Assembly: GCA_921293015.1 (NCBI GenBank)
Contig: OV121091.1
Coordinates: forward strand, 13,731,755-13,795,754
Reading direction: 5' to 3'
Source of the DNA: Phorcus lineatus
Taxonomy: Eukaryota; Mollusca; Gastropoda; Trochida; Trochidae
DNA length: 64,000 nucleotides
Numbering within the stretch: position 1 is the stretch's first letter; each line of letters starts with the position of its first letter. Under the pieces are notes generated by a model that was not told where the DNA came from, did not search any database, and was given only the letters and a program-made list of their open reading frames with translations. Below are positions 1 to 64,000 of this stretch, one piece after another. The position numbers and the translations under genes are program-made.

Positions 1-25
1 ATTATTATTATTATTATTATTGTTA

Positions 26-60
<35 letters not shown>
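1..60. repeat. (ATT)n microsatellite
   Basis: This is an almost pure ATT trinucleotide run with two GTT interruptions. It ends directly at the CAG splice acceptor of the first visible exon, so it lies at the 3' end of an intron of the ShKT/CCP gene. Confidence 0.95.
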
Positions 61-63
<3 letters not shown>

Positions 64-64
<1 letters not shown>

Positions 65-3000
65 TACATGTGTTAACACAGCTTCCCAATGCGCGACCTG
101 GGTTCCATTCGGGGAATGTTTACGGTCACCTGAGACTATGTGCGATTGTGCTTTTGGCTGCAACGCTCCCTCCGAATGTAACCGTGAGTAACGAACCATT
201 AACTTATTAATTAATTTTTTTAAAATGATCTTAGGCGCAATTGAATTGAAGCTCCTTCCATATACCCTGATCTCATTCGAGCCAAATCCCTCGTATCGCT
301 AGCTATCTAACCAGCCAGTGAGTCGACTCGCATCCAGCAACAGCGGCACAACCTGGATGGAAAATTCTCTCAAGTTCAATTGAGTAGCGTCAAGCTCCTT
401 GGATAACGATATTTAATTGGCTGAAACAATAACAGGTGAGCACAGCCACGAACATCAAGCCGCGCCAGTCGTACGAGGGATTTGGCTCGAAGGAGATCAG
501 GGTATATGGAAGGAGCTCGATTAGAGGATTCAATTACGCTGATGTAGCAGGATGTCTTGGGCGGTACTTCGTTTAGTATTATCTATATTCTTTTCAGCGT
601 CACTTGGAGACACAAGCTGCAACTGTGCGCGGTGGGCCAAGAATGGAGACTGCACCTCTTCAGCCACCTTGGTACAATGCCCTTACACCTGCAACCTTAG
701 GGCAAGTAAGTTGATAGTGACAACCGGTGTTTCGTTGTGGACATGCGTTGTTGCGCATCTTCAAACTTCATCACTCCCGATTGTCTGGCTTATTCAATTC
801 TTGCAGCAATTCACTAACTTTTCTATGCTTGCTGTCCAGGTTGCTGTGACGGATCTCGGTGGTAGTAGAAATCTTATTAGAAGTGCAACTTTTAGCATGA
901 ATAAGTATTTTGGTGGGTTTAAGGCAATGTTTGGTAAGCCAGTGACGGTGAGTTAGGGTGATTTGTGGTTTAACGCCGCTTTAAAGAGTAATTCAAGCCC
1001 GTAACGCTATTGTGACTATGCATGTTTTAATCTGAAATAACTATTTGTTCAATGTAGTGACAAAATAAACGAAACTTTAATTTTGACTGAAATTTACTGC
1101 GGGTCACTAGCTAACTTTTAAAGTGAAAGTTAGAATAGAGAAAATCTATCCCAGTATCTTTAATAACGAAATTATCAGCACGAGTTGATAAGATTTACTC
1201 TTTTTACTTTCATTATATATTTTCAGACATAGGGTGAAAAAAAGGAGGACAAATTTTACTAACAGTTATAGTTTTCAAATTGGTGTCTTGAACACCCAAC
1301 ATAATATTTTGATATGTTATCTATATTTTACTGAAATTTGTATCTCGAAATTCATATGTTTATCTTTTAATGATGTTTAAATTTCATGATATTTTTTTAA
1401 AGTTTCACGACACAAATTTGAAAAATAAGGTAAATGTATACCCTAAATAGAAATTCTATTTATCATCAACATGATTTTTATAGGATTTAATTAAAATATA
1501 GATTTTTGTATACTGCACTGCCTTTAACTCCTAATGTGGTGATGTCGTGTCATAGTGACGTCGTCATGTTTATGGCGTCAAATCATTCTGAAGCTCCCCA
1601 TGAACACCGAAAGAAACTGACTTTTTCATCATAAAATCGCAGAGGTTTATTATCATGCTCAGCTTTCGTTGAAATTGTAGACTGTCAACTTTTATACATC
1701 GCTAAAGATTTATAACCTAACAGATATTAGAAACCGACGTACCTAGAGGAGATGTTGAAGATTTTGACTTTGAGAGACTATTTAATATGCCACTATACTG
1801 ACTGAGTCCGTATGCAAGATCCCGCCAGGGGCTCGGCAACTTTGTCTGCAGTAGAGAACTGTTCTACACGCAGTCAGGTTTGGGTGCAATGCTACACTAA
1901 AATTCAGCGCAGTACCACCCATGGTTTGCTAGTTCCAGCCGATGCTCGCAGGTTTCACCGCAATGCATAGCCACAATGGTGTTGCAGGCTTTCTCCCTGC
2001 ACTATTACTAGCAGCCGCGATATAAGTGAAATAATCTTGAAAGCGGCGTTAAACATCAGCTCACCTCACCTCACCGTATGCAAGAACTATGCATTTTCAA
2101 TTATTGTTTTGACAATATTGCAATATGAACCATCATTATACGTCAGTTGACACAGAAACGTTAGACAATAAGTTTAGACTTGTGATGAGGCCAATACCTG
2201 TTTGGATAGACCCGAGGAAAGTAATATTGACCTCGGTCTCAGTCAGTATTAATTTCCTCGAGTCTACCGAATTCTCCATAATTGTTTTTCTTTTGAATTA
2301 AATACGAAAGAAAAAAAACAGTTAAGAACAGCAATCTGGATCAATTGTGCAACATGACGGTCAAATGACGCCACGATAACAATAGTATGACGTCATGTAA
2401 CAACGGTTTGACGTCATTATGTCTCTTTCAAGTCAATATCACTTTTGGATGGACTCGGAGTGATGTCAATATTCTTTTCTGTCGACTGACACATGACCGC
2501 TTCTCGATCAATTGGATCGCCGGAAAATTAAGCTTGCATAATAATTTCTTATATTGTGAATTGTATCTAAAGTGTTTAGTTTCAATAACATTTGAGTTTT
2601 GGTCACACAAATTATTCTTAAAATCTAATCAAAATTCAAGGAATAAAGAAATGGCTTCGTTTAGATATGCAACATTGTGTTTTATGTTTACTTACAACTG
2701 GGTAAGCCTCGTACCATATATTTGTGAAAAGAATAAACCCACTCTTAGTTTTTTGTCTCATTCCAGCCGTGACATGTCCAAATGTACCTGATATAACAAA
2801 CGCTGAAGTCAGTGTTAGTGGTCCTTACTACTATTTAGACGATGTCCACTATTTCTGTGTAACTGGAGCCACTGCAACTACTGAGACTCACCAGAACGGA
2901 ATGCGGATGTGCAAAGCAGATGGAACATGGAAATTGAGTGGATATTATGGAGATGAACCCGTGTGTGTAATGGGTAATATCCATTTACAGTTTATAAAAT

Positions 3001-3663
3001 CATATATTTCAGAACTTAGCTTTACGGAACACAACCCTCATCCAATAGAACCCCTGATCCCTCTTTATAACCATACCAAGGTACAAGTCCATTGTAAAGG
3101 CAATTCAAATACCCTGACTTTCCTTTTCCTAAACATATTAAGACGTATTTTTTATTATTTATTGTTAAGTTGCAAAGAGCCTTACAAGTTTACCCTACTT
3201 CTATATTTAGTTGTAGACGCTAGTGTATGTTTGTCCTTTTGTAACAGACACAGAAACACCCACAACTTCAACAACAACGACAACAACAACCACAACCACC
3301 ACTACAACAACGACAACAACAACCACAACCACCACTACAACAACGACTACAAAGCCAACAACAACAACCACTACAACAACCACAACAACAACCACCACAA
3401 CTATTGCCCCAGGACACCTTGCCATTATGGACGACATTCAAAACTGTGTTTCTCTGCACAAATCCTTTGAAGCAGATAATTCTTCTCCAAAAGTGACAAC
3501 AATCCAGACCAGTGCTTACGCCTCATTCAACCTGTGTGCACATGTGTGTGGGATGATCAGCGAGTGCATCTACTTTTCATACGACACAAAGACTCTCACG
3601 TGCATCTTCATGTCAGGTGGTGGGTCGATTTATGAAGGGAAAGACCTTTGGATGAAGAAATAA
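64..3663 (+). CDS. Secreted ShKT-ShKT-CCP-(Thr-rich)-PAN mosaic protein, 3' part (multi-exon)
   Basis: Four exons can be read: 64-183, 598-705, 2767-2973 and 3248-3663. Each starts after a pyrimidine-rich AG, and the first three end at GTGAGT, GTAAGT and GTAATA. All junctions are phase 1, as is usual for shuffled extracellular domains, and the joined frame gives 282 residues and a TAA stop. Exons 1 and 2 each encode a Cys-rich module with the pattern C-x2-W-x3-G-x-C followed by a Cys cluster, which resembles ShKT domains (7 and 5 cysteines). Exon 3 is a CCP/sushi module that starts TCPNVPDI, has an inner FC and a C-x4-GTW motif, and ends PVCV. Exon 4 begins with about 50 Thr-rich residues, a probable O-glycosylated stalk built partly from 33-bp tandem repeats, and then a PAN/apple-like Cys module (C-x3-C, then IYFSYD and TLTC). 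The architecture suggests a secreted, carbohydrate- or protein-binding immune or mucus protein, but the function is inferred. The 5' exons, including any signal peptide, lie outside the window. Confidence 0.7.
230..554 (-). mobile_element. Foldback (long-TIR) element, second copy, in an intron
   Basis: This segment lies in the intron between exons 1 and 2 of the ShKT/CCP gene. It aligns over about 320 bp, in reverse orientation, with the element at 5423-5751. It has the same inverted arms (a GAGCCAAATCCCTCGTA block near 280-296 and its complement near 475-491). Its left end is eroded and its right end GCAGGATG is kept. Confidence 0.65.
706..2766. other. Intron of the ShKT/CCP gene, repeat-bearing
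   Basis: About 2.06 kb lie between the donor at 706 and the acceptor ending at 2766. The segment is AT-rich, with a reversed SINE tail fragment near 946-1000, a SINE at 1822-2079 and an imperfect inverted repeat at about 2206-2266. Open frames within it look random. Confidence 0.6.
1822..2079 (+). mobile_element. tRNA-derived SINE, 5' truncated
   Basis: It matches the body of the SINEs at 3824-4055 and 6472-6712. Shared parts are GGGTGCAATGCTACACT, ACCACCCATGG, GCCGATGCTCGCAGG and the 3' block AAGCGGCGTTAAAC, followed by CTCACCTCACCTCAC. Most of the tRNA-like head is missing. Confidence 0.75.
3270..3407 (+). repeat. Coding Thr-codon repeat (33-bp tandem units)
   Basis: The stretch is ACA/ACG/ACC/ACT-rich. 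A 33-bp unit recurs at about 3270 and 3303, followed by partial copies. It encodes the poly-Thr stalk in exon 4 of the ShKT/CCP gene and is a likely site of length polymorphism. Confidence 0.85.
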
Positions 3664-3805
3664 CAAATCAATTCATATATGGTGACTATATTCAAATGCA
3701 CGTTCTCATAAGATACTTTCCTCACATTGTTCCCAAACATCTTCAAGGACCTATTCATGAGTGACGAATTATGAGTGACATCACTAGTGCTGATTATACT
3801 ATACG

Positions 3806-3811
3806 AATAAA
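3806..3811 (+). terminator. Polyadenylation signal of the ShKT/CCP gene
   Basis: AATAAA lies about 140 bp after the TAA stop at 3661-3663 and just before the SINE that starts at 3824. Confidence 0.6.
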
Positions 3812-3823
3812 CACAATCATCAC

Positions 3824-4055
3824 GGGGGCGGGATAGCGCAGTGGTTTGCGCGTTCGGCTTCAGATCAAGAGGTCCGTGGTTCGAATCCCGCAGTCAGTTT
3901 TGGGTGCAATGCTACACTGATTTTCAGCGTGGTACCACCCATGGTACGCTAGTTCAAGCCGATGCTCGCAGGATTCACCTCAATGAATAGTGTTGCGGGC
4001 TTTCTAAGTGAAACAGTCTTGAAGCGGCCTTAAACCCTAACTCACCTCACCTCAC
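3824..4055 (+). mobile_element. tRNA-derived SINE with (CTCAC)n tail
   Basis: The head has RNA polymerase III box-like motifs: GGATAGCGCAGTGGTTTG (box A-like) and GGTTCGAATCCCG (box B). The shared body follows (GGGTGCAATGCTACACT, ACCACCCATGG), and the element ends AAGCGGCCTTAAACC plus CTCACCTCACCTCAC. It is not a functional tRNA gene, since no cloverleaf 3' half follows box B. Confidence 0.85.
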
Positions 4056-4679
4056 AATCAGCACACGACGATGTCACCACAAAGCACACACGTTTCAATT
4101 GTTACAAATATTATCTACATCTTGATCTTTGGAGACAACTGACGATTGCTGATGGTGCCTAAGATCGTGATGGCCTTTACTTCTGTAAATGAAGTTGGTC
4201 CTTGACATAACATACCCATACGTGTCTGGTTTATCTTATTGTGTTGATGACAAACGAATCCACATACACTTTTGACCTGTCGAAATATCTACGTATTGTT
4301 TACGAAAAGTTCAAATGAATTGTGTTGCTGATAACATCACTCTTGTCTGTTAATGTTTTTGTAAAATATGTATATTTGTATTCTCTTGTACCACCCTTGG
4401 TGTTTTTCGAGAAATAAACATTGATTGATTGACTACTTGAATGATTGATTGAGGGGCAAACATAGCCTCAAAAATTATTCTCAGCCCCTAATGCGAGGCA
4501 ACCACTTTTCATTTTTCCTGGAGAAATTACATTTGAAGGTGGAGATCTTTGGAGGAACCCTTTCATACTCATATCTGTGTAAATTCAGGTCGAAACAAAA
4601 CATACATGTATATGGATACTATTAAGTCGAGGTCACCTTAGGTCTTCCTCACAGGGTTTTGTTTTATATTCACATGACT

Positions 4680-5216
4680 TTAAATATATATATAAAGAGT
4701 AAACATCGGATGGTTCTGACTGGATCAATCTTCTTTAAGCTTTTCATCTTGGGTTGGAAAAGAACCATCCATACCCCTTACAGAGACCCCAAAAACATCA
4801 AAACAAAACGCAGGCCGTCAAACAAGATCAATGGCATCCATTACAAAAGAAAGGCATGTCAAAAAAAATCTACCTTATTGCTTAGCACGGCGCATATGCA
4901 CCATAATTAAGGATGAGAGGTTACGGCAAAAAAGGTTAGAAGAATTAAAAGATGCTCTGCAAGAACGGGCCTTCCCCAAAAATATGATTGACAAAGGTAT
5001 TGAAAAGGCAACCAACCACACCATATTGGAATTGCGAAAACCCAAAGGAAAATTAGAACAAAAACGTACTATAACATTTGTTAGTTCCCACAAACCAAAC
5101 AATCCAAATATGTTCCCTATAATTCAGAATAACCTAAGTCTCTTAACCCAAGATAAAAAGCTTAAAGAAGATTGATCCAGTCAGAACCATCTGATGTTTA
5201 CTCTTTCTTATATATA
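4680..5216 (+). mobile_element. Penelope-like retrotransposon fragment bounded by 72-bp inverted repeats
   Basis: The open frame at 4831-5175 resembles the region after the RT core of Penelope-like elements. It has LPYCLARRICTII, then an ELKDALQERAFPKNMIDKGI block, then TFVSSHKPNNPN and a LLTQDKKLKE ending. The right arm (5145-5216) includes the 3' end of that frame. A near-perfect inverted copy lies at about 4685-4755, giving a large hairpin. Inverted or partial copies are common in Penelope insertions. The fragment lacks the RT core and any GIY-YIG domain, so it is dead. A (TA)n tract follows at 5256-5284. Confidence 0.6.
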
Positions 5217-5249
5217 ACTTTCCTTCACGTGAGAAACCTATTCTCCTTT

Positions 5250-5255
<6 letters not shown>

Positions 5256-5284
<29 letters not shown>
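5256..5284. repeat. (TA)n microsatellite
   Basis: A dinucleotide TA run just 3' of the Penelope-like fragment. Confidence 0.9.
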
Positions 5285-5287
<3 letters not shown>

Positions 5288-5422
5288 GAAAATTAATATT
5301 ATATATATAATAACATATTACTCATTATACCTTACGAGCACGCTTATTATGCCACGTAAAAACCAATCCTGTTGTAAAGATATGTGAATGAGGACCAAAC
5401 GGTAAACTTTGTGAGAAGTCGT

Positions 5423-5751
5423 CATCCTGCTTCATCAGCGTAATTGAATCCGCTGATCGAGTTCTATTTATACCCTTATCTCCTTCAAGCCAAATCCCTC
5501 GTACGGCTGGCGCGGCTTGATGTTCGTGGCTGTGCTCACCTGTTATTGTTTCAGCCGATGAAATGTCGTTATCCAAGGAGTCTTTTGAAATTAACGGAAT
5601 TTTCCATCCGGGTTGTGCCGCTGTTTCTGGATGCGAGTCGTCTCATTGGCTGGTTAGATAGCTAGCGATACGAAGGATTTGGCTCGAAGGAGATCATGGT
5701 ATATGGAAGGAGCTCGATCAGCGGATTCAATTACGTTGATGAAGCAGGATG
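5423..5751 (+). mobile_element. MULE-type foldback element with ~83-bp TIRs and 9-bp target repeat
   Basis: The two ends are inverted copies. The left end starts CATCCTGCTTCATCAGCGT, and the complement of the right end reads CATCCTGCTTCATCAACGT. Similarity continues inward for about 83 bp. Near-identical 9-bp direct repeats flank it (AGAAGTCGT before, AGAAGTCAT after), the target-duplication length typical of Mutator-like elements. There is no transposase frame, so it is non-autonomous. A second copy is at 230-554. Confidence 0.65.
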
Positions 5752-6471
5752 AGAAGTCATCAGAGTGTTAATATTTTTTTTTAGGGTGCAATGACCAGTG
5801 AATGCATATTTTTTCATATGGTACACTCTGGGTTTACGGTTACTCATAGCTTAATGTTCCGATACTCTTCGCAGTGACATTTGAGATATTTTTTTTATCA
5901 GGAAAATCCGTACTGTAATTCCGAGCCCTTGACAAAAACCTGCATCAATAACTTAAGGAAAGAAAAATCGCCCTGTAAAAATGAAGTAAAAGGGTTTCCT
6001 CTGAGCCGAATTTTTTGTGAATGGTTCGATTACTTTATTTATAATGTTATACTCTTTATGATTAATGTACTTTTATATCTGCTTAACTGTATTAATCCAT
6101 TTTCAAATATCGATTGACCAACATGATTAACCATAAATCAAAGATCCCTTCTTCATACTCATTCTCAATACACATTGGCAAAGTATTTACCACTACTTTA
6201 CTCAAAAGTGAATCGTGGTCTGGTGGTTTAAGTGCTACAGATACCCCATAAACTATGCCAGCCGGAACGTACATGCTACTGGTTGGGGCTCCCAAACTTG
6301 ACAGGTCTACGGATAGAAGCCAGACCAAATTTGAGTCGTTCTTCAACCTGCTGATAATCTCTCATTACGCCTTTCTTTCCCGTCTTTTTCCTCATCCGAT
6401 CCCTTTCCCCCTGACCTATCCATCCTCTTTTGGATGATTTTCATCAACGTGTTTTGTAACTGAAATATTGA

Positions 6472-6712
6472 AGTGAGGTGAGTTGGTGTTTAACACCGCT
6501 TTCAAGAGTATTTCACTTATATCGCGGCTGCTAGTATTACTGCGAGCATCGGCTGGAACTAGCGAACCATGGGTAGTACTGCGCTGAAATTCAGTGTAGC
6601 ATTGCACCCAAACCTGACTGCGTGTAGAACAGTTCTTTACTGCAGACAAAGTTGCCGAGCCCCTGGCTCATGATCCGAAGCCGAACGCGCTAACCACTGC
6701 GCTATCCCGCCC
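6472..6712 (-). mobile_element. Full-length tRNA-derived SINE with 12-bp target-site duplication
   Basis: On the minus strand this is the complete SINE: tRNA-like head (6650-6712), body, AAGCGGTGTTAAACACC and a short CTCAC tail. It is flanked by the perfect direct repeat CTGAAATATTGA at 6460-6471 and 6713-6724, which shows insertion by target-primed reverse transcription. Confidence 0.85.
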
Positions 6713-6786
6713 CTGAAATATTGATAAAAACAAGTTAAACCCAAACTTTACGAAATGATGAGAATATAAAGATCAGAGTAACTTAA

Positions 6787-7255
6787 AGTGCCACTCCGTG
6801 AGTTGTTGGAGTCATATATGCCCAACTTAATCAATGGTGTCATTTAATCGCGAAGTATCGACTGTTACCACAAAAACCACATTAAAAAGCTTATTGGTTT
6901 TTCACAGTGACAATATGGAGGTAGAATGTCGCAATTATGATCGAAAACCGGACAGTGGCGCGCATCAAATCGTCAAACGTAAATTTGGAGACTTATCTGA
7001 AACAGCCAGAAGAGCAGTTAGGATTTGATAGCGTTTGTTTGGTTATATAAATACTCTCCATGTATATTGGACGTATATCTACACCTCTATGCATTTATAA
7101 GGCTGTTTTTAGATTTTCATGGAAAACCAGTATTTGTCATATATTTGTCATTTGGACATGAAAAGTTAAGATGTTTTGATTTTATATCACCACATATGAC
7201 ATTTAGGTTGGTATCAAAGATAAATAATATGTTATGAAAATTACGGAGTGGCTCT
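6787..7255 (+). mobile_element. TTAA MITE, family A, copy 1
   Basis: A 469-bp element with terminal inverted repeats AGTGCCACTCCGTGA / ...CGGAGTGGCTCT and TTAA on both sides (6783-6786, 7256-7259). TTAA target sites are characteristic of the piggyBac superfamily. There is no coding capacity. Five further copies in the window share the terminal repeats. Confidence 0.8.
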
Positions 7256-7259
7256 TTAA

Positions 7260-8800
7260 CCTGAATCCCTTTTAACACAGGTTTCAAATGCGACATTTCC
7301 TGAACATTATCCTCAATATGCCTTCTAATATCTTAATTAAAGTCACATTAGTTATTACAATGGTATCAATCTAATCAAAACAAGAGTCGTATATATAAGG
7401 CTACAGATTCCTCTGCTTAGCTAATAATAAGACAGCTAGAATCTTTGATATCCAATGCTATTCTTTCTTACAAAACTAGGTGTTTTGAAAATATAAAATG
7501 TCACATAAGAGAAAAAACAGGTATAATCCAAACAGAATTATTTTAAAAGAAATGTTTAACAGACAAAATTTTATAAGTGGATACAGATTGTTTCAATATA
7601 AATTAAAAATATATATATATATACATAAAATATTACGAAATTGTGAACAATTGTATACGTTAAATTATGTAATATGTCAACTGAGAGGCGTTGAAATTAA
7701 ATGGTTCATTGAAAGAACTACTTCTTTTAATGACATTTCATTTACAGCTTTCTTTCACCATAAAAAATCTAATTATGAAAATAATGTCGAAAGATTTGGC
7801 ATGTTTCTACTGCACATTATCTTATTTATGCTCAAAAGCCGATTATATTGAATATGGTTCGCGCAAATATCGGTTAATCAATAAGCATCACTTTATAATG
7901 AGCGTTTCTGGTTCATAGCTTTGCATCTAAGCAAATGCTTTTTTATTGCCAGTGGGGAATAACATAGTTTACAAATGATCCTTTTCTTCACATAATCTTG
8001 CCAGCGTCTGTTCCTTAAGCGAGTCAAGGGTTTATTGAAACCAAACCCAATCGTGCGATATTTATGCATAATAGATATCATAAGCAAGCGAAAGGTCATA
8101 GTTTTCTGTTTGATAGTTGAACGTTCTATAGTTGTTACAAACACTGTATTGCATTTTGTCTAAGGTTATATAACGGATATCACATAAAGGATAGGATATG
8201 TATAAGCATTTGTAAGACAATTGTTTTAATTCAAAGCAATAGTTCTTACACTTTTCTAACACTTATGTATTTAAACGAAAACATGCATATCCGTTTAGTT
8301 TTGTACCCGGATAAAGAGACATTTTAATATATTATGACACAAACAAATTACACCTTCTCAATTGAATAGTACGTTTAGAAAAATAAAATGCAATCATGTA
8401 CAAATGCTTAGATCGCCTGGTATTCAAGATGGTGTCATATATTAGTTAAGTTAAAAAAAACAACTAAATTCAAAATTTAATTATTTTAAAGGCAACATGC
8501 GATAAGCAAAATCGACTCAAATTGTAAAAACTGGACTTTTAGAGATTCGTTTGTATATATCGTTATGTATTTTATCTTGAAAAAATTAGTAATTTCAACT
8601 TTTGAAAAGTCGTAAAAATAATATAATAATAAAATCGTAATATCGAGAATACAGGCGTAATAACAAGTCTTAATTTCGTAATAACAAGAATAATCTCGAA
8701 ATTTCGGGAAACCTTTCAATCCTTCTGCAAAGAAAGTGAAATTGCATATCATTCGATTCATATTGTTTACTAATATGATAAACCACATCGTGATACGCAG
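7260..8800. other. AT-rich intergenic DNA, nothing recognised
   Basis: No supported gene was found. Open frames of about 60-117 codons in this AT-rich stretch have no recognisable domain or splice context. The part near 8580-8720 has scattered TCGTAAT/ATTACGA motifs that may be decayed palindromic repeats. Confidence 0.6.
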
Positions 8801-8875
8801 CAATGTTTAATCGTACACAAATGCGCGCATGCATACATTCATACATATATACACATAAACGTACATATTGTCATA

Positions 8876-8960
8876 CACACACGTACGTACGTACGTATAT
8901 ACATACATACATACGTACATGCGTACATACCTACATACATGTATACAAACGTACACACAT
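8876..8960. repeat. ACGT/ACAT tetranucleotide microsatellite
   Basis: Tandem ACGT, ACAT and ACGTACAT tetramers. Open frames over it on both strands are low-complexity artefacts. Confidence 0.85.
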
Positions 8961-8990
8961 AAACGCAGAATACACACATGAAATATATGA

Positions 8991-9840
8991 TCGGGGGAAA
9001 AACAAAGAATTTATAGATCCAATACAAATATTCATTTTATTAGATTGTCCTCATCTGACGAAATCATCTTATTTAACGCATCAGCACTTTTCTTTGCCTT
9101 TTTGCTCGTGACATAATGAATATTTCAAATCAATTTTCAAAAACTCGTAATTACGATTTTTAAAATAGAAAATACAAATAACAGAGGTATATAAGCTTGA
9201 AATTACGATTTTCTCGTAATCACGGGTACTTAAAGACAAAAAAACAACAGTTTTGAATGTGATATCAATAGTCTTCATTACTGAAGCACACAAACCACCA
9301 CACCACGATAAGGTTTTGGTGGTTGTCAAATTTTCGAGGATAAGGTCGGCTTCATGATTGGTAGTGTTAACCATTCATGAAGGAAGTACCTAAGGACATC
9401 AGTATCCACTCATGGGTGATTTTGTTGATGTTGGGAATACAGTAACTCATGTGAAACGCTTGAGCTTGGATTATAAATCGTCATACCATTCCCTAGAGGA
9501 ATCCTTGCTGTCATGGTATGAAACAGATAAACGTACGATTTCTATGGAAGTTGTCGACTTATACACTGGTGACATACAAGGCTGATGAACGTTATTCACA
9601 TAGAATATAAGTTCCCAAAGGCCATACGTGCTGGTTAGGATTGGCGGTGCCTGTGACAGGTGAAAACTGTGTCACTTGTAACTAAGTTCTCTGCAGTCTA
9701 CTTAAAAGTATTCTCCTTGATTGTTTATAAAGAAAAACTGATAGGATGTAAAATTCTGACGTACTTAATTAGAACCTAAGAATTCAGGGTAGTTGAGGTA
9801 GCTCGTGGTTACACATCACTTTCAAAAGTACTTCACTTCA
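8991..9840. other. Intergenic DNA, nothing recognised
   Basis: No gene or complete mobile element was recognised. Near 9130-9225 there are inverted CTCGTAAT/ATTACGA motifs like those near 8620-8700, perhaps ends of an old palindromic element. Confidence 0.5.
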
Positions 9841-9847
9841 TTAATTA

Positions 9848-9985
9848 TCATTTCACCTGAATCCAATAAATATTTCACCTAATTCTTAATTATTTGACCT
9901 AAATCTTAATTATTTCACCTAAATCTTAATTATTTCACCTAAATCTTAATTATTTCACCTCAATCTTAATTATTTCACCTTTATC
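9848..9985. repeat. 20-bp minisatellite, about 6 units
   Basis: Tandem units of ATTTCACCTAAATCTTAATT with point variants, for example GACCT for CACCT and CCTCAA for CCTAAA. Confidence 0.9.
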
Positions 9986-10056
9986 ATTTTCACAGCGGTT
10001 AATATTTTAGTTGATAGTGACTAAGGGTATATATGACGAGTTTTTTTCATTTGCAG

Positions 10057-10183
10057 CTTCTGCTAAATATGACAAAGCCTGTAACATTGAAATAGCTCCT
10101 CATCGCAGTCCAACCCTCGAGCATAGGCCTAGCAAACGAAGACGACATCCTCGATCACCCAGGAGCTAACGTTCCAAAATAAA
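10057..10183 (+). CDS. Possible terminal coding exon of an unidentified gene
   Basis: A pyrimidine-rich TTTTTTTCATTTGCAG acceptor is followed by a phase-1 frame of 37 codons. The frame ends with a basic tail (RPSKRRRHPRSPRS) and TAA at 10167-10169. AATAAA follows at 10178-10183. No upstream partner exon was identified and no domain is recognisable, so this is only a candidate. The AATAAA is unusually close to the stop. Confidence 0.25.
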
Positions 10184-10734
10184 CCACCGTTTGAACTCTT
10201 CTTCATGAATATGTGTACCCAAATTACCCGCCCTTTTTTCTTGTTATGAATCCGAGACTATCGAAAGAATCAAACTGAACAAAATGTTCTTCATGAGGAA
10301 AACGCTTACCACTTACACCATTTTTTTCTGACGCGTCTGCAATAATTTTCATTTTCATGCCCGTTTTACAGTTTAGGGTTACGGTGCTTATCGGCGCTTG
10401 CCGTTTCATGTCGGAGGTGCTTCAAATCAAGTGCATCCCATCGCGAGTGGGTTATCAATCTAGTAATTGCACAGCCGATACTAATGACAGACGATTTCTT
10501 CATTCTGTGTATCGCCTATTTATCTTAGTTCTGTATGGAAAAAGGTAAGCATTAGCTGTTTTCATTGCATATTCGGCTGCGAAATTATATGTGTTCTATG
10601 TCATGTACATGTATGTTAGTGATGAAATGTTTGCCTAACGTGCATTAAAAAAGTGATCCTATGACCTAAAATGCTTGAAATGCAAGTCCAGGGAAGAGCA
10701 ACTCAAGATCACTCGCGTTGTACCATGCCTTTAA

Positions 10735-11193
10735 AGAGCCACTCCGTGATTTTCATAAGATATTATTTACCTTTGATACGAACCTAACTGTCATATGTGG
10801 TGATATAAAATCAAAACATCTTAACTGTTTGTGTCCAAAAATACTATGACAAATACTGGTTTTCCATTAAAATCTTATATCAGCCTTATAAATGCACACA
10901 GGTGTAGATATCATGTTCAAAATACATTGATGCTAGTTATATAACCTAATAAACACTATCAACTCCTAACTGCCCTCCTGACTGTTTTAGATAAGTCTCC
11001 AAAATTACGTTTGACTATTTGACGCGCGTCCAGTTTTCGATCATAACTGCGACGTTCTACCTCCTTATTGTCACTGTAAAAAAACAATAAGCTTTAAAAT
11101 GTGTCTTTTTGGTAACAGTCGGCACTTCGCGATGAAATGACACCATTGATTAATTTTGGCATATAGGACTCCAACAACTCACGGAGTGGCTCT
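10735..11193 (-). mobile_element. TTAA MITE, family A, copy 2 (unit 1)
   Basis: Terminal repeats AGAGCCACTCCGTGA / TCACGGAGTGGCTCT flanked by TTAA (10731-10734, 11194-11197). The flanking sequence matches that of the copies at 26058, 39018 and 52601, so the insertion predates the duplication of the units. Confidence 0.85.
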
Positions 11194-11305
11194 TTAAAGA
11201 GACTGTTAGGTCCAACCGACCTTTTGACCCAAAGTCGAACGCGCTAACCACTGCGGGGTCCTAGGTTTGATTATGTAATCAGCAACGGAACAATCGGCCC
11301 TGACA

Positions 11306-11557
11306 TTGTCGCGTTATCAACGTTTTTTGAAAGAGATTTCACAAAGGTGTAAGGACATACAATTTCAAAATTGGCCAAATAAGGTTTCAGGATCATCGGA
11401 TCTTAAACATTACAGTGGTTTCAAATCTGCTTTGAATGTCGAAAAATATATTCTCGAATTGTTTTCAGAGAATTACTTGTTGAGAATGTTTTGTAAATTT
11501 CGAAAATTTCATAAATTGAAAGTAGATCCCTCGGGTGTAAAAATTAAGATAACCTAA
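11306..11557 (+). pseudogene. Degenerate LINE ORF2 C-terminal fragment
   Basis: The 83-codon frame has a W-x(n)-LKHYSGFKSALNVEKYI pattern followed by basic residues. This resembles the linker between the reverse transcriptase and the terminal Cys-rich region of non-LTR retrotransposons. Corresponding segments at about 26640-26885, 39600-39845 and 53180-53425 are broken by frameshifts, so it is not under selection. Confidence 0.4.
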
Positions 11558-11569
11558 CTGCATTGATAT

Positions 11570-12870
11570 GTACAAAGTGTGTTCTCATTTGTATTGAAAA
11601 TGATTTATTTTTCTTACTTATCTGTTCTTTTTACAATACGAGTAGACAACATTTTTACCTGAATATCATAATGATAGAATGTATTAGTTGTTAACATCCA
11701 CAAATGCAGATGGATCTGTCTTTAAAACGAAGTTTGCCAATTTGAATGAGTATTATGTACATCTTTTCTGTATTAGCAATATGGTTCACGTGACCCCTTT
11801 AAAACAAGGATGTGTATTTAGCTCGGTCTATAGCCGATATAAGGTTACTTTATAATATATCTAGCGCGTACACGAACATTATCGAATATCTTCCGGGTTC
11901 GTGTTTCTATCCTGCTGTCATTCAGTAAGCGCCTGACCCGAGAGTCTCGGTTCCTCGGCAGTGCAGTGTCTATCATTTCCGTTCAGAAAGTACAGTTAAT
12001 CCATTGACCTACTTATTCAGGATGAGTGACGTTTTTCCTTTTGGTTGCATATTACCATCTGTAGCATGTTGTCTATATCCGCATATCAATATTGGCAGTG
12101 ATATTTTAGTTAGCCTTACCACACAAATCATTGTCAATCTAAGACTTGGCCAACACTTACATAAGCATTCAATGTAGTGAGTGAGTGAGTTGGGTTTTAA
12201 CGTGTTTTGAACAATATTTCAGTTATTAAAACACGTGGACGACGAGCATCCAAAAGAAAGTGGACAGATAAGGGAGAAGGGGATCGACAGGAAGATGGAA
12301 AAGACGGAAAGAAAGGCATAGTGAGAGGTAGACAACAGGCATTTAATGTACGCTTCAGTCATTATGGGACGGAAGTTATTGGAACTTTATCGTACTATAT
12401 ATATTTACAAAAAGCGCTTAATTCCATGTAAATCCACCAGAAAGAATAGTAATAGACCGCCATAAGAAAACAGATTGGAACATTGAATATATTAAATACA
12501 ACGTGTGTGAGATAGTGGGGGTTGGATTGCAAAGTGGCCAGAGTGTTCGGCTACAGATCAAGAGGTCTATGGTTCGAATCCCGTCAAAGGCTCAGCAACA
12601 TTGTCAACAGTAGAGAAATGTTCTACACGCAGTAAGGTTATCACGCAACGCTGCACTGAATGTCAGTGTCAGTATCACATATGTTTGCTAGTTCCAGCCC
12701 ATACGCAGGTTTCACGGCAATGCATAGCAACATTAATGTTGAAGGCTTTCTCCCTATTATATTATAGTGAAATACTCTTGGAAGCGGCATAAAACCTCAA
12801 ATCACGTCACCTCAACTTGCGATGGGAACCAGGTCACAACCTGAGGAAATGCGCGTGTACGTTAAAGTTG
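11570..12870. other. Segment specific to unit 1, SINE-rich
   Basis: Between TLR-array landmarks that are adjacent in units 2-4, unit 1 has about 1.3 kb extra. It holds a reversed SINE-like 3' end near 12176-12300, starting GTGAGTGAGTGAGTTGGGTT, and the SINE at 12512-12815. No gene was recognised. Confidence 0.5.
12512..12815 (+). mobile_element. tRNA-derived SINE, diverged
   Basis: A diverged copy of the SINE at 3824. Box B-like GGTTCGAATCCCG is kept near 12572, followed by the body motifs and a 3' end AAGCGGCATAAAACC before a CTCAC-like tail. Confidence 0.7.
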
Positions 12871-14003
12871 ACATTTCACGCCGCTGTCGTAGCATGAGTA
12901 TTACTGATATGACCTACATACTCACTCACTGCGACGCTCAACAACTGCAAAGAAAAAATTCAAAGAAACGAAAGGGCAAACAGGTTCTTTTAACATTTCG
13001 ATTGAAATTTATTGGGGAAAAAATACATAAGATTAAATCGAAAATGGGTTATTTCTATGAAATGAAATCGAAAGTAGGTTTCTTTAAGAATGTATTCATT
13101 ATCTTGAGAAAAATCTTAACACGATATTTACTGCAATGAATGAATTCGTCTTTACACCCATAATAATCGAGTTACCTCGTGCACATATTTGCGTCGTAGT
13201 CATTTGCAACATACAGAAAAGATTAAAAATCAATAAGAAAAGCGCCTCAAGGACAAATGCTTTGAAAGGTTGATCATAGATTATTCTAAACATGGGTTTT
13301 CCAGCTACCTGGCGAACAAATACCCCGAAAGGTAATTTACTTCCTGGAAGGTAAATACGTGCGTGTCATTGTCATTACACAAGGGCATGGCTGCGTGAGA
13401 ACAGCATACAAGGTTAGTGCTCAGACTTTCATATAAGTTTTTTTATTAGCTTTAACCTCTTGTTGAAAATGCATGAACGTGATTTTGAATCATATAATAT
13501 GTGTTGTGCATCGCCGTGCCCCCTCTCAAGATGCACTCAGCTTAATCCGAGCTCTTGAGGTTTACCTTAGAGTAATATTCAAGTGATCACATGAATTTAT
13601 GCTTGATCTTAGTGTGGTCTTTTGGGTGCAGTCGTTCTAAAACCTACTGACTTTCTCGCACTATGCTTTTCTTTGCGTCTTTTCCCTCACTGATCTGTCC
13701 ACTCACTTTTGGATGCTTGTCTTTCACTTGTTTAATAACTGATTTATTTTTCACAACACGTTAAACCCAAACTCAAACACTCACTCATTTTGGTACATCA
13801 GGAAAAACTTTGACAACCAGTTTAAGCTGGAGAGGTCGCAGGATAGAATAAAGTGCGACCAAGTTTGATTCGTTCTAAAACCTGCTGTCATCTACTCACT
13901 TTGCTTTTATTCCATGTTTTTCCTCAGGCTTGGTTCCCATTTTGATAGAATCCAGAGTCGAACCTTAAGTCTTTATAAATCTGACTCCCCGTAGTCGTCT
14001 TAA

Positions 14004-14471
14004 AGAGCCACTCCGTGAGTTGTTGGAGTCATATATGCCAAACTTAATCAATGGTGTCATTTCATCGCGAAGTATCGACTGTTACCAAAAAGACACATCT
14101 TAAAGCTTATTGTTTTTTACAGTGACAATATGAAGGTTGAACGTCGCAATTATGATCGAAAACCGGACAGTGGCGCGCGCCAAATAGTCAAACGTAATTT
14201 TGGAAACTTATCTAAAACAGGCAGGAGAGCAGTTAGGAGTTGATAGCGTTTGTTAGGTTATATAACTAGTATCCATGTATATTGGACGTAATGTCTACAC
14301 CTATGTGCATTTATAAGGCTGTTTTTAGATATTCATGGAAAACCAGTATTTCTCATATATATGTCTTTTGGACATGAAAAGTTAGGATGTTTTGATTTTA
14401 TATCATCACAGATGACATTTAGGTTCGTATCAAAGATAAATGATATGTTATGAAAATCACGGAGTGGCTCT
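14004..14471 (+). mobile_element. TTAA MITE, family A, copy 3 (unit 1)
   Basis: Same family as the copy at 6787, and in the same orientation. Terminal repeats AGAGCCACTCCGTGA / TCACGGAGTGGCTCT, with TTAA at 14000-14003 and 14472-14475. It is found only in unit 1, so it was inserted after the unit 1/2 split or was lost from the other units. Confidence 0.85.
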
Positions 14472-14529
14472 TTAAGATATACATTAAGTGAACGAAGAAA
14501 TCGAATTTAATCATCAGGTCGCCGCTAAT

Positions 14530-14580
14530 GGCTGAAATATTGCCCAAGCGGCGTTAAACAATAACTCACTCACTCACCCA
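14530..14580 (+). mobile_element. SINE 3'-end fragment with (CTCA)n tail
   Basis: GGCTGAAATATTGCCCAAGCGGCGTTAAAC followed by ACTCACTCACTCAC in form; only the 3' end is present. Similar tails occur at 13720-13790 and 14885-14950, and reversed at 12176-12225. Confidence 0.5.
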
Positions 14581-15423
14581 CTAATCACTAATCATCAGGT
14601 AAAATTCAAAGTCTACATGATTTTCAAGTAACCACCGCTCGCGTTGTTCTTGGCTGTTGAACTAAATCGGACATTTTGACAGTTTGACAGATAAATTTCA
14701 CATTACTATAAATATACAGAGACATGACGTAAAAAACCCGACTAAACATTCACGATGTGTCCACGCTTGACAGGTTAGGGCTAACGAACAGTCATTGTAA
14801 ACACAACCTTTCTTAAAAAAAATATAAATATATATAATTTTGCGATAAGACACTAACAAATGGCGTCGCCTCCTCTACTTTCATCCACATGTTAAATAAC
14901 TAAAATATTGTTGAAAACACGCTAACTTAAATTCACTTAGTCTCTCACTCAAGTAAAATATTTAACGTTGACAGGAATTGCAGTTGCAATTCTGATGATA
15001 AAACGTTTTTCCCTTATCTGCTGTAAACCAATACCAGGTATCAGTAAGTGCAATATTAGCCGAGAAGAGTTGTCTGCAATTATGTTTGTTTTACTAAACG
15101 TTTTTCTGTTCAATCGGTTTAAACAATATTTATTTCAGAAAAGAGAAAGGGATTGGTAAACAGGCTAGCAGCCTATCTGAATACCTCTCCCATACATACA
15201 TACATATATACATTTATACACCATATCTTAATTCATCATCATTGAAGTTAGCAGACTTTAAGATAAATATCTTCCCTGACCGATACCGAACTGACCTCAA
15301 ATTTACTCCTCGTCTATTTAAAGTTTGCCACCTTAGAGTGATCATTCACTCATGTCCTAAATAACTTTATATCATCCTTTCACCTTTTTCTCGCATAACT
15401 CAAAATACATTACCTTTATCAAT

Positions 15424-16212
15424 CCTCCTCACCTCGCCTCGCTTCTCAACTCACTTCAATTTACTTTACATTGTCTCACCTCACTGACCTCACCTCACCT
15501 CACTTCACCTTGCCTCACTTCACTTCTTGTATCACTTCAACTGTCACTCTCCTCACTTCACCTCTCGCCTCTACTCATCACCACTCACCAAACTTCGCCT
15601 CTCTCCTCTACTCATCACCACTCACCTCACTTCGCCTCTCATCTCTACTCATCGCCACTCACCTTATTTCACCTCTCACCCCTACTCATCACCACTTACC
15701 TCACTTCGCCTCTCGCCTCTACTCATCACCACTCACCTCACTTCGCCTCTCGCCTTTACTCATCACCACTCACCTCACTTCGCCTCTCACCCCTACTCAC
15801 CTCACTTCGCCTCTCACCTCTACTCATCACCACTCACCTCACTTCACCTCTCACCTCTACTCATCTTTACTCACCTCTCACCCCTACTCATCACCACTCA
15901 CCGCCACTTACCTCACTTCGCCTCTCACCTCACCGCCACTCACCTCACCTCTCACCTCTACTCATCACCACTCACCTCACTTCGCATCTCGCCTCTACTC
16001 ATCACCACTCACCTCACTTCGCCTCTCACCTCTACTTATCGCCACTCACCTTATTTCACCTCTCACCTCTACTCATCACCACTCACCTTATTTCACCTCT
16101 CACCTCTACTCATCACCACTCACTTCACTTCACTTCTCACCTCAACGCCACTCACCTCACTACACCTCACCGTACCGTCTCACACTTAACTTCACCTCAA
16201 ATCACCGCACTT
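15424..16212. repeat. CTCACC-type minisatellite (unit 1)
   Basis: Degenerate tandem DNA made of CTCACC/CTCATC/TTCGCC blocks, with a higher-order period of about 37 bp. The + strand is almost free of G. The 220-250-codon frames across it encode only Ser/Thr/Leu/His/Pro repeats and are not genes. Confidence 0.9.
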
Positions 16213-16314
16213 TACTTTAGCTTAACTCACTTTCATGAATCCCAGTTAATTGTCCCAACATACAATCATGACTTCAATCAACGTGATCTCTTTGAGACAA
16301 TATTAGCTGTTTTA

Positions 16315-17995
16315 AGGACATAACAGTTTGTCTAGTAGTGCAGAATCATAGGATTATATGTAATAAATAAACCACATTTTAATGAGATTGATGAATCACG
16401 TGAATAAATATTCAACTCATGAATATAAATAATATAAACATGACTTTCTGCGCGATTTCCAAAAACATTTTAACAAAGTGTAGGTGACGTTCTTTGTCAT
16501 ACAGATTTTAATCGTTCACCTTCAGATAATGCTGACACAAAATCATTCAAAGTAATGCCTGTGATTAAGGAGTTATATCCGGTTTCACCATATGTCTTTC
16601 ACAAGCTATCAGATAAAGCCCACGCCCAGTTCCCCTCCGCCTCCCCCCCCCCCCCCCCCCCCCCCTTTAACGAGTGTACACTAGCTAGGCTGTCTATCCT
16701 GCTATCATCGTCTGTCCGTAACAATACCTGGGGTCTGTTGCACAAAGCAACTTAACACTCATTTAACATTGCACTAAGGCTACCTTAGTGACTTAAGGTA
16801 ATCTTAGAGTTATGTGCAACGGCCCCTGGATTGCTCTGTAACAACATGTCCACTTTGTAACTCCAATGTTGTTGGAGACGAGTTTCACAACCTGTTTAGA
16901 TGTGAAACATTTCTCCAAATTCGTAAAGATTATGTTAAATACTTGAAATTCCTAAACATGTTAATTTTTTTTAAAAAATACTAACTACCACCAGCATAAA
17001 AGATCTTAAATGCCTGTCTACATTTCTCAGTCATGTATTTAATGCTTTTAGAAAATGTATTTTCATAATGCCAGTAAGCTGCTATATTGTATATTAAGTA
17101 ACATGTATATATGTTTGTCTCATGTACTGGCGATTTAACAGAGAATAAATCGGTTTAAAAAAATGATTTGCTAATTACGGTATCAGCAGTTATAGATATA
17201 AATAACTTTCTTTCAATATGAGTGTAACATGTCTTACCTCGGGTTAATAAAATAATTACAATAAAAATACAATCATCGCTGGAATTTAACAATACGTTAA
17301 GTTTGTATGAGTTATTGGAAGATGAGGACACAAGTTACTTAATTACCTGAAAGTCATCAGACGACTCTGAGTAGTGAGTACCCGATAACGCCACCTATAA
17401 TTACTAGCAAGACTATCTCACCTGACTACTGCTGTCATACTCTCAAGAGTCACGAGTGTATAAGCCCTTAGCCAACTTTCTCCTAGAAAGTTATATGCAT
17501 CAGTATGTATGAAGAATTGATATCAAGTGCCGGTCTTGGAAGGGTCCGTTTGTTGAAACCGAATCTGGGGAAAGAAAAAGCCTCCCAAGTGATTAGCCTA
17601 CTTTAGAGTGTACGCTACCTTAATGATCAGCCCACAGAAAATAGGATTGCACACTTAGAAAGATACCCAGAAACACCATGCGTCACAAAGAGGGACTCCT
17701 TTACTCATGCGTCCCTAAGAGGGACTCCCATCCCCGTGGTCAACTCCACGTCCTCAGGTAGTCCAAGGTGGACTCGTCTAAAGGCGGCGTTAAGTTTTCT
17801 ATTTAAGTCAGACTATCTCATTCTCCAGACAATCATATACGTGTAATAGTAAAGGAACGAACAAGTTAACAAAACTTCACAACGGGACGTATTACACCCC
17901 AGTTTGAGACATCCTAATTATCCCCATCTGAGCAAAACACGCGGAGCAGAAGACATAGTATTATTTAATTCGTAAATTCGGCCGTCCGTGTGTGG
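16315..17995. other. Segment specific to unit 1: poly-C tract, short palindromic element and LINE fragment
   Basis: This lies between two landmarks that are adjacent in units 2-4 (TTAGCTGTT... and GGATAACGC). It contains a poly-C run at about 16646-16664 and a ~100-bp inverted-repeat element at 16729-16829 (CCTGGGGTCTGTTGCACA versus the complement of TGTGCAACGGCCCCTGG). A LINE remnant follows at 16848. The rest, 17.2-18.0 kb, has no recognised content. Confidence 0.5.
16848..17165 (+). mobile_element. LINE 3' end, Cys-rich terminus of ORF2
   Basis: Translation from 16848 gives CPLCNSNVVGDEFHNLFRC, the C-x2-C...H-x4-C finger at the end of many non-LTR retrotransposon ORF2 proteins, followed by RKDYVKYLKFLNM and then stops. 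AATAAA near 17143 precedes the end. The copy is 5'-truncated and dead. Confidence 0.6.
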
Positions 17996-19250
17996 ATAAC
18001 GCCAACGTGATTTGGAGGACTTTGTTATGTTTTAAATGATAACATTATTGGCACCTGACTAAAAAGTTAAAAGGAAGGGCTTGCTTAAAAAAAAGTCAAT
18101 GGAGAATTAAAATTTGTTTTTCACTATCCGATATTGCTCAAATCTGTTGCAATGCCTGATATTAAAATTACCTAAGTAAATCGGCCGGTTTCAGGAACTT
18201 AAAGTCCAATTGATGTGGAATTGTAATTCCTTTAAAGAAACCAGAATGTGGCATATTGCCCCATGAGACATATATCAATGTGCCTATTATTCGTCCTAAC
18301 CTCAATTACTAAAAAAGAAGTTTAACATCGTTGAAGAGATGATAAAAATCCATGTATCGCGGATACAAATACGCTGGCGAAGCAGGATGCATAATTGATT
18401 AAACTTGTTCACACCTTTATAGTTCAGAGATACTTTATTAATTTCTCATGAATACACGATGTATCCTGAATAACATTTAGGAATTTTCCTCATAATTTTC
18501 ATTGTATCATTACACAACGTAGGTTTTGTATTTGGTCAACATTATGTAGTAGGTACTAAGTGGACTTAATGTTTCCTAAATACGATACCTACATGCCGTG
18601 GTATTAATTATAATCAGTCGGACTTTTGATCATCCTCGGACATCCAGGGCTTAATTATTTCCCCAATACTCTTCACAATCGCCCCCAGGACTTTTCCTTT
18701 GGAAAATCTAAACCTAATTTATCCGCCCTTGATTTGTTTAAGGCAATGAACAGCTACGTTGAGAAAATTGCTTTTTGCTCTTAGCTAATAATTTCGTGTT
18801 TTATCCTGAGTAGGAAAGGTTACAATATAAATTTCAAATTAATATTATTGAACATGAACTGAAATGGGCTGTTATTTCAGCTTTAACAAACGCACATTTT
18901 CACATTTCGTATCACGCCATTTCAATGGGTTATTATTTCATAACGAGATTTAAGGGCAGGTAATGCGAGAACACATTTTGCTGATGAAAGTCGTAGAGAT
19001 GATTATGAACGTAACATTATGCCATTGAAAGTTAAAATGTAACTTTAATTAAATACTGAAATCTTGTTAAGATGACCTTGTCAAGAGGATGTGAAATTCT
19101 GAGGTAGCAAAGAAATAGGTCAAATTTCTATAAGGATCGTTTAACCTTGTGCTTGTATGTATCGATACTGTGCACAATTATCATCCATGTGTCTTTTGAT
19201 AAAAAAAAATCTGTTCGATATTTCAGCCTGTAATTATTTTAACTAAAGAG
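17996..19250. promoter_or_regulatory. Upstream region of TLR1
   Basis: This stretch aligns with 31096-32265, 44679-45848 and 58262-59431 upstream of TLR2-4. It is clearly diverged in unit 1 (many substitutions and small indels) and essentially identical among units 2-4. A transcription start should lie here or slightly downstream, but no TATA box or defined element can be assigned. Near 18359-18389 it holds GCGGATACAAATACGCTGGC followed by GAAGCAGGATG, resembling one end of the foldback element at 5423. Confidence 0.4.
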
Positions 19251-19356
19251 GCTGTTCAGTTGATATCATCCCCTGTCGCTGGTAATACGGAAACGGAAAG
19301 TACAGATTTCCCTGCTGAAAAGTTCCAGTGGTGATCGAGGAAAGAGCTGTTTACAG
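19250..19356 (+). other. Candidate non-coding 5' leader exon of TLR1
   Basis: A splice donor TTTACAG|GTAAGG ends this stretch and is conserved in all four units (ends at 19356, 32368, 45951, 59534). It would pair with the acceptor CTTGTGTTCCAG at 20405, removing a 1,049-nt intron. No ATG occurs in the ~100 bp before the donor. The 5' end of the exon is not defined. A leader-exon/single-coding-exon arrangement is common for invertebrate TLR genes. Confidence 0.45.
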
Positions 19357-20417
19357 GTAAGGTTTCAAACAATGATTGCTCCGTGTTCCAAACGGGACTT
19401 ATTGCAGCATTTGTGCACATTGTTCAGGGAGAATTACACTATCACGTTCACTGGCAGGTTTGTCCACAAGCAAGAGAATGAGATCTACAGAAGCTTCATC
19501 GTGCACCTCAAAAATCCCAGGCTCTTACAATTCATTTCCCGGAGATTTTTAAAATAGGTCACATACCATGAAACTAAACATAATGAAACCATGTGAAACG
19601 ATCTTCTTCTTTCTCATATGAGGTTATCAGTTACTTACATCCTGTGTTCTTACATGTCACATCCCGTAAACAAAATTAAATTATGTGATAAGGCTGTTTG
19701 AATCGTCTCAATATTGATTGATAAGACTAAGAATTTTCCTTGATTCAGCCAATACTTTGTAACTCAAATGATACAAAAATAGTAAAACCATTTGGCAATT
19801 GACCACATGGTGTATATGCTTGCTCTGATAACCATGTGATAATGATTTTTGATAAACAAATGCCCCAAATCAGTTTAACAGACATTTACCCTATCAATGT
19901 GCATTTGCCATTCTTTTCAAACCGATATGATTGCAATTCAAACCCTTATACAAATATTAGCATCGTTGATACCACATTTTACTTAAATGCATTTGATAAA
20001 AAAAAATAAATGAAGAATCGAGAATAAGTACATTTCTTATTCAGACACAATTGTATTAATAGTAAATGTACCAGTTACATCAAATTTCAAACATCATTAT
20101 ATCAAAATCTATGTTCCGTGTGTTTGCCAAAAATGTGTTTGTTAAAATTCGGTCTTAAAATCTAAAACTATTTCATGATTCAGGTTTAGTAGCTATAATC
20201 TAAATCTAAATCTTCCGGTTGTCTATTCTAATACTCCCTAAAATCATATATCAAGGATCAATATCAAAACTTCTCATTTCATTCTAATTATTTAGTGTGA
20301 CATCATAAGTCATAATGCCTCAAAATCAAACCTTTAATTATAAATCAGTCATCTTAGGTAAGCTGTCCCTTGAACTTTAATGTCAAACCTTTTCTTGTGT
20401 TCCAGGAGATATTGGTC

Positions 20418-22958
20418 ATGATGAGAATCCTGTTTGGACTTTTGTTCGTTACGCATCTGGCACTTGGACAGATTTCTTACCCCTGTGGACAATGTTCCTG
20501 TTTTCGTCGAGGAGTGATGGTGTATGCGGACTGCAAAGATCGGGACCTCTCTGGTGTTCCTCCAGCTATACCTCAGGAAACGGCATGGCTTGATCTATCG
20601 GGAAACAACTTTACGGAACTTTCACAATACCAATTCTTTCAATTTCAAAACTTAAGGTATCTTAATCTATCAAGTAACCAAATAGAGAAAGCTTACGACT
20701 CTGCATTTGCTGGTTTAGGTAAGCTCCATTTTCTCCGGTTGGATAACAATTTGTTGCATTATGGCAAACTCAACAAGTCAAATCTCTTCAAGCCGCTGAG
20801 GAACCTCACGTATTTGAATATATCATCAAACAATTTCATCCTTATATCTCCATTTACTTACTATCCCGATATGGCTTTGAGTTATTTGAGGAAACTTGAG
20901 GTTTTACAAATGGATGGTCTTCCCAATAGGGAACTTGGCCTTGAATTCAGACGTTTGAAAAATCTGATAGAGCTCAATCTGTCTGGTGCTTGTTCAATCC
21001 TGTCGTTGAATAATTATACATTTCAGCATGTCCCTCATATTCAAGTTCTCATTTTGAACGACTGTCATATATCAAGTATATATCCTGGTTCAATCTCGCA
21101 TATGTCCAATCTGACATACATAGACGTTTCCAATAACAAGGGTTTGAGGATGGCAGGAATCAGAAACCTGACCTATGAGCTTCGAAACATGCCTTTGAGA
21201 TATCTATACATGAACAGTGTTGTTCCTTCTTACTCTGTCTGTGTAGTATTGAAAGATGAATTTATCATGAACTTGAATAACACACGTTTGAGAGTATTCA
21301 GTGCAAATGACAACTACATCGAAAAGTTTGGTGATGATGCCCTACCTTACTTTCCAAAATCCCTTATGAATTTGTCGCTAAGAGAGAACAAATTTACATT
21401 TGGGCCATATATCAAGGACATCCAAGTGATGACAGGTTTGGAGGAAGTAGACCTCAGCGGTATACATAGAGCTCACGAATTTCCTTCCTTTAGAAGCACT
21501 TTTCCAAAGGTTTCCAGTTTTGCTCAAAATGAAATATGGTCGGATGAATGTGATGATGATTGCTATAGCCCTTCAATTTCAAGCATCCCAAGTCCAAAGT
21601 TAACCCTGATGGATGGAGTTCATATCCCAGTTCCCCCCAACCTAAAAAACATCACATATTCCTATTCCCAACTTCCCTACCACATTGGGAATATGATAAT
21701 TGGTAACAACACTTTGGAAAAGGTTGATGTATCAAGCAACATTCTGTCCACATGGTCGGGGCCTGTAACCGGGCTCGAACACCTGAAACATCTGGACCTG
21801 TCAAACAACCTTGCCAAACACATCTACCCTCATTTCTTCCATACTTTTCCCGGACTTGAAATCCTGAACGTCTCTGATAATTTCATGGGATTTGTTTTGA
21901 ACAACGACACAAACGGGACTGTTTTCATGCATCAAACAAACATGCGCATTCTTGATCTCCGATCTAACTTCATCTCACAATTGGACAAGGCCGTTTTCAA
22001 AGGTCTTGTGTCTCTTGAGACTCTGTTCCTCCAAGGGAATAACATTCATCCTGCTTTTGTCGTTGACGTTAGTGACATGGTGAATCTGACCTTTATTAAT
22101 CTGAGAAATAATCAGATTCGTTGGTTTGACAAGCACGTCATTGATGCCATCAACAAGATAGCTGATAAGCGTAATGTGTCTATAGACCTCTCTCAAAACC
22201 CGATCGCTTGCACATGTTATAATCTTGAATTTCTCTCTTGGATAAACAATCCCAAACACAATTTACATTTTGTAAATATCCACCATTACTTCTGCATGTT
22301 CAGCAGCGGGAAAAATCAAAGTTTAGCTGATTTCCAAACGGTTTATGAGGAGCTGAATAACTCTTGTAACACTTACTTTGGTCTCTCCCTTGGACTAGTT
22401 GCTGCTGTTGCTCTTGTATTCTGCATCATTATCGTCGGGATCCTGTATCGATATCGCTGGAAGCTAAGGTATGTTTATTACGCTGCTCGACTCAAATACA
22501 GCAAGTTAACCGAGAGAGCTGATGATGGCAACTTTGAATTTGATGCTTTTGTCTCCTTTGCTGAGGAAGATCGGGATTTTGTCGTCAACGATCTCTGGGA
22601 AAAGTTGGAAAACGAGGCTGGAGTGAATTTGAATCTTCATCAACGAAATTTCAGACCGGGACGTCCAATAGCTTCGAACATTGTTGACGCTGTGAAGAAC
22701 AGCCGCAAGACGCTTGTTCTTCTGTCCAAGTATTTTCTGGATAGCTATTGGTGTGTCTATGAAGTCAACATGGCCACGATGGAAAGTTTCAATACTGGAA
22801 GAGATGTTTTGGTAGTCGTGATGCTTGAACAGATACCACCGAAAGATATTCCTCCTGAAATACAGTGTCACCTCCAGAAAGACTCATATCTGGAGTACCC
22901 AACAGAAGGGGACAAAGATGTCTTTTGGAAGACCTTGATTGAATCCTTAAATCGATAG
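20418..22958 (+). CDS. Toll-like receptor, copy 1 (TLR1)
   Basis: A membrane pattern-recognition receptor; the family signals through TIR-TIR contacts with adaptors such as MyD88. The open frame could begin at TTG 20370. A pyrimidine-rich TTCCAG acceptor ends at 20405, and the first ATG of that exon is at 20418 (a second at 20421), giving 846 residues. Numbered from the second ATG: signal peptide 1-17; LRRNT cysteines 22, 25, 27, 38; LRRs with many N-glycosylation sites; an LRR-interrupting loop with C377-x3-C381 and a Ser/Pro-rich stretch; one LRRCT (C597, C599, C625, C649); a transmembrane helix about 653-676; TIR 705-845. The TIR has box 1 FDAFVSF, a BB loop RNFRPGRPI with the conserved Pro, and box 3 FW. 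One LRRCT makes it a single-cysteine-cluster TLR. It is intact and looks functional. Its first ~336 codons are diverged from the other copies and the rest is identical. The ligand is unknown. Confidence 0.93.
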   Translation: MMRILFGLLFVTHLALGQISYPCGQCSCFRRGVMVYADCKDRDLSGVPPAIPQETAWLDLSGNNFTELSQYQFFQFQNLRYLNLSSNQIEKAYDSAFAGLGKLHFLRLDNNLLHYGKLNKSNLFKPLRNLTYLNISSNNFILISPFTYYPDMALSYLRKLEVLQMDGLPNRELGLEFRRLKNLIELNLSGACSILSLNNYTFQHVPHIQVLILNDCHISSIYPGSISHMSNLTYIDVSNNKGLRMAGIRNLTYELRNMPLRYLYMNSVVPSYSVCVVLKDEFIMNLNNTRLRVFSANDNYIEKFGDDALPYFPKSLMNLSLRENKFTFGPYIKDIQVMTGLEEVDLSGIHRAHEFPSFRSTFPKVSSFAQNEIWSDECDDDCYSPSISSIPSPKLTLMDGVHIPVPPNLKNITYSYSQLPYHIGNMIIGNNTLEKVDVSSNILSTWSGPVTGLEHLKHLDLSNNLAKHIYPHFFHTFPGLEILNVSDNFMGFVLNNDTNGTVFMHQTNMRILDLRSNFISQLDKAVFKGLVSLETLFLQGNNIHPAFVVDVSDMVNLTFINLRNNQIRWFDKHVIDAINKIADKRNVSIDLSQNPIACTCYNLEFLSWINNPKHNLHFVNIHHYFCMFSSGKNQSLADFQTVYEELNNSCNTYFGLSLGLVAAVALVFCIIIVGILYRYRWKLRYVYYAARLKYSKLTERADDGNFEFDAFVSFAEEDRDFVVNDLWEKLENEAGVNLNLHQRNFRPGRPIASNIVDAVKNSRKTLVLLSKYFLDSYWCVYEVNMATMESFNTGRDVLVVVMLEQIPPKDIPPEIQCHLQKDSYLEYPTEGDKDVFWKTLIESLNR

Positions 22959-23218
22959 ATTCTTCTTACAATTATGAAGCTGGAACATAAGTCATAAACA
23001 CATATATTTTCGACATATCAACCCCCTCCCCCGTCGTAAACATATACCCCTTCTACTCACAAATGTGTTCCTGTCCTATAACCGTTTCACTACTCAAATT
23101 TGCCAAGTTATACTTGCCAAGTTATCGCACAGAGTATGTTGTTGGAGTCAAATATGTCAACATTTAGGGAAAGTTCTATTCTTTCTAGAGAATACATTTC
23201 TATACATTACATAGTCTT

Positions 23219-23224
23219 AATAAA
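23219..23224 (+). terminator. Proximal polyadenylation signal, TLR1
   Basis: AATAAA about 260 bp after the stop, present in all four copies (36223, 49806, 63388). Confidence 0.5.
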
Positions 23225-23406
23225 TGGTGTATATATTGAAAGCTTAATAATAACAACATAAATGACGTTACAATGGATACGCTGGATCTCTTATTCCTTC
23301 GATAGTTTTATATTCATATTTGCTACTGTACATTAGTGCTGTTTAGTGGAAGTTTTGTTTTTTCATATGTGTGTATTTAACTTGTAGAAATATATCTTAT
23401 GAAAAA

Positions 23407-23412
23407 AATAAA
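23407..23412 (+). terminator. Distal polyadenylation signal, TLR1
   Basis: AATAAA about 450 bp after the stop. It is kept in TLR4 (63576-63581) but removed by a 33-bp deletion in TLR2 (about 36403) and TLR3 (about 49986). Confidence 0.45.
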
Positions 23413-25431
23413 TTTGAAAATGTTTGATTCTATTTTCTTTGTTTTTAGTAAATTCGTGTATTATTATTCATGCAAATTGAAAAGGAATAGATAAAGGACA
23501 AAATGGACTGCATTGCAACGGATCCTAATACCACTGTGGTTGAAATTCAACTTCGTTATACAATCTCCCAAAAAGAACTAAGGGTTGAAAAAACTTATTC
23601 GTGTTTGCAGTAACTGAAATCATTATTTCTATCAAATAACTAACATAATCGATCGAATCTTCTTACATTAACCATTCGCAAAGCCATATTGTTTTATTTG
23701 ATAGACCTATCAGAATGTTTGCACTACTTAAGATCTAAATTTATCATTGAAAATAACATTCGGAGTTAAGATTATGAATCATTGTAGCGCAAAGATATTG
23801 GAACATATTGATTGCATGAAAGCCGACATTTTGGTATCAATTACTACAGAATAAACAAAGATGACAAACATAGAAGGAGGAAAAGTTATTTAAACACGAG
23901 ATTATATTATTGTTATTTATAACAATTATTAATCATTATATTCAGAATCTTCAACTCTGAAGGAGGGTCTAAACACTCTTCCTCGGGTAATTATCGCTAT
24001 ATATAGTTCTCATTTGTTGTGATTCAGGACACTGTGTGATACAATCATTACATGCAACATCTATTCTCCAGGCCTCGAATGTGAAGTAATACTTCAATGC
24101 ACGATCTAAGGGAGATAACCCAAGTGTATTCTTATTCAAATAATTCTGGTACATGTACATGACCCAGCAAATATATTTGACAAATATAGATTTGTGAATA
24201 ACCAATATTTATAAGAATACACTATTTATCATACAAAGCTGTTCGCTGCTTAAACCATGTAGATTGCTTGTGCCCTTGACCTAAGACCCATAATACTAAC
24301 ATAGAAAATTCAATTTATAGGTTATGTAGCTCATCGGACTGCATACAATATTAGAGGCCACCGGTTCACCGTTTGTGGGGCAACAGGGTCAACAAATCTC
24401 GAAATGTCTACAAAAAACCCAAACTATGTTTTTTCTCCCTGACATCAAGTCTTTTTAAACTGTATTTTATTTTAATGTTAAGAGCGTGACCTTTCAAGCA
24501 CATTAAATCTTCTTGATAAGCAACGATTTGAAGGTTTATGTACCAAGGATCTTGTCATCTTCATTTACATCTTAGATGTTATTTTCTTTAATTGGCCAGT
24601 TCAACTCAAGTTTTAATGTAAGTCGAGATCTAAAGCTTTGAAAAGTAACATTTATCGATTGGTCTTATGATAAAAGGTACACAAACCAAACGATAATTTT
24701 TTACCACTTTAACCATAAGTACAAGACTCCAAAGATATCACTTGCACCTTGCCAAATTGGAAATACGCATATGACATATCAAAAACGAAATGTAACGTTT
24801 CAGAAACTAAGAAAAATGGAAAGAGTTGTGGTCACAAGACACATCCTGGTAGACAATAGCCTGAAGACAAGGGCTATGGCTTCTGGTTTAAAAAAGGAAC
24901 AAACATAACAACATATCATATTTTAATAAGCAACAAGATCATAGAAATGAATAGGCAGGGGCATTAAAAGATAAAAGAAGCAATACAAGACCAAACGACA
25001 AAAGTTGTTGTCCAAATGTCTTGGATTCCTATTGATGAACTTTCTTTGCTTATTATATAATGCACAAGTGACATTAAAAAAACAAGACAACAAAAAATCT
25101 TTGGATTCATTAATATTTTGAAGTTTTGCCGCTTGATGAACAAAATGGAAACTATGAGTGAACAACGAATATCTTTTCGCGGAATAAGACTGAGTTTTCT
25201 CCTTTATCATGGATAATTTTGTGACGTCATCACAAATCTCTTTTTGTAAGTCGTAGATGTTCCATAGAAAATGACATCAAAACGATTCCGAAGTTCTGTA
25301 TGAAAAAAGGTAAGCATTAGCTGTTTTCATTGCATATTCGGCTTCGAAATTATATGTGTTCTATGTCATGTTCATGTATGTTGAGTGATGAATTTTTTGC
25401 CTAACGTGCATTAAAAAAGTGATCATATGAC

Positions 25432-25990
25432 TATGTCCAGAAATAGGCGTAGTAACCTTACTAAATTACGTTGTGGTGTTTTACCCCTTCATATAGAGAC
25501 AGGACGATATTGTAAACCCCCCACACCCCTAAATCATAGATTGTGCCCGTTTTGTGATGCTTTTGAGTCTGAAGCACATTTTCTTTGTAACTGTGACTTT
25601 TACCATGATCTTAAACGTACCCTTCTAAATAGTACTAGTTTTAACTCCGACGAAAGTGATTACCTGAAATTTAATGTACTTATGAATACAACTGAAACCA
25701 AAGCTCTTAAACTTTTAGCTGACACTATCAATAGTATGTTCCGCCGGAGACAATTTCATTCTTGACATATTTTACCTCTGTGTTATTTATATATATATTT
25801 ATTTATCTTATTTTATCCTATTATCTATTAACATAATCAATGTTGTATATATATATCAGTCTTAATAGTGTCTCGTAAGCCAAAAATATGGCTGGGTGAT
25901 ATGTTATATTTTATGCTATTACATTTGACATTTTAACTGTAACATATCATGTGACACTTTAATAAAATAATACTGTCTGTCTGTCTGTCT
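25432..25990 (+). mobile_element. 5'-truncated LINE with (CTGT)n tail, unit 2
   Basis: About 560 bp absent from the matching site in unit 1 (near 10,665). The frame ending at 25765 encodes an ORF2 C-terminus: KLRCGVLPLHIETGRY, then a CPFCDAFESEAHFLCNC finger. A 3' region with AATAAA and a CTGTCTGTCTGTCT tail follows. Copies in the same position are at 38392-38950 and 51975-52533. Confidence 0.75.
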
Positions 25991-26057
25991 AATATGCTTG
26001 AAATGCAAGCCTAGTGAAGAGAAACTCAAGATCAATCGCGTTGTACCATGTCTTTAA

Positions 26058-26526
26058 AGAGCCACTCCGTGATTTTCATAACATATTATTTACCTTTGAT
26101 ACGAACCTAAATGCCATATGTGGTGATATACAATCAAAACATCTTAACTTTTTGTGTCCAAAAGACATATATATGACAAATACTGGTTTTCCATTAAAAT
26201 CTTAAATCAGCCTTATAAATGCACAGAGGTGTAGATATCATGTCCAAAATACATTGATACTAGTTATATAACCTAATAAACACTATCAACTCCTAACTGC
26301 CCTCCTGACTGTTTTAGATAAGTCTCCAAAATTACATTTGACTATTTGACGCGCGCCACTGTCCAGTTTTAGATCATAACTGCGACGTTCTACCTCTATA
26401 TTGTCATTGTAAAAAAACAATAAGCTTTAAAATGTGTATTTTTGGTAACAGTCGGTACTTCACGATGAAATGACACCATTGATTAATTTTGGCATATGGG
26501 ACTCCAACAACTCACGGAGTGGCTCT
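26058..26526 (-). mobile_element. TTAA MITE, family A, copy 4 (unit 2)
   Basis: Orthologous to the copy at 10735: same flanks, same orientation, TTAA at 26054-26057 and 26527-26530. Confidence 0.85.
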
Positions 26527-26529
26527 TTA

Positions 26530-28500
26530 AAGAGACTGGCAGGTCCAACCGACCTTTTGACCCGAAGTCGAACGCGCTAACCACTGCGGGGTCCTAGGGT
26601 TGATTATGTAATCAGCAACGGAACAATCAGCCCTGACATTGTGGCAGTATCAACCTTTTTTTTAAAGAGATTTCACAAAGGTGTAAGGACATACAATTTC
26701 AAGATTGGCAAAATTGGGTTTCAGGATCATCGGATCTAAAACATTAGTGGTTTCAAATCGGCTTTGAAAGTCGAAAAATATATTCTCAAATTGTTTTCAG
26801 AGAATTACTTGTTGAGAATGTTTTGTAAATTTCGAAAATTCCATAAAATGAAAGTAGATCACTCAGGTGTCAAAGTTACGATAACCCAACTGCGTTGATA
26901 TCTACAAAGTGTGTTCTCATTTGTATTGAAAATGAAAATGACATTTCACGCCGCCATCGTAGCATAAGTATTACTGATATGACCTACATACTCACTCACT
27001 GCGACGCTCAACAACTGCAACGAAAAATTTCAATAAACGAAAGGGGAAACAGGTTCTTTTGACATTTCGATTGATATTTATTGAAAAATATACATAAAAT
27101 TAAATCGAAAATGGGTTATTTCTATGAAATGAAATCGAAAGTACGTTTCTTTAAGAATGTATTCATTATCTTGAGAAAAATCTTTCCACGATATTTACTA
27201 CAATGAATGATTTCGACTTTACACCCATAATAATTGAGTTACCTCGTGCACATATTTGCGTCGTAGTCACTTGCAATATACAGAAAAAAAATCAATATGA
27301 AAAACGCCTCAAGGACAAATGCTTTGAGAGGCTGATCATAGATTATTCTAAACATTGGTTTTCCAGCTACCTGGCGAAGAAATACCCCGAAAGGTAATTT
27401 ACTTCCTGGAAGGTAAATACGTACGTGTCATTATCATTACACAAGGACATGGCTGCGTGAGAAGATCATACAAGGTTAGTGCTCAGACTTTCATATAAGT
27501 TCTTTATTAGCTTAAACCTCTTGTTGAAAATGCATGAACGTGATTTTGAATTTTATAACTGTATTATGCATCGTCATACCACCTTTCAAGATGCAGTCTG
27601 CTTAATTCAAACTCTTGAGGTTTACCGTAGAGTAATATTCAAGTGATCACATGAATTTATGCCTTTTTATAGTGTGGTCTTTTGGGTGCAGGCGATCTAA
27701 AACTTACTGACTTTCTCTCCCTATGCATTTCATTTCGTCTTTTCCCTCATCCTTACGCATGTCACGCTTGTCAAAGTGGAACATGTGCGTTTGTTGTTTT
27801 TTTGAAAATGGACAAATGTGAAGGGAGGTCGCATCTGGAACGAGGCTTTTTACCTCGATCTGGGCACTTCCGTCTTGAGATGACGCCATAAAAACTCGCC
27901 TTTCACTAATTGAAGTAACGTATCTGTAATTAAAAAGGTGACATATACGTGGTTCCACTGGTGAATTGGAGTTAGGTCATTTATGAATACGTCAGGAGGG
28001 ATATTTACCGATGTCACTTTATGAGTATGTTTATAACATCATATATAGCGGAGCTTGATATGCCTACGTGAAATGCCTTGTTGTATATTGTATATGGCCT
28101 GTATCAATGTCTCCCGTGCTTGTGGTTTTTCCCCAACTATCTGTTGAAAACCAACACCAGGTTTCCTTAAGTAAAATATGAGCCAAGATGAGTTGTCTGC
28201 AAATATGTTTGGCCCTTCGTGACTTCACTTGGCGCTTATGGTGTAAACATATTTATTCAGAGAAAAACTGATGGGATTGGCAAACAAGCAAAATCTTTGC
28301 TTATATAAATGCCTCTCCCGACAATATACAAATATAAACTTTCATAAAATGATGACGTTCACAAAACATTTAAGAACAGATCAGATATGCATGTACATTT
28401 GCAGGCTTACATACTATGATTTAAAGATAATTTTTTTTAAATTTCGCAAGGCAATTGAAGAAGGTAATGTAAGTTGGTTAAGACAAATCTGAAAATCTTT
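26530..28500. other. Spacer of unit 2, no gene supported
   Basis: It matches unit 1 at about 11.2-11.6 and 12.87-15.2 kb. It contains a frameshifted LINE remnant (26640-26885) and small frames such as 27203-27397 whose reading is not consistently kept in unit 1. Nothing here can be called a gene. Unit 3 and 4 counterparts start at about 39,490 and 53,073. Confidence 0.5.
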
Positions 28501-28553
28501 TAGAGGAAACTATGAAATTATGGACAGATTTTAAAAATTTGTTATTATGTTGA

Positions 28554-29465
28554 TCAGTAGAGGATAGATGGTAGATTATAACCTTTTTGAAAAAAGTATG
28601 TGTTTAGTCTTAATTCGTGGTAAGTGGGACAAATTAGGTAGAAGTGGAGTGCATCCTCAAAGTGATGACCGCAGTTGCAGTTAGGGGTATCGGATATAAA
28701 TCTGATGAATTTATCACCGTTTAAGTCACTGCAGCCAAGCCGAAGACGGGAGTGAATTATCTGGCAGAATCTTGACCCATGAAATAAATTAAAATGAATC
28801 GGGTTGCTATTGGTGTCTTTTAATTTCCTTTTGAATTCTGCAAGTGAGCTGGAGTTGACCACGTCCGGGGGGAGGGAATTCCAGATATTGACCGTGTCTG
28901 GTAGAAACGATTTAGAGTAATTACTTGTGTTGCATTTTATGCTTTGAAGGTCGGAATAGTTTCTTAAATTGTACCGACTTGCGTCGGACACAGTGTCAGG
29001 TATTAGGTTTGATAAATATTCAGGTACTAGTTTATTAACCATCTTATAAAAGACATACAGTTTCTGGCGATGTCTACGCTTCTCTAATGAAGTAATGTTA
29101 GTTTCTGAGTATAACTTTTCATGACTTGTGCCGCGAACGGCACCACAAATAGTTCTAATTGCGTCCAGATTAAGTTTTTCTAGAAGTACAGATTGCTCTT
29201 TTGTACAATTATCCAGGATGTGGCATGAATAATCGAAAACTGGTAATATAAATGATTTATACATGGTCTGAAGGGTTTTACGATTAAGGCGGTATTTAAA
29301 ACTTCTAAGGCAATTTATCATTGGACTTACCTTTTTGATAATACTATCAATATGGTTATGCCACATGCAATCCTGTTGTAGAATTAATCCTAGATGTCTA
29401 TGAGATGAAACGTCCTTTATAGGTGTATTATTCATAGATAAGACTTGGCGCTTATTGATCAGCAT
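28554..29465 (-). mobile_element. LINE reverse-transcriptase C-terminal fragment, unit 2 (frameshifted)
   Basis: The minus-strand frame of 303 codons covers the end of an RT domain and the following region of a non-LTR retrotransposon. It has HLGLILQQDCMWHNHI, FILPVFDYSCHI, WNSLPPDVV and a Cys/His finger NCNCGHHFEDALHF. It lacks the RT catalytic core and ORF1, so it is a 5'-truncated dead copy. A 17-bp deletion near 28562, relative to units 3-4, cuts off the last ~31 codons. It is absent from unit 1. Confidence 0.75.
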
Positions 29466-29504
29466 GCCACAATACAGGTATCCTTCTCTGGAAGTTAGAA
29501 AAAT

Positions 29505-29656
29505 GGGTCTCTGTAAATTAGATGTGTAGAAATCTTCCTATGGAACAATATATGTATAGAAACCTACTATAACAGCCATTGGGTCTTTGTGAAATAGATG
29601 TATTGAAATCTTCCTGTGGAACAATAGATGTCTAGAAACCAAATGTAACTGCCCTC
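29505..29656. repeat. 76-bp imperfect tandem duplication, unit 2
   Basis: Two adjacent 76-bp units begin GGGTCTCTGT (29505) and GGGTCTTTGT (29581). They share GAAATCTTCCT, TGGAACAATA and TAGAAACC blocks. The same pair occurs at 43205 and 56788. Confidence 0.7.
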
Positions 29657-30110
29657 TTAAGAAATATTCAACGAAACCAATCTCCACTTCAATATGACTC
29701 AACGATGTTTTTTACCATGAGAAATAGCATGTTCTACCAGAATGCACATGTCATGTCAAGTGGGATTAGTTTATGCGTACCGGTTTGGATCACTAGTTTC
29801 GGTGCAGTAATTTTAGCCGTCGTGAAATGAAAGTGAAACCCACTCTCAACCGATCTTAGACTTTCACAATCATCACGTTTGACTACGTCGAAATAGATGT
29901 AATTCACCTTTTTCATCCAAACCCGACTCACCTATTCTCGAATTCCAATCTGCCCCCATCTTCCCTCGCCGATACCAAACGGACCTCAAATTTACCCACC
30001 TTAGAGCGATCATTCACTCATATGTTAAATAACTTTAAATCATCCTTTTACCTTTTACTCGCAGAACTTAACCTTATCTTTACCTAAATTGCATTAACTT
30101 TATCAATTTT

Positions 30111-31003
30111 CCTCACCTCGTCTCGCTTCTCACTTCGCTTCAATTTACTTCACCTTGCCTCACCTCACTTCTTATATCACTTCAACTGTCACTCTCCTCA
30201 CTTCGCCTTTACTCATCACAACTCACCTCACTTCACCTCTACTCATCACTACTCACCTCACCGTCACTTACCTCACTTCTCACCTATACTCGTCACCACT
30301 CCCCTCACTTCGCATCTCACTTCTACTCATCACTACTCACCTCACTTCGCCTCTCACCTTACCGCCACTTACCTCACTTCGCCTCTCACCTCACCGCCAC
30401 TCACCTAACCTCTCACCTCTACTCATCACCACTCACCTCACTTCGCAACTCACCACCACCTTTCTTCACCTCAACGCCACTCACCTCACTTCACCTCCCC
30501 GATATAATCCTTTCACCTTTTACTCGCAGAACTTAAATTACATTACCTTTATCAATTCTCCTCACCTCGTCTCGCTTGTCACCTCGCTTCAAGTTACTTT
30601 ACTTTGACTCACCTCACTCACCTTATTTCACCTCTCACCTCTACTCATCACCTCTCACCTCACTTCGCCTCTCACCTCACCTCTGCTCATCACCACTCAC
30701 CTCACGTCACGTCTCACCTCTACTCACCGCCACTTACCTCACTTCGCCTCTCACCTCACCGCCACTCACCTCACCTCTCACCTCTACTCATCACCACTCA
30801 CCTCACTTCGCATCTCACCTCTTCTCATCACCACTCACCTCACTTCGCCTCTCACCTCACCGCCACTCACCTCTACTCCATTCACCTTATTTCACCTTTC
30901 TTCACCTTAACACCACTCACCTCACTTCACCTCACCGTAACCGTCTCACAATGAACTTCACCTCAAATCACCGCACTTTACTTGAGCTTACCTCACTTTC
31001 ATG
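30111..31003. repeat. CTCACC-type minisatellite (unit 2)
   Basis: Same family as 15424-16212. It is longer than the blocks of units 3 and 4, which lack an internal stretch around 30,355-30,475 and one CGTCA unit. The frames across it are low-complexity, not genes. Confidence 0.9.
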
Positions 31004-32264
31004 AATCCCATTTAATTTTCCCAACATACAATCATGACTTCAATTAACGTGATCTGTTTGAGACAATATTAGCTGTTGGTAGTTAGTATTTAAGGTGGAT
31101 AACGCTAACGTGATTTGGAGGACTTTGTAATGTTTTAAATGATAACACTATTGGCACCTGACTAAAAAAGATATAAGAATAGGCTTGCTTCGAAAAGGTC
31201 AATGGAGAACTAAGATTTGTTTTTCACAAATCTGATGTGCCTATTATTCGTCCTCATCCCAATAACTTAAAAAAGACATAAAATTTTACATCATTGAAGA
31301 GATTATAAGAATCCGTGTATCGCGGATACAAATACGCTGGCGAAGCAGGATACATATTTGATAAAACTTGTTCACACCATAATAGTTCAGAGATACTTTA
31401 TTTATTACTGATGAATACACGATGTATCCTGAAAAACATTTTGGAATTTTCCTCTTAATTTTCATTTTATCATTACACAACGTAGGTTTTGTATTTGGTA
31501 AACATAATGTAGTAGGTACTAAGTGGACCTAATGATTCCTGGCTACGATACCTACATGCTGTGGTATGAACTATCATCAATCGGACCTTTGATCAACCTC
31601 GGACATCCAGGGCTAAATCATTGCCCCAATGCTCTTCACAATCGCCCTTAGGACTTTTCCTTTGGAAAATCTACAGCTTATATCATTCGCCCTTGATTTG
31701 TTTAATGCAATGAACAGCTACGTTGATTGGACAAGAGCGCCTCTCAGAAGACTTGTTACAAAACACTTTCCGTTGAGAAAATGGCTCTTTGCTTTAAGCT
31801 TATAATTTCGTGTTTTATCCTGAGTAGGAAATGTTACCTTAAAAAATTTCAAATTGAAATTATTGAGTATGAACTAAAATGGGCTGTTATCTCAGCTTTA
31901 AAAAACACATATTTTCACATTTCGTATCAAGCTATTTCAATGGGTCATTATTTCATAACGAGATTTAAGGGCGAGTAAATCGAGAATTACTTTTGCTGAT
32001 GAAAGTCCGAGGGATGATTGTGAACGTAACATTACGCCATTGAAAGTTAAATTGTAACTTTAATTACATACTGAACTCTTGTTAAGATGACCTTGTCAAG
32101 AGGATGTGAGATTCTGAGGTTGTAAAGAAATAAGTCAAATTTCTATAAGGATCGTTTAACCTTGTACATGTATGTATCGATGCTATGCACAAGTATCATT
32201 TATGTATCTTTTGAAAAAAAAAATTGTTCGAAATTTCAACCTGTAATTAATTTCAGCTAAAGAG

Positions 32265-32368
32265 GCTGGTCAGTTGATATCATCCCGTCGCTGGTAATAC
32301 GGAAACGGATAGTACAGATTTCCCTGCTGAAAAGTTCCAGTGGTGATCGAGGAAAGAGCTGTTTACAG
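32265..32368 (+). other. Candidate non-coding 5' leader exon of TLR2
   Basis: Counterpart of the TLR1 leader. The donor TTTACAG|GTAAGG is at 32368/32369 and the acceptor ends at 33411 (intron 1,043 nt). The exon start is not defined. Confidence 0.45.
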
Positions 32369-33426
32369 GTAAGGTTTGATTGCTCCGTCTTCCAAATTCA
32401 GGGAGAATTACACTATCACGTTCACTGGCTGGTTTGTCCACATGCAAGAGAATGAGATCTACAGAAGCTTTATCGTGCAACTAAAAAATCCAGGACTCTT
32501 ACAATTCATTTCCCAGGGATTTTTAAAACACGTCACATACCATGAAACTAAACATAATGAAACCATGTGAAACGATATTCTTCTTTCTCATATGAGGTTA
32601 TCAGGTACTTAAAAGTTACATCCCGTGTTCTTATACAAGCCACATCCCGTTAACAAAATTAAATCAAGTGATAAGGATGTTTGAAACGTTGCATTTTTGA
32701 TTGATAAGAATTAGAATTTGCCTTGATTCATACATTACCTTGTAACTCAAATGATACAAAATAGTAAAATAATTTGGCAATTGACCACATGGTGTTTATG
32801 CTTGCTCTTATAACCATGTGATAATGAATTTTGGTAAACAAATACCCCAAATCAGATTAACAGACATTTACCCTATCAATGTGTATTTGCCATTCTTTTC
32901 AAAACGGATATGATTACAATTCAAACCCTTATACAAATATTAGTATCGTTGATAGATCGTACCATATCTTACTAAAAATACATTTGAAAAAAAATAAATG
33001 AAGATTCGAGAATAAGTACATTTCTTATTCAGACACAATTGTGTTAATAGTCAATGTAACAGTTAAATCAAATTTCAAACATCATTATATCAAAAGTAAT
33101 ATGCTCATGTCAATGTTCCGTGTGTTTGCCAGTCTCTTAGAATTCGGTCTTAAAATCTAAAACTATTTCATGATTCAGGTTAAGTAGCTATAATCTAAAT
33201 CTAAATCTTCCGGTTATCTTCCCTAATACTCCCTAAAACCATAAATCAAGGGTTAATATCAAAACTTCTCATGTCCTTCTAATTATTCAGTGGGGTCATA
33301 ATGTCAGAATTACAAGTCACAATGCCTCAAATCAAACCTTTAGTTATAAATCGGTCATCTTAGGTAAGCTGTCCCTTGAATTTAAAAGTCAAACCTTTTC
33401 TTATGTTCCAGGAGATATTGGTCACG

Positions 33427-35964
33427 ATGAGAATCCTGTTTGGACTTTTGTTCGTTACGCATTTGGCACTTGGACAGATTCATTATTCCTGTGGACAATG
33501 TTCCTGTTTTCGTCGAGGATGGATGGTGTATGCGGACTGCAAAGATCGGGACCTCTCTGGTGTTCCTCCAGCTATACCTCAGGAAACGGCATGGCTTGAT
33601 CTATCGGGAAACAACTTTACAGAACTTTCACAATATCAATTCTTTCAATTTCAAAACTTACGGTATCTTAATCTATCATGTAACCACATAGTGAAAGCTT
33701 ACGACTCTGCATTTGCGGGTTTAGGTAATCTACATTTTCTCCGGTTGGATAACAATTTGTTGCATTATGGCAAACTCAACAAGTCAAATCTCTTCAAGCC
33801 GCTGAGGAACCTCACGTATTTGAATATATCATCAAACAATTTCCTCCGTACATCTCCATTTCCTTACTATCCCGGTATGGCTCTTAGCTATTTGAGGAAA
33901 CTTGAGGTTTTACAGATGGATGGTCTTCCCCATAGGGAACTTGGCCTTGAATTCAGACGTTTGAAAAATCTGATAGAGCTCAATCTGTCTGGTGCTTGTT
34001 CAATTCGGTCGTTGAATAATTATACATTTCAGCACGTCCCTCATATTCAAGTTCTCATTTTGAACGACTGTCAAATATCTAGTATATATCTTGGTTCAAT
34101 CTCGCATATTTCCAATCTGACATACATCGACGTTTCCAATAACAGGGGTTTGAGGTTGGAAGGAATCAGAAACCTGACCTATGAACTTCGAAACAAGCCT
34201 TTGAGATATCTTTACATGAACAGTGTCGTTCCTTACTACTCTGTGTGTGTAATATTGAAAGATGAATTTATCATGAACTTAAATAACACACGTTTGAGGG
34301 TTTTCAGTGCTAATGACAACTACATCGAAAAGTTTGGTGATAATGCCCTACCTTACTTTCCAAAATCCCTTATGAATTTGTCGCTAAGAGAGAACAAATT
34401 TACTTATGGGCCATATATCAAGGACATCCAAGGGATGACAGGTTTGGAGGAAGTAGACCTCAGCGGTATACATAGAGCTCACGAATTTCCTTCCTTTAGA
34501 AGCACTTTTCCAAAGGTTTCCAGTTTTGCTCAAAATGAAATATGGTCGGATGAATGTGATGATGATTGCTATAGCCCTTCAATTTCAAGCATCCCAAGTC
34601 CAAAGTTAACCCTGATGGATGGAGTTCATATCCCAGTTCCCCCCAACCTAAAAAACATCACATATTCCTATTCCCAACTTCCCTACCACATTGGGAATAT
34701 GATAATTGGTAACAACACTTTGGAAAAGGTTGATGTATCAAGCAACATTCTGTCCACATGGTCGGGGCCTGTAACCGGGCTCGAACACCTGAAACATCTG
34801 GACCTGTCAAACAACCTTGCCAAACACATCTACCCTCATTTCTTCCATACTTTTCCCGGACTTGAAATCCTGAACGTCTCTGATAATTTCATGGGATTTG
34901 TTTTGAACAACGACACAAACGGGACTGTTTTCATGCATCAAACAAACATGCGCATTCTTGATCTCCGATCTAACTTCATCTCACAATTGGACAAGGCCGT
35001 TTTCAAAGGTCTTGTGTCTCTTGAGACTCTGTTCCTCCAAGGGAATAACATTCATCCTGCTTTTGTCGTTGACGTTAGTGACATGGTGAATCTGACCTTT
35101 ATTAATCTGAGAAATAATCAGATTCGTTGGTTTGACAAGCACGTCATTGATGCCATCAACAAGATAGCTGATAAGCGTAATGTGTCTATAGACCTCTCTC
35201 AAAACCCGATCGCTTGCACATGTTATAATCTTGAATTTCTCTCTTGGATAAACAATCCCAAACACAATTTACATTTTGTAAATATCCACCATTACTTCTG
35301 CATGTTCAGCAGCGGGAAAAATCAAAGTTTAGCTGATTTCCAAACGGTTTATGAGGAACTGAATAACTCTTGTAACACTTACTTTGGTCTCTCCCTTGGA
35401 CTAGTTGCTGCTGTTGCTCTCGTATTCTGCATCATTATCGTCGGGATCCTGTATCGATATCGCTGGAAGCTTAGGTATGTTTATTACGCTGCTCGACTCA
35501 AATACAGCAAGTTAACCGAGAGAGCTGATGATGGCAACTTTGAATTTGATGCTTTTGTCTCCTTTGCTGAGGAAGATCGGGATTTTGTCGTCAACGATCT
35601 CTGGGAAAAGTTGGAAAACGAGGCTGGAGTGAATTTGAATCTTCATCAACGAAATTTCAGACCGGGACGTCCAATAGCTTCGAACATTGTTGACGCTGTG
35701 AAGAACAGCCGCAAGACGCTTGTTCTTCTGTCCAAGTATTTTCTGGATAGCTATTGGTGTGTCTATGAAGTCAACATGGCCACGATGGAAAGTTTCAATA
35801 CTGGAAGAGATGTTTTGGTAGTCGTGATGCTTGAACAGATACCACCGAAAGATATTCCTCCTGAAATACAGTGTCACCTCCAGAAAGACTCATATCTGGA
35901 GTACCCAACAGAAGGGGACAAAGATGTCTTTTGGAAGACCTTGATTGAATCCTTAAATCGATAG
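33427..35964 (+). CDS. Toll-like receptor, copy 2 (TLR2)
   Basis: 845 residues from the ATG at 33427, the first ATG after the acceptor TATGTTCCAG that ends at 33411. The upstream ATG at 33403 lies inside the predicted intron. Domain order and key residues are as in TLR1: signal peptide, LRRNT, LRRs, one LRRCT, transmembrane helix 653-676, TIR 705-845 with box 1, BB-loop Pro and FW box 3. Relative to TLR1 it has 26 substitutions up to residue 336 (for example V32W, S to C in an early LRR, V336G) and none afterwards. Trp32 is shared only with TLR3. The 3' flank has lost the distal AATAAA. It is probably a functional receptor with the same downstream signalling as its neighbours, and the ligand is unknown. 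Confidence 0.93.
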   Translation: MRILFGLLFVTHLALGQIHYSCGQCSCFRRGWMVYADCKDRDLSGVPPAIPQETAWLDLSGNNFTELSQYQFFQFQNLRYLNLSCNHIVKAYDSAFAGLGNLHFLRLDNNLLHYGKLNKSNLFKPLRNLTYLNISSNNFLRTSPFPYYPGMALSYLRKLEVLQMDGLPHRELGLEFRRLKNLIELNLSGACSIRSLNNYTFQHVPHIQVLILNDCQISSIYLGSISHISNLTYIDVSNNRGLRLEGIRNLTYELRNKPLRYLYMNSVVPYYSVCVILKDEFIMNLNNTRLRVFSANDNYIEKFGDNALPYFPKSLMNLSLRENKFTYGPYIKDIQGMTGLEEVDLSGIHRAHEFPSFRSTFPKVSSFAQNEIWSDECDDDCYSPSISSIPSPKLTLMDGVHIPVPPNLKNITYSYSQLPYHIGNMIIGNNTLEKVDVSSNILSTWSGPVTGLEHLKHLDLSNNLAKHIYPHFFHTFPGLEILNVSDNFMGFVLNNDTNGTVFMHQTNMRILDLRSNFISQLDKAVFKGLVSLETLFLQGNNIHPAFVVDVSDMVNLTFINLRNNQIRWFDKHVIDAINKIADKRNVSIDLSQNPIACTCYNLEFLSWINNPKHNLHFVNIHHYFCMFSSGKNQSLADFQTVYEELNNSCNTYFGLSLGLVAAVALVFCIIIVGILYRYRWKLRYVYYAARLKYSKLTERADDGNFEFDAFVSFAEEDRDFVVNDLWEKLENEAGVNLNLHQRNFRPGRPIASNIVDAVKNSRKTLVLLSKYFLDSYWCVYEVNMATMESFNTGRDVLVVVMLEQIPPKDIPPEIQCHLQKDSYLEYPTEGDKDVFWKTLIESLNR

Positions 35965-38251
35965 ATTCTTCTTACAATTATGAAGCTGGAACATAAGTCA
36001 TAAACACATATTTTCGACATATCAACCCCCTCCCCCGTCGTAAACATATACCCCTTCTACTCACAAATGTGTTCCTGTCCTATAACCGTTTCACTACTCA
36101 AATTTGCCAAGTTATACTTGCCAAGTTATCGCACAGAGTATGTTGTTGGAGTCAAATATGTCAACATTTAGGGAAAGTTCTATTCTTTCTAGAGAATACA
36201 TTTCTATACATTACATAGTCTTAATAAATGGTGTATATATTGAAAGCTTAATAATAACAACATAAATGACGTTACAATGGATACGCTGGATCTCTTATTC
36301 CTTCGATAGTTGTATATTCATATTTGCTACTGTACATTAGTGCTGTTTAGTGGAAGTTTTGTTTTTTCATATGTGTGTATTTAACTTGTAGAAATATATC
36401 TTATTTTCTTTGTTTTTAGTAAATTCGTGTATTATTATTCATGCAAATTGAAAAGGAATAGATAAAGGACAAAATGGACTGCATTGCAACGGATCCTAAT
36501 ACCACTGTGGTTGAAATTCAACTTCGTTATACAATCTCCCAAAAAGAACTAAGGGTTGAAAAAACTTATTCGTGTTTGCAGTAACTGAAATCATTATTTC
36601 TATCAAATAACTAACATAATCGATCGAATCTTCTTACATTAACCATTCGCAAAGCCATATTGTTTTATTTGATAGACCTATCAGAATGTTTGCACTACTT
36701 AAGATCTAAATTTATCATTGAAAATAACATTCGGAGTTAAGATTATGAATCATTGTAGCGCAAAGATATTGGAACATATTTATTGCATGAAAGCCGACAT
36801 TTTGGTATCAATTACTACAGAATAAACAAAGATGACAAACATAGAAGGAGGAAAAGTTATTTAAACACGAGATTATATTATTGTTATTTATAACAATTAT
36901 TAATCATTATATTCAGAATCTTCAACTCTGAAGGAGGGTCTAAACACTCTTCCTCGGGTAATTATCGCTATATATAGTTCTCATTTGTTGTGATTCAGGA
37001 CACTGTGTGATACAATCATTACATGCAACATCTATTCTCCAGGCCTCGAATGTGAAGTAATACTTCAATGCACGATGTAAGGGAGATAACCCAAGTGTAT
37101 TCTTATTCAAATAATTCTGGTACATGTACATGACCCAGCAAATATATTTGACAAATATAGATTTGTGAATAACCAATATTTATAAGAATACACTATTTAT
37201 CATACAAAGCTGTTCGCTGCTTAAACCATGTAGATTGCTTGTGCCCTTGACCTAAGATCCATAATACTAACATAGAAAATTCAATTTATAGGTTATGTAG
37301 CTCATCGGACTGCATACAATATTAGAGGCCACCGGTTCACCGTTTGTGGGGCAACAGGGTCAACAAATCTCGAAATGTCTACAAAAAACCCAAACTATGT
37401 TTTTTTCTCCCTGACATCAAGTCTTTTTAGACTGTATTTTATTTTAATGTTAAGAGCGTGACCTTTCAAGCACATTAAATCTTCTTGATAAGCAACGATT
37501 TGAAGGTTTATGTACCAAGGATCTTGTCATCTTCATTTACATCTTAGATGTTATTTTCTTTAATTGGCCAGTTCAACTCAAGTTTTAATGTAAGTCGAGA
37601 TCTAAAGCTTTGAAAAGTAACATTTATCGATTGGTCTTATGATAAAAGGTACACAAACCAAACGATGATTTTTTACCACTTTAACTATAAGTACAAGACT
37701 CCAAAGATATCACTTGCACCTTGCCAAATTGGAAATACGCATATGACATATCAAAAACGAAATGTAACGTTTCAGAAACTAAGAAAAATGGAAAGAGTTG
37801 TGGTCACAAGACACATCCTGGTACACAATAGCCTGAAGACAAGGGCTATGGCTTCTGGTTTAAAAAAGGAACAAACATAACAACATATCATATTTTAATA
37901 AGCAACAAGATCATAGAAATGAATAGGCAGGGGCATTAAAAGATAAAAGAAGCAATACAAGACCAAACGACAAAAGTTGTTGTCCAAATATCTTGGATTC
38001 CTATTGATAAACTTTCTTTGCTTATCATATAATGCACAAGTGACATTAAAAAAACAAGACAACAAAAAATCTTTGGATTCATTAATATTTTGAAGTTTTG
38101 CCGCTTGATGAACAAAATGGAAACTATGAGTGAACAACGCGGAATAAGACTGAGTTTTCTCCTTTATCATGGATAATTTTGTGACGTCATCACAAATCTC
38201 TTTTTGTAAGTCGTAGATGTTCCATAGAAAATGACATCAAAACGATTCCGA
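35965..38251. other. 3' flank of TLR2
   Basis: It aligns with the 3' flank of TLR1. Proximal AATAAA is at 36223-36228. A 33-bp deletion near 36403 removes the distal signal. A private T at 36781 (G in units 1, 3 and 4) is the one clear difference I found from unit 3 in this flank. Confidence 0.55.
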
Positions 38252-38391
38252 AGTTCTGTATGAAAAAAGGTAAGCATTAGCTGTTTTCATTGCATATTCG
38301 GCTTCGAAATTATATGTGTTCTATGTCATGTTCATGTATGTGGAGTGATGAATTTTTTGCCTAACGTGCATTAAAAAAGTGATCATATGAC

Positions 38392-38950
38392 TATGTCCAG
38401 AAATAGGCGTAGTAACCTTACTAAATTACGTTGCGGTGTTTTACCCCTTCATATAGAGACAGGACGATATTGTAAACCCCCCACACCCCTAAATCATAGA
38501 TTGTGCCCGTTTTGTGATGCTTTTGAGTCTGAAGCACATTTTCTTTGTAACTGTGACTTTTACCATGATCTTAAAAGTACCCTTCTAAATAGTATTAGTT
38601 TTAACTCCGACGAAAGTGATTACCTGAAATTTAATGTACTTATGAATACAACTGAAACCAAAGCTTTTAAACTTTTAGCTGACACTATCAATAGTATGTT
38701 CCGCCGGAGACAATTTCATTCTTGACATATTTTACCTCTGTGTTATTTATATATATATTTATTTATCTTATTTTATCCTATTATCTATTAACATAATCAA
38801 TGTTGTATATATATATCAGTCTTAATAGTGTCTCGTAAGCCAAAAATATGGCTGGGTGATATGTTATATTTTATGCTATTACATTTGACATTTTAACTGT
38901 AACATATCATGTGACACTTTAATAAAATAATACTGTCTGTCTGTCTGTCT
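38392..38950 (+). mobile_element. 5'-truncated LINE with (CTGT)n tail, unit 3
   Basis: Same insertion as 25432-25990, with a few point differences (for example Arg to Ser and Leu to Phe in the ORF2 remnant). Confidence 0.75.
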
Positions 38951-39017
38951 AATATGCTTGAAATGCAAGCCTAGTGAAGAGAAACTCAAGATCAATCACA
39001 TTGTACCATGTCTTTAA

Positions 39018-39486
39018 AGAGCCACTCCGTGATTTTCATAACATATTATTTACCTTTGATACGAACCTAAATGTCATATGTGGTGATATACAATCAAAAC
39101 ATCTTAACTTTTTGTGTCCAAAAGACATATATATGACAAATACTGGTTTTCCATTAAAATCTTAAATCAGCCTTATAAATGCACACAGGTGTAGATATCA
39201 TGTCCAAAATACATTGATACTAGTTATATAACCTAATAAACACTATCAACTCCTAACTGCCCTCCTGACTGTTTTAGATAAGTCTCCAAAATTACATTTG
39301 ACTATTTGACGCGCGCCACTGTCCAGTTTTAGATCATAACTGCGACGTTCTACCTCCATATTGTCATTGTAAAAAAACAATAAGCTTTAAAATGTATACT
39401 TTTGGTAACAGTCGATACTTCACGATGAAATGACACCATTGATTAATTTTGGCATATAGGACTCCAACAACTCACGGAGTGGCTCT
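39018..39486 (-). mobile_element. TTAA MITE, family A, copy 5 (unit 3)
   Basis: Orthologous to 26058-26526: same flanks, terminal repeats and TTAA. Confidence 0.85.
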
Positions 39487-41143
39487 TTAAAGAGACTGGC
39501 AGGTCCAACCGACCTTTTGACCCGAAGTCGAACGCGCTAACCACTGCGGGGTCCTAGGGTTGATTATGTAATCAGCAACGGAACAATCAGCCCTGACAAT
39601 GTGGCAGTATCAACCTTTTTTTTAAAGAGATTTCACAAAGGTGTAAGGACATACAATTTCAAGATTGGCAAAATTGGGTTTCAGGATCATCGGATCTAAA
39701 ACATTACAGTGGTTTCAAATCGGCTTTGAAAGTCGAAAAATATATTCTCAAATTGTTTTCAGAGAATTACTTGTTGAGAATGTTTTGTAAATTTCGAAAA
39801 TTCCATAAAATGAAAGTAGATCACTCAGGTGTCAAAGTTACGATAACCCAACTGCGTTGATATCTACAAAGTGTGTTCTCATTTGTATTGAAAATGAAGT
39901 TGACACATTTCACGCCGCCATCGTAGCATGAGTATTACTGATATGACCTACATACTCACTCACTGCGACGCTCAACAACTGCAAAGAAAAATTTCAATAA
40001 ACGAAAGGGGAAACAGGTTCTTTTGACATTTCGATTGATATTTATTGAAAAATATACATAAAATTAAATCGAAAATGGGTTATTTGTATGAAATGAAATC
40101 GAAAGTAGGTTTCTTTAAGAATGTATTCATTATCTTGAGAAAAATCTTTCCACGATTTTTACTGCAATGAATGATTTCGACTTTACACCTATAATAATTG
40201 AGTTACCTCGTGCACATATTTGCGTCGTAGTCACTTGCAATATACAGAAAAAAAATCAATATGAAAAACGCCTCAAGGACAAATGCTTTGAAAGGCTGAT
40301 CATAGATTATTCTAAACATTGGTTTTCCAGCTACCTGGCGAAGAAATACCCCGAAAGGTAATTTACTTCCTTGAAGGTAAATACGTACGTGTCATTATCA
40401 TTACACAAGGACATGGCTGCGTGAGAAGATGATACAAGGTTAGTGCTCAGACTTTCATATAAGTTATTTATTAGCTTAAACCTCTTGTTGAAAATGCAAG
40501 AACGTGATTTTGAATTTTATAACTGTATTATGCATCGTCATACCACCTTTCAAGATGCAGTCTGCTTAATTCAAACTCTTGAGGTTTACCGTAGAGTAAT
40601 ATTCAAGTGATCACATGAATTTATGCCTTTTCATAGTGTGGTCTTTTGGGTGCAGGCGATCTAAAACTTACTGACTTTCTCTCCCTATGCATTTCATTTC
40701 GTCTTTTCCCTCATCCTTACGCATGTCACGCATGTCACGATTGTCAAAGTGGAACATGTGCGTTTGTTGTTTTTTTGAAAATGGACAAATGTGAAGGGAG
40801 GTCGCATCTGGAACGAGGCTTTTTACCTCGATCTGGGCACTTCCGTCTTGAGATGACGCCATAAAAACTCGCCTTTCACTAATTGAAGTAACGTATCTGT
40901 AATTAAAAAGGTGACATATACGTGGTTCCACTGGTGAATTGGAGTTAGGACATTTATGAATACGTCAGGAGGGATATTTACCGATGTCACTTTATGAGTA
41001 TGTTTATAACATCATATATATCGGAGCTTGATATGCCTACGTGAAATGCCTTGTTCTATGTTGTATATGGCCTGTATCATTGTCTCCCGTGCTTGTGGTT
41101 TTTCCCCAACTATCTGTTGAAAACCAACACCAGGTTTCCTTAA

Positions 41144-41851
41144 GGATGTTCGCTCCTCAGTAACAGTGACAAAACTCAAAAAACATTAAATCATAATGTT
41201 CTTATATAATAAACCAAAATGAAGCGGCAATTTCTCAATTTTGATGATTTCTGATTAAATATTCATCAAAATTAAGAAACGTAGTATTTTTCATTTTGAA
41301 ATAATTCACAATTCTGCTGACTCAGCAATTCTAATTGTAACTATCATTTGAGCAAGTTCTATTGTCTGTTTTTCTTAGAAAATAGATGTTGTTGAAAGAA
41401 TATGATTTGTATGTATTTGTTCAGGTATAATTTTTAGATAATGTGTGGGAGAAAGCATGTTTTTAGTAAAAAATAGCTTAAATATTGATAATTTTATTGA
41501 AATGTTTGAATACATGTTGTGCCGTAGCGGCTAAAAACCCACACTACCATATATATTTTATACTATTTTCTGGAAGAAAATTATGTTAACTCAAACCTGT
41601 TTTCATATTAAAAAAAGTTTAATACAGGAACTAATTTAAATTTAACATTTTTCAAAAAAGGTCATCATTTCCCCATTGACTCCCATGTTAAATCTCTGAC
41701 TGACATAGGGATCTTTGTCATACAATATCTCGAAAAAAACCACACTAACCCCCATTTTTTTGGGTTGATATTTCGAGCAAATACACTAAACTTTTGAAAA
41801 AAACAAGTTAGAAAAAAAGTTTAATACTTTAAATTTGAGGAGCGAACATCC
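41144..41851 (+). mobile_element. TTAA MITE, family B, 708 bp (unit 3)
   Basis: Comparison with the empty site in unit 2 (near 28,170: CCAGGTTTCC-TTAA-GTAAAATATG) defines the insertion exactly. Terminal inverted repeats are GGATGTTCGCTCCTCA / TGAGGAGCGAACATCC-like, flanked by TTAA at 41140-41143 and 41852-41855. There is no coding capacity. The precise TTAA duplication points to mobilisation by a piggyBac-type transposase acting in trans. Confidence 0.88.
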
Positions 41852-42160
41852 TTAAGTAAAATATGAGCCAAGATGAGTTGTCTGCAAATATGTTTGGCCC
41901 TTCGTGACTTCACTTGACGCTTGGTGTAAACATATTTATTCAGAGAAAAACTGATGGGATTGGCAAACAAGCAAAATCTTTGCTTATATAAATGCCTCTC
42001 CCGACAATATACAAATATAAACTTTCATAAAATGATGACGTTCACAAAACATTTAAGAACAGATCAGATATGCATGTACATTTGCAGGCTTACATACTAT
42101 GATTTAAAGATAATTTTTTTTAAATTTCGCAAGGCAATTGAAGAAGGTAATGTAAGTTGG

Positions 42161-43165
42161 TTAAGACAAATCTGAAAATCTTTTAGAGGAAACTATGAAA
42201 TTATGGACAGATTTAAAAAATTTGTTATTATGTTGATCAGTAGAGCCAGAGTTGCCGTAAAGGATAGATGGTAGATTATAACCTTTTTGAAAAAAGTATG
42301 TGTTTAGTCTTAATTCGTGGTAAGTGGGACAAATTAGGAAGAAGTGGAGTGCATCCTCAAAGTGATGACCGCAGTTGCAGTTAGGGGTATCGGATATAAA
42401 TCTGATGAATTTATCACCGTTTAAGTCACTGCAGCCAAGCCGAAGACGGGAGTGAATTATCTGGCAGAATCTTGACCCATGAAATAAATTAAAATGAATC
42501 GGGTTGCTATTGGTGTCTTTTAATTTCCTTTTGAATTCTGCAAGTGAGCTGAAGTTGACCAGGTCCGGGGGGAGGGAATTCCAGATATTGACCGTGTCTG
42601 GTAGAAACGATTTAGAGTAATTACTTGTGTTGCATTTTATGCTTTGAAGGTCGGAATAGTTTCTTAAATTGTACCGACTTGCGTCGGACACAGTGTCAGG
42701 TATTAGGTTTGATAAATATTCAGGTACTAGTTTATTAACCATCTTATAAAAGACATACAGTTTCTGGCGATGTCTACGCTTCTCTAATGAAGTAATGTTA
42801 GTTTCTGAGTATAACTTTTCATGACTTGTGCCGCGAACGGCACCACAAATAGTTCTAATTGCGTCCAGATTAAGTTTTTCTAGAAGTACAGATTGCTCTT
42901 TTGTACAATTATCCAGGATGTGGCATGAATAATCGAAAACTGGTAATATAAATGATTTATACATGGTCTGAAGGGTTTTACGATTAAGGCGGTATTTAAA
43001 ACTTCTAAGGCAATTTATCATTGGACTTACCTTTTTGATAATACTATCAATATGGTTATGCCACATGCAATCCTGTTGTAGAATTAATCCTAGATGTCTA
43101 TGAGATGAAACGTCCTTTATAGGTGTATTATTCATAGATAAGACTTGGCGCTTATTGATCAGCAT
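42161..43165 (-). mobile_element. LINE reverse-transcriptase C-terminal fragment, unit 3
   Basis: Same insertion as 28554-29465 but without the 17-bp deletion, so the minus-strand frame runs 334 codons and continues past the Cys/His finger to KRFSDLS. It is still a 5'-truncated element without a catalytic core. Confidence 0.75.
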
Positions 43166-43204
43166 GCCACAATACAGGTATCCTTCTCTGGAAGTTAGAA
43201 AAAT

Positions 43205-43356
43205 GGGTCTCTGTAAATTAGATGTGTAGAAATCTTCCTATGGAACAATATATGTATAGAAACCTACTATAACAGCCATTGGGTCTTTGTGAAATAGATG
43301 TATTGAAATCTTCCTGTGGAACAATAGATGTCTAGAAACCAAATGTAACTGCCCTC
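43205..43356. repeat. 76-bp imperfect tandem duplication, unit 3
   Basis: Same pair of 76-bp units as at 29505-29656. Confidence 0.65.
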
Positions 43357-43810
43357 TTAAGAAATATTCAACGAAACCAATCTCCACTTCAATATGACTC
43401 AACGATGTTTTTTACCATGAGAAATAGCATGTTCTACCAGAATGCACATGTCATGTCAAGTGGGATTAGTTTATGCGTACCGGTTTGGATCACTAGTTTC
43501 GGTGCAGTAATTTTAGCCGTCGTGAAATGAAAGTGAAACCCACTCTCAACCGATCTTAGACTTTCACAATCATCACGTTTGACTACGTCGAAATAGATGT
43601 AATTCACCTTTTTCATCCAAACCCGACTCACCTATTCTCGAATTCCAATCTGCCCCCATCTTCCCTCGCCGATACCAAACGGACCTCAAATTTACCCACC
43701 TTAGAGCGATCATTCACTCATATGTTAAATAACTTTAAATCATCCTTTTACCTTTTACTCGCAGAACTTAACCTTACCTTTACCTAAATTGCATTAACTT
43801 TATCAATTTT

Positions 43811-44586
43811 CCTCACCTCGTCTCGCTTCTCACTTCGCTTCAATTTACTTCACCTTGCCTCACCTCACTTCTTATATCACTTCAACTGTCACTCTCCTCA
43901 CTTCGCCTTTACTCATCACAACTCACCTCACTTCACCTCTACTTATCACTACTCACCTCACCGTCACTTACCTCACTTCTCACCTATACTCGTCACCACT
44001 CCCCTCACTTCGCATCTCACTTCTACTCATCACTACTCACCTCACTTCGCCTCTCACCTCAACGCCACTCACCTCACTTCACCTCACCGATATAATCCTT
44101 TCACCTTTTACTCGCAGAACTTAAATTACATTACCTTTATCAATTCTCCTCACCTCGTCTCGCTTGTCACCTCGCTTCAAGTTACTTTACTTTGACTCAC
44201 CTCACTCACCTTATTTCACCTCTCACCTCTACTCATCACCTCTCACCTCACTTCGCCTCTCACCTCACCTCTGCTCATCACCACTCACCTCACGTCTCAC
44301 CTCTACTCACCGCCACTTACCTCACTTCGCCTCTCACCTCACCGCCACTCACCTCACCTCTCACCTCTACTCATCACCACTCACCTCACTTCGCATCTCA
44401 CCTCTTCTCATCACCACTCACCTCACTTCGCCTCTCACCTCACCGCCACTCACCTCTACTCCATTCACCTTATTTCACCTTTCTTCACCTTAACACCACT
44501 CACCTCACTTCACCTCACCGTAACCGTCTCACAATGAACTTCACCTCAAATCACCGCACTTTACTTGAGCTTACCTCACTTTCATG
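43811..44586. repeat. CTCACC-type minisatellite (unit 3)
   Basis: Shortened form of the unit 2 block, and matched at 57394-58169. Confidence 0.9.
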
Positions 44587-45847
44587 AATCCCATTTAATT
44601 TTCCCAACATACAATCATGACTTCAATTAACGTGATCTGTTTGAGACAATATTAGCTGTTGGTAGTTAGTATTTAAGGTGGATAACGCTAACGTGATTTG
44701 GAGGACTTTGTAATGTTTTAAATGATAACACTATTGGCACCTGACTAAAAAAGATATAAGAATAGGCTTGCTTCGAAAAGGTCAATGGAGAACTAAGATT
44801 TGTTTTTCACAAATCTGATGTGCCTATTATTCGTCCTCATCCCAATAACTTAAAAAAGACATAAAATTTTACATCATTGAAGAGATTATAAGAATCCGTG
44901 TATCGCGGATACAAATACGCTGGCGAAGCAGGATACATATTTGATAAAACTTGTTCACACCATAATAGTTCAGAGATACTTTATTTATTACTGATGAATA
45001 CACGATGTATCCTGAAAAACATTTTGGAATTTTCCTCTTAATTTTCATTTTATCATTACACAACGTAGGTTTTGTATTTGGTAAACATAATGTAGTAGGT
45101 ACTAAGTGGACCTAATGATTCCTGGCTACGATACCTACATGCTGTGGTATGAACTATCATCAATCGGACCTTTGATCAACCTCGGACATCCAGGGCTAAA
45201 TCATTGCCCCAATGCTCTTCACAATCGCCCTTAGGACTTTTCCTTTGGAAAATCTACAGCTTATATCATTCGCCCTTGATTTGTTTAATGCAATGAACAG
45301 CTACGTTGATTGGACAAGAGCGCCTCTCAGAAGACTTGTTACAAAACACTTTCCGTTGAGAAAATGGCTCTTTGCTTTAAGCTTATAATTTCGTGTTTTA
45401 TCCTGAGTAGGAAATGTTACCTTAAAAAATTTCAAATTGAAATTATTGAGTATGAACTAAAATGGGCTGTTATCTCAGCTTTAAAAAACACATATTTTCA
45501 CATTTCGTATCAAGCTATTTCAATGGGTCATTATTTCATAACGAGATTTAAGGGCGAGTAAATCGAGAATTACTTTTGCTGATGAAAGTCCGAGGGATGA
45601 TTGTGAACGTAACATTACGCCATTGAAAGTTAAATTGTAACTTTAATTACATACTGAACTCTTGTTAAGATGACCTTGTCAAGAGGATGTGAGATTCTGA
45701 GGTTGTAAAGAAATAAGTCAAATTTCTATAAGGATCGTTTAACCTTGTACATGTATGTATCGATGCTATGCACAAGTATCATTTATGTATCTTTTGAAAA
45801 AAAAAATTGTTCGAAATTTCAACCTGTAATTAATTTCAGCTAAAGAG

Positions 45848-45951
45848 GCTGGTCAGTTGATATCATCCCGTCGCTGGTAATACGGAAACGGATAGTACAG
45901 ATTTCCCTGCTGAAAAGTTCCAGTGGTGATCGAGGAAAGAGCTGTTTACAG
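45848..45951 (+). other. Candidate non-coding 5' leader exon of TLR3
   Basis: Identical to the TLR2 leader; donor after 45951, acceptor ending at 46994. Confidence 0.45.
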
Positions 45952-47009
45952 GTAAGGTTTGATTGCTCCGTCTTCCAAATTCAGGGAGAATTACACTATC
46001 ACGTTCACTGGCTGGTTTGTCCACATGCAAGAGAATGAGATCTACAGAAGCTTTATCGTGCAACTAAAAAATCCAGGACTCTTACAATTCATTTCCCAGG
46101 GATTTTTAAAACACGTCACATACCATGAAACTAAACATAATGAAACCATGTGAAACGATATTCTTCTTTCTCATATGAGGTTATCAGGTACTTAAAAGTT
46201 ACATCCCGTGTTCTTATACAAGCCACATCCCGTTAACAAAATTAAATCAAGTGATAAGGATGTTTGAAACGTTGCATTTTTGATTGATAAGAATTAGAAT
46301 TTGCCTTGATTCATACATTACCTTGTAACTCAAATGATACAAAATAGTAAAATAATTTGGCAATTGACCACATGGTGTTTATGCTTGCTCTTATAACCAT
46401 GTGATAATGAATTTTGGTAAACAAATACCCCAAATCAGATTAACAGACATTTACCCTATCAATGTGTATTTGCCATTCTTTTCAAAACGGATATGATTAC
46501 AATTCAAACCCTTATACAAATATTAGTATCGTTGATAGATCGTACCATATCTTACTAAAAATACATTTGAAAAAAAATAAATGAAGATTCGAGAATAAGT
46601 ACATTTCTTATTCAGACACAATTGTGTTAATAGTCAATGTAACAGTTAAATCAAATTTCAAACATCATTATATCAAAAGTAATATGCTCATGTCAATGTT
46701 CCGTGTGTTTGCCAGTCTCTTAGAATTCGGTCTTAAAATCTAAAACTATTTCATGATTCAGGTTAAGTAGCTATAATCTAAATCTAAATCTTCCGGTTAT
46801 CTTCCCTAATACTCCCTAAAACCATAAATCAAGGGTTAATATCAAAACTTCTCATGTCCTTCTAATTATTCAGTGGGGTCATAATGTCAGAATTACAAGT
46901 CACAATGCCTCAAATCAAACCTTTAGTTATAAATCGGTCATCTTAGGTAAGCTGTCCCTTGAATTTAAAAGTCAAACCTTTTCTTATGTTCCAGGAGATA
47001 TTGGTCACG

Positions 47010-49547
47010 ATGAGAATCCTGTTTGGACTTTTGTTCGTTACGCATTTGGCACTTGGACAGATTCATTATTCCTGTGGACAATGTTCCTGTTTTCGTCGAG
47101 GATGGATGGTGTATGCGGACTGCAAAGATCGGGACCTCTCTGGTGTTCCTCCAGCTATACCTCAGGAAACGGCATGGCTTGATCTATCGGGAAACAACTT
47201 TACAGAACTTTCACAATATCAATTCTTTCAATTTCAAAACTTACGGTATCTTAATCTATCATGTAACCACATAGTGAAAGCTTACGACTCTGCATTTGCG
47301 GGTTTAGGTAATCTACATTTTCTCCGGTTGGATAACAATTTGTTGCATTATGGCAAACTCAACAAGTCAAATCTCTTCAAGCCGCTGAGGAACCTCACGT
47401 ATTTGAATATATCATCAAACAATTTCCTCCGTACATCTCCATTTCCTTACTATCCCGGTATGGCTCTTAGCTATTTGAGGAAACTTGAGGTTTTACAGAT
47501 GGATGGTCTTCCCCATAGGGAACTTGGCCTTGAATTCAGACGTTTGAAAAATCTGATAGAGCTCAATCTGTCTGGTGCTTGTTCAATTCGGTCGTTGAAT
47601 AATTATACATTTCAGCACGTCCCTCATATTCAAGTTCTCATTTTGAACGACTGTCAAATATCTAGTATATATCTTGGTTCAATCTCGCATATTTCCAATC
47701 TGACATACATCGACGTTTCCAATAACAGGGGTTTGAGGTTGGAAGGAATCAGAAACCTGACCTATGAACTTCGAAACAAGCCTTTGAGATATCTTTACAT
47801 GAACAGTGTCGTTCCTTACTACTCTGTGTGTGTAATATTGAAAGATGAATTTATCATGAACTTAAATAACACACGTTTGAGGGTTTTCAGTGCTAATGAC
47901 AACTACATCGAAAAGTTTGGTGATAATGCCCTACCTTACTTTCCAAAATCCCTTATGAATTTGTCGCTAAGAGAGAACAAATTTACTTATGGGCCATATA
48001 TCAAGGACATCCAAGGGATGACAGGTTTGGAGGAAGTAGACCTCAGCGGTATACATAGAGCTCACGAATTTCCTTCCTTTAGAAGCACTTTTCCAAAGGT
48101 TTCCAGTTTTGCTCAAAATGAAATATGGTCGGATGAATGTGATGATGATTGCTATAGCCCTTCAATTTCAAGCATCCCAAGTCCAAAGTTAACCCTGATG
48201 GATGGAGTTCATATCCCAGTTCCCCCCAACCTAAAAAACATCACATATTCCTATTCCCAACTTCCCTACCACATTGGGAATATGATAATTGGTAACAACA
48301 CTTTGGAAAAGGTTGATGTATCAAGCAACATTCTGTCCACATGGTCGGGGCCTGTAACCGGGCTCGAACACCTGAAACATCTGGACCTGTCAAACAACCT
48401 TGCCAAACACATCTACCCTCATTTCTTCCATACTTTTCCCGGACTTGAAATCCTGAACGTCTCTGATAATTTCATGGGATTTGTTTTGAACAACGACACA
48501 AACGGGACTGTTTTCATGCATCAAACAAACATGCGCATTCTTGATCTCCGATCTAACTTCATCTCACAATTGGACAAGGCCGTTTTCAAAGGTCTTGTGT
48601 CTCTTGAGACTCTGTTCCTCCAAGGGAATAACATTCATCCTGCTTTTGTCGTTGACGTTAGTGACATGGTGAATCTGACCTTTATTAATCTGAGAAATAA
48701 TCAGATTCGTTGGTTTGACAAGCACGTCATTGATGCCATCAACAAGATAGCTGATAAGCGTAATGTGTCTATAGACCTCTCTCAAAACCCGATCGCTTGC
48801 ACATGTTATAATCTTGAATTTCTCTCTTGGATAAACAATCCCAAACACAATTTACATTTTGTAAATATCCACCATTACTTCTGCATGTTCAGCAGCGGGA
48901 AAAATCAAAGTTTAGCTGATTTCCAAACGGTTTATGAGGAACTGAATAACTCTTGTAACACTTACTTTGGTCTCTCCCTTGGACTAGTTGCTGCTGTTGC
49001 TCTCGTATTCTGCATCATTATCGTCGGGATCCTGTATCGATATCGCTGGAAGCTTAGGTATGTTTATTACGCTGCTCGACTCAAATACAGCAAGTTAACC
49101 GAGAGAGCTGATGATGGCAACTTTGAATTTGATGCTTTTGTCTCCTTTGCTGAGGAAGATCGGGATTTTGTCGTCAACGATCTCTGGGAAAAGTTGGAAA
49201 ACGAGGCTGGAGTGAATTTGAATCTTCATCAACGAAATTTCAGACCGGGACGTCCAATAGCTTCGAACATTGTTGACGCTGTGAAGAACAGCCGCAAGAC
49301 GCTTGTTCTTCTGTCCAAGTATTTTCTGGATAGCTATTGGTGTGTCTATGAAGTCAACATGGCCACGATGGAAAGTTTCAATACTGGAAGAGATGTTTTG
49401 GTAGTCGTGATGCTTGAACAGATACCACCGAAAGATATTCCTCCTGAAATACAGTGTCACCTCCAGAAAGACTCATATCTGGAGTACCCAACAGAAGGGG
49501 ACAAAGATGTCTTTTGGAAGACCTTGATTGAATCCTTAAATCGATAG
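47010..49547 (+). CDS. Toll-like receptor, copy 3 (TLR3)
   Basis: 845 residues, with a predicted protein identical to TLR2 throughout, including Trp32 and Gly336, and the same domain layout and intact TIR motifs. The start is chosen as for TLR2: first ATG after the acceptor ending at 46994. I saw no nucleotide difference from TLR2 in the coding region on reading through. The identity extends kilobases on both sides, so this is either a very recent duplicate or an assembly duplication. If real, it doubles the dose of this receptor rather than adding a new specificity. Confidence 0.92.
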   Translation: MRILFGLLFVTHLALGQIHYSCGQCSCFRRGWMVYADCKDRDLSGVPPAIPQETAWLDLSGNNFTELSQYQFFQFQNLRYLNLSCNHIVKAYDSAFAGLGNLHFLRLDNNLLHYGKLNKSNLFKPLRNLTYLNISSNNFLRTSPFPYYPGMALSYLRKLEVLQMDGLPHRELGLEFRRLKNLIELNLSGACSIRSLNNYTFQHVPHIQVLILNDCQISSIYLGSISHISNLTYIDVSNNRGLRLEGIRNLTYELRNKPLRYLYMNSVVPYYSVCVILKDEFIMNLNNTRLRVFSANDNYIEKFGDNALPYFPKSLMNLSLRENKFTYGPYIKDIQGMTGLEEVDLSGIHRAHEFPSFRSTFPKVSSFAQNEIWSDECDDDCYSPSISSIPSPKLTLMDGVHIPVPPNLKNITYSYSQLPYHIGNMIIGNNTLEKVDVSSNILSTWSGPVTGLEHLKHLDLSNNLAKHIYPHFFHTFPGLEILNVSDNFMGFVLNNDTNGTVFMHQTNMRILDLRSNFISQLDKAVFKGLVSLETLFLQGNNIHPAFVVDVSDMVNLTFINLRNNQIRWFDKHVIDAINKIADKRNVSIDLSQNPIACTCYNLEFLSWINNPKHNLHFVNIHHYFCMFSSGKNQSLADFQTVYEELNNSCNTYFGLSLGLVAAVALVFCIIIVGILYRYRWKLRYVYYAARLKYSKLTERADDGNFEFDAFVSFAEEDRDFVVNDLWEKLENEAGVNLNLHQRNFRPGRPIASNIVDAVKNSRKTLVLLSKYFLDSYWCVYEVNMATMESFNTGRDVLVVVMLEQIPPKDIPPEIQCHLQKDSYLEYPTEGDKDVFWKTLIESLNR

Positions 49548-51834
49548 ATTCTTCTTACAATTATGAAGCTGGAACATAAGTCATAAACACATATTTTCGA
49601 CATATCAACCCCCTCCCCCGTCGTAAACATATACCCCTTCTACTCACAAATGTGTTCCTGTCCTATAACCGTTTCACTACTCAAATTTGCCAAGTTATAC
49701 TTGCCAAGTTATCGCACAGAGTATGTTGTTGGAGTCAAATATGTCAACATTTAGGGAAAGTTCTATTCTTTCTAGAGAATACATTTCTATACATTACATA
49801 GTCTTAATAAATGGTGTATATATTGAAAGCTTAATAATAACAACATAAATGACGTTACAATGGATACGCTGGATCTCTTATTCCTTCGATAGTTGTATAT
49901 TCATATTTGCTACTGTACATTAGTGCTGTTTAGTGGAAGTTTTGTTTTTTCATATGTGTGTATTTAACTTGTAGAAATATATCTTATTTTCTTTGTTTTT
50001 AGTAAATTCGTGTATTATTATTCATGCAAATTGAAAAGGAATAGATAAAGGACAAAATGGACTGCATTGCAACGGATCCTAATACCACTGTGGTTGAAAT
50101 TCAACTTCGTTATACAATCTCCCAAAAAGAACTAAGGGTTGAAAAAACTTATTCGTGTTTGCAGTAACTGAAATCATTATTTCTATCAAATAACTAACAT
50201 AATCGATCGAATCTTCTTACATTAACCATTCGCAAAGCCATATTGTTTTATTTGATAGACCTATCAGAATGTTTGCACTACTTAAGATCTAAATTTATCA
50301 TTGAAAATAACATTCGGAGTTAAGATTATGAATCATTGTAGCGCAAAGATATTGGAACATATTGATTGCATGAAAGCCGACATTTTGGTATCAATTACTA
50401 CAGAATAAACAAAGATGACAAACATAGAAGGAGGAAAAGTTATTTAAACACGAGATTATATTATTGTTATTTATAACAATTATTAATCATTATATTCAGA
50501 ATCTTCAACTCTGAAGGAGGGTCTAAACACTCTTCCTCGGGTAATTATCGCTATATATAGTTCTCATTTGTTGTGATTCAGGACACTGTGTGATACAATC
50601 ATTACATGCAACATCTATTCTCCAGGCCTCGAATGTGAAGTAATACTTCAATGCACGATGTAAGGGAGATAACCCAAGTGTATTCTTATTCAAATAATTC
50701 TGGTACATGTACATGACCCAGCAAATATATTTGACAAATATAGATTTGTGAATAACCAATATTTATAAGAATACACTATTTATCATACAAAGCTGTTCGC
50801 TGCTTAAACCATGTAGATTGCTTGTGCCCTTGACCTAAGATCCATAATACTAACATAGAAAATTCAATTTATAGGTTATGTAGCTCATCGGACTGCATAC
50901 AATATTAGAGGCCACCGGTTCACCGTTTGTGGGGCAACAGGGTCAACAAATCTCGAAATGTCTACAAAAAACCCAAACTATGTTTTTTTCTCCCTGACAT
51001 CAAGTCTTTTTAGACTGTATTTTATTTTAATGTTAAGAGCGTGACCTTTCAAGCACATTAAATCTTCTTGATAAGCAACGATTTGAAGGTTTATGTACCA
51101 AGGATCTTGTCATCTTCATTTACATCTTAGATGTTATTTTCTTTAATTGGCCAGTTCAACTCAAGTTTTAATGTAAGTCGAGATCTAAAGCTTTGAAAAG
51201 TAACATTTATCGATTGGTCTTATGATAAAAGGTACACAAACCAAACGATGATTTTTTACCACTTTAACTATAAGTACAAGACTCCAAAGATATCACTTGC
51301 ACCTTGCCAAATTGGAAATACGCATATGACATATCAAAAACGAAATGTAACGTTTCAGAAACTAAGAAAAATGGAAAGAGTTGTGGTCACAAGACACATC
51401 CTGGTACACAATAGCCTGAAGACAAGGGCTATGGCTTCTGGTTTAAAAAAGGAACAAACATAACAACATATCATATTTTAATAAGCAACAAGATCATAGA
51501 AATGAATAGGCAGGGGCATTAAAAGATAAAAGAAGCAATACAAGACCAAACGACAAAAGTTGTTGTCCAAATATCTTGGATTCCTATTGATAAACTTTCT
51601 TTGCTTATCATATAATGCACAAGTGACATTAAAAAAACAAGACAACAAAAAATCTTTGGATTCATTAATATTTTGAAGTTTTGCCGCTTGATGAACAAAA
51701 TGGAAACTATGAGTGAACAACGCGGAATAAGACTGAGTTTTCTCCTTTATCATGGATAATTTTGTGACGTCATCACAAATCTCTTTTTGTAAGTCGTAGA
51801 TGTTCCATAGAAAATGACATCAAAACGATTCCGA
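49548..51834. other. 3' flank of TLR3
   Basis: Matches the TLR2 flank, including the 33-bp deletion of the distal AATAAA (about 49986). Proximal AATAAA is at 49806-49811. Confidence 0.55.
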
Positions 51835-51974
51835 AGTTCTGTATGAAAAAAGGTAAGCATTAGCTGTTTTCATTGCATATTCGGCTTCGAAATTATATGT
51901 GTTCTATGTCATGTTCATGTATGTGGAGTGATGAATTTTTTGCCTAACGTGCATTAAAAAAGTGATCATATGAC

Positions 51975-52533
51975 TATGTCCAGAAATAGGCGTAGTAACC
52001 TTACTAAATTACGTTGCGGTGTTTTACCCCTTCATATAGAGACAGGACGATATTGTAAACCCCCCACACCCCTAAATCATAGATTGTGCCCGTTTTGTGA
52101 TGCTTTTGAGTCTGAAGCACATTTTCTTTGTAACTGTGACTTTTACCATGATCTTAAAAGTACCCTTCTAAATAGTATTAGTTTTAACTCCGACGAAAGT
52201 GATTACCTGAAATTTAATGTACTTATGAATACAACTGAAACCAAAGCTTTTAAACTTTTAGCTGACACTATCAATAGTATGTTCCGCCGGAGACAATTTC
52301 ATTCTTGACATATTTTACCTCTGTGTTATTTATATATATATTTATTTATCTTATTTTATCCTATTATCTATTAACATAATCAATGTTGTATATATATATC
52401 AGTCTTAATAGTGTCTCGTAAGCCAAAAATATGGCTGGGTGATATGTTATATTTTATGCTATTACATTTGACATTTTAACTGTAACATATCATGTGACAC
52501 TTTAATAAAATAATACTGTCTGTCTGTCTGTCT
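51975..52533 (+). mobile_element. 5'-truncated LINE with (CTGT)n tail, unit 4
   Basis: Same insertion as in units 2 and 3. Confidence 0.75.
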
Positions 52534-52600
52534 AATATGCTTGAAATGCAAGCCTAGTGAAGAGAAACTCAAGATCAATCACATTGTACCATGTCTTTAA

Positions 52601-53069
52601 AGAGCCACTCCGTGATTTTCATAACATATTATTTACCTTTGATACGAACCTAAATGTCATATGTGGTGATATACAATCAAAACATCTTAACTTTTTGTGT
52701 CCAAAAGACATATATATGACAAATACTGGTTTTCCATTAAAATCTTAAATCAGCCTTATAAATGCACACAGGTGTAGATATCATGTCCAAAATACATTGA
52801 TACTAGTTATATAACCTAATAAACACTATCAACTCCTAACTGCCCTCCTGACTGTTTTAGATAAGTCTCCAAAATTACATTTGACTATTTGACGCGCGCC
52901 ACTGTCCAGTTTTAGATCATAACTGCGACGTTCTACCTCCATATTGTCATTGTAAAAAAACAATAAGCTTTAAAATGTATACTTTTGGTAACAGTCGATA
53001 CTTCACGATGAAATGACACCATTGATTAATTTTGGCATATAGGACTCCAACAACTCACGGAGTGGCTCT
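52601..53069 (-). mobile_element. TTAA MITE, family A, copy 6 (unit 4)
   Basis: Orthologous to the copies at 26058 and 39018. Confidence 0.85.
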
Positions 53070-54726
53070 TTAAAGAGACTGGCAGGTCCAACCGACCTTT
53101 TGACCCGAAGTCGAACGCGCTAACCACTGCGGGGTCCTAGGGTTGATTATGTAATCAGCAACGGAACAATCAGCCCTGACAATGTGGCAGTATCAACCTT
53201 TTTTTTAAAGAGATTTCACAAAGGTGTAAGGACATACAATTTCAAGATTGGCAAAATTGGGTTTCAGGATCATCGGATCTAAAACATTACAGTGGTTTCA
53301 AATCGGCTTTGAAAGTCGAAAAATATATTCTCAAATTGTTTTCAGAGAATTACTTGTTGAGAATGTTTTGTAAATTTCGAAAATTCCATAAAATGAAAGT
53401 AGATCACTCAGGTGTCAAAGTTACGATAACCCAACTGCGTTGATATCTACAAAGTGTGTTCTCATTTGTATTGAAAATGAAGTTGACACATTTCACGCCG
53501 CCATCGTAGCATGAGTATTACTGATATGACCTACATACTCACTCACTGCGACGCTCAACAACTGCAAAGAAAAATTTCAATAAACGAAAGGGGAAACAGG
53601 TTCTTTTGACATTTCGATTGATATTTATTGAAAAATATACATAAAATTAAATCGAAAATGGGTTATTTGTATGAAATGAAATCGAAAGTAGGTTTCTTTA
53701 AGAATGTATTCATTATCTTGAGAAAAATCTTTCCACGATTTTTACTGCAATGAATGATTTCGACTTTACACCTATAATAATTGAGTTACCTCGTGCACAT
53801 ATTTGCGTCGTAGTCACTTGCAATATACAGAAAAAAAATCAATATGAAAAACGCCTCAAGGACAAATGCTTTGAAAGGCTGATCATAGATTATTCTAAAC
53901 ATTGGTTTTCCAGCTACCTGGCGAAGAAATACCCCGAAAGGTAATTTACTTCCTTGAAGGTAAATACGTACGTGTCATTATCATTACACAAGGACATGGC
54001 TGCGTGAGAAGATGATACAAGGTTAGTGCTCAGACTTTCATATAAGTTATTTATTAGCTTAAACCTCTTGTTGAAAATGCAAGAACGTGATTTTGAATTT
54101 TATAACTGTATTATGCATCGTCATACCACCTTTCAAGATGCAGTCTGCTTAATTCAAACTCTTGAGGTTTACCGTAGAGTAATATTCAAGTGATCACATG
54201 AATTTATGCCTTTTCATAGTGTGGTCTTTTGGGTGCAGGCGATCTAAAACTTACTGACTTTCTCTCCCTATGCATTTCATTTCGTCTTTTCCCTCATCCT
54301 TACGCATGTCACGCATGTCACGATTGTCAAAGTGGAACATGTGCGTTTGTTGTTTTTTTGAAAATGGACAAATGTGAAGGGAGGTCGCATCTGGAACGAG
54401 GCTTTTTACCTCGATCTGGGCACTTCCGTCTTGAGATGACGCCATAAAAACTCGCCTTTCACTAATTGAAGTAACGTATCTGTAATTAAAAAGGTGACAT
54501 ATACGTGGTTCCACTGGTGAATTGGAGTTAGGACATTTATGAATACGTCAGGAGGGATATTTACCGATGTCACTTTATGAGTATGTTTATAACATCATAT
54601 ATATCGGAGCTTGATATGCCTACGTGAAATGCCTTGTTCTATGTTGTATATGGCCTGTATCATTGTCTCCCGTGCTTGTGGTTTTTCCCCAACTATCTGT
54701 TGAAAACCAACACCAGGTTTCCTTAA

Positions 54727-55434
54727 GGATGTTCGCTCCTCAGTAACAGTGACAAAACTCAAAAAACATTAAATCATAATGTTCTTATATAATAAACCAA
54801 AATGAAGCGGCAATTTCTCAATTTTGATGATTTCTGATTAAATATTCATCAAAATTAAGAAACGTAGTATTTTTCATTTTGAAATAATTCACAATTCTGC
54901 TGACTCAGCAATTCTAATTGTAACTATCATTTGAGCAAGTTCTATTGTCTGTTTTTCTTAGAAAATAGATGTTGTTGAAAGAATATGATTTGTATGTATT
55001 TGTTCAGGTATAATTTTTAGATAATGTGTGGGAGAAAGCATGTTTTTAGTAAAAAATAGCTTAAATATTGATAATTTTATTGAAATGTTTGAATACATGT
55101 TGTGCCGTAGCGGCTAAAAACCCACACTACCATATATATTTTATACTATTTTCTGGAAGAAAATTATGTTAACTCAAACCTGTTTTCATATTAAAAAAAG
55201 TTTAATACAGGAACTAATTTAAATTTAACATTTTTCAAAAAAGGTCATCATTTCCCCATTGACTCCCATGTTAAATCTCTGACTGACATAGGGATCTTTG
55301 TCATACAATATCTCGAAAAAAACCACACTAACCCCCATTTTTTTGGGTTGATATTTCGAGCAAATACACTAAACTTTTGAAAAAAACAAGTTAGAAAAAA
55401 AGTTTAATACTTTAAATTTGAGGAGCGAACATCC
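54727..55434 (+). mobile_element. TTAA MITE, family B, 708 bp (unit 4)
   Basis: Same insertion as 41144-41851, with TTAA at 54723-54726 and 55435-55438. Shared with unit 3 only. Confidence 0.88.
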
Positions 55435-55743
55435 TTAAGTAAAATATGAGCCAAGATGAGTTGTCTGCAAATATGTTTGGCCCTTCGTGACTTCACTTGA
55501 CGCTTGGTGTAAACATATTTATTCAGAGAAAAACTGATGGGATTGGCAAACAAGCAAAATCTTTGCTTATATAAATGCCTCTCCCGACAATATACAAATA
55601 TAAACTTTCATAAAATGATGACGTTCACAAAACATTTAAGAACAGATCAGATATGCATGTACATTTGCAGGCTTACATACTATGATTTAAAGATAATTTT
55701 TTTTAAATTTCGCAAGGCAATTGAAGAAGGTAATGTAAGTTGG

Positions 55744-56748
55744 TTAAGACAAATCTGAAAATCTTTTAGAGGAAACTATGAAATTATGGACAGATTTAAA
55801 AAATTTGTTATTATGTTGATCAGTAGAGCCAGAGTTGCCGTAAAGGATAGATGGTAGATTATAACCTTTTTGAAAAAAGTATGTGTTTAGTCTTAATTCG
55901 TGGTAAGTGGGACAAATTAGGAAGAAGTGGAGTGCATCCTCAAAGTGATGACCGCAGTTGCAGTTAGGGGTATCGGATATAAATCTGATGAATTTATCAC
56001 CGTTTAAGTCACTGCAGCCAAGCCGAAGACGGGAGTGAATTATCTGGCAGAATCTTGACCCATGAAATAAATTAAAATGAATCGGGTTGCTATTGGTGTC
56101 TTTTAATTTCCTTTTGAATTCTGCAAGTGAGCTGAAGTTGACCAGGTCCGGGGGGAGGGAATTCCAGATATTGACCGTGTCTGGTAGAAACGATTTAGAG
56201 TAATTACTTGTGTTGCATTTTATGCTTTGAAGGTCGGAATAGTTTCTTAAATTGTACCGACTTGCGTCGGACACAGTGTCAGGTATTAGGTTTGATAAAT
56301 ATTCAGGTACTAGTTTATTAACCATCTTATAAAAGACATACAGTTTCTGGCGATGTCTACGCTTCTCTAATGAAGTAATGTTAGTTTCTGAGTATAACTT
56401 TTCATGACTTGTGCCGCGAACGGCACCACAAATAGTTCTAATTGCGTCCAGATTAAGTTTTTCTAGAAGTACAGATTGCTCTTTTGTACAATTATCCAGG
56501 ATGTGGCATGAATAATCGAAAACTGGTAATATAAATGATTTATACATGGTCTGAAGGGTTTTACGATTAAGGCGGTATTTAAAACTTCTAAGGCAATTTA
56601 TCATTGGACTTACCTTTTTGATAATACTATCAATATGGTTATGCCACATGCAATCCTGTTGTAGAATTAATCCTAGATGTCTATGAGATGAAACGTCCTT
56701 TATAGGTGTATTATTCATAGATAAGACTTGGCGCTTATTGATCAGCAT
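55744..56748 (-). mobile_element. LINE reverse-transcriptase C-terminal fragment, unit 4
   Basis: Same as 42161-43165, with an identical predicted 334-residue remnant. Confidence 0.75.
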
Positions 56749-57393
56749 GCCACAATACAGGTATCCTTCTCTGGAAGTTAGAAAAATGGGTCTCTGTAAA
56801 TTAGATGTGTAGAAATCTTCCTATGGAACAATATATGTATAGAAACCTACTATAACAGCCATTGGGTCTTTGTGAAATAGATGTATTGAAATCTTCCTGT
56901 GGAACAATAGATGTCTAGAAACCAAATGTAACTGCCCTCTTAAGAAATATTCAACGAAACCAATCTCCACTTCAATATGACTCAACGATGTTTTTTACCA
57001 TGAGAAATAGCATGTTCTACCAGAATGCACATGTCATGTCAAGTGGGATTAGTTTATGCGTACCGGTTTGGATCACTAGTTTCGGTGCAGTAATTTTAGC
57101 CGTCGTGAAATGAAAGTGAAACCCACTCTCAACCGATCTTAGACTTTCACAATCATCACGTTTGACTACGTCGAAATAGATGTAATTCACCTTTTTCATC
57201 CAAACCCGACTCACCTATTCTCGAATTCCAATCTGCCCCCATCTTCCCTCGCCGATACCAAACGGACCTCAAATTTACCCACCTTAGAGCGATCATTCAC
57301 TCATATGTTAAATAACTTTAAATCATCCTTTTACCTTTTACTCGCAGAACTTAACCTTACCTTTACCTAAATTGCATTAACTTTATCAATTTT

Positions 57394-58169
57394 CCTCACC
57401 TCGTCTCGCTTCTCACTTCGCTTCAATTTACTTCACCTTGCCTCACCTCACTTCTTATATCACTTCAACTGTCACTCTCCTCACTTCGCCTTTACTCATC
57501 ACAACTCACCTCACTTCACCTCTACTTATCACTACTCACCTCACCGTCACTTACCTCACTTCTCACCTATACTCGTCACCACTCCCCTCACTTCGCATCT
57601 CACTTCTACTCATCACTACTCACCTCACTTCGCCTCTCACCTCAACGCCACTCACCTCACTTCACCTCACCGATATAATCCTTTCACCTTTTACTCGCAG
57701 AACTTAAATTACATTACCTTTATCAATTCTCCTCACCTCGTCTCGCTTGTCACCTCGCTTCAAGTTACTTTACTTTGACTCACCTCACTCACCTTATTTC
57801 ACCTCTCACCTCTACTCATCACCTCTCACCTCACTTCGCCTCTCACCTCACCTCTGCTCATCACCACTCACCTCACGTCTCACCTCTACTCACCGCCACT
57901 TACCTCACTTCGCCTCTCACCTCACCGCCACTCACCTCACCTCTCACCTCTACTCATCACCACTCACCTCACTTCGCATCTCACCTCTTCTCATCACCAC
58001 TCACCTCACTTCGCCTCTCACCTCACCGCCACTCACCTCTACTCCATTCACCTTATTTCACCTTTCTTCACCTTAACACCACTCACCTCACTTCACCTCA
58101 CCGTAACCGTCTCACAATGAACTTCACCTCAAATCACCGCACTTTACTTGAGCTTACCTCACTTTCATG
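57394..58169. repeat. CTCACC-type minisatellite (unit 4)
   Basis: Identical in layout to the unit 3 block. Confidence 0.9.
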
Positions 58170-59430
58170 AATCCCATTTAATTTTCCCAACATACAATCA
58201 TGACTTCAATTAACGTGATCTGTTTGAGACAATATTAGCTGTTGGTAGTTAGTATTTAAGGTGGATAACGCTAACGTGATTTGGAGGACTTTGTAATGTT
58301 TTAAATGATAACACTATTGGCACCTGACTAAAAAAGATATAAGAATAGGCTTGCTTCGAAAAGGTCAATGGAGAACTAAGATTTGTTTTTCACAAATCTG
58401 ATGTGCCTATTATTCGTCCTCATCCCAATAACTTAAAAAAGACATAAAATTTTACATCATTGAAGAGATTATAAGAATCCGTGTATCGCGGATACAAATA
58501 CGCTGGCGAAGCAGGATACATATTTGATAAAACTTGTTCACACCATAATAGTTCAGAGATACTTTATTTATTACTGATGAATACACGATGTATCCTGAAA
58601 AACATTTTGGAATTTTCCTCTTAATTTTCATTTTATCATTACACAACGTAGGTTTTGTATTTGGTAAACATAATGTAGTAGGTACTAAGTGGACCTAATG
58701 ATTCCTGGCTACGATACCTACATGCTGTGGTATGAACTATCATCAATCGGACCTTTGATCAACCTCGGACATCCAGGGCTAAATCATTGCCCCAATGCTC
58801 TTCACAATCGCCCTTAGGACTTTTCCTTTGGAAAATCTACAGCTTATATCATTCGCCCTTGATTTGTTTAATGCAATGAACAGCTACGTTGATTGGACAA
58901 GAGCGCCTCTCAGAAGACTTGTTACAAAACACTTTCCGTTGAGAAAATGGCTCTTTGCTTTAAGCTTATAATTTCGTGTTTTATCCTGAGTAGGAAATGT
59001 TACCTTAAAAAATTTCAAATTGAAATTATTGAGTATGAACTAAAATGGGCTGTTATCTCAGCTTTAAAAAACACATATTTTCACATTTCGTATCAAGCTA
59101 TTTCAATGGGTCATTATTTCATAACGAGATTTAAGGGCGAGTAAATCGAGAATTACTTTTGCTGATGAAAGTCCGAGGGATGATTGTGAACGTAACATTA
59201 CGCCATTGAAAGTTAAATTGTAACTTTAATTACATACTGAACTCTTGTTAAGATGACCTTGTCAAGAGGATGTGAGATTCTGAGGTTGTAAAGAAATAAG
59301 TCAAATTTCTATAAGGATCGTTTAACCTTGTACATGTATGTATCGATGCTATGCACAAGTATCATTTATGTATCTTTTGAAAAAAAAAATTGTTCGAAAT
59401 TTCAACCTGTAATTAATTTCAGCTAAAGAG

Positions 59431-59534
59431 GCTGGTCAGTTGATATCATCCCGTCGCTGGTAATACGGAAACGGATAGTACAGATTTCCCTGCTGAAAAG
59501 TTCCAGTGGTGATCGAGGAAAGAGCTGTTTACAG
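59431..59534 (+). other. Candidate non-coding 5' leader exon of TLR4
   Basis: Identical to the TLR2 and TLR3 leaders; donor after 59534, acceptor ending at 60577. Confidence 0.45.
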
Positions 59535-60592
59535 GTAAGGTTTGATTGCTCCGTCTTCCAAATTCAGGGAGAATTACACTATCACGTTCACTGGCTGGTT
59601 TGTCCACATGCAAGAGAATGAGATCTACAGAAGCTTTATCGTGCAACTAAAAAATCCAGGACTCTTACAATTCATTTCCCAGGGATTTTTAAAACACGTC
59701 ACATACCATGAAACTAAACATAATGAAACCATGTGAAACGATATTCTTCTTTCTCATATGAGGTTATCAGGTACTTAAAAGTTACATCCCGTGTTCTTAT
59801 ACAAGCCACATCCCGTTAACAAAATTAAATCAAGTGATAAGGATGTTTGAAACGTTGCATTTTTGATTGATAAGAATTAGAATTTGCCTTGATTCATACA
59901 TTACCTTGTAACTCAAATGATACAAAATAGTAAAATAATTTGGCAATTGACCACATGGTGTTTATGCTTGCTCTTATAACCATGTGATAATGAATTTTGG
60001 TAAACAAATACCCCAAATCAGATTAACAGACATTTACCCTATCAATGTGTATTTGCCATTCTTTTCAAAACGGATATGATTACAATTCAAACCCTTATAC
60101 AAATATTAGTATCGTTGATAGATCGTACCATATCTTACTAAAAATACATTTGAAAAAAAATAAATGAAGATTCGAGAATAAGTACATTTCTTATTCAGAC
60201 ACAATTGTGTTAATAGTCAATGTAACAGTTAAATCAAATTTCAAACATCATTATATCAAAAGTAATATGCTCATGTCAATGTTCCGTGTGTTTGCCAGTC
60301 TCTTAGAATTCGGTCTTAAAATCTAAAACTATTTCATGATTCAGGTTAAGTAGCTATAATCTAAATCTAAATCTTCCGGTTATCTTCCCTAATACTCCCT
60401 AAAACCATAAATCAAGGGTTAATATCAAAACTTCTCATGTCCTTCTAATTATTCAGTGGGGTCATAATGTCAGAATTACAAGTCACAATGCCTCAAATCA
60501 AACCTTTAGTTATAAATCGGTCATCTTAGGTAAGCTGTCCCTTGAATTTAAAAGTCAAACCTTTTCTTATGTTCCAGGAGATATTGGTCACG

Positions 60593-63127
60593 ATGAGAAT
60601 CCTGTTTGGACTTTTGTTCGTTACGCATTTGGCACTTGGACAGATTCATTATTCCTGTGGACAATGTTCCTGTTTTCGTCGAGGAGTGATGGTGTATGCG
60701 GACTGCAAAGATCGGGACCTCTCTGGTGTTCCTCCAGCTATACCTCAGGAAACGGCATGGCTTGATCTATCGGGAAACAACTTTACAGAACTTTCACAAT
60801 ATCAATTTTTTCAATTTCAAAACTTACGGTATCTTAATCTATCATGTAACCACATAGTGAAAGCTTACGACTCTGCATTTGCGGGTTTAGGTAATCTACA
60901 TTTTCTCCGGTTGGATAACAATTTGTTGCATTATGGCAAACTCAACAAGTCAAATCTCTTCAAGCCGCTGAGGAACCTCACGTATTTGAATATATCATCA
61001 AACAATTTCCTCCGTACATCTCCATTTCCTTACTATCCCGGTATGGCTCTTAGCTATTTGAGGAAACTTGAGGTTTTACAGATGGATGGTCTTCCCCATA
61101 GGGAACTTGGCCTTGAATTCAGACGTTTGAAAAATCTGATAGAGCTCAATCTGTCTGGTGCTTGTTCAATTCGGTCGTTGAATAATTATACATTTCAGCA
61201 CGTCCCTCATATTCAAGTTCTCATTTTGAACGACTGTCAAATATCTAGTATATATCTTGGTTCAATCTCGCATATTTCCAATCTGACATACATCGACGTT
61301 TCCAATAACAGGGGTTTGAGGTTGGAAGGAATCAGAAACCTGACCTATGAACTTCGAAACAAGCCTTTGAGATATCTTTACATGAACAGTGTCGTTCCTT
61401 ACTACTCTGTGTGTGTAATATTGAAAGATGAATTTATCATGAACTTAAATAACACACGTTTGAGGGTTTTCAGTGCTAATGACAACTACATCGAAAAGTT
61501 TGGTGATAATGCCCTACCTTACTTTCCAAAATCCCTTATGAATTTGTCGCTAAGAGAGAACAAATTTACTTATGGGCCATATATCAAGGACATCCAAGGG
61601 ATGACAGGTTTGGAGGAAGTAGACCTCAGCGGTATACATAGAGCTCACGAATTTCCTTCCTTTAGAAGCACTTTTCCAAAGGTTTCCAGTTTTGCTCAAA
61701 ATGAAATATGGTCAGATGAGTGTGGTGATGATTGCTATAGCCCTTCAATTTCAAGCATCCCAAGTCCAAAGTTAACCCTGATGAATGGAGTTCATGATGT
61801 TCCCCCCAACCTAAAAAACATCACATATTCCTATTCCCAACTTCCCTACCACATTGGGAATATGATAATTGGTAACAACACTTTGGAAAAGGTTGATGTA
61901 TCAAGCAACATTCTGTCCACATGGTCGGGGCCTGTAACCGGGCTCGAACACCTGAAACATCTGGACCTGTCAAACAACCTTGCCAAACACATCTACCCTC
62001 ATTTCTTCCATACTTTTCCCGGACTTGAAATCCTGAACGTCTCTGATAATTTCATGGGATTTGTTTTGAACAACGACACAAACGGGACTGTTTTCATGCA
62101 TCAAACAAACATGCGCATTCTTGATCTCCGATCTAACTTCATCTCACAATTGGACAAGGCCGTTTTCAAAGGTCTTGTGTCTCTTGAGACTCTGTTCCTC
62201 CAAGGGAATAACATTCATCCTGCTTTTGTCGTTGACGTTAGTGACATGGTGAATCTGACCTTTATTAATCTGAGAAATAATCAGATTCGTTGGTTTGACA
62301 AGCACGTCATTGATGCCATCAACAAGATAGCTGATAAGCGTAATGTGTCTATAGACCTCTCTCAAAACCCGATCGCTTGCACATGTTATAATCTTGAATT
62401 TCTCTCTTGGATAAACAATCCCAAACACAATTTACATTTTGTAAATATCCACCATTACTTCTGCATGTTCAGCAGCGGGAAAAATCAAAGTTTAGCTGAT
62501 TTCCAAACGGTTTATGAGGAGCTGAATAACTCTTGTAACACTTACTTTGGTCTCTCCCTTGGACTAGTTGCTGCTGTTGCTCTCGTATTCTGCATCATTA
62601 TCGTCGGGATCCTGTATCGATATCGCTGGAAGCTTAGGTATGTTTATTACGCTGCTCGACTCAAATACAGCAAGTTAACCGAGAGAGCTGATGATGGCAA
62701 CTTTGAATTTGATGCTTTTGTCTCCTTTGCTGAGGAAGATCGGGATTTTGTCGTCAACGATCTCTGGGAAAAGTTGGAAAACGAGGCTGGAGTGAATTTG
62801 AATCTTCATCAACGAAATTTCAGACCGGGACGTCCAATAGCTTCGAACATTGTTGACGCTGTGAAGAACAGCCGCAAGACGCTTGTTCTTCTGTCCAAGT
62901 ATTTTCTGGATAGCTATTGGTGTGTCTATGAAGTCAACATGGCCACGATGGAAAGTTTCAATACTGGAAGAGATGTTTTGGTAGTAGTGATGCTTGAACA
63001 GATACCACCGAAAGATATTCCTCCTGAAATACAGTGTCACCTCCAGAAAGACTCATATCTGGAGTACCCAACAGAAGGGGACAAAGATGTCTTTTGGAAG
63101 ACCTTGATTGAATCCTTAAATCGATAG
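60593..63127 (+). CDS. Toll-like receptor, copy 4 (TLR4; not an orthologue of vertebrate TLR4)
   Basis: 844 residues from the first ATG after the acceptor ending at 60577, with the same domain order and intact TIR. The 5' half is the TLR2/3 type except Val32 (as in TLR1). In the LRR-interrupting loop it has a private cluster at 61714-61800: the residue after the first loop Cys is Gly instead of Asp, MDG becomes MNG, and HIPVPP becomes HDVPP, an in-frame net loss of one codon. The rest of the ectodomain, transmembrane helix and TIR are identical in protein to the other copies. The 3' flank keeps the distal AATAAA (63576-63581), like TLR1. The pattern suggests a gene-conversion tract from a paralogue outside the window. 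The copy number in the name is only positional. Confidence 0.93.
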   Translation: MRILFGLLFVTHLALGQIHYSCGQCSCFRRGVMVYADCKDRDLSGVPPAIPQETAWLDLSGNNFTELSQYQFFQFQNLRYLNLSCNHIVKAYDSAFAGLGNLHFLRLDNNLLHYGKLNKSNLFKPLRNLTYLNISSNNFLRTSPFPYYPGMALSYLRKLEVLQMDGLPHRELGLEFRRLKNLIELNLSGACSIRSLNNYTFQHVPHIQVLILNDCQISSIYLGSISHISNLTYIDVSNNRGLRLEGIRNLTYELRNKPLRYLYMNSVVPYYSVCVILKDEFIMNLNNTRLRVFSANDNYIEKFGDNALPYFPKSLMNLSLRENKFTYGPYIKDIQGMTGLEEVDLSGIHRAHEFPSFRSTFPKVSSFAQNEIWSDECGDDCYSPSISSIPSPKLTLMNGVHDVPPNLKNITYSYSQLPYHIGNMIIGNNTLEKVDVSSNILSTWSGPVTGLEHLKHLDLSNNLAKHIYPHFFHTFPGLEILNVSDNFMGFVLNNDTNGTVFMHQTNMRILDLRSNFISQLDKAVFKGLVSLETLFLQGNNIHPAFVVDVSDMVNLTFINLRNNQIRWFDKHVIDAINKIADKRNVSIDLSQNPIACTCYNLEFLSWINNPKHNLHFVNIHHYFCMFSSGKNQSLADFQTVYEELNNSCNTYFGLSLGLVAAVALVFCIIIVGILYRYRWKLRYVYYAARLKYSKLTERADDGNFEFDAFVSFAEEDRDFVVNDLWEKLENEAGVNLNLHQRNFRPGRPIASNIVDAVKNSRKTLVLLSKYFLDSYWCVYEVNMATMESFNTGRDVLVVVMLEQIPPKDIPPEIQCHLQKDSYLEYPTEGDKDVFWKTLIESLNR

Positions 63128-64000
63128 ATTCTTCTTACAATTATGAAGCTGGAACATAAGTCATAAACACATATATTTTCGACATATCAACCCCCTCCCC
63201 CGTCGTAAACATATACCCCTTCTACTCACAAATGTGTTCCTGTCCTATAACCGTTTCACTACTCAAATTTGCCAAGTTATACTTGCCAAGTTATCGCACA
63301 GAGTATGTTGTTGGAGTCAAATATGTCAACATTTAGGGAAAGTTCTATTCTTTCTAGAGAATACATTTCTATACATTACATAGTCTTAATAAATGGTGTA
63401 TATATTGAAAGCTTAATAATAACAACATAAATGACGTTACAATGGATACGCTGGATCTCTTATTCCTTCGATAGTTTTATATTCATATTTGCTACTGTAC
63501 ATTAGTGCTGTTTAGTGGAAGTTTTGTTTTTTCATATGTGTGTATTTAACTTGTAGAAATATATCTTATGAAAGAAATAAATTTGAAAATGTTTGATTCT
63601 ATTTTCTTTGTTTTTAGTAAATTCGTGTATTATTATTCATGCAAATTGAAAAGGAATAGATAAAGGACAAAATGGACTGCATTGCAACGGATCCTAATAC
63701 CACTGTGGTTGAAATTCAACTTCGTTATACAATCTCCCAAAAAGAACTAAGGGTTGAAAAAACTTATTCGTGTTTGCAGTAACTGAAATCATTATTTCTA
63801 TCAAATAACTAACATAATCGATCGAATCTTCTTACATTAACCATTCGCAAAGCCATATTGTTTTATTTGATAGACCTATCGGAATGATTGCACTACTTAA
63901 GATCTAAATTTATCATTGAAAATAACATTCGGAGTTAAGATTATGAATCATTGTAGCGCAAAGATATTGGAACATATTGATTGCATGAAAGTCGACATTT
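63128..64000. other. 3' flank of TLR4, cut by window end
   Basis: Resembles the TLR1 flank more than the TLR2/3 flanks: CATATATTTTCGACA without the 2-bp loss, TTTTATATTC rather than TTGTATATTC, and the 33-bp block with the distal AATAAA present. Private changes occur near 63574, 63882, 63886 and 63992. Confidence 0.55.

What the first reader, a model, noticed from the sequence alone, without database searches (positions are those of the whole stretch)
20418..22958. Sharp recombination or gene-conversion boundary inside TLR1
Counting by eye, TLR1 and TLR2 differ at 26 amino acids (plus about 20 synonymous codons) up to nt 21426-21428 in TLR1, and at 0 amino acids with about 3 synonymous changes over the remaining ~1.53 kb. 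The non-coding upstream flank is also diverged, while the downstream flank is nearly identical. So the switch marks a crossover or conversion edge, not just selection on the ectodomain. The result is a variable membrane-distal LRR half fused to a homogenised LRR/TM/TIR half. This could diversify recognition while signalling stays constant.
Basis: partly seen in the sequence, partly recalled or inferred. Interest (0 to 1): 0.82.

Follow-up and report, generated by a model that had tools for sequence, protein, structure and literature searches.

The report
Unequal crossover inside tandem TLR genes
In a row of nearly identical copies of an animal immune-receptor gene, the first copy changes abruptly from an old, diverged sequence to a young, almost identical one partway through, most likely the scar of an ordinary unequal crossover between neighbouring copies.

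Summary
TLR1 and TLR2 differ at 54 of 1,010 bases up to 21427 and 3 of 1,531 after it; amino-acid differences go from 26 to 0, dS from 0.118 to 0.0093, and the best split is 21428 (0 of 20,000 permutations). It is not selection: upstream flank 9.2%, downstream spacer 0.89%. An ordinary conversion tract fits poorly: low divergence runs 9.3 kb to a minisatellite at 30.7 kb, with no second edge. Left of the edge, matches to the unit reach at most 94.3% identity. Best reading: an unequal crossover inside a TLR coding sequence at the left end of a 13.6-kb tandem array that later amplified. Whether TLR1 or TLR2-4 are the hybrids cannot be decided. Half-homogenised TLRs are known from mammals and birds. 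Unreported before: a cluster of 7 substitutions plus a 3-bp deletion in 85 bp of TLR4 (1 of 200,000 permutations), the better candidate for true conversion. Copy number, assembly and other paralogues of the genome could not be checked.

The parts
20418..22958 (+). TLR1: LRR ectodomain, transmembrane segment (read by eye), TIR; 846 codons from 20418, start shared with the other copies at 20421
   Evidence: Pfam LRR_8 4.8e-44, TIR 9.9e-16; best of the listed solved relatives are TLR3, TLR5 and TLR7
20418..21427 (+). Older-class 5' part of TLR1 (54/1,010 differences from TLR2; dS 0.118)
21427..21484 (.). Breakpoint interval: last older-class difference at 21427, 95% bound about 56 bp further
21428..22958 (+). 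Young-class 3' part of TLR1 (3/1,531 differences from TLR2, all synonymous)
18278..20417 (.). Upstream flank u1, older class (192/2,086 from u2; u2, u3 and u4 identical over 2,189 aligned bp)
10527..16311 (.). Unit 0: older-class remnant of a unit spacer, in pieces (10527-10665, 10666-11603, 12865-13689, minisatellite 15269-16311); tblastn finds no TLR to its left in the window
22959..30706 (.). Spacer d1 after TLR1, young class (0.28-1.13% from d2 by piece), ending in a minisatellite
28164..28171 (.). Empty site of the insert carried by units 2 and 3
33424..35964 (+). TLR2; this stretch is identical to TLR3 (shared start at 33427)
41145..41848 (.). 704-bp insert with inverted ends and an 8-bp target duplication (MITE-like), in unit 2; same at 54728-55431 in unit 3
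30707..47102 (.). Stretch that matches itself 13,583 bp further on with 1 mismatch (at 36781): the youngest duplication
47007..49547 (+). TLR3 (shared start at 47010)
60590..63127 (+). TLR4 (shared start at 60593)
61714..61798 (+). Cluster in TLR4: 7 substitutions and a 3-bp deletion, in a stretch of the ectodomain where the LRR motif search found none; candidate conversion tract from a donor outside the window
   Evidence: 1 of 200,000 permutations as tight

Best explanation
The window holds the left part of a tandem array of a TLR gene with a repeat unit of about 13.6 kb. An older array had units differing by roughly 4-9%. An unequal crossover between two misaligned TLR copies, about 337 codons into the gene, joined older DNA on the left (unit 0 spacer, u1, 5' part of TLR1) to the 3' part and spacer now shared by the units on the right; right-hand units were then amplified, units 2 and 3 very recently. 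Shown: one abrupt change of divergence class at 21427/21428 that holds at synonymous and non-coding sites, older class in the DNA to its left that could be compared, young class in every comparison made to its right. Inferred: that one crossover made it, the order of events, and that the 0.3-1.1% between d1 and d2 is either time since the exchange or a difference between alleles brought into cis. Function: no change of function is shown; the predicted products are uninterrupted TLRs, whose 3' halves are identical in protein between TLR1, TLR2 and TLR3.
For: Split at 21428, 0 of 20,000 permutations. dS 0.118 (24 of 219.7 sites) vs 0.0093 (3 of 323.5); Fisher 1.3e-7. Synonymous divergence of the 5' part fits the upstream flank (24/220 vs 192/2,086, p 0.40), that of the 3' part fits the far part of the d1-d2 spacer (3/323 vs 42/3,723, p 1.0). 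Flanks 9.2% vs 0.89%, p 5e-64. In the three spacer pieces compared, d0 is 4.3-7.8% from d1 and d2, which are 0.7-1.6% from each other. TLR2, TLR3 and TLR4 follow at exactly 13,583 bp (33427, 47010, 60593); TLR1 to TLR2 is 13,006 bp, the difference being mostly the insert that unit 1 lacks. TLR2 and TLR3 coding DNA identical; one mismatch in 30707-47102 at lag 13,583.
Against: d1-d2 divergence is uneven (4/1,435 and 7/2,167 vs 42/3,723; p 0.0025 and 0.0009), so one event with even ageing is too simple. A second change of class at 30,707, in the minisatellite, and a third in TLR4 need further events. TLR4 shares with TLR1 two adjacent bases at 20514-20515 inside the older-class part, a small exchange or a double change in the ancestor of TLR2/3. 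No outgroup, right end of the array or read data were available.
Confidence: 0.74

Rival explanations
1. Gene conversion: the 3' part of an older-class TLR1 was overwritten by a neighbouring copy, as reported for mammalian TLR1/TLR6.
For: Edge inside the LRR region and homogeneous C-terminal LRRs, TM and TIR, as in PMC2077338. Divergence is lowest in the TLR 3' part (3/1,531) and the first 1.4 kb after it (4/1,435), which extra conversion could produce.
Against: The tract would have to be at least 9.3 kb and mostly intergenic, running into the next unit without a second edge. In nine mammals the inferred tracts are 893-1,033 bp and end before the stop codon.
Confidence: 0.13
2. Assembly artefact: units from two haplotypes, or collapsed or expanded identical units, were joined wrongly.
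For: Units 2 and 3 match with 1 mismatch over more than a whole 13.6-kb unit, hard to assemble. d1 and d2 differ by about 1% with presence/absence of an insert, as alleles might.
Against: A misjoin usually needs long exact overlap (inference); just left of 21428 the two classes differ about every 19 bp (54/1,010). The young side of TLR1 has its own differences from TLR2-4 (22415, 22466), so it is not a copy of those units. No reads could be examined.
Confidence: 0.11
3. Selection alone: the distal ectodomain diverges under positive selection and the rest is constrained.
For: All 26 amino-acid differences lie within residues 20-337.
Against: Synonymous and flanking non-coding sites change class too; dN/dS of the 5' part is about 0.33.
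Confidence: 0.02

Closest known systems
Mammalian TLR1/TLR6 gene conversion (PMC2077338; abstract and the section on conversion read)
   Same: Tandem TLR paralogues, diverged N-terminal LRR half, homogeneous C-terminal LRRs, TM and most of TIR, sharp edge inside the LRR region.
   Different: There the tracts are 893-1,033 bp and end before the stop codon; here similarity runs 9.3 kb past the edge and the copies form a large-unit tandem array.
Avian TLR1A/1B and TLR2A/2B conversion (PMC3125219; 12 of 39 passages seen)
   Same: Edge inside the ectodomain (LRR14 to TIR for TLR1A/B).
   Different: Boundaries unchanged when the 3'-UTR was added, except about 200 bp in cattle TLR1/6.
Bivalve TLR expansion by tandem duplication (review PMC12521104; 8 passages seen)
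   Same: Invertebrate TLR copies arising by tandem duplication.
   Different: The terms gene conversion and recombination do not occur in that text. The organism here is not identified.
Sea urchin Sp185/333 clusters (PMC5103432, PMC3091723; search listing and start of abstract only)
   Same: Immune gene clusters; segmental duplications and short tandem repeats (PMC5103432), a putative microsatellite role (title of PMC3091723).
   Different: Unrelated gene family (recalled).

Membership tests
Toll-like receptor | LRR ectodomain | tested here: met
   LRR_8 4.8e-44, 5 stretches
Toll-like receptor | Cytoplasmic TIR domain | tested here: met
   TIR 9.9e-16, residues 708-802; TIR_2 5.5e-16
Toll-like receptor | Single transmembrane helix between them | not tested
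   Hydrophobic run at about residues 655-677 read by eye; no predictor run, and the AlphaFold model was unusable (mean pLDDT 32.7)
Gene conversion of the mammalian TLR1/TLR6 type | Sharp 5' edge inside the LRR region | tested here: met
   21428, codon 337
Gene conversion of the mammalian TLR1/TLR6 type | Second edge near the end of the coding region | tested here: not met
   Young-class similarity continues to 30.7 kb
Gene conversion of the mammalian TLR1/TLR6 type | Paralogues more alike than orthologues in the tract | not testable with these tools
   No orthologue or relative's genome was reached; the genome search did not complete
Array formed by unequal crossover | Head-to-tail copies of one unit, gene and flank changing class together | tested here: met
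   Spacing 13,583 bp between TLR2, 3 and 4 and 13,006 bp between TLR1 and 2; gene and flank change class together
Array formed by unequal crossover | Complementary half at the other end of the array or in another haplotype | not testable with these tools
   The window ends 873 bp after TLR4

The most novel reading that the evidence does not exclude
The TLR coding sequence is itself the recurrent exchange site of the array, so the array keeps producing receptors with new combinations of distal and proximal LRR halves (TLR1 edge at 21428, a change of class inside TLR4, and a short tract in a non-LRR stretch of TLR4 from an unseen donor), while the TIR domain stays nearly constant.
Probability: 0.13. 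Interest if true: 0.55.

Novelty: new member of a known kind. Interest (0 to 1): 0.3.

Why it matters
It is a clean example of how a tandem immune-receptor family renews itself, with the exchange point placed within about 56 bp and with non-coding flanks that help to tell crossover from conversion. The principle is established, so the gain is one more case, in an animal that could not be named here.

Tried and rejected
Structure prediction of TLR1 from an alignment of three window proteins gave mean pLDDT 32.7 and was not used; no fold search was run and the substitutions were not mapped on a surface. Pfam at E up to 10 for two other ORFs gave four matches, all under their curated cut-offs: Sushi (0.0011), PFF1_TM (0.031), Vir1p (0.08) and RdDM_RDM1 (0.19); only Sushi seems meaningful. 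tblastn of TLR1 against the whole window (E up to 0.01) found the four copies and no remnant in unit 0. Literature searches. Searches (mollus, Toll-like receptor, unequal crossing, LRR: 1 paper, on Sp185/333; Toll-like receptor, chimeric, gene conversion, oyster: 0 papers) gave no invertebrate TLR precedent; that is no proof that none is in print. Selection alone was rejected on synonymous and flank data. The synonymous chi-square was run with two edge limits; both gave the same split, and only the second was permuted. The 7-substitution window of the TLR4 test was chosen after seeing the data, so its figure is optimistic.

Full report
What is there. The window (36.5% G+C) carries four TLR genes on the + strand (20418-22958, 33424-35964, 47007-49547, 60590-63127). 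TLR1 and TLR4 were scanned and match LRR and TIR models; the best of 60 listed solved relatives of TLR1 (265 matched) are TLR3, TLR5 and TLR7. A splice-acceptor-like CAG just before the start (sequence printed) suggests an upstream non-coding exon; this is by eye. The organism could not be identified; an invertebrate animal, perhaps a mollusc, is my guess from recall and rests on no call.

The observation. 54/1,010 bases differ before and 3/1,531 after. The split at 21428 was not reached in 20,000 permutations. At the density of the older class the edge lies within about 56 bp after 21427.

Why not selection. Synonymous divergence falls from 0.118 to 0.0093. The synonymous rate on each side fits non-coding DNA on the same side (p 0.40 left; p 1.0 right, against the 1.13% part of d1-d2). 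Upstream 9.2%, downstream 0.89%. The 5' part has dN/dS of about 0.33: no positive selection on average; single sites cannot be tested with two classes.

Why crossover rather than conversion. Right of 21428 the young class runs through spacer d1 to the minisatellite at 30.7 kb, and from there units 2 and 3 and the start of unit 4 agree almost exactly (one mismatch at lag 13,583 from 30707 to 47102). Left of 21428 the comparable DNA is of the older class: u1 at 9.2%, and pieces of a spacer d0 between 10,527 and 13,689 at 4.3-7.8% from d1 and d2, which differ by only 0.7-1.6% between themselves in those pieces. No match of 1-18,300 to unit 2 exceeds 94.3% identity; those in the minisatellite are 69-79% alike, and two (6783-7259, 14000-14475) are inverted dispersed copies that say nothing about the array. 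So the window falls into two halves of different age with the edge inside TLR1. A conversion tract would need a second edge; none is seen.

Which gene is the hybrid. With old copies A and B, crossover gives either A5'-B3' (TLR1 is the hybrid) or A followed by B5'-A3' (TLR2-4 are hybrids). Both predict what is seen between TLR1 and TLR2. The right end of the array, outside the window, would decide.

Later events. The 704-bp insert with an 8-bp target duplication is in units 2 and 3 and not in unit 1; unit 4's site is outside the window. Leaving out the cluster below, the 3' coding parts of TLR1, TLR2/3 and TLR4 are about equally distant: TLR1-TLR2 3/1,443, TLR1-TLR4 3/1,443, TLR2-TLR4 2/1,443, TLR2-TLR3 0/1,443; the upstream flanks u2-u4 are identical over 2,189 bp. 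With the cluster, TLR1-TLR4 is 10/1,528 and TLR2-TLR4 9/1,528. TLR1 and TLR4 share indel states in the downstream flank that TLR2/3 lack (2 bp and 33 bp), and two adjacent bases at 20514-20515 in the 5' part. So TLR4 too seems to join a youngest-class 5' side to a slightly older 3' side. d1-d2 divergence is uneven, which one event does not explain. The 1% may be an allelic difference brought into cis, so it gives only an upper bound on age (inference).

TLR4 cluster. Of 12 substitutions between TLR3 and TLR4 coding DNA, 7 lie in 85 bp with a 3-bp deletion beside them; 1 of 200,000 permutations is as tight. The cluster size was set after seeing it, and the last three substitutions with the deletion may be one complex event; both weaken the figure. 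In protein it changes D to G, D to N and IP to D in residues 379-404. No donor lies in the window.

Limits. The genome search did not answer in six tries and whole genomes were not available, so 'all paralogues in the genome' were not tested. On the four copies at hand TLR1's 5' half lies outside TLR2-4 variation (53-54 differences of 1,010 vs 0-3).

Known background. Half-homogenised TLR paralogues are established in mammals (PMC2077338, abstract and conversion section) and birds (PMC3125219, passages), and tandem duplication in bivalve TLRs is reviewed (PMC12521104, passages). This is a new instance of a known kind.

Noticed in passing
61714-61798: Tight cluster of 7 substitutions and a 3-bp deletion in TLR4, absent from TLR1-3.
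   Followed up: yes
30707-47102: Near-perfect self-match at lag 13,583 bp (1 mismatch): very recent duplication or an assembly repeat.
   Followed up: partly
41145-41848 and 54728-55431: 704-bp insert with inverted ends and 8-bp target duplication, missing from unit 1 (empty site 28164-28171).
   Followed up: yes
15269-16311, 29958-31077, 43658-44660, 57241-58243: CTCACC-rich minisatellite in each of the four spacers seen; the left edge of the youngest duplication (30707) lies in it.
   Followed up: partly
28554-29465, 42161-43165, 55744-56748 (- strand): ORF repeated in three spacers, 303 aa in unit 1 and 334 aa in units 2 and 3, that looks like the C-terminal part of a LINE polyprotein (recalled; no Pfam support).
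   Followed up: partly
2724-3470: ORF with a borderline Sushi (CCP) match, E 0.0011, below the curated cut-off.
   Followed up: partly
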